Position numbers and translations under genes: made by a program
The notes under the pieces: model-generated
What the model was told of the DNA's origin: nothing
The model's database searches: none
Seen by the model: only the letters and a program-made list of their open reading frames with translations
Part shown: positions 1 through 64,000 of the stretch, in pieces
How the letters are laid out: every line of letters starts with the position of its first letter
How positions within the stretch are numbered: position 1 is the stretch's first letter
Assembly (NCBI GenBank): GCA_003695915.1
Contig: RFGF01000127.1
Coordinates: 1 to 64,000 of the forward strand
Source: Nitrospirota bacterium
GTDB lineage: Bacteria > Nitrospirota > Nitrospiria > Nitrospirales > UBA8639
DNA: 64,000 nt
Direction of reading: 5' to 3'

Positions 1-274
1 CCCCGACCTTGATTGCGATGGCCCTCAACACTTCCTGACGTTTGGATTCGTCAGCCGCATTCACATTAAAGAAAACCGCCTCAACACCCTGCGCACGGAT
101 GTCGGCTACGATACGATCCACGTTCGGCAATGTCGCCTTCCGGTCCAAATGCACCCCGAAAATATGGAATCCCAAGCTCGCGAGTTCCAACGCCGTCGCT
201 TCACCGAACCCGCTGGATGCGCCCAGTATTAAAGCCCATTGCCCATTACCCTTGCGTTCATTGCGCTCCATCAT
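1..274 (-). CDS. Short-chain dehydrogenase/reductase, N-terminal part (runs off the window)
   Basis: About 91 residues are visible; the rest lies beyond the window edge. Residues 13-30 hold the Rossmann dinucleotide-binding motif GASSGFGEATA after a short strand (WALILG), typical of the SDR superfamily (NAD(P)-dependent oxidoreductases). Two tandem ATG codons open the frame; the outer one at 274 is preceded by AGGAA at a sensible distance. It lies 147 bp downstream of fabH on the same strand, so a role in fatty acid reduction (FabG- or FabI-like) is possible. The catalytic Tyr-Lys pair is outside the window, and neither substrate nor exact family can be decided here. Confidence 0.85.
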   Translation of the reverse strand, partial: MMERNERKGNGQWALILGASSGFGEATALELASLGFHIFGVHLDRKATLPNVDRIVADIRAQGVEAVFFNVNAADESKRQEVLRAIAIKVG

Positions 275-421
275 GTCTGTGTTCCTAATTCGTTGTGAAC
301 GTTTTCCTTTTCGCTCTCGAGAAACTGGCTAGGAGACTCGGCCATGTCCATGGGTAAAAGATCGGAACCTGCACACCGTCATTCCCAGCGAACCGCTGTC
401 TGCATTATGCATCTGTTGCCG

Positions 422-1396
422 TCACCATCGAATCAAGCCAGCCCCCCATGTCAACCCAGCGCCAAAGGCCGCGATCAACACCCGCATTCCTTTTCGGATG
501 CGACCGTTTCTCACGGCTTCATCTATTGCCAATGGAATCGACGCAGCGGACGTATTGCCCAAGCGATCCAGATTGATCACGGTTTTGTTCATGGGAAGCC
601 CTAACCGCTGTCCAACAGCTTGAAGAATACGAATGTTGGCTTGATGGGGAATAAAGAGATCGATTTGCTCTATCGATACATTGGTCACGGCCAAAACCTC
701 TCGCACCGCTTCCTCCATCGTTTTCACGGCGATCTTGAACGTCTCGTTCCCCCGCATCTTGATATAGGGGAGCTTGTTTTGAATGATGTGCTCGCTGGCC
801 GGGTACCGGGATCCTCCTCCAGGCACCTCGATTACATGAGCCAATTGTCCATTGGCGTGGAGGCGAACGGCTTGAATGCCAACATCGTCGTTCGTGGGTC
901 CCACAACAACGGCGCCAGCTCCATCGCCAAACAACACACAGGTGTTTCGATCTGTCCAGTCGGTAATGACCGACATCACCTCCGCACCAATCACGAGCAC
1001 AGCTCGAGCGCCTGTCCGGACATAGGCATCCGCGATGGTCAAGGCATAGAGAAACCCGCAACAGGCTGCGCCGACGTCGCAGGCGGCAGCTCGCGTTGCA
1101 CCTAGGTGATGCTGAACCAGACAGGCGGTCGCCGGCAATGGGGAATCCCCGGTACAGGTGGCAACCAAAATCAAATCCAGATCCGAAGCCGAAAGCTTGG
1201 CCGCTGCTAAAGCCTGACGGCCTGCGCGAGTGGCAAGATCGGAACACGGTTGGCCAGATTTAGCGATACGACGTTCACGAATGCCTGTTCGTTCGCGAAT
1301 CCAGACATCGGAGGTCTCGACCATGCGCTCGAGTTCGGCATTGGTCAATACCTGATCGGGAACATAGGAACCGGTACCGAGAATTTGACTGTTCAT
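422..1396 (-). CDS. fabH: 3-oxoacyl-[acyl-carrier-protein] synthase III (FabH)
   Basis: This enzyme starts type II fatty acid synthesis in the cytosol by condensing an acyl-CoA primer with malonyl-ACP. The 324-residue protein has the family's usual length and the full catalytic triad: Cys112 in DVGAACCGF, His251 in IPHQAN and Asn281 in LGNTSAAS. The glycine-rich GDGAGAVV stretch near 158-165 is also conserved. Its ATG directly abuts the plsX stop codon (TGA-ATG), so the two are almost certainly translationally coupled. plsX-fabH pairing is a common bacterial arrangement linking fatty acid initiation with phospholipid acylation. Chain-length preference of the primer cannot be read from the sequence. 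Confidence 0.97.
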   Translation of the reverse strand: MNSQILGTGSYVPDQVLTNAELERMVETSDVWIRERTGIRERRIAKSGQPCSDLATRAGRQALAAAKLSASDLDLILVATCTGDSPLPATACLVQHHLGATRAAACDVGAACCGFLYALTIADAYVRTGARAVLVIGAEVMSVITDWTDRNTCVLFGDGAGAVVVGPTNDDVGIQAVRLHANGQLAHVIEVPGGGSRYPASEHIIQNKLPYIKMRGNETFKIAVKTMEEAVREVLAVTNVSIEQIDLFIPHQANIRILQAVGQRLGLPMNKTVINLDRLGNTSAASIPLAIDEAVRNGRIRKGMRVLIAAFGAGLTWGAGLIRW

Positions 1397-2425
1397 TCAT
1401 GTTTGTGGGAAGGAAGGCACCGGCGTCGAGCCAGACAATCCCACCCGAATATCTTCCGCGATTCGCTCAATCAGCCCTTTTTCCACTAACATGCTGGCTC
1501 GAGCTAGAGCGTTTTTGAAGGCTTTGGCCGATGACCGGCCGTGACAAATCATGCAGACTCCGTTGACACCGAGCAACGGGGCACCACCGAATTCGGCATA
1601 ATCGACACGGCGACGAAGTCGCAGTAAAGGACCGGCAAGAAACAGATATCCTATTCGTCCAATTCGCGAATTCGCAATTTCTTTCATCAACATTTTTTTG
1701 ATGGCATCCGCAAGTCCTTCGGAAATTTTGAGAGCCACGTTACCCAGAAATCCATCGCAGACGATGACATCGGCATTGCCGCTGTACACGTCGCGCCCTT
1801 CCACATTTCCGATAAAATTCAACGAGCTGTTTTTCAAGAGTCGAAAGGCCTCCTTCGTCACCTCATTGCCCTTTGTATCCTCCTCGCCAATGCTGAGAAG
1901 TCCGACGCGCGGACGCGAGGTTTCGAGGACATGCTTGGCATATTCGGACCCCATCACGCCGAACTGATAGAGTTGTTGAGGGGTACAATCGACCGTCGCG
2001 CCAACATCGAGCATGACGGCGGTTCCTTGGCGAGTAGGCAGACTCGCAGCGATTGCCGGGCGCTCAACCCCTTTGATGGTTCCTAGCAGAAGAAACGCCG
2101 CGACCATCGTGGCGCCGGTATTTCCTGCACTCACAACGGCATTCGCTCGGCCTGATTTTACGAGATCCGTTGCCACCCAAATCGATGAATCCCGTTTCTT
2201 CCGTGCGATCGTGGATGGCGGCTCATGCATTTCCACCACTTGGGACGCATGGCAAATCTCGAGTTCGCTCCGGCGGCCGCGCAGCGAGTCGAGTTGGCGC
2301 TTCAACTGCGCCTGGTCCCCGACCAGGATGACCTTGATGCCCCATTCTCGCGCTGCCTGAACGGCACCTTCCACGGCTGGGCCCACACCATAATCACCCC
2401 CCATCGTATCAAGCGCAATCCTCAT
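1397..2425 (-). CDS. plsX: Phosphate acyltransferase PlsX
   Basis: PlsX converts acyl-ACP to acyl-phosphate, the donor for glycerol-3-phosphate acylation by PlsY in phospholipid synthesis; it is a peripheral membrane enzyme. The 342-residue product starts MRIALDTMGGDYG, the typical PlsX N-terminus, and carries the conserved VDCTPQQLYQFGVMGSEYA and DGFLGNVALK blocks. A longer frame starting at a TTG at 2464 exists, but family alignment from memory and the MGGD-proximal start favour the ATG at 2425. It sits between rpmF and fabH in the common rpmF-plsX-fabH order. Confidence 0.95.
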   Translation of the reverse strand: MRIALDTMGGDYGVGPAVEGAVQAAREWGIKVILVGDQAQLKRQLDSLRGRRSELEICHASQVVEMHEPPSTIARKKRDSSIWVATDLVKSGRANAVVSAGNTGATMVAAFLLLGTIKGVERPAIAASLPTRQGTAVMLDVGATVDCTPQQLYQFGVMGSEYAKHVLETSRPRVGLLSIGEEDTKGNEVTKEAFRLLKNSSLNFIGNVEGRDVYSGNADVIVCDGFLGNVALKISEGLADAIKKMLMKEIANSRIGRIGYLFLAGPLLRLRRRVDYAEFGGAPLLGVNGVCMICHGRSSAKAFKNALARASMLVEKGLIERIAEDIRVGLSGSTPVPSFPQT

Positions 2426-2473
2426 AGGATGTGGAATACAGAACGATACATTCAAAAACGACAAACGCGCAGG

Positions 2474-2656
2474 TCAGGCTTCTTCTACAGCAATGACAGC
2501 CCGACCTTTATACGTCCCGCAATTCAGACAGGTGGCATGCGGCAATTTGGGCTCGTGACATTGGGGACATAAGGATAAATTCGGAGGCGAGAGCTTCTTG
2601 TGCGTTCGCCTCTTGTCACGCCGTGCACGAGATATTTTGTGTTTAGGATTAGCCAT
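2474..2656 (-). CDS. rpmF: 50S ribosomal protein L32
   Basis: A 60-residue bL32 of the large ribosomal subunit. The basic N-terminus (MANPKHKISRARRDKRR) and a zinc-ribbon with two Cys pairs, CPQC and CLNC, identify it, so this is the zinc-binding form. It lies 20 bp downstream of the DUF177 gene and upstream of plsX. The DUF177-rpmF-plsX-fabH order is widely conserved and ties ribosome and membrane-lipid output together. Confidence 0.97.
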   Translation of the reverse strand: MANPKHKISRARRDKRRTHKKLSPPNLSLCPQCHEPKLPHATCLNCGTYKGRAVIAVEEA

Positions 2657-2676
2657 GATGAATCCTTCCGTAGGCT

Positions 2677-3327
2677 TTAACGTCGTCTTAGGATGGATTT
2701 CGAACGGCGAGGAACCGGGGGTTGACTCGACTCGATCCGGTCGGCCAAAGCTTGAAGATTTGCAAAATGCGGAGAATACGCCGGTTTATCTGCGCATCCG
2801 CAGACCCCATGGTTCAGATTCTGCCCGCAATCTTGACAAAGCCCACGACATTCAGGGGTGCAGAGCGGTTGCAAAGGGGTCGCAAGAATCACATGTTCTC
2901 GAAAGATTGGTGCGAAAACGAGCCGGATCCCATCGCATGGATACCATTCATCTTCTAGCTCGTCTAGCGTCATAGGCTCATTCATCCTCCGCCCTCGAGG
3001 TGGACCTACACTTTTTTTGTGTTCGTGTTGAAACGTACCCTGGATAGCGATTGCCATCGGATCTTGAAATTCTTGCAGGCACCGGACGCATTCTCGCACA
3101 ATGGTTCCGAAGAGCGTACCTTGGAAAAATGCCTCGCCCTCGGAGTTCGCTAACTTTGTCACGTGCCCAATCCAATGAAAATTGCTGAGCATGCGCCCAT
3201 CATCGCTAGGTAGCTCCAATTGCTCCGGGGTCACAATCCAATCCATATCGCTTCCATTCGGACCGATATCTTGAAGCAGCAAATTAAGCGAATACTCCCG
3301 CTTGTTGTTTCCAATAGCATGAGACAT
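2677..3327 (-). CDS. DUF177 (YceD-family) protein
   Basis: A 216-residue member of the DUF177/YceD family, which almost always precedes rpmF. In E. coli and plants family members have been linked to 23S rRNA accumulation; that is family knowledge and untested here. Two cysteine clusters are visible: CVRCLQEF in the middle and a C-terminal C-x3-C-x3-C-x2-C pattern (CTPECRGLCQDCGQN), which could bind metal. An upstream GTG at 3378 keeps the frame open, but the ATG at 3327 has a strong AGGAGG about ten bases ahead and is the better start. Confidence 0.88.
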   Translation of the reverse strand: MSHAIGNNKREYSLNLLLQDIGPNGSDMDWIVTPEQLELPSDDGRMLSNFHWIGHVTKLANSEGEAFFQGTLFGTIVRECVRCLQEFQDPMAIAIQGTFQHEHKKSVGPPRGRRMNEPMTLDELEDEWYPCDGIRLVFAPIFREHVILATPLQPLCTPECRGLCQDCGQNLNHGVCGCADKPAYSPHFANLQALADRIESSQPPVPRRSKSILRRR

Positions 3328-3469
3328 GGCCTTTTCCCTCCTTCTCGTTCTTGAGGGACTACTCACTTTGATCGACACATACGCAACCGACTTGCGCTGG
3401 TCGTTCCAACTCCATGCGTTTTACACCTAACCAAATGCTGGAACGCTTGACGCGCTCCCTTCCGATGGC

Positions 3470-3700
3470 CTACTTGATTTCTTCGGCAAAAGCCAAAAAT
3501 GCCAACTGTCGTGCCCGTTTTATCGCCGTCGTTAATCGCCGTTGATGGCGCAAGCAGTTTCCGGACGTCCGCCGCGGAATGATTCGTCCACGTTCCGTCA
3601 CAAAATTTCTCAATAGGTTGACATCCTTATAGTCGATCGGCGTATTGTCGTGGCAAAATCGGCAAATTCGTCTACGCTGAAAAAGCTTTCCTCGATCCAC
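3470..3700 (-). CDS. rpsR: 30S ribosomal protein S18
   Basis: A 76-residue bS18 of the small subunit platform, which pairs with S6. The core signature [20 protein letters not shown] and the basic C-terminus are intact. Cys13, Cys16 and Cys49 suggest the zinc-type (C+) form of S18. Translation starts at a GTG; an in-frame TAG two codons upstream rules out a longer product. It follows rpsF-ssb in the usual order, but rplI, often the next gene, is not here. Confidence 0.96.
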
Positions 3701-3725
3701 GCGCTATCCCTTTGGTTGAAACGTT

Positions 3726-3740
3726 AACATTATTAATGTT
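3726..3740. repeat. 15-bp perfect AT-rich inverted repeat between ssb and rpsR
   Basis: AACATTA-T-TAATGTT is a perfect 7-bp inverted repeat around one central base. It abuts the ssb stop codon and lies 25 bp before the rpsR start. It is strikingly AT-rich for this genome. It could be a protein-binding operator or a processing site; the arms are too AT-rich and lack a T-run for an ordinary terminator. Confidence 0.6.
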
Positions 3741-4136
3741 TTAGGCATATTCATCAGATTCAAACGGCGGTTCGTCCAAGACCTCAGGCGATGAGAGATT
3801 TGCCCCGGATTTCTTTGGCAAAAACGTCACGCTTTGGGCAACTACCTCGTGCTTGCTTCGTCGTTGTCCATCTTCCGTTTCCCAACGACGTTGCTGAAGA
3901 CGCCCATCCACGATAGCTCCGTCGCCTTTACTTAAATATTGCCCGCAATGTTCGGCCTGCCGACCGAACACAACGATGTCGACATAACAAACCTCTTCTT
4001 TTTGATCATCGGCCTGTCGATATCGCCGATTCACCGCCAATGGAAAGTTCACGACAGGCGTACCATTCGGTGTATAGCGTAATTCAGGATTTCTGGTCAG
4101 ATTCCCAATCAAGATAACCTTATTGAACCCCCACAT
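3741..4136 (-). CDS. ssb: Single-stranded DNA-binding protein
   Basis: A 131-residue SSB with an N-terminal OB fold (FNKVILIGNLTRNPELRYTPNG, then FPLAVNRRYR) that binds ssDNA during replication and repair. The linker is short. The C-terminus ends DEPPFESDEYA instead of the canonical acidic tip closing in D-I-P-F; a PPF motif is present but six residues from the end. This may weaken or change recruitment of SSB partner proteins. The start codon overlaps the end of rpsF by 17 bp, consistent with coupled translation. Confidence 0.95.
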   Translation of the reverse strand: MWGFNKVILIGNLTRNPELRYTPNGTPVVNFPLAVNRRYRQADDQKEEVCYVDIVVFGRQAEHCGQYLSKGDGAIVDGRLQQRRWETEDGQRRSKHEVVAQSVTFLPKKSGANLSSPEVLDEPPFESDEYA

Positions 4137-4464
4137 GTTCTTGCCCTACCTCACGAGTCTCCGGCGTCGACGAAGAATCTTCCCGAAGCCGAATCGTCAA
4201 AAATTTCAAAACGGCGTCTTCCAACCGCTGAAATCGCTCCAATTCTTCCACCACAGTGCCCGGTCCTTCGAATTGAAGGCAAATATAGGTCCCTTTGCGT
4301 TCATGTTCAATTTCATAGGCCAATTTTCTTTTCCCCAAGTTTTCGACCTTCCGCACCGTTGCCCCATTTCGCTCTAAAAGTTCCTTCATCCGCTCGATCA
4401 CTTTTTCCACCTCTTCATCAGTGAGCGAGGTACGGAGGATACTTACTGACTCATACAATCGCAT
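4120..4464 (-). CDS. rpsF: 30S ribosomal protein S6
   Basis: A 114-residue bS6 (MRLYESVSILRTSLTDEEV...), a small-subunit platform protein that binds 16S rRNA with S18. The conserved LGKRKLAYEI segment and the mixed-charge tail are present. An upstream GTG at 4470 is in frame but falls inside the GAGG Shine-Dalgarno sequence that serves the ATG at 4464, so the shorter start is preferred. First gene of the rpsF-ssb-rpsR operon. Confidence 0.96.
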   Translation of the reverse strand: MRLYESVSILRTSLTDEEVEKVIERMKELLERNGATVRKVENLGKRKLAYEIEHERKGTYICLQFEGPGTVVEELERFQRLEDAVLKFLTIRLREDSSSTPETREVGQEHVGVQ

Positions 4465-4540
4465 AGACACCTCATTGGCGATAGTTGTCTGTCATGCAAT
4501 TCTTGTGAATTAACAAGCACTTGAGAAGGATTGCGACGCT

Positions 4541-4569
4541 ATCATAGCAAAAAATTGGTGTCAAACCAA
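4541..4569 (-). promoter_or_regulatory. Putative sigma-70 promoter for rpsF-ssb-rpsR
   Basis: On the minus strand TTGGTT (4564-4569) and TATGAT (4541-4546) are separated by 17 bp, and the -10 is extended by TGC directly upstream. Transcription would start near 4534, giving a leader of about 70 nt. A small hairpin (CTTGT/ACAAG) can form in that leader. No other good promoter lies between ychF and rpsF. Confidence 0.55.
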
Positions 4570-4685
4570 CCATGGTGCCGTATTGCGATTTGCCGCCCAA
4601 CTGCCAAATGACTTTCGCCACGTCATTCTTTCACCACATCATCGCGAAAGTTCTATCGGCAACAGGACTCCAGTCATCACCGACC

Positions 4686-5777
4686 TTACACATTAAAGCG
4701 GAAATAGACCACATCGCCATCTTGGATGACATAATCCCGCCCTTCTAGGCGAAACAATCCCTTTTCTTTGACAGCAGCCAGTGTGCCGCAAGCGACCAAG
4801 TCTTCAAAGGCAAACACTTCTGCTCGGATAAACCCGCGCTGCATGTCCGAATGAATTTTCCCGGCCGCCTCTCGAGCCGTAGTATGCTTTCGAATGGTCC
4901 AGGCGCGTGCCTCTTCTTCTCCGGCGGTAAAAAACGTTATCAGGCCCAACATGTCATTGACGACGGCCATCAGCCGTTGCAAACCGGATTCGTTCATGCC
5001 TAAGGCCTGAAAGAATTCCTCCCGTTCCGATGCCGGCAAGGAGGCCACTTCAGCTTCTACCTTGCCAGCAAGAACGATCGCCGAAGTCTGCCGTTCCCGA
5101 GCGAGATTGAGCACCGCCTGCACGACGGGATCGTCAGGCTCGGCATCTTCCGATACATTGGCGACAAACACCACAGGCTTAGCCGTCAATAACTGGTAGT
5201 CCTTCAACCGCTTTTGCTCTTCTGGATCCGTCACCCGACCGGAGAGCCAGCAGCCTTCTGCCAACAAGCTCTCTACACGTGATACGACATCCAACTCCTT
5301 TTTCACCGCTGCATCTCCAGTCCGCAGTCGTTTTTCTAGCCGCTCTCGGCGCCGCTCTATAATCGCCAAATCAGCCAAAATCAATTCGTTTTCGATAATC
5401 GCCACATCCCGGACTGGATCCACCTCTCCCGGCACATGAACCACTTCAGGATCGTCAAAGCACCGTACCAAATGAAGCAGCGCATCGACCTCTCGGATTT
5501 GGCCCAGAAACTGATTGCCCAAACCTTCCCCGCGACTCGCTCCTTGGACCAATCCCGCAATATCCCGCACCTCGAGCGTACCAGGCGTTACTTTTTTTGA
5601 CCGAAACTTTTCCGCCAAAACACTCAAACGGGGGTCCGGAATCACGGAAACCCCGACATTGGACTCCACCGTCGAAAACGGATAATTGGCGACCAATCCT
5701 TGGCCGCCTACCAAGGCGTTAAACACCGATGTTTTGCCGACATTGGGAAGCCCGATGATTCCACAACTCAATCCCAT
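4686..5777 (-). CDS. ychF: Redox-regulated ATPase/GTPase YchF
   Basis: A 363-residue Obg-family P-loop NTPase, the length of E. coli YchF, which prefers ATP and associates with ribosomes. The G1 loop GLPNVGKTS lies at residues 9-17, a DIAGLVQGAS G3 block follows, and the C-terminal TGS-like domain ends in DGDVVYFRFNV, the family hallmark. The frame extends to a TTG at 5786 but the ATG at 5777, five bases after the pth stop, fits the family N-terminus. pth-ychF adjacency is common in bacteria. Confidence 0.96.
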   Translation of the reverse strand: MGLSCGIIGLPNVGKTSVFNALVGGQGLVANYPFSTVESNVGVSVIPDPRLSVLAEKFRSKKVTPGTLEVRDIAGLVQGASRGEGLGNQFLGQIREVDALLHLVRCFDDPEVVHVPGEVDPVRDVAIIENELILADLAIIERRRERLEKRLRTGDAAVKKELDVVSRVESLLAEGCWLSGRVTDPEEQKRLKDYQLLTAKPVVFVANVSEDAEPDDPVVQAVLNLARERQTSAIVLAGKVEAEVASLPASEREEFFQALGMNESGLQRLMAVVNDMLGLITFFTAGEEEARAWTIRKHTTAREAAGKIHSDMQRGFIRAEVFAFEDLVACGTLAAVKEKGLFRLEGRDYVIQDGDVVYFRFNV

Positions 5778-5782
5778 AGATC

Positions 5783-6367
5783 TCAACCCAGCTGTTGTCC
5801 TTTTTTCGCTCGGACATTAAACCGATTCATCGCTTGTCCAACGCCTTCGTTCAGGATGCATTCCAACGCATCGACACCACGAGATAGGACCTGATCAACT
5901 AAAGGAAGTTCCTCGGAGTTAAAGGGAGACAGGACGTAATCGGCAGGATCGCCATGATCCGGTGGGCGTCCGATTCCGATCTTTACCCGAATAAATTCTT
6001 CGGTCTGAAGGGCGAGGAGCACTGACTGAACACCGTTATGGCCTCCCGCGCCCCCACGGGTTTTGATGCGAATTGTTCCTAGTTTCAGATCCAAATCATC
6101 GTGAACGACAATGAGCTCCTGCGAACGAATCCCGAAGCAATCCACCAGACGGCTGACGACCGGCCCCGTTTGATTCATCCAGGCATTGGGCAAAGCCAGC
6201 ACAACGACATTTGATCCCACATAGCCTGAACACTGCCGTGCAGAAGGGGTTTCCATCCATGAGAGTTGCCAGCGATCCGCCGCTCGTTCCAAGACCATCC
6301 TGCCAATATTGTGACGCGTCTTGGCATACTGCTGCCCCGGATTGCCCAACCCAACGATAAGATACAA
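5783..6367 (-). CDS. pth: Peptidyl-tRNA hydrolase
   Basis: Pth releases peptides from peptidyl-tRNA dropped by stalled ribosomes. The 194-residue protein keeps the active-site set: Asn9 in GLGNPG, His19 in TRHNIG, Asn65 in WMNQTG, Asp90 in VHDDLDL and Asn111 in GGAGGHNG. Translation appears to start at a TTG eight bases after the rplY stop; no ATG gives a family-like N-terminus. The gene is embedded in rplY-pth-ychF, an order conserved in many phyla. Confidence 0.96.
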   Translation of the reverse strand: MYLIVGLGNPGQQYAKTRHNIGRMVLERAADRWQLSWMETPSARQCSGYVGSNVVVLALPNAWMNQTGPVVSRLVDCFGIRSQELIVVHDDLDLKLGTIRIKTRGGAGGHNGVQSVLLALQTEEFIRVKIGIGRPPDHGDPADYVLSPFNSEELPLVDQVLSRGVDALECILNEGVGQAMNRFNVRAKKGQQLG

Positions 6368-6375
6368 GATGACGA

Positions 6376-7068
6376 TTACTTCGCTTCTTTCGACTCAGTG
6401 GAACCGGACGTTTCTCCTGCTTTGCTCTTCTGGGCAATCGCTTCCGTTTCACCTGGACTTACCCCGGCTTCCTCTCGTGTCAACAACGCTTCCAATTTCG
6501 CCTCGGAAATCTTTGATGCCACTGCGGCAATCTTGGCTTCTGGATCTTCCAATACCCTTACGCCACTCGGCACAGCCAAATCCTTCACCGCGATACCCTG
6601 GCCAACTTCCAGACCGGCCACATTCACTTCCAAATGATCGGGGATGTCTCCGGGCAGACACTCGACCAAGACCTCCCGAAGAGGATTTTGTAACACCCCC
6701 CCGGCCTTCACACCCACCGGCATGCCGCCTACCAAGGTGACAGGAATTTTCACGCGAAGCGGCTTGTCCATGGCGACTTCGAATAAGTCAATATGGAGGA
6801 TGGCCCCAGTAATAGGATCACGTTGATAATCCTGCAATACGGCATATCGTTCTTCGGTCTCATCGCCCCCCTTGATCCGCACAGCCAACAACCCCATATG
6901 TCCCCGCTTGGCTACAATCGCATCCCGCGCAAATTTTGGGGCTATGGCGAGAAGACGAGACTGACCCTGCCCATACAAAACCGCCGGGATCTTCCCATTT
7001 CGACGAGTGTGTCGTGCTCCACCTTTTCCGGCACGATGACGAGGTTCTACTTCAATTTCGAGTTTCAT
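6376..7068 (-). CDS. rplY: 50S ribosomal protein L25 (CTC form)
   Basis: A 230-residue bL25 of the long, two-domain general-stress (CTC) type that binds 5S rRNA. The N-terminal 5S-binding domain (RNGKIPAVLYGQGQ, then LQDYQRDPITGAILHIDLFEV) is followed by the beta-rich C-terminal domain and a Glu/Ala/Ser-rich tail. Start chosen at ATG 7068 because GGAGG sits eight bases upstream; an ATG at 7083 overlaps that Shine-Dalgarno. First gene of rplY-pth-ychF. The 298 bp upstream to prs contain no other gene I can support. Confidence 0.95.
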   Translation of the reverse strand: MKLEIEVEPRHRAGKGGARHTRRNGKIPAVLYGQGQSRLLAIAPKFARDAIVAKRGHMGLLAVRIKGGDETEERYAVLQDYQRDPITGAILHIDLFEVAMDKPLRVKIPVTLVGGMPVGVKAGGVLQNPLREVLVECLPGDIPDHLEVNVAGLEVGQGIAVKDLAVPSGVRVLEDPEAKIAAVASKISEAKLEALLTREEAGVSPGETEAIAQKSKAGETSGSTESKEAK

Positions 7069-7366
7069 GGTCGCATCCTCCATTCACACATGTCATTCAG
7101 CCAGATTTCAACAGTATCACTCGCCCCCTCGGCCTGCATCCTATTAGACCTCCTCTGACAAGCCTTCGCGGAAGCGAACCCCATTTTCACATCTCCTTCT
7201 TTCATTGCTCTTCATACTCTTCTCTTCAGAGCTTGAGCCTATCTTTCTCGCTCTTTACCACAAATCTGAGCGATCCTGCCAGTCAAAGGCCGAGCAAGAA
7301 AAGCAAAAGATGAGTTCGTTTTTTTAAAGAAGGTCAACCAGGCAGGAACTGCTGACTGGAACGCAC

Positions 7367-8314
7367 TTATACAAACAACGATGTCACCGATTCCTCACGA
7401 TGGATCCGAAGAATAGCTTCCCCGAGCAATGGAGCAACAGTCAGCGCACGTAATTTAGGACATTGCCGATCCCGTCCGTTCAACGGAATGGTGTTGGTGA
7501 CCACCACCTCTTCGAGACAGGAGGCTTGGAGCCGCTCCAACGCAGGACCAGACAGCACAGCGTGAGTACAGCCCGCCCACACACTCAATGCGCCATTATC
7601 CGCACAAACTTGCGCAGTTTGGACAATCGTGCCGGCTGTATCAATCATATCGTCCAAAATGACGGCATGCTTCCCGTTCACATCGCCGATCACGTTCATA
7701 ATTTGAGCCTTGTTTGCACCCTCTCGCCGCTTATCAATAATGGCCAAAGCCGCATCGAGCCGTTTCGCAAAAGCCCGCGCCCGCTCGACTCCACCCGCAT
7801 CTGGAGACACAATCACCACATTTTGCATATTGCGCTTTCGAAGATAGTCCAGCAAAACCGGCGTGGCGTACAGGTGATCGACAGGAATATTAAAAAAGCC
7901 CTGAATCGGGCCAGCATGAAGGTCCATGGTCAATACTCGTTGGGCCCCAGCCGTGGTCAGAAGATCGGCCACCAGTTTGGCGCTGATCGGCACCCGGGGT
8001 TGATCCTTCCGATCCTGACGAGCATAACCGTAATAGGGAATCACCGCCGTAATGCGGGACGCCGAGGATCGTTTCACCGCATCGATCATGATCAGCAATT
8101 CCATGATGGAAGTATTGACAGGTGGACAGCAAGACTGGATCAAGAAGACATCGGCCCCGCGAACGTTTTCTTCAATTCGAACCCGGATCTCCCCGTCGCT
8201 GAAGGTGGTGACCGTCGCTTGTCCCAGAGGCTGGCCGATATACTCTGCGATTTCTTCGGCCAAGGCACGATTGGAATTACCAGAAAAGAGTTTCAATGCT
8301 TTGCCTGTGATCAT
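7367..8314 (-). CDS. prs: Ribose-phosphate pyrophosphokinase (PRPP synthetase)
   Basis: Prs makes phosphoribosyl pyrophosphate from ribose 5-phosphate and ATP for nucleotide, His and Trp synthesis. The 315-residue protein is of class I size and shows the flexible catalytic loop ([11 protein letters not shown]), the metal/ATP motif [12 protein letters not shown] and the PRPP-binding loop DDMIDTAGT. It begins at an ATG about 55 nt after a well-placed promoter, with only a weak ribosome-binding site. Confidence 0.97.
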
Positions 8315-8372
8315 CGATTGCGAGCAATTCAGTTGGATTACACTACCTTTCAGACCTCGATGCGGGATTTCA

Positions 8373-8401
8373 AAAGTACTGAAGCTTTACAGTGTTGTCA
8401 A
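8373..8401 (-). promoter_or_regulatory. Putative sigma-70 promoter for prs
   Basis: On the minus strand a perfect -35 TTGACA (8396-8401) and a -10 TACTTT (8373-8378) are separated by exactly 17 bp. It lies between ispE and prs, with a predicted leader of about 50-55 nt to the prs ATG. This would uncouple prs from the pilus/ispE block upstream. Confidence 0.65.
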
Positions 8402-8441
8402 CCGACTCTCAAGAGCCTCATGATGAGCCATCCAGAACCTC

Positions 8442-9359
8442 TTAGTCTCTCATTTCTAGACCAGACGCTATCCATGGACGCGCGAGAGCCACATGCGCAG
8501 CTCTCCCTTTGAGTGCTCGAACAGCCTGCTCAGCACGCTCTCGTTCAGTGAACACTCCGAACACGGTCGAACCGCTTCCCGATAACAACGCCGCTTCTGC
8601 GCCCTCATCCAGCAAGGCGACCTTGATGCGTCGAAGGTCTGGATAATGGAACCATAGCGCAGATTCAAAATCGTTTTCCATAAGGCCTCGAAGCGCGTCC
8701 CATGTGACCTCAGATTGGCTCTGTAGCTCGGTCAATCGAGGAGACAACGGAGTCACCGCTGATCGAGCACGATCGAGTTGGAGATAGGCCCATCCGGTTT
8801 GAATAGAAAACGGCGGGGTCACCAGAACGACCCATCGAGGATTTTTCAATGTCAAGGGGTGGATCTCTTGCCCCCACCCCCGGACCACAGCGGAAGGACC
8901 TTTCACAAAAAACGGGACATCGCTTCCCAACCCGGCTGCCTCTCGGATCATCATCTCTTCGGACCAGCCGAGCTCCAGCAAGTTCACAAGTGCCATCATG
9001 ACCGTGGCTGCATCGCTACTGCCCCCTCCCAGTCCGGCACCGATCGGAATACGTTTCACGACATCGATTTGAACACCGACTTGTCGATCGGCTTTTTCGA
9101 TCACCATGTGAGCAGCGCGATAGGCGAGATTGCCTGCTCCTATGGGCAATCGCGGATCGTTGCATCGAAGGCTAATCCCTGATCCATTGGGGTCCACGCG
9201 GACGATGATCTCATCTGTTACGTCCACAGCCTGCATGAGGGACCAAATTTCATGATAACCGTTAGGCAGGCAATCCAAAACGCGCAGGACCAGATTGATT
9301 TTTGCTGGCGCGCGGCAGTGCAACGTTGTTCCATCGCGGACGGCTGACCGAAATGTCAT
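8442..9359 (-). CDS. ispE: 4-diphosphocytidyl-2-C-methyl-D-erythritol kinase
   Basis: IspE phosphorylates CDP-methylerythritol in the MEP pathway of isoprenoid synthesis, which feeds UppS and the mur pathway found elsewhere in this window. It is a 305-residue GHMP kinase: Lys20 in APAKINLVL, the ATP loop IPIGAGLGGGSSDAA at 104-118, and GSDVPFF with the catalytic Asp near 145. ispE-prs adjacency is frequent in bacteria. I looked for the tRNA-Gln that sometimes separates them and saw none. Confidence 0.96.
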   Translation of the reverse strand: MTFRSAVRDGTTLHCRAPAKINLVLRVLDCLPNGYHEIWSLMQAVDVTDEIIVRVDPNGSGISLRCNDPRLPIGAGNLAYRAAHMVIEKADRQVGVQIDVVKRIPIGAGLGGGSSDAATVMMALVNLLELGWSEEMMIREAAGLGSDVPFFVKGPSAVVRGWGQEIHPLTLKNPRWVVLVTPPFSIQTGWAYLQLDRARSAVTPLSPRLTELQSQSEVTWDALRGLMENDFESALWFHYPDLRRIKVALLDEGAEAALLSGSGSTVFGVFTERERAEQAVRALKGRAAHVALARPWIASGLEMRD

Positions 9360-9400
9360 CGTGAATGATGCCCTGTGACGTTGTCGTTTAAAACATCCCG

Positions 9401-10621
9401 TCAGCCAATGAGCGCCCCCATAGTAAAAATCGGCAAATACATCGCGACGACCAGCACGCCGACGCTCAGGCCGATCAGGAGAATCGCCGCAGGCTCCAGC
9501 AGAGCGGTCAGCAACCCGATCACGTGAGCCGTCTCTTGCTCATAAAGGGCCGCTACCTGTTCCAGCATCGCATCCAAGGAGCCGGTCGATTCTCCGACTG
9601 CGATCATGGGAGCGACAAGCGGAGGAAACACCCCAGATCGTGCCAAGGGATCCGCCAAAGCGGTCCCACGACTGACTTCCACTCGAACTGCGCGAACGGC
9701 CTGGGCCATGACCGCATTTCCCATATGAGCAGCCGTCAACCGTAACCCATCCAAAATCGGCACGCCGCTTCTCAGCAGCATGGCCAATGTCTCGGCAAAG
9801 TGCGAGGCCGCCGATTTTCGCAACAGATTACCAAAAAGCGGCAACCGTAAAAACAGGCTATCGCCGATCAGCCGACCCCGTGGTGTCCGATACCCCATCC
9901 ATCCTGCGACACAGGCGAGGATGGCCAACGCCACGACCCAGCCGCCATACATTCGGATGACCCGACTGCCGTCCAGAACGGCTTGCGTCAACCAAGGAAG
10001 CGTCCCACCCAACTCAGCGAACAGTTGACCGAACAACGGAACGAGCCAGATCATCAAACAGCACCATACTGCCCCCGCAAGACCGACCAATACCATTGGG
10101 TAGGCTAATGCGGAAAAGATGTTCTTTCTTCTCACAAGAGACCGTTCTTCATAAATCGCCAATCGCGTCAAGACCCGATCGAGTTGTCCAGTCACCTCGC
10201 CGATCTCCACCATATTGGTATACCAATCAGGGAAGATGCGAGGATGCCGTCGCAAGCTTGCACTCAACATAGTACCGTGTTTCACTTCCAGCCTGACGAC
10301 TTCCACTGTGCGTCGTAGCCCCAACGGCTCCGCCGAGGCAGCCAGCATGTTCAAGCTCATCAACAAAGGCACCCCGGCACTCAGCAACGCTGCCAATTGC
10401 CGCGTAAAGACGGCTCGATCACGCCGAGTAATCCGTGTGCCCGTCCCCCAAACCGTTGAAAATGACCATCTCGCTGACTGAATTGACTGCTCTCGCAGGT
10501 ATGTCACAGCGACACCGCGTTCGCGCAATAGTCGCAAAGCATCCTTGGGGTGTTGCGCCTCTACCTCGCCGCGATCAGGGCGTCCGGAACGATGCTTTCC
10601 GGCATAGAGGAAAACCGGCAT
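9401..10621 (-). CDS. pilC: Type II secretion/type IV pilus inner-membrane protein (PilC/GspF family)
   Basis: A 406-residue polytopic platform protein. It has two copies of the T2SSF domain: the first around residues 65-190 (FTRQLAALLSAGVPLLMSL), the second around 265-395 (FAETLAMLLRSGVPILDGL), with membrane segments near 170-190, 215-240 and at the C-terminus. PilC/GspF couples the cytoplasmic assembly ATPases to pilin extraction. It follows pilB- and pilT-like genes on the same strand. No pilin gene is in the window, so type IV pilus versus a type II secretion pseudopilus cannot be settled, although the PilT-like neighbour favours pili. Confidence 0.9.
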   Translation of the reverse strand: MPVFLYAGKHRSGRPDRGEVEAQHPKDALRLLRERGVAVTYLREQSIQSARWSFSTVWGTGTRITRRDRAVFTRQLAALLSAGVPLLMSLNMLAASAEPLGLRRTVEVVRLEVKHGTMLSASLRRHPRIFPDWYTNMVEIGEVTGQLDRVLTRLAIYEERSLVRRKNIFSALAYPMVLVGLAGAVWCCLMIWLVPLFGQLFAELGGTLPWLTQAVLDGSRVIRMYGGWVVALAILACVAGWMGYRTPRGRLIGDSLFLRLPLFGNLLRKSAASHFAETLAMLLRSGVPILDGLRLTAAHMGNAVMAQAVRAVRVEVSRGTALADPLARSGVFPPLVAPMIAVGESTGSLDAMLEQVAALYEQETAHVIGLLTALLEPAAILLIGLSVGVLVVAMYLPIFTMGALIG

Positions 10622-10700
10622 CCCGCAACTCCTTCATGCCTTCATCTTGCAGTGTTCGCCATTGTCCAGATCGGATAGCATTCCAGTCTCGTTCTCCGTT

Positions 10701-11822
10701 CTAACGTGTTTTGAACCGCGCCAAATTGGCCCGATAGGTATCATACGTGCCAGATCGACGGAGTAGTTCGGCTAACTCATCCGGGTGCGAAGAAGCGGCG
10801 AAGGCGTGCTGGGCGGCCACGATGCGCTGTTTGACCAAATCTGCCAAAGCTTGATTCATGGTTTGCATCCCATGCTTGGCCTGTCCCGTCTGCATCATCG
10901 AATAGATTTGATGGAGTTTGTCTTCCCGAACGAGATTGCGCACTGCTGGTGTCGGAACCAAAATTTCCAGCGCAAGCACCCGCCCCTTCCCTGACATTCG
11001 CGGCACCAGCCGCTGACAGAGGATCCCTTCAAGCGCTAGCGCCACTTGCGTCCGGGCATGGGCCTGTTGATGCGGAGGATAGGCAAGGATTACGCGGTGC
11101 AGCGTCTGAATCGCTGTATTCGTATGCATGGTAGCCAAAGTCAAGTGACCCGTTTCGGCGATCGTCATCGCTGTCTGGATCGCCTGGGCATCCCGCAACT
11201 CTCCGAGGCAGACGATATCGGGGTCCATACGCAGAAGCCCCTTCGCCAAGGCATCGATATCCGGGATATCGCTCCCGATTTCTCGTTGCGTAACCATTGC
11301 TTGCTTATGGGTGTGCTGAAACTCGATCGGATCCTCGATCGTTACAATATGCCCCGCGCGCTCGCGATTCATCGCATCCAGCAGCGCCGCCAATGTCGTG
11401 CTCTTGCCGCTCCCAGCCGGTCCGGTGACTAGGATCAGCCCCTGTGGTTTACGAACGAATTGCCGAACCACAGGCGGGAGCCCTAAAGCCTCGATCGTAG
11501 GAATCTCGCGCGGAATCGCTCGAATGGCCAAGGCCACGGATCCCCGCTGTATGTACACATGACAGCGAAACCGTCCAACCTCGGGCACACTGATCGAGCA
11601 ATCGACTTGAGCTTGGGAGTCAAGCGTCCGCTGTTGAGACTCGGTCAGGATTGCCGTCAGAAAACGACGGCAGTCTGCGGCCGTGACGATCGGGGCTGGG
11701 ATCGCATGCAATCGCCCATCCACTCGAATCCGCGGCGGACTGCCACCGACCAGATGAAGATCGGACCCGCCACGCTCTGCCAAGAGCGAGCAGAGCTGAT
11801 GAATCGTCCAGTCCGTCTCCAT
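10701..11822 (-). CDS. pilT: PilT-like twitching motility/retraction ATPase
   Basis: A 373-residue secretion ATPase of the PilT subfamily, thought to depolymerise type IV pili. After an N-terminal PAS-like lobe (SDLHLVGGSPPRIRVDGRL) come Walker A GPAGSGKSTT, the Asp box TIEDPIEF, Walker B with LGELRD and the His box AETGHLTLATMHT. The frame runs upstream into pilB; the ATG at 11822, with a GAGG about ten bases upstream and 18 bp after the pilB stop, gives the usual N-terminus. The long acidic AIRAGG insertion of some PilTs is absent, so a PilU-like role is possible. Confidence 0.9.
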   Translation of the reverse strand: METDWTIHQLCSLLAERGGSDLHLVGGSPPRIRVDGRLHAIPAPIVTAADCRRFLTAILTESQQRTLDSQAQVDCSISVPEVGRFRCHVYIQRGSVALAIRAIPREIPTIEALGLPPVVRQFVRKPQGLILVTGPAGSGKSTTLAALLDAMNRERAGHIVTIEDPIEFQHTHKQAMVTQREIGSDIPDIDALAKGLLRMDPDIVCLGELRDAQAIQTAMTIAETGHLTLATMHTNTAIQTLHRVILAYPPHQQAHARTQVALALEGILCQRLVPRMSGKGRVLALEILVPTPAVRNLVREDKLHQIYSMMQTGQAKHGMQTMNQALADLVKQRIVAAQHAFAASSHPDELAELLRRSGTYDTYRANLARFKTR

Positions 11823-11839
11823 GGTCTCGACTGCCTCAA

Positions 11840-13669
11840 TTATGCTGCCGTAACTGCCAGCACCTCTCCCACTGTCGTGAACCCGCTTGCCACCTTGCGC
11901 CATCCATTTTGCCGAAGCGATGCCATGCCTGCGGCACTCGCGCAAGTCCGCAAGGCCTTGGCCGAAGCCCGCCCGAGAATGTGATCGTGCAAGGCATCGG
12001 ACATGGGCAGCACCTCAAAAATCGCAAGCCGTCCCTTGAATCCCGTCCCATGACAGTGTGGACATCCACGGCCTCTCGCGGGAGTGACGGATGCTGCCTG
12101 CTCGGGAGGACACCCCAACGAAATCAGTCGCGTCTGCGGGATAGGATCAGGTTCCCGGCAATGTCGGCAGATTTTCCGCACCAAGCGCTGGGCGATAATG
12201 ACAGAGACCGATGAGGCCACCAAAAACGGCTCAATGCCCATGTCGAGCAGCCGGGCAATCGTCCCTGGCGCATCGCTGGTATGGAGCGTGGACAGGACGC
12301 GATGACCGGTCAACGCCGCTTGCACCGCAATATCGGCGGTTGCCCGATCTCGGATTTCTCCGACCATGATGATGTCGGGATCTTGTCGAAGCAGCGACTT
12401 CAAGCCCACGGCAAACGTCAGCCCGATATCTTCCTTAATTTGCAACTGCGTGACCCCGTGCAAATGATATTCGACCGGATCTTCCACCGTAACGATATTC
12501 ACGTGCGGCGTGTTGAGACAGTGCAGTGCCGAATAGAGCGTCGTCGTTTTCCCACTCCCGGTCGGACCGGTCACCAGCATCATCCCATGCGGGTGGTTCA
12601 ACGCCGTCAACACCGTGTTCAAATCATGCGGTTCAAAGCCGAGTTGCCGAAGATCCAATGAAAGGCGAGAACGATCCAGCAGGCGCAGAACTGCCTTTTC
12701 TCCATAGAGGCAGGGAAGGATGGAAACCCGTATGTCGAACCCTTCTCTAGCCTCCAAGGTAACGTGGATTCGGCCATCTTGCGGGAGCCGGCGTTCAGCA
12801 ATGTCCAAACTGGCCATGATTTTGAGCCGCGCCAGGATCGAATGGCGGAGGCGACTGGGAAGATGCAGTACGGTTCGTAAGACGCCATCCAATCGGAACC
12901 GGACTCGTACGCAAGAATCCAAGGGTTCCACATGAATATCGCTCGCTCCCATCGTCACGGCCTGACGAAGCAGCCCATGGACGAGATTGACCACCGGAGC
13001 TGCATCATCTTCCACTACCTCGTATCCGCTTCCTACCTCGTCATCCGGCGTGAGCGAAGCCATGGCTTGCCGCATCCAGACCTGCAACTGTTTCAATTCA
13101 GCCGATTCGACCGATTCCTGATCGGACATGCCCCATTCCTCATGGCTTCGCTCCTCAAGGCGTGGCAACCCACGATGTGCGGATTCATCGAATGTCGAGT
13201 CCCTTTGGCGGATAGACAGGGTTTCTCGATCGGGGCAATCGGTCCACTGATGAAGGATCGCTCGAATCCGCGATTCGAGTGCCACATGTGGCACGATATG
13301 CAAGCCTGTGTGAAACTGGAGTTCATCGAACAGCGCTACATCTGATGGATCGACGACGGCTAAGGCCAGGCGCGACCCCATTCGACGAAAGGGCACCACG
13401 AATTTTTTGTGAGCTGTCTCGCGCGGGATCAATGGAAGCAGCGTTGGGTCGAACTGCGAGAGATCGGCAATCGCCACGCCGTAATGTTGACTCAGGAATT
13501 GTAACAACACGGCCTCCGAGACGGCGCCCATTCCCACGAGGATGCTCCCGATCCGCTCTCCGCAGGCTTGCTGACGAGCCAGGGCTTGCTGACGTTGCTC
13601 TTCGGTGATCAAGCCGGCCTCGAGAAGCAATTGCCCAAGGCGCTCGTGGCGCAGCGTCCGCTCCATCAT
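11840..13669 (-). CDS. pilB: PilB/GspE-type assembly ATPase
   Basis: A 609-residue pilus/secretion assembly ATPase. The N-terminal third (LGQLLLEAGLITEEQ..., a repeated GxLLLExGxI-like module) matches the MshEN domain, which in relatives binds cyclic di-GMP. The ATPase core follows: SDIHVEP, Walker A GPTGSGKTTT, TVEDPVEY, Walker B IIMVGEIRD and the His box TGHRVLSTLHT. A CRHC...CPHC zinc tetrad sits near residue 500. Its first ATG overlaps the pgsA stop by one base, so translation is probably coupled to pgsA. pilT follows after 17 bp. Confidence 0.93.
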   Translation of the reverse strand: MMERTLRHERLGQLLLEAGLITEEQRQQALARQQACGERIGSILVGMGAVSEAVLLQFLSQHYGVAIADLSQFDPTLLPLIPRETAHKKFVVPFRRMGSRLALAVVDPSDVALFDELQFHTGLHIVPHVALESRIRAILHQWTDCPDRETLSIRQRDSTFDESAHRGLPRLEERSHEEWGMSDQESVESAELKQLQVWMRQAMASLTPDDEVGSGYEVVEDDAAPVVNLVHGLLRQAVTMGASDIHVEPLDSCVRVRFRLDGVLRTVLHLPSRLRHSILARLKIMASLDIAERRLPQDGRIHVTLEAREGFDIRVSILPCLYGEKAVLRLLDRSRLSLDLRQLGFEPHDLNTVLTALNHPHGMMLVTGPTGSGKTTTLYSALHCLNTPHVNIVTVEDPVEYHLHGVTQLQIKEDIGLTFAVGLKSLLRQDPDIIMVGEIRDRATADIAVQAALTGHRVLSTLHTSDAPGTIARLLDMGIEPFLVASSVSVIIAQRLVRKICRHCREPDPIPQTRLISLGCPPEQAASVTPARGRGCPHCHGTGFKGRLAIFEVLPMSDALHDHILGRASAKALRTCASAAGMASLRQNGWRKVASGFTTVGEVLAVTAA

Positions 13670-14247
13670 CAGCGCCGATCCTCCGCATGGCCGTTTAATT
13701 GCACAATGCCTCGGTATAAGTAATGCAGGCCCGACAATGCCGTCAGGCTGGCCATCGCCATCAATAACGGCGGAAGAACGGCCACTTCGATATAATTAGC
13801 TGCGCGCAACAATACCATCACCACATAGACAATTTGGGTGAACGTCGTGGCTTTGCCCAACACTGTCGGCGAGACATCGACTGGCGAATCAGTGACGTGC
13901 GCCACGAGCGTGCCGGCCAACAAAATCGCATCTCGGCTGACCACCAGAATCACCGCCCACACCGGAATCAGGTGCAAGATCGCCAGGGACAAAAACGCGG
14001 ACATCAAGAGCAGTTTGTCGGCGAGAGGATCAAGATACGCGCCGATGAGAGTTCGCTGGTTGGCCATGCGAGCAATCGTGCCATCCAGCCCGTCGGTCAC
14101 CGCAGCGATCAGCAGGGTAATCAATGCGGCGTTGTACTGCCCATACACCAGAAACCCAACGAACACCGGCACCAGCAAGATGCGCAACACTGTGAGACTG
14201 TTGGGGACATTGAGGGGGAGCACTGCCGGGACCGAGACACGGATCAT
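13669..14247 (-). CDS. pgsA: CDP-diacylglycerol-glycerol-3-phosphate 3-phosphatidyltransferase
   Basis: A 192-residue integral-membrane CDP-alcohol phosphatidyltransferase making phosphatidylglycerol phosphate. The invariant motif D-G-x2-D-G-x2-A-R-x8-G-x3-D-x3-D is complete: Asp52, Asp55, Arg60, Gly69, Asp73 and Asp77. Several hydrophobic helices surround it. The NSLTVLRILLVP N-terminus is typical of PgsA rather than of phosphatidylserine synthase. First gene of the pgsA-pilB-pilT-pilC block. Confidence 0.93.
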   Translation of the reverse strand: MIRVSVPAVLPLNVPNSLTVLRILLVPVFVGFLVYGQYNAALITLLIAAVTDGLDGTIARMANQRTLIGAYLDPLADKLLLMSAFLSLAILHLIPVWAVILVVSRDAILLAGTLVAHVTDSPVDVSPTVLGKATTFTQIVYVVMVLLRAANYIEVAVLPPLLMAMASLTALSGLHYLYRGIVQLNGHAEDRR

Positions 14248-14458
14248 ACAAAATCCAACGCAGCACCATCATCGTCTGAAGCCATGAGGGGCAAGGCGTA
14301 CTTACCAAGGGTAAGAACTCGTCCGTCAAGATGTCAACCGAGCTTGCGGCTGGGGTTGTTCGCTTTTATAATCGGGGACCATTGATTCGATAGGCTCGTT
14401 TCAGATGTTCTGAGAGAATACTCCCTGCATGCGATCCTGAACATAATGGGGCACGGCT

Positions 14459-14773
14459 ATGAGTTCTTTACCCTTGATGTTTCGCGTCAAAAACGCCGTC
14501 GTTGAAAAACATCAACTGGAAGGCATCGACCCCAGCGATCGCTATTTCAATCGGCTCATAGCCATCAAACGTGTGGATCGCGGGTATCGAGCGAGCGTAA
14601 TGTACGAGGCCCTCACATTGGAAAGCGGTGTCCACAAGACCGTAGCCGAAGCGGTGAAAGAAATCGTCGAAAAATTGCGGGCGCTCGGATTTTCCAGGAT
14701 GCGCACCCGCGTCAACTTCAAAGGCCAGCGCTACCTGGCCGAAAAAGAAAGCTGGATCGAATATCCTGACTAA
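14459..14773 (+). CDS. Small conserved protein of unknown function
   Basis: A 104-residue soluble, charged protein with alternating strand and helix pattern (FRVKNAVVEKHQLEGIDPSDRYFNRLIAIKRVDRG...) and no membrane segment, signal or cysteine pair. Codon use resembles the genes around it, and the frame is clean from ATG to TAA. It stands alone on the plus strand between the divergent pgsA group and the methyltransferase. I do not recognise a named family; function unknown. Confidence 0.6.
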   Translation: MSSLPLMFRVKNAVVEKHQLEGIDPSDRYFNRLIAIKRVDRGYRASVMYEALTLESGVHKTVAEAVKEIVEKLRALGFSRMRTRVNFKGQRYLAEKESWIEYPD

Positions 14774-15086
14774 TCTCGCTTCCCACACCCCGCACGCATT
14801 ACAGTTCCTCCATCTGCTCGTTTCGACACGATCATTGACGGGTTCGATCCGTATCGATCATCACGCCGATTGCATGTTTGTCCTTTTCCCTCTCATGCGA
14901 AGACACAGACACCATCGCCATCCTTGCTGATCATCCCTTCGCCACTTTGTGTGCATATATCGGCACCCCCATGCCTGGATTGCGTTTTCGCGCAGATCCG
15001 TTCGATGGCCAGATCCATTTGCCGGTTGACCGAGTCTTGATCTCGTGGGGTCTCGATGCCATGCCGAACGGACTCGTTGGCGGGCT
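14774..15086. other. Gene-free stretch between two 3' ends
   Basis: Converging 3' ends of the small plus-strand gene and the methyltransferase. Open frames cross it (for example 14878-15195 plus) but show no family resemblance and overlap the methyltransferase. I see no convincing terminator or RNA gene. Confidence 0.4.
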
Positions 15087-16103
15087 TCATTTCCGTGTAA
15101 CGATCGCTCGCTGGTTCGAGGCTGGCACATCGTACCATTCGCTCGCTCCAAACCCAGCTCGACGAAACATCCGCTCATATTCACGAAACGTATAGGCATC
15201 TCCCGCGGGAGTTGTCGCCAACATAATGAGCGCAAATTCTGCCACGGCAGGCGGCGAAACCCGATCTTCATTAGGCATAAATTCCAGCGTTACCACGATG
15301 CCAGCTTCCGTCAGGCAGGCATATAGCCTTTTCAACAGGCTCACGCAGGTCGCTTCGTCAAAATGGTGAAGAAAATTGGTCAACAGGACGAGATCCACGT
15401 TTTGTGGAAGCTCCACGTCGAAGGCGCTCCCTGGAAGGAGATGAAATCGCGCATGGACACCGGCGACCTTCGCCTGTTCTTGCGCCACCATCAACACGCT
15501 CGGCCAATCGAGCGCCATGATTTTGGTCTGGGGAAGGACTTTGGCAATCTCTACACCGAATACCCCGTGCCCGGCAGCGACATCCAACACCTGCTTGACG
15601 TGGGGAGCATGCCGTTTCACCCATTCCGCGATCCAAATCGCTGGCCCCTTCATCAAGGGAGCCATGGAGCGTGCGAACGTCACCCATTCCGGATGCTCCG
15701 GTTCCAACGTTCCTTGGGGACTGATGGCCGTGCCGCCTTTGCGCACGGCTTCGGACAAACGGCGGAAGCCTTCGACGAGCGGCGGCGATAAGAGAAAGGC
15801 CAATGTGCCTCCCAAATAGGCCGGCGAGCGCGCGTCCAGGAACATCGCTGAATCGGGAGTCAGGGCATACGTCTGACCGTCCTTTTTCAAGAATCCGATC
15901 GCCGCCAGCGAATTAGCCAACATCCGAATCCCCCGCTCCGAGGCTCCGCAACATTGAGCAATCTCTCTCGCGGTCCGATTGCCCTGAGCCACAGTGGTGA
16001 ACAGGTCCAGTTCGATGGCGGTTTTGAGCGCTTCCGTCCGTTGATAAGCATTGATGGTTTGAAAAAAGAGAGCCGGAGATGGCCCGTCCGATGGCAAACT
16101 CAT
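15087..16103 (-). CDS. SAM-dependent O-methyltransferase (hydroxyneurosporene/ASMT-like)
   Basis: A 338-residue two-domain methyltransferase. Residues 10-90 form a winged-helix dimerisation domain (AYQRTEALKTAIELDLFTTV, then GASERGIRMLANSLAAIGFL). The Rossmann SAM-binding domain follows with motif I LDVAAGHGVFGVEIAK and the loop NFLHHFDE. This fold is shared by plant-type O-methyltransferases, CrtF and acetylserotonin methyltransferases; the substrate cannot be inferred. The ATG at 16103 has AGGAGG seven bases upstream, so the longer frame to 16283 is rejected. It is a single-gene unit with no biosynthetic neighbours. Confidence 0.88.
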   Translation of the reverse strand: MSLPSDGPSPALFFQTINAYQRTEALKTAIELDLFTTVAQGNRTAREIAQCCGASERGIRMLANSLAAIGFLKKDGQTYALTPDSAMFLDARSPAYLGGTLAFLLSPPLVEGFRRLSEAVRKGGTAISPQGTLEPEHPEWVTFARSMAPLMKGPAIWIAEWVKRHAPHVKQVLDVAAGHGVFGVEIAKVLPQTKIMALDWPSVLMVAQEQAKVAGVHARFHLLPGSAFDVELPQNVDLVLLTNFLHHFDEATCVSLLKRLYACLTEAGIVVTLEFMPNEDRVSPPAVAEFALIMLATTPAGDAYTFREYERMFRRAGFGASEWYDVPASNQRAIVTRK

Positions 16104-16203
16104 AGATATTCCTCCTTTTGCGGCGTTCTTCCTCGTGGATCGCAACCTGTGGGCATCGTCCAGTTCGTTTCGAGCAACTCGTCCATTCCAAGGCAACGCG
16201 GCT

Positions 16204-16524
16204 TTACCGAGGACAAGAGAACCGCTGGATTGCTCTTCCAATCGAGGCTGGAAGAATCCAGATGACTTGCACGTCGTCGCCATCCGGATCCAAAAGATAC
16301 CGGCTCTGTATCGCCGTATGATCGCTCATGCCGACAACAGGCGCGGTGGGCGCTTCAATGTTCGTTTGGTCGCCCTCAGCCCGCCCAAGCTGCCGGTTGT
16401 ACGAGCGATAGGCTACGCACGCCGGTGCACATTCGATGGCGGACCAGGTGTCTGCGATTTCGATCGACTTCGATCGACAATCATCTGTAGAGTATCCGTT
16501 GTAGGGTATCCGTCCCGATGTCAC
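16204..16524 (-). pseudogene. Remnant of a VOC (glyoxalase/dioxygenase-fold) gene
   Basis: On the minus strand the peptide SRYLLDPDGDDVQVIW, preceded by VVGMSDHTAI, matches the C-terminal beta-alpha-beta module of VOC proteins (usual form: DHG...LYLxDPDGNxxEI). Just upstream, the +1 frame reads GGLRATKRTLKR, the helix that normally comes immediately before it, so at least one frameshift separates the halves. The N-terminal module is unrecognisable. It lies directly upstream of the methyltransferase. Boundaries are approximate. Confidence 0.5.
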
Positions 16525-16864
16525 ACCTGTTGCCGTTTCCTCGACTGACTGCCCGACATTCTAACACCCCAATAAACGCTCGTTAGAAAGCTAGACGGCT
16601 CTCAATCTCACGCACAAGAGCCAAACCCTCATTCTTGCGCGTTCATCGCCCCATGCGCTCTGAAAGCTTGAACACCTACTTGTCAACTCACCGTGCTTTT
16701 TCTCGCTACGCACCCGCCATCCAAGGAGACCAATCAACCCATCAAGCCCCAGTCCCATTGCAGAGGAATGGAGAGGAACTATTGCCGCAATCGTCTGCGG
16801 TTTTTCCTTGCTCAGTGCGTCCTTATAGCTCATCGCGCTGATCTCGCACTCCGATCTCACGCCT
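16525..16864. other. Gene-free stretch upstream of the VOC remnant
   Basis: Separates the glycosyltransferase 3' end from the VOC remnant. Only shadow frames without family resemblance are present. More of the same degraded gene could lie here but cannot be recognised. Confidence 0.35.
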
Positions 16865-18622
16865 TTAAACGCGCAGGAACCTGTCGGCCGTCCGTTTGCG
16901 CTCCAACCCGGAGAACTCTTCCGATTCCTTCGAACTCGCGAGTTGAAGCGACAGCAAATAAAAGTCGCGATCCTTGGGCCGAGGAAAGGTGCGGAGGATA
17001 CGAACGATGACAGAATGATCCTCGGCGAACATCTTCGCATAGCGATAATCCGTCACCAGCAGAATCTGGCGGTGCCGACCGAGGCGCTCGCGCACGTCAT
17101 CTTTCGATGTAAGTCGCGGAATCGCCGGCGAGCTATTGAGATAAAAAATGAAATCTTCTTGCGTAATACCGTGGTAAAACACGGGCCTGTGGCATTGCGC
17201 CGCTATCCGCCGGACCTCGGCATTGACCGCTCTCGGTGCAAATCGATCGAGCATCGGCCAGATCACATCGACAACGCCTATGACAAAGCCGAAGGCCAAC
17301 ACTCCCACCGTGGCGAGTGCCAGACGAGCCCGGGCGGTGACTGCGCTCCAGAACAACACGAGACTCATCACCATCATCGCCGTGGTGTAAATGAAAGGAA
17401 ATGGAGGAAAGGGGACATGCCACTTGCGTTGGAGGAGATACGGCCCCACAAAAAGTGCCGCGCCGAAAACAAGGGCGAGGAGAGCCAGCATGACGCGTAT
17501 CGTTGCAGCCAGCCACCGGCGCGTTTCCAGCCCGACAGCCACAGCCTGATACGTGTAGCCGACCATCAATCCCAGCGCCGGGACCAACGGCATCAAATAC
17601 GGTTCCCGTTTAAATAGCGAGACGCTCAACATCGCTATGTATCCCCAAAACCACAGAAGCAGAAATCGGCTAACTGGGCGAAGCGCGCTCGCCGGAGAGA
17701 GGGCCAAGAGCAACGTACTCGCTGGAATCAGCGCCGACCAAGGAAAAAAATCGAACCACATCATGGACAGATACCAGTGCAGGCGAAGAAGCCGTGATGT
17801 CGAAGCTTCGGAGGCAGAAAAATTACCAAATGCGCGCTGAATCGCAGCATGTATATCAAATTGCCATTGCATCCCTTCTGGCAACCACGACGCATACCAC
17901 CCCGTCAGCAACCAATACATGACAAACCCCGACCAGAACACCGGGGAGCGCAAAGCTCGATAGTCCCGTTGCCAGAACGCGTAGATCACCATTATGGCAA
18001 ACGGCATAGCAAACGCGTGAATGGATTTGATCATGCCTCCGACGGCCATGGCCACAAATGCCACCACGTACCATCCAGGCCAACCAGCCTGCATCGCCGC
18101 CCGTATCCAGGCAAATACGGCCAGCGTCATGGCGAAGGTCAAGGTGGAATCAAACAACACGCGTCGGCCATACCACAGAAACACATGGGTTGTGCCCACT
18201 ACCACCGCCGCCCAAAATCCCGCCATCCGGGAAAACAGTCGACATCCCAATGCATAGGTGAGCCACATGGTGCCCAGTGAACCTATGGCCCCTGGCAGCC
18301 TCAACGCCGTCTCGGATTCCCCGAACCACTCGCGCATTACGCCCAACAACCAAAAAAACATTGGAGGCTTGTTAATATAGGGCTCCCCATGAAACATCAA
18401 CGCGAAATACCGTTGGGCAGCCACCATCTCCCTCGCAATTTGCGCATATAAGCCCTCGCTGCCTTCCATCAACGACATATCGAGGTGATGGAAAAACGCC
18501 CAGAGACCGATGAGCATCAGTACCGCGCGATGCACCCAGGGTGATCCGCGATCGGGCCAGGACAACAGCCACGATGAGTCGAGGGTTGGGAGTCGTCGTC
18601 GAGGGTGGGAAACAGGAGTCAT
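16865..18622 (-). CDS. GT39-type (ArnT/PMT-like) membrane glycosyltransferase
   Basis: About 585 residues with roughly ten or more hydrophobic segments. The first luminal loop carries MEGSEGLYAQIAREM, equivalent to the acidic DE-x-YA-x-IAREM motif of the ArnT/PMT superfamily, followed by GEPYINKPPMFFWLL and the GSLGTMWLTYALGCRLF helix. Such enzymes transfer sugars from polyprenyl-phosphate donors to lipids or proteins on the outer face of the inner membrane. A soluble C-terminal tail follows. The ATG at 18622 is preferred over a TTG at 18646; the ribosome-binding site is weak. A plausible TTGCTT-16-TATCTT promoter lies at 18676-18703. Donor and acceptor are unknown. Confidence 0.85.
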   Translation of the reverse strand: MTPVSHPRRRLPTLDSSWLLSWPDRGSPWVHRAVLMLIGLWAFFHHLDMSLMEGSEGLYAQIAREMVAAQRYFALMFHGEPYINKPPMFFWLLGVMREWFGESETALRLPGAIGSLGTMWLTYALGCRLFSRMAGFWAAVVVGTTHVFLWYGRRVLFDSTLTFAMTLAVFAWIRAAMQAGWPGWYVVAFVAMAVGGMIKSIHAFAMPFAIMVIYAFWQRDYRALRSPVFWSGFVMYWLLTGWYASWLPEGMQWQFDIHAAIQRAFGNFSASEASTSRLLRLHWYLSMMWFDFFPWSALIPASTLLLALSPASALRPVSRFLLLWFWGYIAMLSVSLFKREPYLMPLVPALGLMVGYTYQAVAVGLETRRWLAATIRVMLALLALVFGAALFVGPYLLQRKWHVPFPPFPFIYTTAMMVMSLVLFWSAVTARARLALATVGVLAFGFVIGVVDVIWPMLDRFAPRAVNAEVRRIAAQCHRPVFYHGITQEDFIFYLNSSPAIPRLTSKDDVRERLGRHRQILLVTDYRYAKMFAEDHSVIVRILRTFPRPKDRDFYLLSLQLASSKESEEFSGLERKRTADRFLRV

Positions 18623-19089
18623 GCGTGCTTTGGCATCATCGTGCAAAAATGCGATCCAAAGGCAACCAGCCGCCCAAGATACACGAATTGACCATCAAAG
18701 CAAAGGAAACAATGAGGCATCGGCAAGACCGTCCATTTCGTTACCGAGAATCCAACCCCGAAGAGTGGAGACACAAGCGAAAAACAACAGTTTCTCGGAG
18801 CGCCTCCTTTCTCTACCCGTCGCAACTTCCGACCATGGAGTGCGTCGATTGATCAGGCCATCACCATCCATCGACAGACATGGCCACCGAGTGGCCGTTC
18901 TCGTTATCCGGGCTGAAATCGCCAGATGCCGTGTCCCTACGAGTCATCGTCCACCATCAATCGGCGAAGTGTTGTTCGTGCCCTTGGCTGTGCTCCCCGG
19001 CCAATCCCGTTGCATCGTGAGGTCCGCTTGACGGATGCCAGCGGTTCCAGATACATGACAGCTATGTACTTCCTCGTCACAGCGGAACC
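18623..19089. other. Divergent intergenic region
   Basis: Between the glycosyltransferase (minus) and the J-like gene (plus). It should hold promoters in both directions; a weak TTGCTT-16-TATCTT (minus, 18676-18703) is the best I see. No gene or RNA is recognised. Confidence 0.35.
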
Positions 19090-19995
19090 ATGATCGACGG
19101 TCGGACGTATTATCAAATCCTCGGGGTTCCCGAAGACGCACTGCTTTCGGAAATCCAGCGCGCGTGGCGGAAAGCCGTCAAGGCTCACCATGAAGACGTG
19201 GTTCCGGCTCACGAGCGACAAGCTGCCAAGGAACGAATGTTCCAGATCAACGAGGCTTATGAGGTTCTCAGTCATCCCGACAAGCGGGCAGAGTATGATA
19301 ATGCCCACATGCTCAATGGCGGATCGACCATTGAACTCGTCCGGCGGCGCGTGCGAAGAACCAAGGAACTCTTGAAGCAGGAACGGTCGCGTCTTACCCG
19401 GGACGATCTCACCCTAATCGAATCCGTCATCGATTATCTGGATCCCAACACTCGCACGACCTGTTTCCGCTGGTTGACGGAGCTGCTCCACGAACGGCCA
19501 GACCTGGCTCGATTCATTGTGCCCCTGGCCTTTGACGAACAACTCCACGGCGCTCCGACATTGCTTTTCGATGCTCTGCTCGAAACCGCTGCCTATGCCA
19601 TCACCTGGGACCGGATTTATCTGTATGCCGAAGACATTCGGACGCTGGAAGGCAAAGAACACCAGGAAAGCAATTACAACCAACTGGCCCGCATCTTATG
19701 CCATCGCACGGATTTAGCGGAGCATTTCGTGTATCCTGCCTTTCAAGAGCAGGCCTCCGGCTGCGAAAGCAATTTGCTGCTGACCTTGCTCCGTGTCGCG
19801 CCGCAAGCGATCACACAAACAAGTTTCGACCATTACGTGGATACGGTCTACGAGATGCGATGGGTCGTCTGCCATCAACTCCGCAGCTACAATGAACAGG
19901 CCATCGGCTGGATTCTCAAAGCCAGACCCGATCTCGTGAGAAAACCTGAAAACAAGAAAGCGCCTCAAGAGCTCCCCTTCCCTCTCCGCTCGTGA
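19090..19995 (+). CDS. J-domain-like protein with altered HPD motif
   Basis: A 301-residue protein. Residues 6-70 follow the J-domain layout: TYYQILGVPEDALLSEIQRAWRKAVK (helices I-II), a loop, then the FQINEAYEVLSHPDKRAEYD helix III-IV end. The obligatory HPD tripeptide of the loop is replaced: residues 33-38 read HHEDVV where YHPDKN is expected. Without the Pro, stimulation of DnaK is doubtful. Residues 75-290 are helical, without zinc fingers or membrane segments, and match nothing I know. It is followed after 374 bp by the giant membrane ATPase on the same strand, so a functional pairing is possible but unproven. Confidence 0.8.
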   Translation: MIDGRTYYQILGVPEDALLSEIQRAWRKAVKAHHEDVVPAHERQAAKERMFQINEAYEVLSHPDKRAEYDNAHMLNGGSTIELVRRRVRRTKELLKQERSRLTRDDLTLIESVIDYLDPNTRTTCFRWLTELLHERPDLARFIVPLAFDEQLHGAPTLLFDALLETAAYAITWDRIYLYAEDIRTLEGKEHQESNYNQLARILCHRTDLAEHFVYPAFQEQASGCESNLLLTLLRVAPQAITQTSFDHYVDTVYEMRWVVCHQLRSYNEQAIGWILKARPDLVRKPENKKAPQELPFPLRS

Positions 19996-20369
19996 CACCA
20001 GAGGGAACCTCCAACCTGTATCCACACACGACTCACCTTCATCCTGCTCAAGCGTTCGCTCAAGAGGGAGAGTCACGACGAGGGAAACCCCTTCGAGCTT
20101 TCATCACGGCATCGTCGTCTTCCTCCCGCTCAAGTCACGGGTCTTTTCTTAGACCAGCTTTCTTGCTTTTTTCCGCTCTTCTCGACAGAATGACGTCTCG
20201 CAGCGCTGACTCACATGCGCTGCTGACCGGCATCAAATCGATGGCCCATCGAAGCAAAACCTCCGTGTATGCAATCGAATGACCCGGAGCAATGAGGACC
20301 ACCTGATTCGATCCCCATACGCAAATCGGATCGACAGCATGGTGCGGCACCTTCCTGGAACGCCCGATC
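19996..20369. other. Intergenic region with one unexplained minus-strand frame
   Basis: Lies between the J-like and giant-ATPase genes, both plus strand. A minus-strand frame (20135-20371 if started at the inner ATG) encodes about 78 residues including VVLIAPGHSIAYTEVLLRWA and a lysine-rich end. It has no ribosome-binding site I would trust and overlaps the 5' end of the plus-strand gene only marginally. I list it as unexplained rather than as a gene. Confidence 0.3.
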
Positions 20370-23300
20370 ATGGCTCGTGACGTCCAACCGTCGTCCGCCA
20401 TTTCCTCGCGAAGACAACCAAAGGGGACACGTCTTGTCGTTCTCGGCATCGTCCTACTGAGCGCTGCATTGGGAAGCCTCTACGCCATGTATGTCTTGAA
20501 TCAGATGAATTATCTGGCTGCGCGAAATTTCCGGCTTCTCTCGGCTTGGAGCCAGCAACTCTCTGCAACCTTGGCCAACTATCAACGTGTGTTTACCTCT
20601 GCACACAAAGCCTGCTTTCAATTCAACTTTCTGGCTTTTGGCCCTCCAACCCAAGCGCCTCCGCTGTCACCGTCGTCCTCATTGCCCAACACTGACCCGA
20701 TGAGCGATTGTCTTGATCGAATCAGCGCCGCGCTCCCGTCCTCCCTTCATCCAGTGAAAGACAGGGAACCCGAGGAACCGCTCCCTCCGCATGCATATTG
20801 GATCGACATTGCCCCGATCTCCTCGCCGACCGACCCCAACGTTGTGCTGACCTATATATCCGCTATGCCACCAGGCCGACCAAGCCCTCCGTCCCAACCA
20901 TCCCGATCGCTTGCTCGACCCGAAGACGGGGTGTGTCGCATTCTTTCGTCATCGTCAGGATCGCGAACCCTGTTTTGCCAAGCGGCGCTTTCTCTGAGGC
21001 ATCTCTCAGATCAATTAGGCATCGGCCAAGAAGAGGTATTCGATGAAATCGTGGTGGCAGATCAAATGGGCACAGTCCACTACCAGCGCGGGGATTCTCG
21101 GTTTCAGTTCGTCAGTCTTCGCCCATGGATTCGACCGGCATCGGCTTCCGAGTCAGACCACGAGTCAGCCCCATCGGGAAGGGGAGCCGGTAACCATGCT
21201 GGATCCCTTGCTGAGCAGCTCCCGCTGCACCAAGAAGTGGACGTGGGTGGGATGACGTATCAGGTGTTTGCGCAACCGATTGTGCTTCCCTCCTCCGAGG
21301 ATGGGAGGCACGTCGAGACGCGCCATTCACAGCATTTCATCATCGCCGGGTTTGTCAAATCGGATCGTTTCACCCAACAGGCATTTGCCATTCCGTATAC
21401 CGTGCTCGTCCTCATTGCGTTTCTCGTACTCGTCCTCGCCGTGAGCCTCCCGTTTCTCAAACTCCAAACCATGGGGGCCAACGATAGAATCCGACAGGCC
21501 GATGTCATCACGTCTATGGGAGCCTGTTTGCTCAGCACTGCCCTGCTCGCGTTTTTCCTGCTGGATGCCTTTGCCTATTGGCACATTAAAGATCAGAAGG
21601 ATGAGGAATTGACCACGTTCGCGCACGAACTGGCTCGAAACTTATCCGTCGAGATTGGGCAAGCCGCTCAATGGATGACCACGGCGAATCAACGGATTGC
21701 GATGGCCCATCAACACCTGTGCGAGCATGCCACACTCGCGATCGACGACCGATCGATAGACGATCAATTCTTCGACCGTCGGCCGCTTCGTGCCCATCTG
21801 CTGCAAGATGCTTCATCGCCCTTCTCGGCCTTTCTGCACACCCCCTATCCCGACCCCATCATGATCTTCTGGGTCGATGCCGAAGGCGATCAGCGCGCGA
21901 AATGGACGACGCGCATTCGTCCCACTCCACTCATCAATGTCGCCGATCGCGAATATGTCAGACAGGCGAAGAACCATGAACTCTGGAATATCCAGGGTGC
22001 CGATTTATGGATTCAACCGATCTATTCCAAAACCATGGGCGAGTTTAGCGTGATGATCTCGACCAAAACGGCCACACCCTGTCCGGCATTCGACCAGACG
22101 TATCCCGTCACGGCCGTGCAAATTCGTCTGTCATCCGTCATGGAGCCCATCGTCCCGCCAGGGTTCGGCTTTGCGGTCCTCAGAGACGAGGACGGCACCG
22201 TCCTGTTTCATTCGAAGAAGTGGCGTGCGCTGCGAGAAAATTTCCTTGAAGAAACCGATCACAATCCCGAACTCGAATCACTCGTTTTCAGCCGAACGAG
22301 CGGCACCGTGAGCGGGCGTTATTGGGGCATCGGCCATCGTTTCCACGTCATGCCGCTGCCCGATCTCCCATGGACACTCGTAACCTTCATGACCAAGGAC
22401 GCGCTCCGCACCTTCAATTTTGAAGTGCTGGTCGTCTCCACCTCGTTGTTCCTTTGTTACGGGACGATCTTTCTGGTGCTGTTTCTTTTAATCGGTTTGA
22501 TTTGGGGGGCGATCAAACAAGGCCGAACCGACTGGATGTGGCCGCGTGCCGACTACCGGGAGCGTTACCATCTCATTATCCTTATCAACGCCCTTCTCAG
22601 CATCGGGTTCGGAGTTCTGTTCATCTTGGAACCGTCAGATTGGAGCGGCGCCCTCTTTCTCTCCATGGTCATTCCTCTTTTTGCAACCACCGCCATGTAC
22701 GTGATCTTAACGGCTCCACGAAATCCGTTCAGTGGCCTGGTTCCAGCCTTGATGGGCGACTATCGCCGGAGTTATGCGGTCATGGTCGCGACGATGATGA
22801 TCGTGTTCGCCTTCATTCCCACTCTCGCCTTATTCACGATTGTCCACGATGCCGAAATAGGGCTCTTAGTCAAGCATGGCCAACTCGGTCTCGCCCGTGC
22901 CTTGGTCGAACGGGAGCAGCGCCTTCGCCACTTTTATCGACACATCGCCATCGGTGTGGACCAAGATGGCCACGGCCCAGATTGGCAAAGATTGCTCGAT
23001 AGGAGACGAGGGCTCGACGACTCGCCCACCGTGGGATCCTCTCCACAGGCGCCGCAAGATATCTATGCGGGGTTTTTGTTCCAAGAGGATTCGCGCAGAC
23101 GAACGGTCATTCAGAGACGAGAACGCGAACGAGCCCCCCTTCCCGAATCAACTTTGGATCCGGTTGCCCGCGCGGCGCATCAGCTCTGGTTCAAAGCTCG
23201 TGCCTTGTTCAATCCCCCATCACGCGAGACGGCGGGGATTATTTTGCATCGTCCCCACGACCCTCCGTTTCACTGGATCACACCCGCTTCGAATTCCGTC

Positions 23301-24524
23301 TCGTTGACCTACGGGGATTATCGTATCGTCTCTCCCGTTCCGACGCTGATTCCCTCGTTGCTCCGGGATCTGGCCGAATGGCACAAGTGGCCGATGAAAA
23401 CGATATTTCTGACCCTACTCGCCGGCCTTGTTATCCTCGCACTTCTCGGCTCTGCGTCGTGGTTTGTGCTGTACCGTTTGCCCAGGTTCGTCGCCGATAA
23501 CGTCTTTCTCCTGTCATTCGATACACCGGTAGAGCGTGAAGCATGGCAGTGTTTGACCGTCCGCTCCGCTCAGGATCGGCCACGCCACCTTTTGGTGATC
23601 GGTCCTCCAGGATCGGGGAAGTCTCGATTCGTCAAGGCACAGGGCTGGCGTTCCATTGATTTCCGAGCGATCAAAGATGATCCCTATTGGCTTTTCCGGG
23701 ATCCGGTGGCGAGCGTACTCCAGCACACTGCGCCCCAAACTATTGCGATCGATCATTTCGAATATGGCACCGGCTCGTACCACTGTGATCTCAAAAAACT
23801 TGCGTTGCTCGAAGCGGCCCTGGCCACAGGCCATCGCCTGTGCATCTTGTCTAGCATCGACCCCTTTGCGTCGATCGGTCTGAACCCTCGTCGCGACGAA
23901 CCGGCCACTCTTGTAGACACGAACAAACAGGACGATCTGGCGCATAGGATGGCTCAACTGTTTCAATCGTTCACGGTCGTGTATTTCGCCTTTCAATCCT
24001 GGGGATATGGACGGAACGTTATGGGAGCAGAGAATGGACCATGGCGCCAGGCATTGACTCGACACGCTCAGGCAACGGTAGAGAAAGAGCAAGAACAGCT
24101 CCTCCGCCCGTATTATCATGCGATTTGGACGTCGTGCACAGATGACGAAAAGCTTGCGCTGTTTTACTTGGCCAAAGATCGCTTTCTCCATGCCGAAAAT
24201 CCTGCGCTCCGAAGGCTCCTCTGCAAAGGATTGGCTGTTCTGCAACCGGACTTGCAACTCATGAGCGCTAGTTTTCGTCGATTCGTGATGGCCACCGCCA
24301 ATGATTCCCAGATTGTCCAATTAGAGCAGCGATCTCCTGGAAGTTTCTGGCAGACCGTGAGTTGGCCGCTCGGCATTGCGCTTTTATTGCTCGCCGCGTT
24401 CTTGTTCGTGACCCAAGAGCAAGTCCGGTCCGCAGCCGGAGCATCGTTGAGTTTGCTCCCGGCTATCCTCCCGGTTGCGATCAAGCTCGTCGGGACGCTG
24501 CAAAAACCAAAGGCCGGCGGTTAG
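20370..24524 (+). CDS. Giant membrane protein: Cache-like sensor segments plus P-loop ATPase
   Basis: 1384 residues, no named family recognised. Predicted layout: TM1 21-43; extracytoplasmic segment 44-335; TM2-3 about 338-362 and 378-404; a second extracytoplasmic segment 405-683 resembling a dCache domain (FWVDAEGDQRAKW, then INVADREYVRQAK and a second lobe VLRDEDGTVLFHS); TM4-7 between 685 and 825; a third outside segment 826-1008; TM8 1009-1036. The cytoplasmic part is a P-loop ATPase with Walker A GPPGSGKS at 1078-1085, Walker B-like TIAIDHFE (Asp1128, Glu1131) and a sensor-like ILSSIDPF. Two hydrophobic segments at 1332-1378 close the protein. No kinase, cyclase or GGDEF output is seen, so the ATPase itself seems to be the output. 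Start codon support is weak. Confidence 0.8.
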   Translation: MARDVQPSSAISSRRQPKGTRLVVLGIVLLSAALGSLYAMYVLNQMNYLAARNFRLLSAWSQQLSATLANYQRVFTSAHKACFQFNFLAFGPPTQAPPLSPSSSLPNTDPMSDCLDRISAALPSSLHPVKDREPEEPLPPHAYWIDIAPISSPTDPNVVLTYISAMPPGRPSPPSQPSRSLARPEDGVCRILSSSSGSRTLFCQAALSLRHLSDQLGIGQEEVFDEIVVADQMGTVHYQRGDSRFQFVSLRPWIRPASASESDHESAPSGRGAGNHAGSLAEQLPLHQEVDVGGMTYQVFAQPIVLPSSEDGRHVETRHSQHFIIAGFVKSDRFTQQAFAIPYTVLVLIAFLVLVLAVSLPFLKLQTMGANDRIRQADVITSMGACLLSTALLAFFLLDAFAYWHIKDQKDEELTTFAHELARNLSVEIGQAAQWMTTANQRIAMAHQHLCEHATLAIDDRSIDDQFFDRRPLRAHLLQDASSPFSAFLHTPYPDPIMIFWVDAEGDQRAKWTTRIRPTPLINVADREYVRQAKNHELWNIQGADLWIQPIYSKTMGEFSVMISTKTATPCPAFDQTYPVTAVQIRLSSVMEPIVPPGFGFAVLRDEDGTVLFHSKKWRALRENFLEETDHNPELESLVFSRTSGTVSGRYWGIGHRFHVMPLPDLPWTLVTFMTKDALRTFNFEVLVVSTSLFLCYGTIFLVLFLLIGLIWGAIKQGRTDWMWPRADYRERYHLIILINALLSIGFGVLFILEPSDWSGALFLSMVIPLFATTAMYVILTAPRNPFSGLVPALMGDYRRSYAVMVATMMIVFAFIPTLALFTIVHDAEIGLLVKHGQLGLARALVEREQRLRHFYRHIAIGVDQDGHGPDWQRLLDRRRGLDDSPTVGSSPQAPQDIYAGFLFQEDSRRRTVIQRRERERAPLPESTLDPVARAAHQLWFKARALFNPPSRETAGIILHRPHDPPFHWITPASNSVSLTYGDYRIVSPVPTLIPSLLRDLAEWHKWPMKTIFLTLLAGLVILALLGSASWFVLYRLPRFVADNVFLLSFDTPVEREAWQCLTVRSAQDRPRHLLVIGPPGSGKSRFVKAQGWRSIDFRAIKDDPYWLFRDPVASVLQHTAPQTIAIDHFEYGTGSYHCDLKKLALLEAALATGHRLCILSSIDPFASIGLNPRRDEPATLVDTNKQDDLAHRMAQLFQSFTVVYFAFQSWGYGRNVMGAENGPWRQALTRHAQATVEKEQEQLLRPYYHAIWTSCTDDEKLALFYLAKDRFLHAENPALRRLLCKGLAVLQPDLQLMSASFRRFVMATANDSQIVQLEQRSPGSFWQTVSWPLGIALLLLAAFLFVTQEQVRSAAGASLSLLPAILPVAIKLVGTLQKPKAGG

Positions 24525-24784
24525 CTATCTGCTCCCGTCAACCGGGAACGAGTTGTTCTATGGTCGCAGAGGTTGAGGACAGGCATCGACGGGACAACGA
24601 TACAAGTGGATCGGTCTGGAAATCGAGATCGCGGTTTTCCGATAGCCCATCGATGTTTGACGAATGTCGGCTTTTCCAAGCACAGTCCAACCACAGCTCG
24701 TGCCTCAGTCGATGGATATGGTTGCTCCGATCAGTGCACCATCGTCTGGATGGCGACGGATAACCAAGGAAAGAACCTCAACGC

Positions 24785-25483
24785 ATGAGGCCTCACCATC
24801 GACCAGAACGCCATTATGCCGCACGAATCGGTTGGTTACGCGCGGCCGTCTTGGGAGCCAACGACGGCATCGTCTCCACCGCAAGCTTGCTCGTGGGGGT
24901 CGCAGCGGCAGACGTATCCCACCACACCATTCTCATTGCCGGAATAGCCGGCCTCGTTGCCGGAGCCATGTCCATGGCCGCCGGAGAATATATCTCCGTG
25001 AGTTCCCAAGCCGACACAGTCAAAGCGGATTTGGAACGGGAACAGCAAGAATTGGCCACCGACGAGGCGTTCGAGCGCAAGGAGCTAGCTAGAATTTATG
25101 TGCAGCGAGGACTGGATCCTGACCTGGCCGAACAAGTGGCCGCCCAGCTCATGGCGCATGATGCCTTAGGAGCCCATGCTCGTGACGAATTGGGATTGAC
25201 CGACACGCAAACGGCCAGGCCAATACAAGCGGCCATCACTTCCGCCGCGACATTTACGATCGGAGCGGCGATGCCGTTGGTCGTCGCCATGCTCACCCCG
25301 CTGTCTCACGTGCTGATGGCCGTGGGGATCAGCTCGCTTCTGTGTTTAGCCTTGTTGGGTGCAGTGGCGGCTTGGGCTGGCGGGGCCAATGTGCTGGTGG
25401 GAACGATTCGCGTCACGGTGTGGGGAACATTGGCCATGATCGTCACGGCTGCAGTTGGGGCCATCATCGGTCCCACGGTATAG
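24785..25483 (+). CDS. VIT1/CCC1-family iron/manganese transporter
   Basis: A 232-residue membrane protein of the VIT1/CCC1 family, which moves Fe2+ or Mn2+ out of the cytosol. The N-terminus RAAVLGANDGIVSTASLLVGVA is the family signature, followed by GLVAGAMSMAAGEYISVSSQ (TM2) and a charged cytoplasmic metal-binding-type helix rich in Glu (DLEREQQELATDEAFERKELARIY). Three more hydrophobic segments complete the five-helix topology. Situated 260 bp after the giant ATPase; metal specificity cannot be told. Confidence 0.92.
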   Translation: MRPHHRPERHYAARIGWLRAAVLGANDGIVSTASLLVGVAAADVSHHTILIAGIAGLVAGAMSMAAGEYISVSSQADTVKADLEREQQELATDEAFERKELARIYVQRGLDPDLAEQVAAQLMAHDALGAHARDELGLTDTQTARPIQAAITSAATFTIGAAMPLVVAMLTPLSHVLMAVGISSLLCLALLGAVAAWAGGANVLVGTIRVTVWGTLAMIVTAAVGAIIGPTV

Positions 25484-25667
25484 AGCACAAGACGGTCGCG
25501 CTCACCGCTTTCATCCCGACGGTCTATCTACCGGAGGCTTGCTCTCGCGTGCTGCCAGCAATGGGCGACCCTCTGCCCCACGCACCGTCCCCATTAAGCC
25601 CAGTAGTCCATTCCCCAACGCGCTCGGTATACTTCATCAACAAGAGAATGAACAGCGGAGGAAACCC

Positions 25668-26105
25668 ATGTCTCGCAAAATTTTTCATCTTGCCTTTCCT
25701 GTTATGGACTTAGCTCAGACCAAGTCTTTTTATGTCGACGGACTTGGCTGCACGGTGGGACGGGAATCGTCCACGGCCCTGACGCTCAACATGGCCGGGC
25801 ATCAATTGGTTGCCCATGTAGTTGACGAACCGTTACCGAGACAACGTGGGATTTACCCACGCCACTTTGGCTTGATCTTTACTTCGGAGAAAGAATGGCA
25901 GTCCCTTGTCGATCGAGCCAGAGCCAAAGGACTCCCATTTTATCAAGAACCACGCATTCGATTTCCCGACACTCCGATCGAGCACCGCACCGTGTTTTTG
26001 GAAGATCCGTCGCACAATCTGTTGGAGTTCAAATACTATACTCATGAATCGGCGATTTTCGGGGAGCAGGAATTTGCCCAGATCGGTGATACTCAAGGAG
26101 GATAA
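25668..26105 (+). CDS. VOC family (glyoxalase-fold) protein
   Basis: A 145-residue protein made of two beta-alpha-beta-beta-beta modules. The first begins IFHLAFPVMDLAQTKSFYVDGLGC and the second contains HFGLIFTSEKEWQSLVDRA and ends VFLEDPSHNLLEFKYY. His7, a second-module His and the Glu of LLEF are candidate metal ligands. The VOC fold hosts glyoxalases, dioxygenases and resistance proteins; the reaction cannot be assigned. The ATG at 25668 has GGAGG six bases ahead, so the longer frame to 25455 is rejected. Confidence 0.88.
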   Translation: MSRKIFHLAFPVMDLAQTKSFYVDGLGCTVGRESSTALTLNMAGHQLVAHVVDEPLPRQRGIYPRHFGLIFTSEKEWQSLVDRARAKGLPFYQEPRIRFPDTPIEHRTVFLEDPSHNLLEFKYYTHESAIFGEQEFAQIGDTQGG

Positions 26106-26297
26106 ATCGATAGGAAAAAGGAGAAATGGGGTCCACGAGACCCGTGGCTCGCTCACCCACGTCATAGCTTCTCTGTGGAGTCACAATCGCCAAGCACGCA
26201 TCGAGGCGCAGCCCCAGCTTGATGCTGTTCGATAACGCTTTACCCCTAGTGTCCGGCAACACCAATGGCTATTCTGGGCCCGTGCATCCCTGGTACT

Positions 26298-27434
26298 TCA
26301 TGGTTCTCCTTTTCTCGCCCCGCAGACGTCTTCATACACGAGGTCATGGATCATCGGACGAAAGTCAGAAATTTTGGTATTCACGCTCGTGGGATGAACA
26401 CGATTGGAAAGCAGGACTACAATCAGTTCGCATGCGGGATCGATCCATACTGAAGTTCCAGTAAACCCGAGATGTCCAAACGAGCGTGAGGAGAAATACC
26501 GCCCCGAAGACGATGGCGGCGCGGGCGTATCCCAACCCAACGCCCAGCGTCTTGCAGATCCATCCGGCCAGCCGACGAACTCCCGTGCGAGGGCAGGATC
26601 GAAGAAGGATGGACGAGCATGAACCGCATCGAGCCAGGCCTGCGCGACCATCGCGACATCCCGAGCCGTTCCAAACAAGCCAGCATGTCCGGCCACCCCT
26701 CCCAAGACATAGGCATTGTTATCGTGCACTTCGCCGTGCACCAGGTATCCCCGCCAGGGCTCGTATTCCGTCGGCGCAATCGATCGTCTCGCGTCGGGCG
26801 GGATCGTTCCCTGACCATGACAAGGCACATAGCTCAGGGAGCGCGCTCCGAGCAGAGCAAAAATCCGTGTCTGACAGAGCACATCCAATGTGCATCCTGT
26901 CAGCCGTTCCAGAATGAACCCGAGCAGGATAAATCCGAGATCGCTATAGATCCGGGTCGTTCCCGGCTCGCAAATCAGTGATTCTTTCCCGATAGCCTGA
27001 AGCAACTGCTCTGCCACAGATACTCGAGACGGTTTTTCCTCATCCGTCTTCTGCCCTGTCACAACCTGTTCATAGAACGGACGCCAGGCCGGCAGACCAG
27101 ACCGATGGGCGAGCAGTTGACGAACCGTGACACGGCCGACAGGGCTCCCTGACAATTCATCGAGGATTCCGGAGACTTGCGCATCCAATGCGAGGCGTTC
27201 TTCTTGAACGAGGAGGACTGCCCCGGACGCGATGGCCAAGGGTTTCGTCAACGAGGCGAGATCGTAACGTGTATCGGTTGAGGTTTGAATTCCAAGGGGA
27301 GCGAGAGCCGTCTGCCCGACAGCTAGATGATGACGAATCGCCCCGGCTGCTTGGACCAGCAACACGGCTCCGGGGAAGACCTCTCGTTCGACGGCTTCCT
27401 GCAAGGCCTGGAGGATTCGATGGGATCGTCCCAT
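26298..27434 (-). CDS. Serine hydrolase, beta-lactamase/penicillin-binding-protein fold
   Basis: A 378-residue class C-like serine hydrolase (CubicO/EstB group). The nucleophile motif SxxK is SLTK in YDLASLTKPLA, the second motif is YSD in RIYSDLGFILLG and the third is HLGFTGT near the C-terminus. There is no clear signal peptide, so it is probably cytoplasmic. Substrates in this family range from esters to D-amino-acid peptides; next to cell-division genes a peptidoglycan-fragment role is possible but speculative. The ATG at 27434 with CGGAG upstream is preferred over a TTG at 27467 that overlaps the divIVA end. Confidence 0.88.
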   Translation of the reverse strand: MGRSHRILQALQEAVEREVFPGAVLLVQAAGAIRHHLAVGQTALAPLGIQTSTDTRYDLASLTKPLAIASGAVLLVQEERLALDAQVSGILDELSGSPVGRVTVRQLLAHRSGLPAWRPFYEQVVTGQKTDEEKPSRVSVAEQLLQAIGKESLICEPGTTRIYSDLGFILLGFILERLTGCTLDVLCQTRIFALLGARSLSYVPCHGQGTIPPDARRSIAPTEYEPWRGYLVHGEVHDNNAYVLGGVAGHAGLFGTARDVAMVAQAWLDAVHARPSFFDPALAREFVGWPDGSARRWALGWDTPAPPSSSGRYFSSRSFGHLGFTGTSVWIDPACELIVVLLSNRVHPTSVNTKISDFRPMIHDLVYEDVCGARKGEP

Positions 27435-27463
27435 ATCATCTCCGTTGGCCTCTTTGACGCAGA

Positions 27464-27977
27464 TCAAGATTCGGGAAGGCTTGTCCGCTCGGTGAGTCCG
27501 GGGGCTTCCACGAGGGGTGTCGGATCTTCCGCGCCTTCCTCGACTTCGATCATACGTGCAAAACTCTGAAGCGTTCCGCGCAATCGTTCGAGCATCAACG
27601 CGTGTTGGCGACGAAGATCGCTCACCGCCCGTCGCAACTCGATCAACTCCGATCGGCTCTGAGCCAACAGTTCTTCGGCCTTCAACTCCGCTTCTTTAAT
27701 GATCATTTCGGCATCGCGCTCAGCGCCGCGCTTGAGATGATCGACAAAGCTTTGCGTGGAAATCAGGGTGCTCATGAGCGACGTTTCGTTTTTTTTTGAG
27801 CGCCTGGATTTCTTCCTCTTTTTGGGTCAATCGCTCTTTGAGAGCTCCATTTTCTTTGATCAGTTCCTCGACGGTCTCAGCCAACGTCTCGAGAAATTGA
27901 TCAACTTGTTGACGATGATAACCACGGAGTTGAAGACCGAATACCTTGTGTTGAATATCGAGCGGCGTGATCTTCAT
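27464..27977 (-). pseudogene. divIVA: DivIVA-family protein, reading frame broken at a nine-A tract
   Basis: Two overlapping minus-strand frames together encode a normal DivIVA. The first (27720-27977, 85 aa) is the N-terminal membrane-binding domain: MKITPLDIQHKVFGLQLRGYHRQQVDQFL plus the start of the coiled coil. After LKKK (27789-27797, nine A residues on the coding strand) it runs into 16 unrelated residues. The second frame (27464-27775 from its own ATG) continues the coiled coil: STQSFVDHLKRGAERDAEMI, then IKEAELKAEELL. Removing one A fuses them in frame to 170 residues. DivIVA senses curved membrane and guides division or polar growth. Whether this is a genuine mutation, slippage or an assembly error cannot be decided here. 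It neighbours yggT and yggS, as divIVA commonly does. Confidence 0.85.
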
Positions 27978-27991
27978 CAGCCTGTCTCCCG

Positions 27992-28288
27992 TTAATGCAT
28001 CCGAGCCGCCATTTCAAAGAGGGACCGGACCACCGCATATTGGAGGAACATGATGATCAACAATGCGACGAGAGGCGAAAAATCGATGCCCATTCCCAAC
28101 CCGAGTTGACGCCGAATGGGATACAACACCGGCTCGGTCGCACGATCCAAAAAGCGCACAATCGGATTCCAGGGATCGGGGTTGACCCATGAAATGAGCG
28201 CACGGGCAATGATGATATACATGTAAATCGTCAGCACCCAATCCAGCACATGCGCAATTCCTTCGAGAATATTCCCTGCAATAAACAT
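27992..28288 (-). CDS. yggT: YggT family membrane protein
   Basis: A 98-residue protein with two hydrophobic helices: residues 8-32 and 70-92. The conserved loop SWVNPDPWNPIVRFLDRATEPVLYPIRR is the family signature. YggT proteins are linked to osmotic tolerance and envelope organisation and regularly lie between yggS and divIVA, as here. Exact role unknown. Confidence 0.93.
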   Translation of the reverse strand: MFIAGNILEGIAHVLDWVLTIYMYIIIARALISWVNPDPWNPIVRFLDRATEPVLYPIRRQLGLGMGIDFSPLVALLIIMFLQYAVVRSLFEMAARMH

Positions 28289-28313
28289 AGACCTCCTTGA
28301 TTAACCACGCCGC

Positions 28314-29027
28314 TCATACAGATTGGCGTGGACCAAAGATCGCCGTGCCGATTCTCACGATGGTCGCCCCTTCTTCGATCGCCACCGGATAATCGTGCGA
28401 CATCCCCATCGACAACTCCTGAAGAGCGCGAGGCAAACGAGCGGCACGATTGACGGCTTCTGCCAGAGACCGCAATGCCCGAAAAAAGGGACGAGCGGCT
28501 TCGGGCGTCGCGGCAATCGGTGGGACCGTCATCAATCCCTGTATGGCCACATGGGTCAACCGGGCGAGATCCGAGAGGGCGTCCCACAACGCAGATGGCG
28601 AGAAGCCACCTTTGGTCGGCTCCTGTCCGACGTTCACTTCCAGCAGGATGGGTTGTTGGATCCCGCGTTCGGCGGCCCAACGATTGATCAGTTCAGCTTG
28701 TTCGACGCTCTCCACGGAATGAATCAAGGCAAATCGACCAGTGATCGCCTTCAGCTTGCGCCGCTGCAACCGTCCGATGAAATGCCAGTGAATATCGGCA
28801 AGATGGCTCAACGCGCTCATCTTTCGCTGAGCCTCTTGCAAACGGTTCTCGCCGAAGGCACGAAGCCCCGCACGATAGGCCTGCTGAAGCCGATCGGCCT
28901 GCACAAACTTGGTGGCTGCCACGATGGTAATTCTGCTCGGATCGCGCCCCGCGCGAGCGGCCGCCTCGGCCACGGTTGTTCGAACGCGATCGACATTCGC
29001 CTCGATATGCATTCCGACAGCAGACAT
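28314..29027 (-). CDS. yggS: YggS/PLPBP family pyridoxal phosphate homeostasis protein
   Basis: A 237-residue alanine-racemase-like TIM barrel that binds PLP but is thought to have no enzymatic activity. The PLP-lysine motif is VAATKF near residue 38. GENRLQEA, WHFIGRLQRRK and SMGMSHDYPVAIEEGATIVRIG are all intact. It controls vitamin B6 pools in the organisms studied. Sits in the ftsZ-pgeF-yggS-yggT-divIVA order that is common downstream of the dcw cluster. Confidence 0.95.
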   Translation of the reverse strand: MSAVGMHIEANVDRVRTTVAEAAARAGRDPSRITIVAATKFVQADRLQQAYRAGLRAFGENRLQEAQRKMSALSHLADIHWHFIGRLQRRKLKAITGRFALIHSVESVEQAELINRWAAERGIQQPILLEVNVGQEPTKGGFSPSALWDALSDLARLTHVAIQGLMTVPPIAATPEAARPFFRALRSLAEAVNRAARLPRALQELSMGMSHDYPVAIEEGATIVRIGTAIFGPRQSV

Positions 29028-29177
29028 TCAAGGGCCATCGTTCGGCCTGACGCCCGACATCTTGCTATTGTACTCGGTGTCAGAACTTCCGTCACCTCGT
29101 TTCCAAAACGAGCTGCGTGTCTCTCTGAACAGATTCCGTCGGGGTTTCCGTTCTCTCCTCAAGAAACCCGAGGAACG

Positions 29178-29963
29178 TCATTGTCTCCCAGAAGGGAACG
29201 CAGATGCCGTCAACATAATCCCGTTGACCATCGTAGAATATTGCGGACCATCACGCCGATAGGAAAAAAAGAGTTCCGGTTCGCACCGGGTGCACCGATT
29301 CACCCGTGCGACGGCAGTCACTGACACCCCGCATGACACCAATTGTCGTGCAATCAATTCCTTTAGGTCGAGCAACGCTTTCCCCCGATCTTGCCGGCGG
29401 GTCACCTCCCTCCAAAACGGCCACCGTTCGCGTAAAGGGCTCAGCACCGTTTCGTCCACTTCATAACAGCACACGCCGATGGAGGGACCAATGGCCGCAC
29501 GCAGACGGTCAATCGTACAGGGAAATCGCTCACAGAGACACTCAATGGTCTTGGACACGATTCCCCCAATCGCCCCCCGCCAACCAGCATGGATCGCTCC
29601 CACAGCTCGACCATCCGCATCCGCCAACAACACGGGCACGCAATCAGCCGTTCTGATCGTCAGCAGAAGATTCGGCTGACTGGTCACCAACGCATCGCCC
29701 GCTTCCAAAGAGGCATCGGGGCATGCGTCACTCGATCGATCTAGCACCACGACCGTTTGACCATGGACTTGCCGAAGTGCCGCGATCCGGGTAAAAGGCG
29801 GAGGGCCTGAAACGATCGCCCCGATCTGCACAAGCGATCGAAGGTTGTTAGGGTCCTGACGCGTCCCAAAAAAATGGATCACATCCCTCTGTGCCTGGGC
29901 AAAGTCCGGCGCGCTCAAGCCGCCGACCTGGGACGATGGACTAGCCTTTCCGAACGAAGACAT
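29178..29963 (-). CDS. pgeF: PgeF (YfiH) peptidoglycan editing factor, laccase-domain family
   Basis: A 261-residue protein with the multicopper-like metal ligands of the DUF152/YfiH family: RQVHGQ, RTADCVPVLL and HAGWRGAIGG, plus a C-terminal NRCTRCEPELFFSYRRDG. In E. coli the family clears misincorporated L-Ser from UDP-MurNAc precursors; purine-nucleoside activity is also known. The tail after YRRDG is atypical (PQYSTMVNGIMLTASAF). ATG 29963 is preferred over an in-frame GTG at 29969. It is 13 bp after the ftsZ stop, within the division cluster. Confidence 0.9.
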   Translation of the reverse strand: MSSFGKASPSSQVGGLSAPDFAQAQRDVIHFFGTRQDPNNLRSLVQIGAIVSGPPPFTRIAALRQVHGQTVVVLDRSSDACPDASLEAGDALVTSQPNLLLTIRTADCVPVLLADADGRAVGAIHAGWRGAIGGIVSKTIECLCERFPCTIDRLRAAIGPSIGVCCYEVDETVLSPLRERWPFWREVTRRQDRGKALLDLKELIARQLVSCGVSVTAVARVNRCTRCEPELFFSYRRDGPQYSTMVNGIMLTASAFPSGRQ

Positions 29964-29976
29964 GCGCACAAAGACA

Positions 29977-31185
29977 TTATTCCGCTCGCCGTCTCATGAA
30001 GGCGGGCATATCCCAATCCTCATCGACGAGCAATCCATTGCGCTTCACAAGCTGCGCGCGCGGACCCTGCCGGCGGATAAACGTCGGGCGATCGAGATCA
30101 TCAGGGCTCGCTTCCATCCCCGTGTTCTGCTGGGCCGGCGCCACCGCCGGATGAACGGATGGGCGCACAGGCTCTCTCACAGGCTCGGACGCTGTCGCAG
30201 ACGCTACGGGAGCGCGAGCGAGCGTTCCCTGGGGCTCGAAGCCCGTCGCGATGACGGTCACGATCATTTCCTCGCTCATATCCGGATTGATCACCTGACC
30301 AACGATGATATTCGCTTCGGGATCGGCGACCTCTTGCGCGATCGAAGCCGCCTCGTAGACTTCGTGCAGCGTCATCGTCGGCCCCCCTGTAATGTTCAAC
30401 AACAAACCTTTGGCACCTTGCACATTTCCATCTTCCAACAAGGGGCTGGTCATCGCTTGTTTGGCGGCATCAGCAGCCCGGTTGGATCCCCGACCGATCC
30501 CCATACCCATGACCGCACGACCCGAGAAGCTCATCACCGTCTTCACATCGGCAAAATCCACGTTCACGAGCCCCGGTGTCGTGATGACATCGGAAATCCC
30601 CTGGATCGCCTGTCTGAGGACATCGTCTGCAAGTTTGAACGCTTCCGTAAGCGGCGTGCTTTTGTCGACAAAGCCCAGTAGTTTCTGATTGGGAATGACC
30701 AGCAACGAATCCACGTGTTTCTTGAGTTCTTTGACGCCTTCTTCCGCATACGCGCGCCGCCGACCCCCTTCGAAATCGAACGGTTTCGTCACCACTCCTA
30801 CCGTGAGGCTTCCCAGTTCCCGTGCGATTTTCGCGACAATGGGTGCCCCGCCGGTTCCTGTGCCACCGCCCATCCCTGCGGTGACGAACACCATATCCGC
30901 ATCGGTCAACGCATCGCGGATTTGCGCTTCGCTTTCCAATGCCGCATCCTTGCCGATTTCCGGCTTGGCTCCCACCCCAAGCCCGCGGGTCAATTCGGGG
31001 CCGAGCTGAATTTTATAGGGAGCCGAAGATTTCCCCAACGACTGCACATCCGTGTTAGCGACAATAAATTCGACACGATGGAGTCCCGCAGCGATCATAG
31101 TATCCACTGCGTTACAACCACCTCCACCTACCCCAATCACTTTAATCCGAATCCCTGTGGGTTCTTCATCGGGAAATGCCAACAT
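29977..31185 (-). CDS. ftsZ: Cell division GTPase FtsZ
   Basis: 402 residues. The tubulin-fold GTPase domain shows [13 protein letters not shown], the signature [10 protein letters not shown] and the T7 loop [12 protein letters not shown] linker rich in Pro/Val/Ala follows and the conserved C-terminal peptide [11 protein letters not shown], which binds FtsA and other partners, closes the protein. AGGAGG five bases ahead of ATG 31185 fixes the start; the ORF extends upstream without support. FtsZ polymerises at midcell to form the Z ring. Last gene of the dcw cluster here, 167 bp after ftsA. Confidence 0.98.
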
Positions 31186-31352
31186 ACCTGCCTCCTTTCG
31201 CCTAGGTCTCTGTATCAACGCTGCACGGTCAGACACTTCTGCATCCGTCGCTCACCCTATCCCTCTGTGAGAGAGACATTCCGACCACCAATCAGGCCTG
31301 GAACGACCCCACACCTCTCGCTTTACCGTCATCCTCCGGGTGCTGCGCCCCT

Positions 31353-32591
31353 TCAAAAGAAATTCATGACCCATCCTTTCATTTTTTGCAGGATGGACGA
31401 CACGCGCGGGGCGGCGCCAGCGCCATGAGCCCCGACCAGCAAGCTGGACGGGTTGCGCAAGGCATGTAAAATCAATCCCACACCCGTCGCAAATTTTGGA
31501 CTACTGACGATATCCCGCATGCCGTCAACGCCTAGTGGCCCGCCGCAGCGCACAGGCAGCTTGAGCATGCGCTCGGCAACCTCGGACATTCCCGGCAACA
31601 GCGATGCTCCTCCGGTCAACACCCCGCCGGCGACTAACATGCCCTCGTAGCCAGCCCGTCGGATTTCTCGGAGCACGAGCTCAAAGATCTCCTCCACTCG
31701 CGACTCGATAATCTCTGCAATGAATTGTCGGGGGACTAGACGGGAAGGCCGCCCTCCCACGCTCGGAACTTCGACTAATTCCTCGTCCTGCACATGCTCC
31801 ATCAGAGAAGCGCCATATCGGATCTTGATCTTTTCTGCATCGACGTGCGAGGTCCTCAGCCCGATCGCCAAATCGTTCGTCACATGATCGCCGCCGATCG
31901 GCAGCACCGCGGAATGACGAATGCTGCCCTCAGCAAAAATGGCGATATCGGAGGTGCCCCCACCCAGATCGACCATCACGACACCCAGATCTTTCTCTTC
32001 CTCCGTCAAGACCGCTTCGCTGGAAGCCAACGGCTGCAAGATGAGATCGATCACGTCGAGCCCGGCGCGATTCACGCAGCGAATCAAATTCTGCGCAGAT
32101 GTCACCGCACCGGTCACAATATGGACGTCCACTTCTAGACGAGAGCCGGCGATGCCCAGCGGATCGCGAATCCCATCCTGATCGTCCACGATGAATCCTC
32201 GCGGAAGGACGTGCAGCAAGCGGCGCTCAGGCGGGATCACGATGCTGGCCCGAGCCGCCTCGATCGCGCGCATCATATCGGCCTCTTCGACTTCTCCGCG
32301 TTTCAAAGCCACAACGCCATGCGCGCTTTCGCTGGCGATATGGCCGCCGGCGATCCCGATATAGACGGAATTGATTTGCACCACCGCCATCAGTTCCGCT
32401 TCTTCGATCGCCTTTTTAATCGAGTCGACGGTGGCCTCGATATTGACAACCACGCCCCTGCGAAGTCCGCGCGAGGGACTCGTCCCTGCACCGATGATAT
32501 TGGCCCGCCCGTCGACGATCTCCGCCACCACTGCACAAATTTTGGTGGTCCCGATGTCTAGCCCCACAACAATGTGTTCTTTTCGCGGCAT
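31353..32591 (-). CDS. ftsA: Cell division protein FtsA
   Basis: A 412-residue actin-like ATPase that anchors FtsZ to the membrane. Phosphate-1 motif VVGLDIGTTKI, the phosphate-2 region VMVDLGGGTSDIA and the adenosine motif GGVLTGGASLLPGM are intact. The SHS2 (1C) subdomain lies near residues 85-160. The C-terminus VSSILQKMKGWVMNFF is an amphipathic membrane-targeting helix. The frame is open far upstream, but ATG 32591 with AGGGTGAG ahead gives the standard N-terminus. It lies four bases after ftsQ. Confidence 0.97.
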   Translation of the reverse strand: MPRKEHIVVGLDIGTTKICAVVAEIVDGRANIIGAGTSPSRGLRRGVVVNIEATVDSIKKAIEEAELMAVVQINSVYIGIAGGHIASESAHGVVALKRGEVEEADMMRAIEAARASIVIPPERRLLHVLPRGFIVDDQDGIRDPLGIAGSRLEVDVHIVTGAVTSAQNLIRCVNRAGLDVIDLILQPLASSEAVLTEEEKDLGVVMVDLGGGTSDIAIFAEGSIRHSAVLPIGGDHVTNDLAIGLRTSHVDAEKIKIRYGASLMEHVQDEELVEVPSVGGRPSRLVPRQFIAEIIESRVEEIFELVLREIRRAGYEGMLVAGGVLTGGASLLPGMSEVAERMLKLPVRCGGPLGVDGMRDIVSSPKFATGVGLILHALRNPSSLLVGAHGAGAAPRVSSILQKMKGWVMNFF

Positions 32592-32595
32592 GCGC

Positions 32596-33393
32596 TCACC
32601 CTTGCGGACGAAGAATGATTTTTTGGGCATACCGCAAATCGACTTCCTGCGGTGTGCCAGCCAACTTGCCCCGAATGGCCGGATACAACAGTCGAAATCG
32701 CGTCCACTGCTCATCGATCGCCGTGCCGAACGCGAATCGCAATCCAGACAGTTCGGCAACGATGACGCCCGCTTGCGTCAAATCAATGACCGGCCGACCG
32801 GGAAATACTTCCGAAACCAATGCGGCCGCATGGAGGCCTGCCTGAATGCGCGGTCGGATCGACGCGGCTGCCTCGTTTACGATCCGTGGATCGAGCCCCA
32901 CGATCACTGGCAAGGCCGGGTAGGGCTCCGCACTCTTCTCCAACAAGACCCCTTCCTCATCGATGAGCCATCGGTCGTTTCCGTTTTGAAGAACGGCCGC
33001 TCCTCGCCGTTCTTGCACGTGCACCGTCAACGTTGAGGGCCACATTCGTTCGAGTGTCACATTCGCTACCCATGGATGAGCTTTCACGCGTGCCGTTAAT
33101 TCATCGAGATCGAGATCCAAGAGACCGACCTGTTCCGGTAACGCCAGCCGAGTCAACACCTCTTGTCGCGTGACATGATCGAGTCCAGAGACGATGATCT
33201 CTCGAAGCCTCGTCCAATCTTGCACGACTGGCTTGACCGCCTGGTACGCCCAAAGAAGTCCACACAGATGCGCCCCTGCAAGGACTAGCATGAGCAGCTT
33301 TTTCCGCCTGGACGATTTCTGCCCCAGCCGCCTGCGCGAACGAAGAGCACTGATCGTTTGATTGCGCCGAACGCGTCTGGGGGCGGCTTTCAT
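32596..33393 (-). CDS. ftsQ: Cell division protein FtsQ
   Basis: A 265-residue bitopic divisome protein. A very basic cytoplasmic N-terminus (residues 1-32) precedes a TM at about 33-52. The POTRA domain starts with LREIIVSGLDHVTRQEV, and the beta domain contains HPWVANVTLERMWPSTLTVHVQERR and QNGNDRWLIDEEGVLL, the FtsQ/DivIB hallmarks. FtsQ recruits FtsL/FtsB and thereby FtsW/FtsI. It begins six bases after the ddl stop. Confidence 0.95.
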   Translation of the reverse strand: MKAAPRRVRRNQTISALRSRRRLGQKSSRRKKLLMLVLAGAHLCGLLWAYQAVKPVVQDWTRLREIIVSGLDHVTRQEVLTRLALPEQVGLLDLDLDELTARVKAHPWVANVTLERMWPSTLTVHVQERRGAAVLQNGNDRWLIDEEGVLLEKSAEPYPALPVIVGLDPRIVNEAAASIRPRIQAGLHAAALVSEVFPGRPVIDLTQAGVIVAELSGLRFAFGTAIDEQWTRFRLLYPAIRGKLAGTPQEVDLRYAQKIILRPQG

Positions 33394-33399
33394 CGTCGT

Positions 33400-34383
33400 C
33401 TAAACATGAACACGGCCATCGGCGCCGGTCGACAAGTGTGCGTCGATGGCCGAACGGAGCATGCGCTCGACCAATTGATCATATTCCAATCCTGCCTGGG
33501 CCGCCGCCATAGGAAGAAGACTGCGCTCCGTCATTCCGGGAATGGTATTCACTTCCAACACGAACGGACGGCCTGATCGGCTCAGACGAACATCGACGCG
33601 GGCGGCCCCGGCACATTCGATCACGGAGTACACTCTCTCGGCCAGCGCCGATAATCGGGCGGCTTGAGGTGCGGAAAGCGGCGCCGGGCAATGATATCGC
33701 GTCTCGGCCCTTTGATATTTGGCTGCATAATCGTAAAACCCCTGCGGGGCCACCACTTCCACCGCAGGCAATGCGTGACCATCGAGCACGGAGAGCGTAA
33801 TTTCTCTTCCAGGAATATAGGTTTCCGCAATGACAGTCGCGCCGTATCGATAGGCGTGCCGCAGAGCCCTTTTCCACTGAGCCTGGTTCCGCACCACACT
33901 GACGCCGATCGTGGATCCTTGGCTCGCCGGTTTGACGACGACAGGGAAGGCCATTCCCGAGGGCCAGGCCTCGCCGTCGCGGTCGCGGTGCACAACAGTC
34001 CCGGACGGAACCGGAATACCATAAGAGCGCAAGAGGGCTTTGGTCGCCACTTTATCCATCGCGATGGCGCTTGCACGGACTCCCGATCCGGTATAAGGAA
34101 TACCCAGAATCTCGAGAAGGCCTTGGACGCTCCCGTCCTCTCCATCCCCCCCATGGAGCGCCAGAAAAGCTACCTGCACCTTTTTGGTCCGAAGATGCCA
34201 CGGTAACTCGCTATCCACATCAATAGGGATCACGCGATAGCCGAGTCGATCCAGAGCTTTGCCCACAGCCTGGCCTGTTCTCAGAGAGATCGCGCGTTCC
34301 GCAGACCGCCCTCCCATCAACACGCCGACCCGCAGCGATGCCCGTGCACGAAATTTTGATCGTGTCATGCTCTTCGTTTCCAT
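33400..34383 (-). CDS. ddl: D-alanine-D-alanine ligase
   Basis: A 327-residue ATP-grasp ligase making D-Ala-D-Ala for lipid II. N-terminal VGVLMGGRSAERAISLRTG, the ATP lobe (FPVVVKPASQGSTIGVS) and the C-terminal FVLEVNTIPGMTERS with the metal-binding Glu and Asn are all present. LALHGGDGEDGSVQG is the substrate-binding Ser/Glu region. Placed between murB and ftsQ as in many dcw clusters. Start is ATG 34383; an inner ATG five codons later is equally possible. Confidence 0.96.
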   Translation of the reverse strand: METKSMTRSKFRARASLRVGVLMGGRSAERAISLRTGQAVGKALDRLGYRVIPIDVDSELPWHLRTKKVQVAFLALHGGDGEDGSVQGLLEILGIPYTGSGVRASAIAMDKVATKALLRSYGIPVPSGTVVHRDRDGEAWPSGMAFPVVVKPASQGSTIGVSVVRNQAQWKRALRHAYRYGATVIAETYIPGREITLSVLDGHALPAVEVVAPQGFYDYAAKYQRAETRYHCPAPLSAPQAARLSALAERVYSVIECAGAARVDVRLSRSGRPFVLEVNTIPGMTERSLLPMAAAQAGLEYDQLVERMLRSAIDAHLSTGADGRVHV

Positions 34384-34426
34384 GGCTCGACCATCGTGAG
34401 CTCATCGCGACGCACGCACTGACCCC

Positions 34427-35380
34427 TCACGGCTCTCCCACGACCTTGAGCTCCAAGTGCAAGGTTACGCCGAATTGCTGGAACACACGATGACGCACGT
34501 GTTGTATTAATTGGATCACCTCGCTGGCCCGAGCCTGTCCCACATTGACAATGAAGTTGGCATGCTGAGAGGAGATTTGCGCATCGCCGATTCGCAGACC
34601 TTTGAGGCCCGCTCGCTCGATGAGCGATCCCGCCGACTCGGGATAGGGATTGCGGAACACCGATCCGGCATTCGGAAACGCCAACGGTTGCGTGGCTTTC
34701 CGATAGTGCAAATACTCCTTGGTCATAGCCTCGATTTCCCGCTTCGTGGAAGATCGCAAGCGAAACCATGCCCCGACGACGATGCCGGCCGGCAACTGCG
34801 CACGTCGATACTCGAAGGGTATGGCCGAGGCAGGATAGATCGTGACGTCTCCATGGACATCGAGCACCTCGATGGCATGAAGCACATCCTTCATCTCGCC
34901 CAGGCGCGTGCCGGCGTTCATCGCGACCCCGCCTCCCACGGTGCCAGGAATTCCGGCCGCCCATTCCAGGCCCGAGAGCGACCGATTGACCGTATACTGA
35001 AGCAGCAACGGCATGCGCAGTCCTGCTTGGGCATATACCGTAGCCGGCGGCTCATACCGAATCTGCGCCAGTTTCATGAGGAGCACCACGATGCCCCGAA
35101 TTCCGCCATCCCGGACCAACACATTCGTCCCCCCCAATACCGTCACCGGAAGTCCGACCCCCGACGCTTGTCGCACAAGTAGACGGAGATCTTCCAGATC
35201 CGCAGGAATCACCAAGGCATCGGCCGGCCCGCCGATTTTGAGAGACGTCCACGCCGACAACGGTTCATCAAACCGGCATTCGCCGCGAAACCCCTCCAGA
35301 GCTGCCCGAAGGCTTGCCGACGTCCTGCGGACACCCTCACCCGCAGTTAGCGACAATTTTGTAAGCGCACAATCAGCCAA
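34427..35380 (-). CDS. murB: UDP-N-acetylenolpyruvoylglucosamine reductase
   Basis: A 317-residue FAD enzyme that reduces UDP-GlcNAc-enolpyruvate to UDP-MurNAc. FAD-binding motif LGGTNVLVRDGGIRGIVV, GIPGTVGGGVAMNAG, the catalytic Ser in PNAGSVFRNP and the C-terminal HANFIVNVGQA block identify a type II-like MurB. The most likely start is a TTG 17 bases after the murC stop, preceded by GGGAGG; the open frame continues into murC, which is a shadow. Start uncertain by a few codons. Confidence 0.94.
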   Translation of the reverse strand: MADCALTKLSLTAGEGVRRTSASLRAALEGFRGECRFDEPLSAWTSLKIGGPADALVIPADLEDLRLLVRQASGVGLPVTVLGGTNVLVRDGGIRGIVVLLMKLAQIRYEPPATVYAQAGLRMPLLLQYTVNRSLSGLEWAAGIPGTVGGGVAMNAGTRLGEMKDVLHAIEVLDVHGDVTIYPASAIPFEYRRAQLPAGIVVGAWFRLRSSTKREIEAMTKEYLHYRKATQPLAFPNAGSVFRNPYPESAGSLIERAGLKGLRIGDAQISSQHANFIVNVGQARASEVIQLIQHVRHRVFQQFGVTLHLELKVVGEP

Positions 35381-35397
35381 TTCCTCGCTCCTCCCTG

Positions 35398-36789
35398 TTA
35401 CAACCGTTCGAGCAATTCGAGCCCTGTTTTCCAAATATCTCCCGCTCCCAATGTGAGTACAAGGTCGCCTTCGCGCACGTGACTCCGAACGGATTCCACC
35501 AGGTTTTCGCGCCGCTCGACCCAGTGCACAGCGGGATGTCCGGTTTTTCGAATGTGCTCCGCAATCATTTCTCCCGTGATGCCCGGTAAAGGCGTTTCGC
35601 CAGCAGGATAGATCTCGGTCACGAAGACCACGTCGGCCTGATCGAACACCTGACCGAATTCCTCCGCTAAATCCCGCGTGCGGGTATATCGATGCGGTTG
35701 AAACACGGCAATCAGACGACGGTTCCACCCGGCTCTCGCTGCGGCTAAGGTCGCACGGATTTCCGTGGGATGATGACCGTAATCGTCGATAATCAGCACA
35801 CCGCTTTTTTCTCCGCGAAGATGGAATCGGCGTTCCACGCCGGAAAAGGCTGCCAATCCCGCCCGAATCAAGTCCGGTGTCACATCGAGCTCCAGCGCGA
35901 CCGCAATGGCAGCGAGCGCGTTCGACACGTTATGCACACCTGGAATCGGGAGGCGAAAAGGACCTAATTTTTTTCCGAAGGCGTGAGCCCGAAATTCGAT
36001 CGTCCGATGGTTCGCTCGAATATCGGTCGCCGAAATATCGGGCGTCAACACGCCGATATAGTCGCCATGTCCATAGGTTTGATACCGCTTCACAATGCGC
36101 GGAAGGATCCCTCGAAGCCACTCATCGTCCGCGCAGACGATGGCCAGTCCATAAAACGGAACCTTGTTGACGAATTCCAGAAAGGCCTCCTGCAGCCGCT
36201 CCATCGACCCGTAAAAATCCAGATGCTCCCGATCCAAATTCGTGACCACCACGATCGAGGGAGACAGTCGGAGAAAGGAGCCATCGCTCTCATCCGCCTC
36301 AGCGATGAGCAAATCGCTTCGCCCCAATCGGGCGTGCGTGCCCACGGCGTTGACCTTCCCCCCTACGACGAACGTCGGATCCAATCCTGCTTGCGCCAAC
36401 ACTGCGGCAACCATGGATGTCGTCGTCGTTTTTCCATGTGCCCCTGCGATGGCGATGCCGTATTTCAGCCGCATGAGTTCCGCCAGCATTTCTGCGCGAG
36501 GGATCACCGGGATGACTTTGGCTCTCGCCGCACGAACTTCCGGATTGTCCGACGAGACCGCCGATGAGACGACCACCACCTGCGCCCCTTCCACATGCGA
36601 TTCGTGGTGCCCGATGAATACGGTTCCGCCTATACTTTCCAATCGCCGAACCGTTTCGGAATGCGCGAGATCCGATCCAGTGACCTTGTACCCTAACGTC
36701 AGCAACACTTCGGCAATCCCGCTCATACCGCTCCCGCCGATCCCAACAAAATGGATGCGTTCGATCTTGCGAAACATGGGTGCGCTCAT
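35398..36789 (-). CDS. murC: UDP-N-acetylmuramate-L-alanine ligase
   Basis: A 463-residue Mur ligase that adds L-Ala to UDP-MurNAc. N-terminal HFVGIGGSGMSGIAEVL binds the UDP substrate, GAHGKTTTTSMVA at about 115 is the ATP loop, and EADESDGSF, NLDREHLDFYG and DDYGHHPTEI are the other Mur signatures. It is unfused to Ddl. Lies 33 bp downstream of murG. Confidence 0.97.
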   Translation of the reverse strand: MSAPMFRKIERIHFVGIGGSGMSGIAEVLLTLGYKVTGSDLAHSETVRRLESIGGTVFIGHHESHVEGAQVVVVSSAVSSDNPEVRAARAKVIPVIPRAEMLAELMRLKYGIAIAGAHGKTTTTSMVAAVLAQAGLDPTFVVGGKVNAVGTHARLGRSDLLIAEADESDGSFLRLSPSIVVVTNLDREHLDFYGSMERLQEAFLEFVNKVPFYGLAIVCADDEWLRGILPRIVKRYQTYGHGDYIGVLTPDISATDIRANHRTIEFRAHAFGKKLGPFRLPIPGVHNVSNALAAIAVALELDVTPDLIRAGLAAFSGVERRFHLRGEKSGVLIIDDYGHHPTEIRATLAAARAGWNRRLIAVFQPHRYTRTRDLAEEFGQVFDQADVVFVTEIYPAGETPLPGITGEMIAEHIRKTGHPAVHWVERRENLVESVRSHVREGDLVLTLGAGDIWKTGLELLERL

Positions 36790-36822
36790 TCCGGAGCAGT
36801 ACCGGCTCTTCGTCTCATGGGT

Positions 36823-37899
36823 TCATCGTTTTCCGAGCAATTGCCGACATTCCCGCACAACCCGTTGCGTCGCATCGGAGCGCCGACGCGCCAGACTGCA
36901 GGCAGCCATGCGCTGAAGTCGCGCAGGATCCCGCATCAATGTCTCGAGTACTTTCGCGAGTCGTTGGCCGGTCAACTCGGCTTGCGGAACGACGATCGCC
37001 GCGCCGGCAGCTTCGACTTCTCGAGCGTTCTTTTCTTGATGGCCATGAGCCGCATGCGGGAAAGGAATCAAAATGGCCGGTCTGCCATATGCAGCCAACT
37101 CCGCAAGCGTCCCCGCCCCGGATCGAGCGACCACCACATCCGCCTCACGCAGAACCGTTGGCATATCCGAAACAAACGGCACGACCCGAACCGAGACGTC
37201 CAAATCGTGATAAGCCTGTTGAACACGTATATAGTCCTCTTCGCCTGTTTGGTGAATTACGTCGACCGTTTCTCGAATGATGCGAGATCCGCGCATGACC
37301 GCTATCATGGCTTCGTTGATGGCCCGGGCCCCCTGACTCCCTCCGCAAACGAATAGCGTCTTCACACGTTCCGGAAGAGCAGGAGGCTCTTCGAGAAACG
37401 CCCGGCGCAATGGTGTCCCGACGACGCGGATCTTCGCGCGTGGAAAATATGTTTGAGCTCCTTCAAACGCCAAAAAAATTCGATGCACGAGGGGGGACAA
37501 CAAGCGATTCGCCAACCCCGGCATCGCATTGGGCTCGACGAGCACACGAGCAATCCCCAATAACCAAGCCGCTACCACGACCGGCGGACTGACATATCCC
37601 CCTGTCCCGATGACCAACTCCGCGCGAGCGCGCCGAAGCATCCGAATCGCTTGGCCGATCGCCCGTGGAAGCCGAGCCAGCGCCGCCACGGCTCGACCGC
37701 CTCGTCCCAGGACACCCTGAACGTCAAGAGATTCGACGACGAACGAACTGTTTCCCAAGATCATCGTTTCCAAACGCTTGCCCGTTCCGACGAATGTCAC
37801 GGCTGTTTCAGGATCCTGGCGACGGAATTCTTCAGCGAGCGCCAATGCCGGATACAGATGGCCGCCCGTTCCTCCTGCAGCAATGACGACGCTCATCAT
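36823..37899 (-). CDS. murG: UDP-GlcNAc-undecaprenyl-pyrophosphoryl-MurNAc-pentapeptide GlcNAc transferase
   Basis: A 358-residue GT28 enzyme turning lipid I into lipid II on the inner leaflet. The N-terminal glycine loop AAGGTGGHLYPALALAEEF, GTGGYVSPPVVVAA and the C-terminal donor site SRSGAGT-type block (VARSGAGTLAELAAYG) are intact. Start: tandem ATGs at 37899/37896, the first overlapping the ftsW stop. The same frame is open for more than a kilobase upstream over ftsW, but that part is a shadow with no resemblance to any protein. Confidence 0.97.
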   Translation of the reverse strand: MMSVVIAAGGTGGHLYPALALAEEFRRQDPETAVTFVGTGKRLETMILGNSSFVVESLDVQGVLGRGGRAVAALARLPRAIGQAIRMLRRARAELVIGTGGYVSPPVVVAAWLLGIARVLVEPNAMPGLANRLLSPLVHRIFLAFEGAQTYFPRAKIRVVGTPLRRAFLEEPPALPERVKTLFVCGGSQGARAINEAMIAVMRGSRIIRETVDVIHQTGEEDYIRVQQAYHDLDVSVRVVPFVSDMPTVLREADVVVARSGAGTLAELAAYGRPAILIPFPHAAHGHQEKNAREVEAAGAAIVVPQAELTGQRLAKVLETLMRDPARLQRMAACSLARRRSDATQRVVRECRQLLGKR

Positions 37900-39107
37900 G
37901 GACGTCCCCTCATCCGACCGCAAGAATGGGAAGGACATTCTTTGGCGATACTGAGGAGAATACCCAAAGCCAACAGCGACATGACCGCCGAGGACCCTCC
38001 ATAACTGACTAATGGCAAAGGCAATCCTTTGGTCGGCAACAGCCCACAAACCACCCCGACATTGATCAAGGCCTGCCCACCGATCAAGAGCGTAATGCCT
38101 TGTGCGAGCAAGCGCCCGAATGCATCCGACGTCTGCACCGCCACACTCAAGCCTTTCGCCACCAGCACGCCGTAAAGGGCGAGCAACGCGGCCGTGCCGA
38201 GCAGCCCCAGCTCTTCTCCGATCAAGGCAAAGACAAAATCCGTATGCCCTTCCGGCAAATAAAACAACTTTTGCTTGCCATGTCCCAACCCGACACCTAT
38301 CCACCCACCATGTCCAAACGCATACAAGGACTGCGTCAATTGATATCCAGCGCCCCTGGCATCGGCAAACGGATCGAGGAACGTCACGATGCGTTCCCAC
38401 CGTTCCGGCGACAGCCGTATTAAAAGCCCCAAAGACAGGACCATGGCGCCTCCCACGACCATCAGACATCGAATCGGCGCGCCCGCCAAATACACCATTC
38501 CAAGGAACACGAGGCCGATCAACGCCGCATTGCCGTAGTCGGGCTCTGCAACCATGAGCGCTGCCATGATCCCGACCACGCAAGCTGGACGCAGCACGAT
38601 TTCCCGCCATCCGGCTTGAGACAGGTCGAGCTTGTGGAGATAGGCGGCCAGATACACAACGAGCGACACCTTGGCCAGCTCCGACGGCTGCACAGATAAC
38701 CCTGCCATCGTGAGCCATCGGTGAGCACCGTTGATTTTTCTGCCCGCGAACAAGACCGCGATCAACAACCCCATCGAGATCATCACCAACGCGGGTGTCC
38801 ACGATTTCAATACACGATAGTCCTGGCGGGCCATGAACAGGAGTGCCACAAATCCTACACTCAGCCAAAGCGCCTGCCGTTGCAAATAATGGGTCGGCTC
38901 GCGATACCGGTTCTCCGCCAAGACCCCACTGGTGCTGAACACCATCACGAGCCCCGTCAGGGCTAAGGCGACCGTTACGCTCAGAATGACCGGATCGAGC
39001 CTGACACGCTCCCATCGAAACGGCCGATCGAACAACGTCCCCAGGATGGAGGTCGGTTTTGACCGATTCCGCTGCCCCCATCGCATCGTATCCATCCTGC
39101 TTTTCAT
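37896..39107 (-). CDS. ftsW: Peptidoglycan glycosyltransferase FtsW
   Basis: A 403-residue SEDS-family membrane enzyme that polymerises septal glycan together with FtsI. About ten hydrophobic helices are visible. Signatures: GRKINGAHRWL, the catalytic-Asp loop region with AEPDYGNAALI, FLDPFADARGAGYQ and GLLPTKGLPLPLVSYGGSS near the end. The start ATG lies four bases after the murD stop; inner ATGs at 39095 and 39086 are alternatives. Its stop overlaps the murG start. Confidence 0.96.
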   Translation of the reverse strand: MKSRMDTMRWGQRNRSKPTSILGTLFDRPFRWERVRLDPVILSVTVALALTGLVMVFSTSGVLAENRYREPTHYLQRQALWLSVGFVALLFMARQDYRVLKSWTPALVMISMGLLIAVLFAGRKINGAHRWLTMAGLSVQPSELAKVSLVVYLAAYLHKLDLSQAGWREIVLRPACVVGIMAALMVAEPDYGNAALIGLVFLGMVYLAGAPIRCLMVVGGAMVLSLGLLIRLSPERWERIVTFLDPFADARGAGYQLTQSLYAFGHGGWIGVGLGHGKQKLFYLPEGHTDFVFALIGEELGLLGTAALLALYGVLVAKGLSVAVQTSDAFGRLLAQGITLLIGGQALINVGVVCGLLPTKGLPLPLVSYGGSSAVMSLLALGILLSIAKECPSHSCGRMRGRP

Positions 39108-39111
39108 AGCG

Positions 39112-40560
39112 TCATCCCGTCTCCGCCAACGCATGCACGATTTGCTTGAATCGCCGCCCGCGGTCCTCGTAATTCTCGAACATGTCGAAGCTCGCACATC
39201 CCGGTGAAAACAGCACGATATCGCCTGCCACCGCCAATCGGGCTGCCAACTCCACCGCTTCCGAAAGGGTTGCGGCACGCTGGATCGGCACGACCGATCC
39301 CAAGGCCTCGACAATGCGCTCCGCTGCCTCGCCCAGCACGACCAACCCTTTGGCTCGTTGATGGACGACTTCGCGTAACTGACGAAAATCCCCGCCTTTA
39401 TCTTTTCCACCCAAGATCAGCACGAGAGACCTCTCGAAACTTTCAAGGGCCCGCAACGTGGCATCGACGTTGGTTCCTTTCGAGTCGTTGATATACTGGA
39501 CGCCGCGAACTACACGCACCGATTCCAAAGCATGTTCTGCTGCGGCAAACCCTCGGACGGCCCGTTGGATCGCATCGACGGAACATCGACACTGAAGGGC
39601 CACGGCCATGGCTGCCAAGACGTTCGAGCAGTTGTGCCTGCCCCGCAGGGGGATCTCTCTCACGTCCATAATCGGTCGCGTTTCCGCCTCGAACCGTGCG
39701 ACGATCGTGCCTCCATCGACACACACGCCCCTGGGGAGCGCCTGCGTCATACTGAAGAGGATTCGTTGAGCCCGAATAGAGGTCGTCAACGCCGACACAC
39801 GGGGATCATCGGCATTGAGGACGGCTGCATCGGAGGGTATTTGATTCGCGAAAATTTTCTGCTTGGCGGCTTGATAGGCCTCGAAGGATGCGTAGCGATC
39901 GAGATGATCGGGCGTGACGTTCAAGAGCACAGCCACAACAGGATGAAACGTGGCAGTGGTATCTAATTGAAAACTGGACACTTCCACCACGACCATTTCG
40001 AAGGGGCACGCCGAATCGCTCGCCTGGTGAAACGACGCCAGCACCGCCTCGGACAGCGGAATTCCTAAATTTCCGCCCACGAAAATTCGACGACCGTCGG
40101 CTTTTAGCATTTCGCCGATGAGCCGCACGGTCGTGCTTTTCCCGTTTGTTCCCGTGACCGCAATGATCGGGACCGCGAGAAACCGAGAGGCCAATTCCAA
40201 TTCGCCGATGACCGGAATACCTTGCGCCTGCGCGGCGGCGACCATCTCGTGATGCTCCGGGATTCCGGGGCTGACCACCAGTAGATGCACATCATCATGG
40301 AGGGCCCGCATACAACGAGCGGCCGTATCGATGCGCAGACGATCGACATTCAATCCGGGAAATCGGGTAGAGACGAATTGACGCACATCGAGCTCTCGAT
40401 CATCGGCGGCCGTGACGGTCGCCCCTTGAGCTAAAAGCAACCGAGCGGCGGCGATTCCGCTTTTTCCCATTCCCAAGACGACGACATGTTTTCCAGCTAT
40501 GTCGTCTCGCAGTTCTCGCATGTCGAATGGCTCCACCATCTTCAGTCGTCGAGAATTCAT
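39112..40560 (-). CDS. murD: UDP-N-acetylmuramoyl-L-alanine-D-glutamate ligase
   Basis: A 482-residue Mur ligase adding D-Glu. VVVLGMGKSGIAAARLLL opens the UDP-binding domain, GTNGKSTTVRLIGEM is the ATP loop, NVTPDHLDRY and NDSKGTNVDATLRAL are the conserved middle and late motifs. Slightly longer than E. coli MurD because of the N-terminal ten-odd residues before MRELRDD, so the actual start could be an inner ATG. Located 13 bp after mraY. Confidence 0.96.
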   Translation of the reverse strand: MNSRRLKMVEPFDMRELRDDIAGKHVVVLGMGKSGIAAARLLLAQGATVTAADDRELDVRQFVSTRFPGLNVDRLRIDTAARCMRALHDDVHLLVVSPGIPEHHEMVAAAQAQGIPVIGELELASRFLAVPIIAVTGTNGKSTTVRLIGEMLKADGRRIFVGGNLGIPLSEAVLASFHQASDSACPFEMVVVEVSSFQLDTTATFHPVVAVLLNVTPDHLDRYASFEAYQAAKQKIFANQIPSDAAVLNADDPRVSALTTSIRAQRILFSMTQALPRGVCVDGGTIVARFEAETRPIMDVREIPLRGRHNCSNVLAAMAVALQCRCSVDAIQRAVRGFAAAEHALESVRVVRGVQYINDSKGTNVDATLRALESFERSLVLILGGKDKGGDFRQLREVVHQRAKGLVVLGEAAERIVEALGSVVPIQRAATLSEAVELAARLAVAGDIVLFSPGCASFDMFENYEDRGRRFKQIVHALAETG

Positions 40561-40573
40561 GGACGCCCCTATG

Positions 40574-41650
40574 TCAGCGTAGTTTCAGGGTGCTGATACT
40601 CAGCAAAGCCAAAATGATCGCGATGATCCACAGCCGCACGACGATCTTCGGCTCCTCCCATCCCTTCATTTCAAAATGATGATGCAACGGAGCCATCAAA
40701 AAGATCCGTTTCCCGCGCGACTTGTACGACAGCACTTGAAAGATCACGGACACGGCCTCCATCACGAACACCCCGCCTACCAGCAAGAGGAGCAGTTCAT
40801 GCTTGCACACCACAGCCACCGTGCCCAACGCGGCGCCCAGAGGCAACGATCCCACATCGCCCATAAAGACGGAGGCCGGATAGGCATTGAACCACAAGAA
40901 TCCCAGGCTGGCCCCAACGATCGAGGAGGTGAGCACGGCCAGCTCCCCAGCGCCTTCAATGTAAGGAATGAGCAAATATTCGGCGACGAGTTTGTTCCCG
41001 GCCGCCCACGACACGACGGTATAGGCCATGGAGGCGACGATAATCGGTCCAACAGCCAATCCATCCAGTCCATCGGTCAAGTTGACCGCGTTCGAACAGC
41101 CCACGATCACCAGAATGGCAAAGGGGATATAGAAGGCCCCGAGATCCGGTGTGAAATTTTTAAAAAACGGGACACTCAACTGGGTCGAATACGCTGGCGA
41201 GAAATAAAAAAACAGGGCAATACCGAACGCGACACCGAGTTGGCTCACAAGCTTTTGTCGAACGGTCAGTCCCTTGGATTCCCCTTTTAGAAATTTGAGG
41301 TAATCGTCGACGAATCCCACCAATCCAAAGCCGACGATGGCCAACAGCACAAGCCACACGTACAGCACCGTAAGATTGGCCCAAAGCCACGTGGCGAGGA
41401 TCACCGAAAAGATGATAAGAATGCCCCCCATCGTCGGCGTTCCAGACTTATCGAGATGTCGAGCAGGACCATCTTCTCGAATCTTTTGTCCGAGCCCCAT
41501 GGCCTGCAGTTTCCTGATCATCGGCGGCGCCAAAACGAGCGAAATCACAAACGCCGTCAGTGCGGCGTAAATCATGCGGAAGCTCAAATACCGAAAGACA
41601 TTAAAAATGGCAAATTCGGTATGGAGAGGATAGAGCCACAGGTACAGCAT
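40574..41650 (-). CDS. mraY: Phospho-N-acetylmuramoyl-pentapeptide-transferase
   Basis: A 358-residue integral membrane enzyme that makes lipid I from UDP-MurNAc-pentapeptide and undecaprenyl phosphate. About ten hydrophobic segments. Family motifs: [21 protein letters not shown] with the catalytic Asp pair, [13 protein letters not shown], and [12 protein letters not shown] with the His-rich loop. Sits between murF and murD. Confidence 0.97.
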
Positions 41651-41742
41651 CGATCATTCAACCGTTTCTGGCATGGAAGCCTCGATGGAGGATCCGACCG
41701 TTTTGAACATGCACTTCTGCCTCTTGCTTTGTCGCGACGCGC

Positions 41743-43185
41743 TCAGCGGTCACTCGCCGAACGATATCCGATGAGATCGAGCACCTGCTCCATACGGGCA
41801 CTTCGGGATCCTTTGAGCAATAAGACATCCCCTGGGCGCATCAGCGCTCGAACAGAGGCCGCGGCCTCAGCAAGGTCAGTAGCGAGATGGATAGCATGAA
41901 GCGGCAATCCTGCCTTCCTCGCACCTCGTCGGTACTCCATTCCCATCGGTCCGCAGGCCACGAGATGCGACACCGACTTCGACGCCACATACTCTCCGAT
42001 TTCTCGATGGAATCGTCTCTCCTCTGCTCCCAATTCCCGCATTTCTCCGAGCACCGCAATCGTCCGCCGACCCTCTCCTAGATCTGCGAGCAAATTGAGC
42101 GCGGCTTTCATCGAAGCCGGATTGGCGTTGTAACAATCGTAAAGGACGGTGACCCCGTTGATCTGGAGAATTTGCGATCGCATCGCGGCCGGCTTGAATC
42201 GGGTCAACCCTTCGACGATCTCCGCAACCGACAGACCCATGGCATAGCCGACAGCAGCGGCGGCCAAAGCATTTCCAGCGTTATGACGCCCGCCTACGGC
42301 CAAGGTGACCCATCGCCCTCGCTGCGACGACGGAACATGAAGACGAAACCGCATGCCATGCCGATCCAAGGACAACCGATCAGCCCGGATTTCGGCAGAC
42401 GGCGTCAAGCCGAAAGACAGCACCCGGCAGCACGCCTGTTTTTTCAATCGCTCGTAAAACGGATCGTCCGCATTCAAGGCTACAAATCCGCTGGAGGGCA
42501 ACATGGCCAAAAGCTCGGCTTTTGCTTCGGCGGACCTCTCCAACGAGCCGAAAAATTCCAGGTGATCCGGGCCGATATTGGTCACCACGCCGCTGGTCGG
42601 TTGAGCGATCTCACAGAGCCGCGTCGTTTGACCCGTCTGATCGACACCCATCTCGACCACGGCCACCTGGTGGTGACTTGCCAATCGGAACACGGTCTGA
42701 GGAACACCGATGCGATTGTTGTGATTGTCGACCGTCTTCAACACTCGCCATCGTTGCCCCAGGACACTGGCAGTCATATCTTTAGTGGTCGTTTTTCCGT
42801 TACTCCCCGTAATGGCCACGAGCGGCCTGCCCCATTGCGCGCGATGGAATGCCGCAAGGTCTTGAAACGCGCGCAAGCTATCCTTTACACCGATCACAGC
42901 CGGAACGATGGGATTCCCCTCGGTCCGCTGCCAACGCCTCAGGGCTTGAATCACCCGAACCCCAGCGGACTGGTCGATCACCACGCCCTGCACTCCCCGG
43001 CGACAGGCATCCAGCACAAAGCGATGCCCATCGAGTCGCTCGCCCCGCAGAGCGATAAAACATCCGCCGGGGCGACATCGACGAGAATCCGTTGCAATGC
43101 TTCGCAATCGCCGTGTCGGAGAGCCAGACATCAACAGCGTTCCCCCAGTGACACGGAGTACGTGTTCGACGGTAAACGAGGGCAT
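41743..43185 (-). CDS. murF: UDP-N-acetylmuramoyl-tripeptide-D-alanyl-D-alanine ligase
   Basis: A 480-residue Mur ligase adding the D-Ala-D-Ala dipeptide. The N-terminal domain has DSRRCRPGGCFIALRGERLDG; the ATP loop is GSNGKTTTKDM; NIGPDHLEFFGS and YDCYNANPASMKAAL are typical of MurF. Starts 14 bp after the murE stop and is followed by 92 bp to mraY. Confidence 0.97.
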   Translation of the reverse strand: MPSFTVEHVLRVTGGTLLMSGSPTRRLRSIATDSRRCRPGGCFIALRGERLDGHRFVLDACRRGVQGVVIDQSAGVRVIQALRRWQRTEGNPIVPAVIGVKDSLRAFQDLAAFHRAQWGRPLVAITGSNGKTTTKDMTASVLGQRWRVLKTVDNHNNRIGVPQTVFRLASHHQVAVVEMGVDQTGQTTRLCEIAQPTSGVVTNIGPDHLEFFGSLERSAEAKAELLAMLPSSGFVALNADDPFYERLKKQACCRVLSFGLTPSAEIRADRLSLDRHGMRFRLHVPSSQRGRWVTLAVGGRHNAGNALAAAAVGYAMGLSVAEIVEGLTRFKPAAMRSQILQINGVTVLYDCYNANPASMKAALNLLADLGEGRRTIAVLGEMRELGAEERRFHREIGEYVASKSVSHLVACGPMGMEYRRGARKAGLPLHAIHLATDLAEAAASVRALMRPGDVLLLKGSRSARMEQVLDLIGYRSASDR

Positions 43186-43199
43186 GAATCTTCCTTTTT

Positions 43200-44735
43200 T
43201 TATGATCGAGCAGCTCCCACCGCATGAATCGCCTGGCGAGCCACTTGCCGATCGTCAAAGTCTATACGCTTCTCTCCAAGGATTTGGTAATCCTCATGTC
43301 CCTTTCCGGCGATCAAAACGAGATCGCGAGGGCGTGCGCGCTGAATCGCCTCATGAATGGCTTGTGCGCGGTCCGGAATCACGAGATACGGCGCTCGCTC
43401 ATGCGAGGGAGAGGCAAGAATTCCCAATTCGATCTCGCGGAGAATCTTCTGAGGGTCCTCCGTCCGAGGATTGTCCGAAGTGAGAATCACGAAATCGCTG
43501 TGCATTGCCGCGATCGCACCCATCTTCGGCCGTTTTCCTGGATCCCGATCGCCCCCACACCCGAACACGGTAAGAATTCGGTTGGCGCCCAACATGCGAG
43601 CGGCCGCCAATATACGGGCGAGCGCATCGTCCGTGTGCGCATAATCAACGATCACCGTAAAATCCTGACCTTCCTCAATGCGCTCGAACCGACCTGGCAC
43701 GTTTCGCACAGTCTCCAGCGTTTCTTGCATAATCGGGAGTTCGAGTCCCAGCGCCATTCCTGCGCCGATGCCAGCCAGTACATTCGAGACATTATACTCG
43801 CCAACCAAGGGACTCCGGACCGTGATCATCCCTCGGGGAGTTCGCACGCAAAATCGCGTGCCGTCCAATCCGAGTTTGATATCATAGGCCCTAATATCGG
43901 CCTCCGATTGGAGGCCATAGGTCCACACAGGGACGGAACAGTGTCCGAGCAATTTCCTCCCCCATTCATCGTCGCAATTGATAATGGCCCGCGGCAGGTT
44001 GGCATCGCATGACCCCGTTCGCACGTAATCGGTAAAGAGCCGTCGTTTGGCTTCGAAATAGGCGTCCATCGTCCCATGAAAGTCTAAATGATCCTGGGTG
44101 AGATTGGTGAACACCACAAGATCGAACGCACATCCCGCCAGCCGATCCAAAGCTAAGGCATGGGAGGAAACCTCGAGTACTGCCGTATCCATCCGGCGAC
44201 GAACCATCGTGGCAAGCAGCGATTGCAGATCCACTGCTCCCGGGGTGGTCAAAGAAGATCGGAGCGAATCTGTTGCCAAGAAATATCCCACGGTTCCGAG
44301 CAAACCGGGCATCCGCCCTGCCCGTTCGGCCAAGGCTTTGATGACATGGGTGACCGTGGTTTTGCCATTCGTTCCAGTGACCCCGATCATGGTCAGATGG
44401 TGGGCTGGGTCGCCATGGAACCTGGCTGCCAAGCGCCCCAATGCCTGTCGCGTATCCGACACGCGAACGACCGCACGGTGGGCACAAACGAGCTGCGCGC
44501 GCTCATCGGGCCGCACGATCTCGGCTAGTGGCCGCTCGACCACTGCAGCCACAGCGCCCCGCTCCCATGCCTGGGAAAGATGCGCATGCCCGTCCGCGCG
44601 AGTGCCTTTCACGGCGACGAACACACTCCCTGCTCGAACCTGACGCGAATCGTCCGTCACACCGGCCACTGCGCACTCCATGTCCCCGTATACTTCCAGG
44701 GGAGTCACAGCCTGAATAAGATCACTCAGTTTCAC
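43200..44735 (-). CDS. murE: UDP-N-acetylmuramoyl-tripeptide synthetase, predicted meso-DAP type
   Basis: A 511-residue Mur ligase adding the third peptide residue. DDSRQVRAGSVFVAVKG, the ATP loop GTNGKTTVTHVI and HTDDALARIL are intact. The substrate-recognition motif reads DNPRTEDP, where Asn-Pro-Arg is characteristic of enzymes selecting meso-diaminopimelate rather than L-Lys. This implies Gram-negative-type peptidoglycan. The start overlaps the ftsI stop by four bases (ATGA). Confidence 0.97.
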   Translation of the reverse strand: MKLSDLIQAVTPLEVYGDMECAVAGVTDDSRQVRAGSVFVAVKGTRADGHAHLSQAWERGAVAAVVERPLAEIVRPDERAQLVCAHRAVVRVSDTRQALGRLAARFHGDPAHHLTMIGVTGTNGKTTVTHVIKALAERAGRMPGLLGTVGYFLATDSLRSSLTTPGAVDLQSLLATMVRRRMDTAVLEVSSHALALDRLAGCAFDLVVFTNLTQDHLDFHGTMDAYFEAKRRLFTDYVRTGSCDANLPRAIINCDDEWGRKLLGHCSVPVWTYGLQSEADIRAYDIKLGLDGTRFCVRTPRGMITVRSPLVGEYNVSNVLAGIGAGMALGLELPIMQETLETVRNVPGRFERIEEGQDFTVIVDYAHTDDALARILAAARMLGANRILTVFGCGGDRDPGKRPKMGAIAAMHSDFVILTSDNPRTEDPQKILREIELGILASPSHERAPYLVIPDRAQAIHEAIQRARPRDLVLIAGKGHEDYQILGEKRIDFDDRQVARQAIHAVGAARS

Positions 44736-46498
44736 TGCATACTCACGTTCAATGCGGTGGGAGCCTTCGCTTCGATTCGGACACGAACTATCTTTGGCGG
44801 AGCAGGGGCCACATGCAAATGCTGGAGCGCACGTTCGGCAATTCTCCGAAAGACCGGTGCCGCGACCACCCCGCCGGCCGTCTCTCCTTGCGGTTCGTCG
44901 AGCATCACCAAGATCACCAACCGAGGATCATGAGCTGGAACAAAGCCGATAAACGAGGCGATTAAGTTGGTCCACGAATAGCGTCCGGTGGTGCGATCAT
45001 ATTTTTGTGCCGTGCCCGTTTTGCCAGCAACAGGATACGCTTCCAACCACGCACGCCTTCCCGTCCCTTCGCGCACCACGCTTTCCAGCATCCTCGTCAC
45101 AATCTGACTGGTCGTATGCGAGATGGCCATGCGCTTCTCCCATGTGGGTCGTCCTGACTGAGGCTGTCCCAGCATATCGGTCATCTGCGAGACGACAAAG
45201 GGGGTGACCACCCAACCACCATTGGCTATCGCCGCTATGGCCCGAATCATTTGAAGGGGGGTGACGCCGATTTCCTGGCCGATGGCGATGGAGGCCAACG
45301 TGCGCTGACTCCAGTGAGCCGGTTGTTTCAAAATTCCTCGCGATTCGCCGGGAAGATCGATCTGCGTTTTCTCTCCGAATCCAAACTTCCGCACATATGA
45401 CCAGACGCGTTGCGCTCCCAGTGCATGGGCCGTTTTAATCATCGCCACATTGCTGGACCGCGCAAACGCTTCGGTCATCGTGACCCACCCGAGTCGGGCT
45501 GGATCTCGAACCACCGTTCCGGCAATCTTCATCCGTCCTTCACCACAATAGATCACGGTTTCCGGTGTGAGCAGCTTTTCCTCCAGTGCCGCCGCAACGA
45601 TGATCGTTTTGAAGGTGGAACCCGGTTCATAGGGATCGGTAATCGCGCGGTTCCTCCACTCCGCCGGCCTCAAGCCGCTGACGTTATTCGGATCAAAAGT
45701 TGGTTGCACAGCCCATGCCAACATGGCCCCAGTGAACGGTTCCATCACCAGCGCTATGCCACGCCGGGCACGCGTGCGTTGTACGGCCGCTTGGAGTTCT
45801 TGTTCTACAATATACTGGATGACTTCATCGATGGTGAGCGTCAATCGATACCCTTGTCGAGAATAGCGGCCATTCGACCTCGTCAAAGAAATGACAGCTC
45901 CATGTCCATCGCGATCAAGTTGCAAACGAAGCGGACTGCCTCTGAGCAGTGCGTCGTATTGAAATTCCAGTCCCTCGCGGCCTCGAGTCTCCGCCCCGAC
46001 AAATCCTAAGAGATGAGAAAGAAATGGGCCTTTGGGATACACTCGATCCGGATCCAACCGCACGTGGAGTCCTTCGATTCCCAGTGCACGGACCGCGCGC
46101 GCTTCGGTTTCGCTGAGCTCCTCTTTGACTTTGATCCACTTCCGTTTTTGTTGCAGAAGGGCAACGAGGTGATCGGCCGGCAGATGAATAAGCGGAGCGA
46201 GACGCCGTGCCACGGCTTGCGGCTTTTCGATGACCGAGGGCCTGGCATACAACGCGGGCTTTTCCACCGTGAGAGCTAGCGGCGATCCCCCACGATCGAC
46301 GATCATTCCGCGGGTGGGCACCAACTCGATCGATCGATGGTGTTGCCGATCCGCCCAATCAGCCAGCGATTTCGCCTCGAGAACATGTAAAAATACGAGA
46401 CGAATGAAGATCGCTCCAAAAAGGACCAAGAAGCCACAGGCGACTACGCGATTTCGAGAACGATTGGGCCGATCATGGAACGAGCAATTACGCTTCAT
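44732..46498 (-). CDS. ftsI: Septal peptidoglycan transpeptidase FtsI (PBP3)
   Basis: A 588-residue class B penicillin-binding protein. Short cytoplasmic tail, TM at about 18-40, a pedestal domain beginning LVPTRGMIVDRGGSPLAL, then the transpeptidase domain with the nucleophile motif STFK in YEPGSTFKTI, SSN in FARSSNVAMIK and KTGT in AGKTGTAQKY. The C-terminus has no PASTA repeats. Partners with FtsW. Overlaps murE at its 3' end and ftsL at its 5' end by a few bases. Confidence 0.97.
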   Translation of the reverse strand: MKRNCSFHDRPNRSRNRVVACGFLVLFGAIFIRLVFLHVLEAKSLADWADRQHHRSIELVPTRGMIVDRGGSPLALTVEKPALYARPSVIEKPQAVARRLAPLIHLPADHLVALLQQKRKWIKVKEELSETEARAVRALGIEGLHVRLDPDRVYPKGPFLSHLLGFVGAETRGREGLEFQYDALLRGSPLRLQLDRDGHGAVISLTRSNGRYSRQGYRLTLTIDEVIQYIVEQELQAAVQRTRARRGIALVMEPFTGAMLAWAVQPTFDPNNVSGLRPAEWRNRAITDPYEPGSTFKTIIVAAALEEKLLTPETVIYCGEGRMKIAGTVVRDPARLGWVTMTEAFARSSNVAMIKTAHALGAQRVWSYVRKFGFGEKTQIDLPGESRGILKQPAHWSQRTLASIAIGQEIGVTPLQMIRAIAAIANGGWVVTPFVVSQMTDMLGQPQSGRPTWEKRMAISHTTSQIVTRMLESVVREGTGRRAWLEAYPVAGKTGTAQKYDRTTGRYSWTNLIASFIGFVPAHDPRLVILVMLDEPQGETAGGVVAAPVFRRIAERALQHLHVAPAPPKIVRVRIEAKAPTALNVSMQ

Positions 46499-46830
46499 GG
46501 ATTCTCCGGCCGCTTGGCAAGTTGAATGCGATCAAAAGGTGCAGCCGGTTCGTCGGATGACGGAGGCTCCACAGCAACCACCACGATCTGGCCCTCACGG
46601 GGGATCACCAATCCCAATTGTTCCTGCGCTCGCTTGGCGATGCGTTGGGGAGCAGTCAATTGCGAGAATTGCATCTGCAGTCCTTCATACTCCCGCTCCA
46701 GGGCAGCTTTGCGTTTCGTCAGTTTTTCCAGCTCATATCCGGCAAGTACCAAATCAATCCGTATCCACACGTAAGCCAGACACAGGCATCCGAAGATGAT
46801 CAACGCCATCCACTTCATGGATGTGTTCAT
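46495..46830 (-). CDS. ftsL: Cell division protein FtsL
   Basis: A 111-residue bitopic protein: TM at about residues 6-27 followed by a heptad coiled coil (LEKLTKRKAALEREYEGLQMQFSQL) and the family motif ApxRIxKxAxExLGL (APQRIAKRAQEQLGLVIP). FtsL bridges FtsQ and FtsB to FtsW/FtsI. A GTG at 46839 overlapping the rsmH stop is an alternative start, but ATG 46830 gives the usual short N-terminus. Identified mainly by position and the LGL motif. Confidence 0.88.
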   Translation of the reverse strand: MNTSMKWMALIIFGCLCLAYVWIRIDLVLAGYELEKLTKRKAALEREYEGLQMQFSQLTAPQRIAKRAQEQLGLVIPREGQIVVVAVEPPSSDEPAAPFDRIQLAKRPENP

Positions 46831-46835
46831 ACGGA

Positions 46836-47786
46836 TCACACCTTCTCCCCCACACGCTCGGCTACTCGGAGTTTTGCACTTCGAGCACGGGGGTTTGTCA
46901 TAGACTCTTCCCGATCAGGGCGAGATGGCTTCTTCGTCAAGATGGATAGACGAGGATGGGGTCCGGAGGACAGGGCACGAAACGTTTGCTTGACAATCCG
47001 GTCTTCAAGCGAGTGAAACGATATCACGCAGATTCTTCCCCCGGGTTCTAACATTTCCACGGCTGCAGGCAGAGCTGCGCTTAGCTCGTCCAATTCCTGA
47101 TTGACTAAAATGCGTAGAGCCTGAAACGTTCGAGTGGCACAGTGAATGCGGCTATAACGATACGACGTCGGAACCGATTGCTCAATGAGTGTCGCCAGCT
47201 GCGTGGTTGTGCGAATAGGGTGTCGATGTCGAGCTCGGACAATCGCGCGGGCAATCCGCCTGGCATAACGTTCTTCTCCATAGATCCGCAAGCACGCCTG
47301 AAGGGCATCCTCGTTGAGTTGCTCGAGCAGATCTGCTGCTGTCGGTCCCTGTGTAGGATCCATTCGCATATCGAGCGGTCCTTCCCGTAAAAAACTGAAT
47401 CCTCGCTCAGCGCGGGCAAGTTGAACGGAGGACACTCCGAGATCCATCACAATCCCATAGATTCGACCTTCCCCTTCTTCGCGGACAAGTTCAGGAAGTT
47501 GCGAAAACCGCCCGTGAACGAGTCGAACCCGATCGCCATAAGGGGCCAGCGTCCGCCGGGCAATTTCCAGAACCTGCACATCGCGATCAACGCCGATTAT
47601 TTTCCCTTTTCCTCCACTCTCATCGAGGATACGGGAGGCAAGCAACCCCGTCCCCACTGTACAATCGATGACAATCCATTCGTCTTTTTCGTATAAAGCG
47701 CGAATCCAATGGAGAATTTCTTTGGCGAGAACGGGGACATGACTATCTTTTTCGACTGGCAAATCACTTTTGGGAAATGCTACCAT
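46836..47786 (-). CDS. rsmH: 16S rRNA (cytosine1402-N4)-methyltransferase
   Basis: A 316-residue enzyme (formerly MraW) methylating C1402 in the ribosomal P site. SHVPVLAKEIL at the N-terminus, SAM motif DCTVGTGLLASRIL, DLGVSSVQLARAERGFSF and ISFHSLEDRIVK are diagnostic. It is the first gene of the dcw cluster; mraZ, which usually precedes it, is absent. A promoter lies almost on top of its start codon. Confidence 0.97.
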   Translation of the reverse strand: MVAFPKSDLPVEKDSHVPVLAKEILHWIRALYEKDEWIVIDCTVGTGLLASRILDESGGKGKIIGVDRDVQVLEIARRTLAPYGDRVRLVHGRFSQLPELVREEGEGRIYGIVMDLGVSSVQLARAERGFSFLREGPLDMRMDPTQGPTAADLLEQLNEDALQACLRIYGEERYARRIARAIVRARHRHPIRTTTQLATLIEQSVPTSYRYSRIHCATRTFQALRILVNQELDELSAALPAAVEMLEPGGRICVISFHSLEDRIVKQTFRALSSGPHPRLSILTKKPSRPDREESMTNPRARSAKLRVAERVGEKV

Positions 47787-47807
47787 TTTTTGTCACGTTC
47801 ACCCACC

Positions 47808-47835
47808 AGTATACATTGCTCCTTCCCGAAGTCAA
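47808..47835 (-). promoter_or_regulatory. Strong putative promoter of the dcw cluster
   Basis: Minus strand: -35 TTGACT (47830-47835), 16-bp spacer, -10 TATACT (47808-47813) with TG immediately upstream. The predicted transcription start, around 47801, is only about 15 nt from the rsmH ATG at 47786, so the leader would be very short. No mraZ-type GGG(T/A)G repeat operator is evident to me, in keeping with the lack of mraZ. The 296 bp back to asnS hold no gene. Confidence 0.7.
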
Positions 47836-48082
47836 GAGAAATGTCTAGTCTCTGATCAACGAATGTTCGTGTATGATCCGAGGCAGGCAATACCGTGTGT
47901 AACCGTCGATGATCATCGCAACATCGCGGAGATCGGTGCCCAGTCTATTTTGGCACGAGCGTCAAAATCCTGACGCAATCTTGCAGCACCCGCACAACAC
48001 GCAACGAAGAGCTGACGACGCCGATTTCTTCGACCAGTGAACATCCCCGAGAGACACAGAGTGGCCGTGTCAAGCTTTTGGA

Positions 48083-49387
48083 TTAAGGATAAAGTCGATA
48101 CAACATCCTAGGGAAGGGAATGGTTTCGCGGACATGGTCGAGCCCACATATCCATGCAACCACGCGCTCGATTCCCATACCGAAGCCCGCGTGCGGAACC
48201 GTTCCATATTTTCGAAGATCGAGGTACCACCGAAAAGCCTCTTCAGACAGTCCATGCTCTCGCAATCGCTCCTGTAACTTTTCGTATTCGTGAATCCGCT
48301 GCCCCCCTCCGATGATTTCACCATAGCCCTCGGGAGCCAGCATATCCATACACAACGCCAGATCAGGCTGCACCGGATCCGTTTGCATATAAAAAGCTTT
48401 CAAGGCAGCTGGATATCGGTGGACAATGATCGGCTTGGCGAACGCCCGCGAAAGTACCGTTTCTTCATCTCCACCAAAATCATCGCCATAGGCAATCGAG
48501 ACCTGCTTGGCCTGGAGCAGTTGGACCGCCTCTTCGTATGTCAGACGCGGGAACGGCGGAACCACAGCTTCCAACGCAGCAATATCGCGTTCCAATGTTT
48601 GGAGCTCCGCGCGTCGATGCGTCAGGACGCGATGGACAATGATCGTCACCAATTCTTCGGCCAAATCCATCACATCGGCGAGCTCGGCAAATGCGAGTTC
48701 GGGCTCGACCATCCAAAATTCCATCAAATGCCGCCGAGTCTTTGATTTTTCGGCACGAAAAGTTGGTCCAAAACAGTAGACCTTTCCAAATGCCATCGCT
48801 GCCGCTTCTCCGTAGAGTTGCCCGCTTTGGGTTAAATAGGCCTGTTGATCGAAGTATTGCGTCTCGAACAATGTGGTGGTGCCTTCGCAGGCATTGGGCG
48901 TAAAAATAGGGGCATCGATCAGTGTGAACCCCCGCTCATCGAAGAAGGTGCGGCAAGTTCGAATGACTTCGTGTCGAATCCGTAGAATCGCTTGTTGGCG
49001 CCGCGATCGGAGCCACAAATGGCGATGGTCCATTAAAAATCCCACGCCGTGCTCTTTCGGTTGAATGGGAAACGGATCCGCTATGTGCACGACATGCAAG
49101 GTCTCCGCTTCCAGCTCATAGCCGCCCGGAGCGCGGGCATCGGCTCGGACCGTGCCGGTCAAGATCAAGGACGATTCCTGGGTCATCTGGCAGGCTTGCG
49201 TAAACTGTGCTTCACCCACCTGCGCTTTGCTGACGATCGCCTGAACATCTCCGGTGCCGTCACGGATCACGAGAAATGCCAGTTTGCCGCTTTTGCGAAG
49301 GTGACGCACCCAACCTCTGAGCGTCACGCGTTGACCGACGAACTTGGCCAAGTGCTCGATCGTGATACAAGGCCGATCAGTCATCAT
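48083..49387 (-). CDS. asnS: Asparaginyl-tRNA synthetase
   Basis: A 434-residue class IIb synthetase. The N-terminal OB-fold anticodon domain begins [26 protein letters not shown]. Class II motif 2 is [26 protein letters not shown] and motif 3 is [12 protein letters not shown]. The residue pattern ([12 protein letters not shown] and the short N-terminal domain) points to AsnRS rather than AspRS. Presence implies direct Asn-tRNA charging. Tandem ATGs follow GGAGG. Divergent from the rhodanese gene. Confidence 0.93.
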
Positions 49388-49553
49388 ATTCCTCCCTCAC
49401 AATAAAAAGTCGTTCCTTCAAACGGGGCCGGCCTCGGCATCGCCTCAACCGGTCGAACCCCAACGCTGTTCACAGCGAATGTCCCCATGTATTGCGTACG
49501 TTGGCCGCACAAAACAAGACAGATCAGAGACTTCGCTTCCTGCGAGGATTGCG

Positions 49554-49583
49554 TTGACACTCCAAAAAATTGCTAGCTATGAT
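49554..49583 (+). promoter_or_regulatory. Putative sigma-70 promoter for the rhodanese gene
   Basis: TTGACA (49554-49559) and TATGAT (49578-49583) are separated by 18 bp. Transcription would begin about 49590, leaving a 25-nt leader that contains GAGGAGG just before the ATG. Confidence 0.65.
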
Positions 49584-49614
49584 TAAATGCATCATCATAC
49601 GAGGAGGTCAGTCG

Positions 49615-49935
49615 ATGAGTTTTACGATTACCGTGCGAGAATTAAAAGAACGGCTGGATAAAGGCGATAAAATCTTGTTGCTGGATGTGCGTGAACCCCA
49701 TGAACACTCATTGGCGAAAATCGAGGGGTCGGTTTTGATTCCATTGGGCGAGTTGCCCCATGCATTGAACCGTCTCGACCCACAAGCGGAAATTGTCGCC
49801 TATTGCCATCGAGGCATGCGCAGTGCGGATGCTGTCGGGTTTTTACTTCAACAGGGATTTACGAACGTCAAAAATCTGATCGGCGGGATCGATGCCTGGT
49901 CCGTGGAGATTGATCCGACTGTTCCTCGCTACTAG
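49615..49935 (+). CDS. Rhodanese-like sulfurtransferase domain protein
   Basis: A single-domain rhodanese of 106 residues. LLLDVREPHEHSLAKIEGSVLIPL is the CH2A-type N-terminal motif, and the active-site loop is CHRGMRS with Cys64 as nucleophile. No signal peptide, so cytoplasmic; it probably carries persulfide sulfur, but acceptor unknown. The start ATG is fixed by GAGGAGG. It stands alone between asnS (divergent) and the epimerase (convergent). Confidence 0.93.
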   Translation: MSFTITVRELKERLDKGDKILLLDVREPHEHSLAKIEGSVLIPLGELPHALNRLDPQAEIVAYCHRGMRSADAVGFLLQQGFTNVKNLIGGIDAWSVEIDPTVPRY

Positions 49936-49961
49936 CCACTATCCGTTGAGCAGGACCGATG

Positions 49962-49977
49962 AAGTCGTCGACGACTT
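49962..49977. repeat. 16-bp perfect palindrome between convergent genes
   Basis: AAGTCGTCGACGACTT is a perfect palindrome touching the stop codon of the epimerase gene and 26 bp after the rhodanese stop. It could fold into a 6-bp hairpin with a TCGA loop on either transcript. A following T-run is lacking, so a terminator role is uncertain. Confidence 0.45.
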
Positions 49978-50896
49978 ACCGGGTCGATCGAAAATACTCA
50001 ACGGTACGACGGAGACCTTCGTGAAACGAGATTTGGGGCTCCCAGCCGAATTGTTCACGCATTCTGGTGATATCCAACACGCTGCGTAACTGCTCGCCTT
50101 TTTTGGCGGGACCGTGGAGCTCCTTACACGATGAGCCGGTCAAGCGCTTGAGTTCCTGAAAACACTCGTTGATGCTCGTTTCGCATCCCGTGCCGACATT
50201 AAAGATTCCTTGCACACCTGGCTCCAAGGTCGTTAGCAGCGCCTCGACCACATCATCCACATAGATAAAATCTCTCGTCTGTTTCCCCGTTCCATTGATC
50301 ACGGGTTGCTCGCCTTGCAACATTTTCTCGGTAAAAATCGCGACCACCCCGGCTTCGCCATCGCTCGCCTGCCGAGGACCGTACACGTTGCCCAATCGAA
50401 GAGAAACGGTGTCGATCCCCACGACGTGGGCATAGTACGCCAAATACTTTTCCCCGGCGAGTTTGCTGATCCCGTAGGGCGACAGCGGTTCCGTAGGATG
50501 AGTCTCCGGTGCCGGAAACATCTGTTGTTCACCGTAGATCGCCCCTCCCGAGGATGCGAACACCACTTTCCGAGCGCCATATTCCACTGCTCGCGCCAAG
50601 ACGTTGAGCGTACCCAGAATATTGACGCTGGCATCGTAGGCCGGATCTTCCGTCGACCGGCGCACATCGATCTGGGCGGCCAGATGCACCAAGACGGTCG
50701 GGCGTTCCGAACGAAACACCCGATGGATCGACGGACGCTGAATATCCATTTTATACAATCGGGCATTCCGATGAACATTTTTCCGCTTTCCTGTGGACAG
50801 ATTATCAATGACGGCGACCCGATGGCCTTCCTGGATCAAACGATCGACGACGTGCGATCCAATGAACCCTGCTCCTCCCGTCACGACGATTTTCAT
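49976..50896 (-). CDS. NAD-dependent nucleotide-sugar epimerase/dehydratase
   Basis: A 306-residue extended SDR of the UDP-glucose 4-epimerase group. TGGAGFIGSHVVDRL is the NAD-binding loop at 6-20, SSGGAIYG holds the catalytic Ser, and YGISK is the Tyr-Lys pair. DFIYVDDVVEALL and the C-terminal GWEP-x-ISFHEGLRRT are typical. It may make UDP-galactose or a related sugar for the cell envelope; the substrate cannot be fixed. Start overlaps the tlyA stop by four bases (ATGA), so co-translation is likely. Confidence 0.92.
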   Translation of the reverse strand: MKIVVTGGAGFIGSHVVDRLIQEGHRVAVIDNLSTGKRKNVHRNARLYKMDIQRPSIHRVFRSERPTVLVHLAAQIDVRRSTEDPAYDASVNILGTLNVLARAVEYGARKVVFASSGGAIYGEQQMFPAPETHPTEPLSPYGISKLAGEKYLAYYAHVVGIDTVSLRLGNVYGPRQASDGEAGVVAIFTEKMLQGEQPVINGTGKQTRDFIYVDDVVEALLTTLEPGVQGIFNVGTGCETSINECFQELKRLTGSSCKELHGPAKKGEQLRSVLDITRMREQFGWEPQISFHEGLRRTVEYFRSTR

Positions 50897-51759
50897 AAAC
50901 CGTTCTCCTGTTCATGGCTGTTTGGTCCGCACGACGGAAACGTCTGGCGGCGACACTCCCCCCGATTTTCGACCGTTTGTCCCCAACGAAATCCTATCAG
51001 AAATTCTCGGTTCCCTTTTCGACCGCGGACCGGTGATTCGATCACCCCGAGACAGCGTAATCCGATCGATTCGCCAAAGCTTTTGACCTGCTCCACCGCA
51101 TCATGGCGCAAGCGATCATTTCGAACGATGCCGCCTCGCCCTACCTGTTCTTTTCCGACCTCAAATTGCGGCTTGACGAGGGCAACGACGATGGCGTGCG
51201 AAGCCAAGAAGTTCGTGATACAGGGCAAGACCAATCGCAGCGAAATAAACGAGACGTCGACAACCGCAACGTCGATCGGGTCCGGAATCGCTTGCGGCGA
51301 AAGATGCCGAATATTGCATCGCTCGAGCACGATCACACGCGGATCTTCTCGAAGTTTCCAGTCCAACTGTCCGTACCCGACATCGATGGCATAGACGCGA
51401 ACGGCTCCGTATTGGAGCAGACAATCCGTAAATCCGCCCGTGGAGGCTCCCACATCCATTGCCGTCGCTCCTCGACAGGTGACAGGGAACACATCGAGTG
51501 CTGCCGCCAATTTCTCTCCAGCCCGACTGACAAACCGTGGCTGGGTCAGCACACGGATTTGTGCGTGTCGGTCTACCAGCTTTCCGCACTTATCTACCGT
51601 GTGTCCTTCGATCTGCACCCATCCAGCGAGAATCAAACGATGGGCCTGCTCTCGACTGTCCACAAGTCCTCTCGAAACCAGCAACACATCGAGACGGGAC
51701 TTTGAGCGGCTGGACCTCGGCGATAGAGCTGTCCGAATCATTGTTGGGGTTGGAACCAC
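50893..51759 (-). CDS. tlyA: TlyA family rRNA (cytidine-2'-O)-methyltransferase
   Basis: A 288-residue protein with an N-terminal S4 RNA-binding domain (SRLDVLLVSRGLVDSREQAHRLILAG) and an FtsJ-like SAM methyltransferase domain (AMDVGASTGGFTDCLLQYGA, then VALVKPQFE). Related TlyA proteins methylate cytidines in 16S or 23S rRNA; older annotations call them haemolysins. An inner ATG seven codons later is an alternative start. Lies between xseB and the epimerase. Confidence 0.92.
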   Translation of the reverse strand: MVPTPTMIRTALSPRSSRSKSRLDVLLVSRGLVDSREQAHRLILAGWVQIEGHTVDKCGKLVDRHAQIRVLTQPRFVSRAGEKLAAALDVFPVTCRGATAMDVGASTGGFTDCLLQYGAVRVYAIDVGYGQLDWKLREDPRVIVLERCNIRHLSPQAIPDPIDVAVVDVSFISLRLVLPCITNFLASHAIVVALVKPQFEVGKEQVGRGGIVRNDRLRHDAVEQVKSFGESIGLRCLGVIESPVRGRKGNREFLIGFRWGQTVENRGECRRQTFPSCGPNSHEQENGL

Positions 51760-51792
51760 GACGGAAAGAGGCTCGACAGCGATCTTCGTCGA

Positions 51793-52035
51793 TCAGCCAT
51801 GAAGTTGATCGTCGTCAATGGAGAGAGCCTGAAGGTGCTTCCGTCCATCTTTATCTTGCACGAGCAGCTCGACTTTGCGCTCGGCGTCATCCAAAATTTT
51901 CAGACATGTCTTGGAAAGCTTAATCCCTTCCTCAAAAATTTTCAGGGATTGATCTAAAGGCAATTCGCCCCGCTCCAATTCCATGACGATCGTTTCCAGC
52001 CGTGCTAATGCATCTTCAAATTTCAATGCTGCCAC
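51793..52035 (-). CDS. xseB: Exodeoxyribonuclease VII small subunit
   Basis: An 80-residue helical protein, KFEDALARLETIVMELERGELPLDQSLKIFEEGI being the family signature. It forms a many-to-one complex with XseA to degrade ssDNA. Located 92 bp downstream of xseA on the same strand. Confidence 0.94.
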   Translation of the reverse strand: MAALKFEDALARLETIVMELERGELPLDQSLKIFEEGIKLSKTCLKILDDAERKVELLVQDKDGRKHLQALSIDDDQLHG

Positions 52036-52127
52036 AATGTCACCCTTTACTGTTGATGTTGGGAACCCAAAGTCTCCAGCCTCCTAAACGTGAGGCTCAT
52101 TATACGCCGAGCGGTGCAGGGGTCAAG

Positions 52128-53471
52128 TCAGGCATCGGAGACAGCTTCGCGAACGGCGCAAATCAAGTGGCCCTGCCCCAGATACGCTTGGACCAAATCT
52201 CCCACATTGACCTCTGCGGCTTTGCGAACCAGCCGGTGATCGGGAAGCGTCTCTACTCGACTGTATCCACGCCTGAGCATGGCGAGGGGGCTCGCCGTCT
52301 GTAATCGTGCAAGTCCCACGTCGGTGCGAGATCGAGCCCCAGCAAGCCGTGCGACCATGATCTCGCGCAGCCGGTGGTGGCGATCATGTACCACCGTTCG
52401 GGCTCGATGAAGCTGGCTGTATGGCCGAGCCAAATACAACCGTGTTTGCCATTCCCGGCATTGGCGATGCTTCATTCCATGCTCATCACGGATCGCGCGC
52501 CGCAACCGCAGATCCAATTCATCGATGCGCTGGCCAAAATGACCCAGCCACACCAATGGATCAGGCAGCATTCGCTGGCTGTGCCAAACCTGTTCACGCA
52601 TCCGCTGAACGGTCAGGCGAACGGCCTGTACCATCCGATCGCGGTAATCGCTCACCCGCCGCCGGAACTCGTCGGCCCTCGGCACGACCACTTCTGCTGC
52701 AGCCGAAGGCGTGGGCGCGCGGTAATCGGCAGCAAAATCCGAAAGCGTGACATCGATTTCATGACCAATAGCTGAAACGATGGGGACCTGCGAGTTCGCA
52801 ATAGCCCGAACCACAGGTTCTTTGTTGAAACACCACAAATCTTCCACGGATCCTCCGCCTCGGGCCACGATCAAGACGTCCAGTTCGTCCAAGGCATTCA
52901 TCGTGCGGATCGCGTCGACGATCTCCGCAGCAGCGCCATCGCCTTGGACTGGAACCGGATGGACCACTACCCGAATCCCAGGCCAGCGACGATGCATAAC
53001 CGTCAGCACATCTCGAATCGCAGCCCCACTGAGCGAAGTCACAATGCCTACTGTCTGTGGGAAGCACGGCAAGGGTCGTTTGCGAGCCGCATCAAACAAC
53101 CCTTCTTGCGTCAATTTGGCCTTCAATTGCTCAAAGGCCAGCTGCAACGCCCCGATCCCTTTAGGCTCCAACGATTCGAGGACCAGTTGATAGTCCCCTC
53201 GTGGCTCATAGACCGTCACCCGGCCATACGCCACCACTTCTAGCCCATCTTGCAACGCAAATGGTATTCCTTGCGCGGCCCCCCGGAAGAGCACCGCCCG
53301 AATCTGACTGGACGCATCTTTCAAAGTAAAATAGTGGTGACCAGAGGCCGGAATGCGCAGGTTAGAAATTTCTCCGGTGATCCAGACACACTCGAAGGAT
53401 CGTTCGAGGGCCGACCGAATTCGATTCGTGAGTTCCGAAACCGTCAGAACACGGGAGGCGAGACCAAACAT
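52128..53471 (-). CDS. xseA: Exodeoxyribonuclease VII large subunit
   Basis: A 447-residue nuclease subunit. N-terminal OB fold: LTVSELTNRIRSALERSFECVWITGEISN and SGHHYFTLKDASSQIRAVLF. Catalytic region: GIVTSLSGAAIRDVL, ARGGGSVEDLWCFN with the likely active-site Asp, and SAIGHEIDVTLSDFAADYRAPTPSAAAE. The C-terminal half is coiled coil. The open frame continues upstream over ymdB; ATG 53471, 16 bp after the ymdB stop, fits the family N-terminus. Confidence 0.95.
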   Translation of the reverse strand: MFGLASRVLTVSELTNRIRSALERSFECVWITGEISNLRIPASGHHYFTLKDASSQIRAVLFRGAAQGIPFALQDGLEVVAYGRVTVYEPRGDYQLVLESLEPKGIGALQLAFEQLKAKLTQEGLFDAARKRPLPCFPQTVGIVTSLSGAAIRDVLTVMHRRWPGIRVVVHPVPVQGDGAAAEIVDAIRTMNALDELDVLIVARGGGSVEDLWCFNKEPVVRAIANSQVPIVSAIGHEIDVTLSDFAADYRAPTPSAAAEVVVPRADEFRRRVSDYRDRMVQAVRLTVQRMREQVWHSQRMLPDPLVWLGHFGQRIDELDLRLRRAIRDEHGMKHRQCREWQTRLYLARPYSQLHRARTVVHDRHHRLREIMVARLAGARSRTDVGLARLQTASPLAMLRRGYSRVETLPDHRLVRKAAEVNVGDLVQAYLGQGHLICAVREAVSDA

Positions 53472-53487
53472 GATGGCATGCGTCGTA

Positions 53488-54267
53488 TTAAGGTTCCAGA
53501 CGAAGACGTTGTATGCTTTTCGCCTTGCCGCTCTGTCCATCGACATCGATCACGACCGCACAGAATATTGCCGGACCGGATGCAACTTCCAAGCGTTTGG
53601 GCATTTGCGTTAAAAATTTTTCAATGGCCATCTCTTTGCGCATTCCGATGACCGAGTCACGCGGGCCGGTCATTCCGATATCCGTCAAATACGCCGTTCC
53701 TTTGGGAAGCAGTTGCTCGTCAGCCGTTTGAACATGCGTGTGCGTTCCGACAACGGCACTCACTTCTCCATCCAGAAAATGTCCCATCGCCATTTTTTCC
53801 GACGTGGTTTCAGCGTGCATATCAACGATGATGGTTTTGGCCACGGCTTTGAGAGCAGCCACTTCGTGTTGCGCCACTCGAAACGGGCAGTCGAGCATTG
53901 GCATAAAAACTCTTCCCATGATTTGCAGGATCCCGATCGGTTCTCCACAGGCCGTTTCCATGACCAGTGCCCCCTGGCCGGGCACTCCCGGCGGGTAATT
54001 GGCAGGACGCAGAATCCGGGAATCGCGCCGGATCAATTCCACGGCCTGTTTTTTGTCCCACGCGTGATTCCCCAGTGTGAGCACCGAAACGCCAGCCTCG
54101 AACATTTCTTCAGCCACTTCAGGGGTGATGCCGAATCCTCCAGCAAGGTTTTCACCATTTCCAACGACGAAATCGATCCCGTGCTGAACGATGAGCTTGG
54201 GCAGCGACCGTATCACTGCTCGGCGTCCCGGCTCCCCGACAATATCGCCAACCACCAAAATTTTCAC
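53488..54267 (-). CDS. YmdB family metallophosphoesterase
   Basis: A 259-residue calcineurin-like phosphoesterase of the TIGR00282/YmdB family. Metal ligands: DIVGEPG (Asp8), VGNGENLAGG, GNHAWDKK and the late THTHVQTAD. In Bacillus YmdB hydrolyses 2',3'-cAMP and influences biofilm versus motility. rny-ymdB adjacency, as here, is widely conserved, suggesting a shared RNA-turnover role. Confidence 0.93.
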   Translation of the reverse strand: MKILVVGDIVGEPGRRAVIRSLPKLIVQHGIDFVVGNGENLAGGFGITPEVAEEMFEAGVSVLTLGNHAWDKKQAVELIRRDSRILRPANYPPGVPGQGALVMETACGEPIGILQIMGRVFMPMLDCPFRVAQHEVAALKAVAKTIIVDMHAETTSEKMAMGHFLDGEVSAVVGTHTHVQTADEQLLPKGTAYLTDIGMTGPRDSVIGMRKEMAIEKFLTQMPKRLEVASGPAIFCAVVIDVDGQSGKAKSIQRLRLEP

Positions 54268-54291
54268 AATGCAGGGCTGTCCTTCTCTTCC

Positions 54292-55857
54292 TTATTTAGC
54301 GAAATTCACAAAACGACTTTCGCGAATTACGGTGATTTTTATTTGTCCCGGATATGTCAGTTCCTGCTCAATCTTTTTAGCCAACTCCCGCGACAGATTA
54401 AACGAATCGGCGTCACTCAGCTCTCCATGCCGCACGATCACGCGCACCTCGCGGCCAGCTTGAATGGCATAGGCTTTGTCCACGCCTTTGAAGCTCGTGG
54501 CCAGCGACTCGAGTTTTTCCAACCGTTTGACATAAGCCTCCAGCGTCTCTCGTCTTGCCCCCGGTCGAGCCGCCGACAAGGCCTCTGCTGCAGCAACCAA
54601 CACCGATTCCGGACAAATGGGTTCGACTTGTTCATGATGGGCAGCGATGGCATTGACGACTTTTTCGGACTCCCCGTACTTTTTAGCGATTTCAGCTCCC
54701 AGCATCGCATGGGTGCCTTCTTCTTCATGACTGACCACTTTTCCAATGTCATGAAGCAACGCTCCCCGTTTAGCCAATTTGATATCGAGCCCTAATTCCG
54801 CCGCCATGATGCCGCAGATATAGGCCGCCTCACGAGCGTGATACAGATTATTTTGTCCGTAACTGGTTCGATATTTTAACCGACCCAGTAATTTGATGAT
54901 CTCCGGATGAAAGTCGGAGAGCCCAACTTCAAAAATCACTTTCTCAGCCTCTTCGCGCATCACCTTATCGAGCTCGCTTTTGACCTTTTCGACGACCTCT
55001 TCGATCCGAGTCGGATGGATTCTGCCATCCGCCATCAGCCGTTCCAGGGCGATTTTCGCTACTTCGCGACGCAAAGGATCGAACCCCGATACGATTACCG
55101 CCTCCGGAGTCTCATCAATGATCAAATCTACTCCTGTCGCCGCCTCCAAGGCCCGAATGTTCCGGCCTTCTCGCCCGATAATCCGGCCCTTCATGCCATC
55201 GCTGGACAAAGGAACAACCGATATGGTTGCTTCGTTCACATAATCCCGCGTAATGCGCTGAATCGAACGAGTGACGATTTCTCGGGCTTCCCGCTCCGCA
55301 TTTTCCCTGGCCTCATCGATAATGCGCTTGCTCAGCATCGCCCCTTCCAAGCGGGCTTCGCTTTCTATTTCCATGAGCAATTGACGCTTGCCTTCTTCCA
55401 CGGTCATACCGGCCACACGTTCCAACGCCTGCCGGTGCTCCTTGATCGCTTCCTCACAGGCCCGTTCCTTCTCTGCCAGAATTTCCTCCCGCTTGAGCAA
55501 TGTTTTCTCGTTGTGACGGATCTCTTCTTCGCGACGCTCTAAATTAGCCGCTTTCCGATCCAAGGCTTCTTCGCGCTGCTGCAGCTTTTTTTCAACAGCC
55601 TTGAATTCATTTCGTTTTTCTTTTTCCTTCCGCTCGATATCGGCCTTGCTCTGAAAGAGCAAATCCTTGGCTTCAATTTTGGCTTCTTTCAGAATGTGCT
55701 CGGCTTCTCGCTGTGCGTTGAGCGTTAACTGCCGGATACTGTCTTCTGCCTCGGCACGGCGAGCAGCTTCTCGTTGACGGCGCAACCATCCACTCAAAAC
55801 ATAACCAGCACCTAGTCCAACCACCAGGGCCAGAACAATGAAGATCATCGTTGTCAA
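54292..55857 (-). CDS. rny: Ribonuclease Y
   Basis: A 521-residue membrane-anchored endoribonuclease that initiates mRNA decay. TM at residues 4-24, a long coiled coil with repeated Glu/Arg/Lys heptads (about 28-205), a KH domain (GMKGRIIGREGRNIRALEAATGVDLIIDE), and the HD domain with HDIGKV and EGTHAMLGAEIAKKYGE. Start: TTG at 55857, placed just after AGGGGGTG, or ATG at 55848; they differ by three residues. Confidence 0.96.
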   Translation of the reverse strand: MTTMIFIVLALVVGLGAGYVLSGWLRRQREAARRAEAEDSIRQLTLNAQREAEHILKEAKIEAKDLLFQSKADIERKEKEKRNEFKAVEKKLQQREEALDRKAANLERREEEIRHNEKTLLKREEILAEKERACEEAIKEHRQALERVAGMTVEEGKRQLLMEIESEARLEGAMLSKRIIDEARENAEREAREIVTRSIQRITRDYVNEATISVVPLSSDGMKGRIIGREGRNIRALEAATGVDLIIDETPEAVIVSGFDPLRREVAKIALERLMADGRIHPTRIEEVVEKVKSELDKVMREEAEKVIFEVGLSDFHPEIIKLLGRLKYRTSYGQNNLYHAREAAYICGIMAAELGLDIKLAKRGALLHDIGKVVSHEEEGTHAMLGAEIAKKYGESEKVVNAIAAHHEQVEPICPESVLVAAAEALSAARPGARRETLEAYVKRLEKLESLATSFKGVDKAYAIQAGREVRVIVRHGELSDADSFNLSRELAKKIEQELTYPGQIKITVIRESRFVNFAK

Positions 55858-56555
55858 AGGTAGACACCCCCTTCCAAAGATTTTCTCCCTCGCCTTTCAA
55901 AAATGGGCGAGAAAGAAATACAAGAATGCTATTTTGCTCGATGGACCAGGAGGTCAGCTAAGACAGATAGTGACGAAGGATGCCGGAGAGACAGAAATAC
56001 GCGGCAGACGAAGACAGAGAAACTCCTCCCACAGAAACCCGATGCCCAATTTGTGAACTCTTACACTCCAAGGACTGGGCAGGGCCCGCAAGAACGGCCA
56101 GCCGACTTTGTCAAGAGCGCTTTCGATAGGCTTGATCTGGAGTAGCCTTATGGAATGGATGCTGGTCGGTCGAGCGTCAACACGCCAAAAGTTTTGGAGG
56201 ATGCACAAGAGCTGAAATAGTCGCAGTCTTCCGGTAATGAGTAGGCACGCATCTAAATACCGATTCCATGCCTTCGTCATAACATGCATGGCTAGTAAGT
56301 GCTAGCCCCCTGCTTTCCGCTCCCGCTTCGAACGATGCGGGATTACGAGCAAATTCTTTACAATTCAAGCAGTTAAACAACAAGCATTGTCGATGAGTTA
56401 ACCTATCAAAATAGATTCGATTTTGGCAAGCAATCCGACACCCTGAACCAATCTGTCCTCGGTCACAGAGCGTCCGGCGCTATCCCAACCCTGAAGAGAT
56501 CCTTTTCACATGTTGAAGGGGATACACGAACTGGAAGGAAAGACGAAAGGCAATG
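55858..56555. other. 0.7-kb gene-free region between zapA and rny
   Basis: No protein gene is supported; the longest frames lack any family resemblance. It contains nested inverted repeats (see the entry at 56290-56372). In many bacteria 6S RNA lies next to zapA; I could not recognise its consensus here. A promoter for rny should be within this stretch but no clear one was seen. Confidence 0.4.
56290..56372. repeat. Nested inverted repeats, possible structured RNA
   Basis: Two neighbouring hairpins: GGCTAG/CTAGCC (56290-56295 with 56302-56307), and a nested structure in which CTGCTT/AAGCAG (56310-56315 with 56367-56372) encloses CCCGC/GCGGG (56322-56326 with 56337-56341). Nested stems around an internal bubble could indicate a small RNA or leader for rny; strand is undetermined. 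No T-run marks a terminator. Confidence 0.35.
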
Positions 56556-56846
56556 TCACAGCAGTTGAGACGCAAGGTGTTGATCGATTTGCTCGATAAT
56601 GCCTTTAGCTCGACGCTCAAGCTCCTCTTGTCCGGCTTGACTTCGCCGTTCTTGCTGGAACAATTGATCGGCGATAGTCATTGCGGTCAAAATCGCCAAT
56701 TTGGTCGGTGTCCCTGTTTTCATCGTTCGCGCTAAGGAGCGCATGTGCGTATCCACATACCGAGCTAATTCTTGGACATACTCGTCGTCCATATCGCATT
56801 TCAATATCAGCCGTTGTCCAAAAACTTCGACCTCCACAGCCTTCAT
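56556..56846 (-). CDS. zapA: Cell division protein ZapA
   Basis: A 96-residue ZapA: beta-rich head VEVEVFGQRLILKCDMDDEYVQELARYVD, then a helical tail (AILTAMTIADQLFQQERRS...). ZapA cross-links FtsZ filaments in the Z ring. ATG 56846 fits the family start with GAGA upstream; an ATG at 56867 would overlap the previous gene. Directly downstream of a ZapB-like coiled-coil gene. Confidence 0.9.
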   Translation of the reverse strand: MKAVEVEVFGQRLILKCDMDDEYVQELARYVDTHMRSLARTMKTGTPTKLAILTAMTIADQLFQQERRSQAGQEELERRAKGIIEQIDQHLASQLL

Positions 56847-56856
56847 GACGAGTCTC

Positions 56857-57090
56857 TCAGGAACCATGAGAATCGAGAAAATCCAATTCCTGTAACACCT
56901 TCTCGATGCGAGCGCGAATGTCCGACCGCTCAGCTTCCCAGTTTTGTGACAATTCTTCTTGCTTGTGCAATTGTTCCCGAGCCGTTCTCAGTTCATCTTC
57001 TAAAAAAGCCTTGTCGCGCTTGAGTTCAACGACAAGATCGACAAGCTTTTTCACTCGAACCTCTAACGCTTCGATTTTTTCCAAGCTCAT
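56857..57090 (-). CDS. Short coiled-coil protein, ZapB-like
   Basis: A 77-residue, almost entirely heptad-repeat helix (LEALEVRVKKLVDLVVELK..., many Glu/Lys/Arg, no Pro or Gly). GAGGAG ahead of ATG 57090 sets the start. Position immediately before zapA and composition suggest a ZapB-type Z-ring factor; coiled coils have low information content, so this remains an inference. Confidence 0.75.
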   Translation of the reverse strand: MSLEKIEALEVRVKKLVDLVVELKRDKAFLEDELRTAREQLHKQEELSQNWEAERSDIRARIEKVLQELDFLDSHGS

Positions 57091-57126
57091 CTTTGCTCCT
57101 CGCACTGGCGGGGGACTATAAAAACT

Positions 57127-59400
57127 TCAACAAAGCCTGTCAAGCGAAACCATCCGACATGACTCGCCATTCAGAGCGTGATAAATGCGATAACTTCCAA
57201 GAACGCGCTTCACATACCCACGGGTTTCGCGATAGGCAATGGATTCGATAAACTCGTCGGCCGATTGTTCGCCATGACGCTTCATCCATTTTTGGACCAC
57301 GTGCGGCCCGGCATTGTACGCAGCGACCGCATACACGACATTTCCGCCAAACCGTTCGAGCAGTTGAGCCAGATACGTGGCCCCCAAATAAATGTTGAGC
57401 TGGGGACTAAAGAGCGAGTCATCGACCAGTCTTGGGATTCCTAACCCTTGAGCCACTTTCTGAGCCGTACTCGGCATCAATTGCATCAAACCCATAGCTC
57501 CCACCCGCGAAACAGCTTGTCGATCATACAAACTCTCTTCGCGAATGATGCCCGAGATCAGGTACGGATCGACCAGGTTCCGAATGGAGGCTTGAACGAC
57601 CGGCAGATATCCTCTGGGATAGGCGGCCACCCAGACCGGCGATGAAAAATGAAGGCGCCCTTGTTGGAGATCAGAGCTAAAATGCCGTATCGCCAAACGG
57701 ATTCCAACATGATAAGCCCGCACCTGTTGCGCTAAAGCGATCAACGCCGACGCGGCAGGTTTTTCCCGGCCATAGCGCCGTTCGAGTGCATCGAGTTCTC
57801 GAACCGCTTCGGAGAATAATCGAAGTTCTGCTAATTGAACCGCCTTGCGATAATGAATATCCTCAGTTAGTCTAGGAGGCGTCTCAACCTTTTCGGCTCT
57901 TTCGGTAAACCGAGTAAACGCATTCGATGTCAATGCGATGCCCCGAGCGTGCAACCGAGAGCGAGCGAGTTGCCCATAATAGGTGTAGGGATATGCCTCA
58001 GCCAGCGTTCGATACAAACGATGTGCTTCCTCTTCAGCATGGATCTGTTCCTTCGCGCGCCCTATCCAATACCATGCCCGCAATCGGTCATCCTGTCCTT
58101 GCTGCGTGCGCTCAGTCGATACCAAGATCGTCTGAAACACGGCGATGGCCTGGTCGTATCGTCCCTGTCGATAATGCAACCAACCCGCTCGCCATAAGGC
58201 ATCGAGACGCCTAGGGGAAGCGGTCGCCTCCTCCGAAGCTCGTCGATATGCTTCCAAAGCTTTTTGTTCCTGATTATGATCTTGGAACCACACCCCGCAA
58301 AACACCCACAGAAGCGCCCGTTGATTGCCTGAAAGTCGCTTGTGATCGCTCGCATGACACAAGGTCGTCAATTTCTCCCCATCACCTTGCCGGAGATACA
58401 CGCGTCCCAACCAGACCGTCGCTTGTCCAGCCAAGCGCGAACCCGACGAAGCCAAACGGTGGAAGACTTCCTGTGCTCGGTCATAGCGCCGCAAGCCTGT
58501 GTAAGCCAACCCCAACTGGAACTGAGCCCTGTCCCATTTCTCGATCCGGTCTCGGCCCAAAGCTAGGTACTGATGCCAGGCTGACACGGCTTCCTCAAGG
58601 CGTGCAGCCCGCTGAAGCGAAGAGGCTCGTTGGAAAGAGTCTGTAGGGGTTGGTGCCATCCAGTCCTCTTCATCGAGCAAAGAGGCTGCTGTCTCCGCTT
58701 CAGGAGTCACAGGATAGTGTGCCCAGAGGGTTCGTAACGCATCTCGGGCCAACGAGAGCCGATTCAATTGAAGTCCACAGGTTCCGATTGCGAGCAGTGC
58801 CTGCGGAGCCCAATCAGCTGTCGGATCCTTCTCGAGCGCCTGTTGCAGCAAGGAATAGCCGCGCGCGCAAGAGCCGGATTGGATCCGAGCTTTTCCAGCT
58901 CGAAACATCGCCTCGGCAGCCAGCACCGTCTCAGGAACCCGATGGATGAGGGCTTCAAACGCTTCTGCTGCCTTGTGGTGATCGGAGAGCTGAAGATACG
59001 CCTCACCGATCCACAGACGGATATAATCTTCGAGCAGAGGAAAATGCTCTTGAGCGCGAGCAAAATGGCGAAGAGCTCGATCGGGATCGGCTTGCCGACG
59101 AAGGAGTCCCAAATGCACCTCTGCGCGCCGAGCCCAGACCGACTCGGGAAATCGGGACTGTATGGCTTGCAGGCGAGCTAAGGCTTCTTCCTCTTGCGAG
59201 GCTGACCCCCATCGAACCTGCTCGACAAGTTGGAGAGCCTGGATGAAGCATTCTTTTGCTGTTTCACAGACCGACGTCCGTTGATCAGCATCCGCTGAAT
59301 GAACCTCGCCAGCAAAACCGCTCCCTCCTATTCCGCAGACGATGCCCACTGCTAGTAGGCACCGAATCCCCCATAAAAGAGTAACGATCCAAAGTTTCAT
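57127..59400 (-). CDS. Soluble lytic murein transglycosylase (Slt70-like)
   Basis: A 757-residue periplasmic enzyme. Residues 1-31 are a signal peptide (hydrophobic core LLAVGIVCGIGGSGFAG). About 550 residues of TPR-like helical repeats form the superhelical ring (repeated A-x-F-x-x-L and YW/GRA patterns). The SLT domain follows: catalytic Glu in GIIREESLYDRQAVS, GAMGLMQLMPSTAQ and AVAAYNAGPHVV. It cleaves glycan strands with 1,6-anhydro product formation. ATG 59400 has AAGG upstream; the frame above it is not needed. It heads the slt-zapB-like-zapA unit. Confidence 0.93.
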   Translation of the reverse strand: MKLWIVTLLWGIRCLLAVGIVCGIGGSGFAGEVHSADADQRTSVCETAKECFIQALQLVEQVRWGSASQEEEALARLQAIQSRFPESVWARRAEVHLGLLRRQADPDRALRHFARAQEHFPLLEDYIRLWIGEAYLQLSDHHKAAEAFEALIHRVPETVLAAEAMFRAGKARIQSGSCARGYSLLQQALEKDPTADWAPQALLAIGTCGLQLNRLSLARDALRTLWAHYPVTPEAETAASLLDEEDWMAPTPTDSFQRASSLQRAARLEEAVSAWHQYLALGRDRIEKWDRAQFQLGLAYTGLRRYDRAQEVFHRLASSGSRLAGQATVWLGRVYLRQGDGEKLTTLCHASDHKRLSGNQRALLWVFCGVWFQDHNQEQKALEAYRRASEEATASPRRLDALWRAGWLHYRQGRYDQAIAVFQTILVSTERTQQGQDDRLRAWYWIGRAKEQIHAEEEAHRLYRTLAEAYPYTYYGQLARSRLHARGIALTSNAFTRFTERAEKVETPPRLTEDIHYRKAVQLAELRLFSEAVRELDALERRYGREKPAASALIALAQQVRAYHVGIRLAIRHFSSDLQQGRLHFSSPVWVAAYPRGYLPVVQASIRNLVDPYLISGIIREESLYDRQAVSRVGAMGLMQLMPSTAQKVAQGLGIPRLVDDSLFSPQLNIYLGATYLAQLLERFGGNVVYAVAAYNAGPHVVQKWMKRHGEQSADEFIESIAYRETRGYVKRVLGSYRIYHALNGESCRMVSLDRLC

Positions 59401-59535
59401 CAGAGGCCTTGACGAACCATCAGCAGAAATGGACTCAGCATCCTTTCGGCCCGCCTCTCCGGAAGATCCGCCAGCGATTCGCATTAAAAAGTGGGCCTTG
59501 AAGCCCCGATGGTGGACATACTAGGGATGCGTTCA

Positions 59536-59563
59536 ATTATACTCTATCGCTTTCAGGCTTCAA
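59536..59563 (-). promoter_or_regulatory. Putative sigma-70 promoter upstream of the slt gene
   Basis: Minus strand: -35 TTGAAG (59558-59563), 16-bp spacer, consensus -10 TATAAT (59536-59541). Predicted leader of about 130 nt to the slt ATG. Lies 30 bp past the uppS stop. Confidence 0.6.
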
Positions 59564-59594
59564 GTCTCTGCATCGACAACAATCTCTCCCTTTC

Positions 59595-60494
59595 TCATCG
59601 AGAAGCATCTGGCACAAAGACTTCCGCCTGCTTGGTAGGAATCCGTATTCCGTTTACGGGCTGGCCATGGTCTTCATCGAGTTCATCCGATACCGCCTGC
59701 GTCCGAAATCCGGCGTAGGAACGTCCGGTGGCAATCCCGCCGAGCCGACGTTCTCGTCTTTGATAATCCAACAACGCCAAAAGAAAATCTCGCCGCCGGA
59801 AATCCGGCCAAAGCACCGGTGTAAAATACAATTCGGCATATGCGATCTGCCAAAGAAGAAAATTGCTGATTCGACATTCTCCGCTCGTACGAATCAACAA
59901 GTCGGGATCCGGCACATCCGGTAGAGACAGATATCGACCAAATTGTTCTTCCGAAATCGGCAAGACGGCATCGTGGGAGCTGTTGACCTCATCCAGCAGC
60001 TTGTTGATGGCATCCACGATCTCGGCCCGTCCGCTATAACTCAGAGCAATCGTGACCGTCAATCGATCATACGCTCGAGAAGCCTGTTCCACTTCCTGCA
60101 CCACCTTCCGAATTTCCAAAGGCAGCCGTTCGAGTCGCCCAATTGCCCGAACGCGAATGCGTTCCTGCAACAATCGCTCGACGTGGGCGTGAAAAAACTC
60201 GAGCACGAGGTTCATCAATTGTCCGACTTCTTCCAGCGGGCGCTTCCAGTTTTCCATAGAAAAGGCGTACAACGTTAGAGCCGGAATTCCCAGCTCCAAG
60301 CAGGTCTGCACAGCCTCTTGCGCCGAATCGATGCCCCGTCGATGACCAGCAATGCGCGGGAGCCCGCGGCGGGCTGCCCACCGACCGTTTCCATCCATAA
60401 TGATCGCGACATGCCGTGGCAACGATGTCGGCGACAGCAATACCTTCAATCGCTCGTCGGACGGCACCGCATCAGACCCATGTGTATGTGACAT
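59595..60494 (-). CDS. uppS: Isoprenyl transferase (undecaprenyl diphosphate synthase family)
   Basis: A 299-residue cis-prenyltransferase making undecaprenyl diphosphate, carrier for lipid II. HVAIIMDGNGRWAARRGLPRIAGHR with catalytic Asp34, LTLYAFSMENWKRP and the C-terminal DLLIRTSGECRISNFLLWQIAYAELYF are complete. About 40 extra C-terminal residues (GIATGRSYAGFRT... to VFVPDASR) exceed the usual length. ATG 60494 has GGAGG five bases upstream; that Shine-Dalgarno can pair with an upstream CCTCC. Longer open frame to 60653 rejected. Confidence 0.93.
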   Translation of the reverse strand: MSHTHGSDAVPSDERLKVLLSPTSLPRHVAIIMDGNGRWAARRGLPRIAGHRRGIDSAQEAVQTCLELGIPALTLYAFSMENWKRPLEEVGQLMNLVLEFFHAHVERLLQERIRVRAIGRLERLPLEIRKVVQEVEQASRAYDRLTVTIALSYSGRAEIVDAINKLLDEVNSSHDAVLPISEEQFGRYLSLPDVPDPDLLIRTSGECRISNFLLWQIAYAELYFTPVLWPDFRRRDFLLALLDYQRRERRLGGIATGRSYAGFRTQAVSDELDEDHGQPVNGIRIPTKQAEVFVPDASR

Positions 60495-60499
60495 TTCAT

Positions 60500-60567
60500 C
60501 CTCCATAATGAAATGGTAAGGAGGTTCTTCTTCAACCTGTATCGAGAAGATTCCATTGATCTTCTCG
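60500..60567 (-). promoter_or_regulatory. uppS leader with two hairpins, one masking the ribosome-binding site
   Basis: Directly upstream of uppS the transcript can form a perfect 9-bp stem CGAGAAGAT/ATCTTCTCG with a 7-nt loop (60543-60567), and then CCTCC (60520-60524) can pair with the GGAGG Shine-Dalgarno (60500-60504), helped by CCAT/ATGG inside. The first hairpin is not followed by a T-run, so it does not look like a terminator. Translational control is a possibility. Confidence 0.45.
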
Positions 60568-60744
60568 GTCGAACTGGAAAAATGATTAAATAACCTCAAA
60601 AGACAGACAACAGGGACAGAAATAATTGCTGCCGTTGACCGGGCTTTGGGCAACTATCATGTGCCCGACGCAAAGGGAAACGCCTGGCGGCTTGTCATGC
60701 AAAAGGTTCCCGGAGCAAAGAATGTCAATGAGCAGGGCAAGGGC

Positions 60745-62797
60745 TCGAAGTTTTTGGCGAATGGCAATTCAAGAGGAAACGTCGCACGCCCATACCTTTC
60801 CCTCGAGGAAACGAGCGTCCAGACGAGATTAGCGGCCATGAGCACTCCGCTGTGCAACCTGAAGCCATAGCCATCGTGCTCGGCCGTAAACCCTTGAGTA
60901 AACCTTCGCATAACAATGAGTCGCCTCGATACTGACCAGGCCGGTATCGCACACATCCATTTGTGCCCGGTCAAGGCGCTTGAGCGCGTGACGAATGCAA
61001 AGGTCGACGGTCAATCGGAGGGGCTGCATGGCTTGCGCGACGTTCCGCATGAGATTCACCAAAAATTGCATGACCTGATGGGAATCGGTGTCGACAGGCG
61101 GGAAGCACTCGTATGCTCAGAAAATTCGGACGCGATGTATTGGGAGGACCGGTGTTGCGATAGTCGTGGCTCGTTCGATGAGGCCCGATGGAGAGCGCGA
61201 CTCTGTCAACCCTCCTGCTTGTGCGAGAATCGGTTACATCGCCCCATACTGCTGTGCGTGTTCCATGTAGTGCGCTAGCCCGTGAAGTTCGGGCAGCCAT
61301 CGTTGTCGAGGATGTGCTGAGCCAGAACCGTCCGATTCTCTCGAAGGTTCCTCCCCTGCTGATCTTGCGATAAGAGAGTTCCGAGATCCTTGCGGTGGAT
61401 TTGCAAGAAATCGGCGTTTCGTTCGACACACCGATCAACGAACGTTGAAGTCCTTGGGGCAAGAGCCCGACGGAGACCGTCATGCGAATGAGAGCGTTTC
61501 TCACATTGTGCCACGCACGGCTGACCACATCCGTCATACTAAGCGGCGTCACACCTCGACGTTTGGCCCTGACGGCGACACCGTACTGCCTCCATCGCTG
61601 GGCGTTCAGCCCTATTTTGCGCGACGAAGACCATCCCTGAAACCCTCTCATGCATCTTCTAGAAGCGATCCCGAGACTGGAACGGGGTGCTCAGCGGAAG
61701 CACGAAGCATCGTTTCCCCGTTGGTGACGACGCCTTCCCGCAACACAGAAATGCTTCGAGAATGGACCCAGGACCGAGCGCTTCGCCAAACACGTTGGCC
61801 GGAGAGGCGTCTATCGATTCATCCTCTCTTCCGCCCGAATCCTTTGGAAATCCTCAATGTTTGACGATTGCAGGATTCACTGCACCGCGACCCTCGATTC
61901 CATATCGATCACGAGAAGCCTATCCGCCAGACAGCTGCTGATGCTATGAGCTACGTATTTCGTCTCGGCCAGCTCATGTTGGGCCGCTTCCAGCTCCGCC
62001 CAATTGCATCCGGCATCTTGCCCCTATCGGGTGTAACGAATCCGGACAAAACTGCTGAAGAAGCTAGGCTCTGTGTCTCGCGCTCGCTTTGGCTCTCTCC
62101 CACAGCGAGCACTCTATTCATCGACATTTACGCCCCTGGAGCGTCACGGGTTTTTGTGTTTCCTAACGGCCTGGTCTCCATGATCATCGACAATTATCTC
62201 TTCCGCTCTTGCTCGCCCTAAGCATTCCGGGCTGGCTATGCGTGACTCTACCTGTCACACGCTCTCAAAAACGAATGCCCATTGCGACAATGGGCGTTCA
62301 TCGGTCAGCTGCGTTTTGATCTGCTGATCTCGATGCCGGCGCTTAGCCAATGCATTCGCTAACTGCTAGACGTCGATGGGATCGAACAGCTTCCGAAGCA
62401 CAAGCAACTTGTCGTGCAAAGCTGCTCGAGCATGCGATTCCGATCATGATCGCAAATCGCGAGGCACATCACCATCTACCCATCGGGATCTATCTCCCAC
62501 GAATACTCAATCGTTTGGACGCCAGCCCATTCCGGAAGGCTGCGCCCATCGACAAAAGACACGCTAGCCGGGCAGCGTTTCTTGGACCATTTGATAACCC
62601 TTCCGGCCCTGATCGGCACAAGCCACGACAAAGCTCTCGCGTTCGGCTCGTAAGTCTTCTACGCCAAACGGATCGGCTCATGGCTCATGACGGCCGAAAT
62701 ATCGGCCGCCGGTTCGAGAATCTTCCGATAAGTCATCGTGAATGGCCCGGTTCTCGTCGATGACCAGGATTGGTCGATCGGCTCGATCCCCTTGCAT
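60745..62797 (-). pseudogene. Decayed receiver-PAS-histidine kinase (two-component) gene(s)
   Basis: On the minus strand consecutive pieces of one regulator appear in all three frames. Order 5' to 3': a receiver start MQGDRADRPILVIDENRAIH from ATG 62797, then YRKILEPAADISAVMSHE, ESFVVACADQGRKGYQMV, SVSFVDGRSLPEWAGVQT, KLLVLRKLFDPIDV and QLANALAKRRHRDQQIKTQL (end of receiver). Then a PAS part, ELAETKYVAHSISSCLADR with LLVIDMESRVAV and GMVFVAQNRAER; a kinase H-box region AWHNVRNALIRMTVSVGLL; and an HATPase end, FLVNLMRNVAQAM, GYGFRLHSGVLMAANL and RATFPLELP. Several stops and frameshifts break it, so it cannot be functional. It could have been one hybrid protein or two adjacent genes; limits approximate. 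Confidence 0.8.
62267..62299 (-). terminator. Terminator-like hairpin inside the decayed regulator
   Basis: Minus strand: stem GAACGCCCATTG/CAATGGGCATTC (11 of 12 pairs, TCG loop) followed by GTTTTTG. It lies just after the receiver remnant and before the PAS-kinase remnant. Shape and T-run fit an intrinsic terminator, suggesting the receiver and kinase may once have been separate units or that the element was inserted. Confidence 0.5.
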
Positions 62798-63118
62798 GCC
62801 GATTTGCCTCGGTGCGCGTCACTCCCTCTCAGCTCTTGCCAAAAACTTCGCTCCACCCCGCTCCACAAGATATTCTCTTGATTTCGTCGATTTTCGGAAT
62901 TGCCCGGTTGAGAAGGGCCCGATACCGGCATGCACGCTTTCAGCTCACGGCTTGGAGATCTCCCTGGTGTCTCGCGTAGAAGAACGCTAGAATCATGCAC
63001 GCATCGATGTGACTCTGAAGAGGATCCAGGCATTGCATCAGCCGCATTCTCACATCCGTATGTCCAACCCATCACCTTTCCAAATGCTCGCTCGTCCGGA
63101 GCCAATGGCGTGTTCTCC
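62798..63118. other. Divergent intergenic region
   Basis: Lies between the decayed regulator (minus) and the MFS gene (plus). Open frames on both strands (for example 62742-62990 plus) have no family resemblance. No clear promoter or RNA seen. Confidence 0.35.
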
Positions 63119-64000
63119 ATGACCGCTGCCCCATCATCGTCCGTGGCTTCTCTTCTCCGCGGGCTGCTCATCTCCCAATTCTGCGGGGCCTTTAACGACA
63201 ATGCCTGGAAACTCATCGTAGCGCTCTTGGCCATCAAAGAGGTCGCCACAAAATTCGGCACCACGGGGCCGGAGTTTGAAATGGCTTCTCAAACCCAAAC
63301 CACCCTCGCCTTCGTGATTTTCACGTTGCCGCTCATGTTTCTTTCGTTGATCGCCGGCGTGTTTGCCGATCGATACAGCAAACGGCAGGTCATCATTGTC
63401 ATGAAATGGATCGAAGTCGGACTGATGACGTTGGGAACCGTAGCGCTGTGGCACAATCCTTCAGGCAGTGTGCCAGCCTTGCTTGTCCTGGCCGGAATGG
63501 GCGCTCAAAGTGCCCTCTTCAGCCCGGCTAAATACGGCATCCTTCCCGAATTGCTTCCCCATGATCGGCTGTCAGAAGGCAATGGTCTATTGGAACTCTG
63601 GACCTTCGCCGCCATCATTCTGGGAACAGCCGCGGGCGGCGTGCTATTAGGTCTCACAGAACCCACGCCATGGCTCGCAGGGCTCGTGCTGACACTCCTG
63701 ACTCTGCTTGGGCTTTGGGCGGCTTATCGAATTCCGCCTGTTCGTGCAGCCCGAACCGAAGGCGGAACCGCTTTGACGATCTGGATCGCCTGGAACGCGA
63801 TCCGAGACGATCGGATGCTTCGCTTTGCCATCGTGGGTGCGATTATTTTTTGGACCGTCGCCAGCTTGGTCGGGCAAGATATCATCATCTATGGAAAAGC
63901 TGTCTTGCATCTAACGGATACACTGACCGGTCTTCCTCTTGCCGCCTTCGCAATCGGTATCGGGATAGGCTCGATTTTGGCCGGCAAGATTTCTGGGCCC
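63119..64000 (+). CDS. MFS protein of the LplT/Aas type, N-terminal part (runs off the window)
   Basis: 294 residues are visible with no stop before the window end. LLISQFCGAFNDNAWKLIVA at residues 17-36 and SALFSPAKYGILPELLP are hallmarks of the LplT lysophospholipid transporter and of the transporter half of Aas-like acyltransferase fusions. Eight or so hydrophobic segments follow in MFS spacing (including GVFADRYSKRQVIIVMKW between helices). Whether an acyltransferase and acyl-ACP synthetase domain follows cannot be seen. The start ATG at 63119 has a weak ribosome-binding site. Confidence 0.85.
   Translation, partial: MTAAPSSSVASLLRGLLISQFCGAFNDNAWKLIVALLAIKEVATKFGTTGPEFEMASQTQTTLAFVIFTLPLMFLSLIAGVFADRYSKRQVIIVMKWIEVGLMTLGTVALWHNPSGSVPALLVLAGMGAQSALFSPAKYGILPELLPHDRLSEGNGLLELWTFAAIILGTAAGGVLLGLTEPTPWLAGLVLTLLTLLGLWAAYRIPPVRAARTEGGTALTIWIAWNAIRDDRMLRFAIVGAIIFWTVASLVGQDIIIYGKAVLHLTDTLTGLPLAAFAIGIGIGSILAGKISGP

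Follow-up and report, generated by a model that had tools for sequence, protein, structure and literature searches.

dCache-like membrane proteins of Nitrospirales with a P-loop NTPase that is intact, split or lost

We describe here a family of Nitrospirales membrane proteins in which an extracytoplasmic dCache-like part is joined, through a transmembrane (TM) core, to a cytoplasmic P-loop NTPase, a winged helix and a C-terminal membrane hairpin. The parts are known and their arrangement appears to be new; the most telling feature is that the NTPase has been split or lost clade by clade. Among bacterial extracellular sensors, Cache domains form the largest group. The survey of 2016 in which the Cache families were defined gives their outputs as histidine kinases, chemoreceptors, GGDEF proteins, adenylate cyclases, phosphatases, Ser/Thr kinases, channels and transcription factors, with no ATPase named among them (PMC4822843). 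Our literature search for a Cache domain joined to a STAND or P-loop NTPase found nothing.

The gene lies at positions 20370-24524 of a 64-kb window, by which we mean the whole stretch of DNA that was analyzed, and is present as a single copy in its own genome (3.7 Mb, 99% complete). By sequence comparison it is a real gene and not a chance open reading frame, because protein-level relatives (25-38% identity) occur in about 30 other genomes. Elsewhere the window is ordinary chromosomal DNA and contains a dcw-type cell-wall cluster. The features of the gene, with the evidence used for each, are as follows.

20370..24524, + strand: whole gene; ATG start, 1384 aa, ten TM segments
20499..21374, + strand: extracytoplasmic segment 1 (residues 44-335), predicted dCache-like; AlphaFold2 secondary-structure order, weak profile-profile match
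21387..21569, + strand: TM2-TM3 hairpin between both sensor segments; hydropathy
21582..22418, + strand: extracytoplasmic segment 2 (405-683), dCache domain, between TM3 and TM4; sub-threshold Pfam match, AlphaFold2, PDB folds
22419..22871, + strand: TM4-TM7 core (684-834); hydropathy
22875..23393, + strand: extracytoplasmic segment 3 (836-1008); no recognisable fold, low-confidence model, poorly conserved
23388..23483, + strand: TM8 (1007-1038); hydropathy; apparently two or three TM segments here in ATPase-less relatives
23547..23987, + strand: P-loop NTPase domain (about 1060-1206), AAA+/STAND-like fold; Pfam, AlphaFold2, PDB folds, alignment
23601..23624, + strand: Walker A GPPGSGKS (1078-1085); sequence, alignment
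23742..23762, + strand: Walker B-like IAIDHFE (1125-1131); sequence, alignment
23838..23867, + strand: sensor-1-like strand LCILSSIDPF (1157-1166); alignment; in most split relatives close to the start of the small partner protein
24141..24305, + strand: winged-helix domain (1258-1312); AlphaFold2, high-confidence helices and two-strand wing
24345..24503, + strand: C-terminal membrane hairpin (1326-1378); hydropathy, AlphaFold2; invariant T1348-Q1349

Hydropathy gave exactly ten TM segments (19-46, 334-371, 377-406, 684-720, 732-757, 758-784, 800-834, 1007-1038, 1326-1354 and 1355-1378) and three large extracytoplasmic segments (44-335, 405-683 and about 836-1008), and placed residues 1039-1325 in the cytoplasm. 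Pfam and NCBIfam searches found no kinase, cyclase, GGDEF, chemotaxis or phosphatase output domain, and neither the window protein nor the profiles of the sensor and the tail gave anything useful when searched against PDB sequences. An earlier note, made from the sequence alone, had described 1384 residues with about ten TM segments, three extracytoplasmic segments of which the middle one was dCache-like, a cytoplasmic Walker A/B ATPase, a C-terminal membrane hairpin and no kinase, cyclase or chemotaxis domain, all of which the present analysis bears out. It had also called the architecture unfamiliar, and the combination is indeed absent from the table of Cache outputs in that survey (PMC4822843). 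The winged-helix domain between the ATPase and the hairpin and the predicted dCache-like character of residues 44-335 had escaped it.

Segment 2 is the best conserved stretch of the N-terminal half, with W501, G506, R527, Y529, H614, R622, E623, E628, T629, Y651, G653 and W668 invariant. It matched Pfam dCache_1 (PF02743) weakly (E 2.6e-5; 24.3 bits against the curated cut-off of 45), which leaves the window protein outside that family by the Pfam cut-off; matches below the cut-off were also obtained for 10 of 26 relatives (best E 1.9e-8), with 33.4 bits for relative L066. An AlphaFold2 model of residues 1-1010, built on a 26-sequence alignment, had a mean pLDDT of 71 and a pTM of 0.73, and its first PDB fold matches were many dCache sensor domains (3LIF, PctA, McpH, KinD and Mlp24; E down to 1e-6). 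In this model and by these matches, residues 405-683 have the long N-terminal helix and two PAS-like lobes of the dCache superfamily. Segment 1 matched no Pfam family; in the model its order of helices and strands parallels that of the middle dCache, and the proximal lobes of the two segments gave a weak profile-profile match (prob 27, E 0.0007). A tandem dCache arrangement is thus a prediction, sequence support for a duplication being weak. The amino-acid-sensing dCache_1AA motif consists of R126, W128/Y129 and a terminal Asp (PctA numbering). Relative to this motif, the invariant R527 and Y529 would correspond to the arginine and first aromatic, V530 stands where the second aromatic would be, and the position matching the terminal Asp, assigned by eye, is E or Q.

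Some positions in the TM4-TM7 part are conserved among relatives. The protein could accordingly be read as a ligand-gated channel or transporter whose ten to twelve TM segments do the work, with the dCache part sensing substrate and the NTPase and winged helix regulating gating, and both the many TM segments and the invariant T-Q of the hydrophobic C-terminal hairpin would suit it. We consider this reading fairly unlikely, as no transporter or channel family was matched in Pfam or NCBIfam and those PDB folds that were listed as matches are dCache domains.

The cytoplasmic part was modeled separately (residues 1000-1384, pLDDT 77) as a P-loop core with Walker A, Walker B and sensor 1 strands, followed by a winged helix and then two membrane helices. 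G1078, G1081, G1083, K1084, D1097, D1128 and H1129 are invariant in all 14 aligned sequences of the single-chain and split forms (architectures A and B, below). Fold matches to the NTPase in the PDB were IstB, DnaC, DnaA, ORC, RFC and the Roq1 NB-ARC, the match to the STAND fold being weak (TM-score about 0.25 over the query; best local E 3e-4), and among 26 members there were weak matches to AAA_16 in six, NACHT in two and nSTAND3 in one (E 2.3e-5). STAND proteins carry, alongside Walker A, a Walker B of the form hhhhD[small]h[DE]; IAIDHFE fits except that H, invariant in 14/14, takes the place of the small residue. The winged helix that is expected after a STAND core is present in the model, no clear GxP motif was seen by eye before it, and the sequence offers no obvious candidate for a catalytic acidic residue. 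The domain is described as AAA+/STAND-like on a weak fold match, with a Walker B that fits in part.

The tail, made up of the winged helix and the membrane hairpin, is the better conserved cytoplasmic part when compared with the ATPase. In architectures A and B the winged-helix region has W1253, L1264, P1278, L1283, F1302 and R1303 invariant. Common to every complete relative, ATPase-less ones included, are the dCache/TM part and this tail.

Whole-protein searches matched 30 of 236 Nitrospirales genomes, and a family-level search matched 19 of 49 genomes. A profile of the C-terminal tail run over 396 Nitrospirota genomes recovered family members and one chance match (G067). Two weak matches were recognized by eye as MgtE-type Mg transporters and were set aside as non-members. 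No relatives outside Nitrospirales were found on the plasmids, phages or IMG/VR searched, and a scan of the contigs of the whole collection with two strict peptide patterns gave matches confined to Nitrospirales. As judged from these searches, the family has so far been found only in this order, a limit that is provisional outside Nitrospirota, where the whole-collection scan used strict patterns.

Relatives fall into four architectures. Architecture A (8 genomes, including that of the window) is one chain with intact Walker motifs. Architecture B (8 genomes) has the ATPase split just after Walker B over two adjacent genes: the large protein ends about 30-100 residues past Walker B, and the small protein (about 250 aa) carries the winged helix and hairpin and in most cases has the sensor-1 strand (TTIFSNVDPF) at its start. 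Each gene has a reading frame of its own, the gap between the two being a few to about 80 bp, and a Shine-Dalgarno-like sequence stands ahead of the second start in several genomes; in G214 the frames overlap and the sensor-1 strand is absent. Another class B copy (G209), which may be decayed or misassembled, has a stop between TM8 and the ATPase and a broken C-terminal frame. Architecture C (1 genome) has a decayed P-loop with remnants of Walker B and sensor 1, and architecture D (10 genomes of the Nitrospira family) has lost the ATPase core by deletion and kept the winged helix and hairpin. Both C and D apparently have extra TM segments in place of TM8. Contig-end pieces in G133, G229 and G244, a second fragment in G233 and a remnant in G121 stand outside this count.

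In a maximum-likelihood tree of the dCache/TM part, the split form and the ATPase-less form each make up one clade (100/100 and 87/87, respectively), and genes with the intact single chain fall to either side of them; the window gene and the decayed gene sit on long branches, which makes their exact placements unsure. Because the split and ATPase-less forms are each one clade and intact genes sit on both sides, the intact form is probably ancestral, and one split and one loss probably followed. The extra TM segments common to C and D agree with a common loss. Whole single-chain or large genes gave dN/dS values of 0.10-0.28, and one small gene gave 0.39; the values were 0.02-0.15 over the last 140 residues (single-chain genes and the small gene), and 0.11-0.39 for the ATPase region itself.

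The D genes remain under purifying selection, which bears on the proposal of the earlier note that the ATPase is the output module, with ligand binding gating an ATP-driven process at the membrane. That proposal, under which the ATPase-less relatives would have changed function, draws on Walker A and B motifs that are intact and invariant across genes at about 25-30% identity and on the dN/dS of the ATPase region. The note had made its case depend on conserved Walker residues in homologues, and this held for Walker A in 16/16 genes of A and B and failed in C and D, where it is intact in 0/12 and has been decayed or deleted. Were the ATPase the output, its loss would end selection on the sensor; selection persists, so the evidence does not support an ATPase output as a general rule. 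One clade, of 10 genomes, has retained all parts except the ATPase, and the tail is the better conserved of the two. Supply of an ATPase in trans in clade D was considered and rejected: a search of seven D genomes turned up no ATPase relative outside the locus, and the matches obtained were generic P-loop ones, including a 269-aa frame present in 17 copies in G320. We therefore regard an ATPase output as rather improbable.

Clustering of the neighborhoods of about 30 loci revealed no gene conserved beside the family beyond local synteny, and the gene at 20370-24524, as far as these loci tell, stands alone with neighbors that vary by lineage. The synteny, named by eye, involves trp-type genes in one genus and hemG-type genes in Nitrospira. 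A system that included the J-domain gene upstream (19090-19995) or the VIT1 gene downstream (24785-25483), also put forward in the earlier note, is scarcely credible: in the window both lie next to the gene and on its strand, but gaps of 374 and 260 bp, respectively, set them apart from it, and tblastn over 451 kb from 30 relative loci found a homologue of neither. The order of NTPase, winged helix and TM hairpin resembles that of STAND proteins with membrane effectors, and with the Roq1 NB-ARC among the fold matches and a patchy presence among genomes it could suggest a STAND-type conflict (abortive-infection) protein whose triggered hairpin permeabilises the membrane. This is quite improbable in our view, since the sensors point out of the cell, the side on which dCache domains detect small solutes, and clade D retains the gene without an NTPase. 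Moreover, PADLOC matches were short or weak and at the level of the P-loop (mad8, IetA), with none to a known anti-phage system extending beyond it, the loci have no common defence neighbors, and the family is absent from the phages and plasmids searched.

The best reading of these sequences is that dCache sensors and the winged-helix/hairpin tail would form the conserved core, with the ATPase as an optional switch. What the analysis shows is the architecture, in part by prediction, together with the pattern of conservation and the four states; ligand sensing, nucleotide switching, assembly in trans and the role of the tail are inferred. The protein would be a one-protein transmembrane receptor whose tandem dCache-like domains sense a small molecule outside the cytoplasmic membrane, and the TM core would relay a conformational change to the NTPase, winged helix and TM hairpin, an anatomy that is itself predicted. 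By analogy with STAND proteins, the NTPase would most likely be a nucleotide-state switch or amplifier that governs how the tail is positioned or assembled. The output would be the tail and not the ATPase, because every complete relative keeps the sensor, TM core and tail, and the tail might act on a partner protein or on the membrane itself. In the split clade the NTPase would be made from two polypeptides, presumably assembled in trans, and in the ATPase-less clade coupling of sensor to tail would have to run without it. Conservation of the tail is a sign of importance and not proof of an output role; it might instead be a structural anchor. We hold the mechanism as a whole tentatively, at a shade under an even chance, and the architecture and its evolution with much higher confidence.

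Receptors with dCache_1 (PctA, McpH, Mlp24/37, KinD and DctB) likewise have an extracytoplasmic double-Cache ligand-binding domain set between TM helices, and they gave the first PDB fold matches. Their outputs are chemotaxis, kinase, GGDEF or cyclase domains, whereas this family has the NTPase/winged-helix/hairpin tail or the tail alone, and the window protein has two dCache-like domains and a third extracytoplasmic segment. STAND NTPases (NB-ARC, NACHT and nSTAND3) also have a P-loop NTPase followed by a winged helix and a Walker B of the form hhhDxh[DE]. Unlike them, the window NTPase is embedded in a ten-TM receptor with its N-terminal sensor outside the cell, and the family has H after the Walker B Asp in place of the customary small residue, has no repeat sensor, and has an NTPase that can be split or lost. 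The AAA+ initiator/helicase-loader clade (IstB, DnaC, DnaA, ORC and RFC) provides the best PDB fold matches for the NTPase core, but the window protein is membrane bound, has no DNA-replication context and continues from its winged helix into a TM hairpin. A bolder reading, possible but doubtful, is an outward-facing, NLR-like class of receptors specific to this lineage, in which tandem dCache domains set the nucleotide state of a STAND-like NTPase that switches a winged-helix/hairpin effector; all within one order, one clade would build the switch out of two polypeptides and another would do without it.

Nitrospirales include the nitrite-oxidising Nitrospira, about whose environmental sensing little is known. 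The family would add a P-loop NTPase/winged-helix/membrane-hairpin tail to the outputs of Cache domains, and its three natural states (intact, split in trans and lost) provide a ready-made experiment on what an NTPase contributes to a transmembrane receptor.

The side observations concern two frames in the window, three loci with relatives of the sensor-ATPase gene (the dCache and P-loop ATPase gene) and one repeated P-loop frame.

Features of the window and of relative loci (L) in Nitrospirales genomes (G)
Window 19090-19995, + strand, J-domain protein, 301 aa
Window 36823-39410, - strand, 752-aa ORF, C-terminal part MurG
L048 (G214) 7682-11817, - strand, split copy, ATPase over two adjacent genes
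L068 (G336) 6052-9615 and 10512-14075, ATPase-less gene, two tandem copies
L101 (G121) 4780-5034, - strand, 84-aa frame with TQEEYR motif

No convincing family was found for the C-terminal part (about 230 aa) of the J-domain protein, which gave a sub-threshold glucosamine-isomerase-like match only, and conservation of its gene near sensor-ATPase relatives was not found in 30 relative loci (451 kb). The 752-aa ORF is probably not a MurG fusion: no family matches its first about 390 residues, which seem to come from reading the neighboring cell-wall-cluster gene out of frame.

Among the relatives, the two frames of the split copy overlap by 157 bp, which may reflect a frameshift or a programmed shift, and this copy lacks the sensor-1 strand. 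The tandem ATPase-less copies are equal in length and match statistics, and stem either from duplication in the recent past or from a repeat in the assembly. A search for ATPase relatives in trans returned a 269-aa P-loop frame present in 17 copies at many places in G320, probably an IstB-like helper of an insertion sequence. The 84-aa frame retains only the membrane hairpin of the sensor-ATPase family and is likely what is left of a deleted gene.
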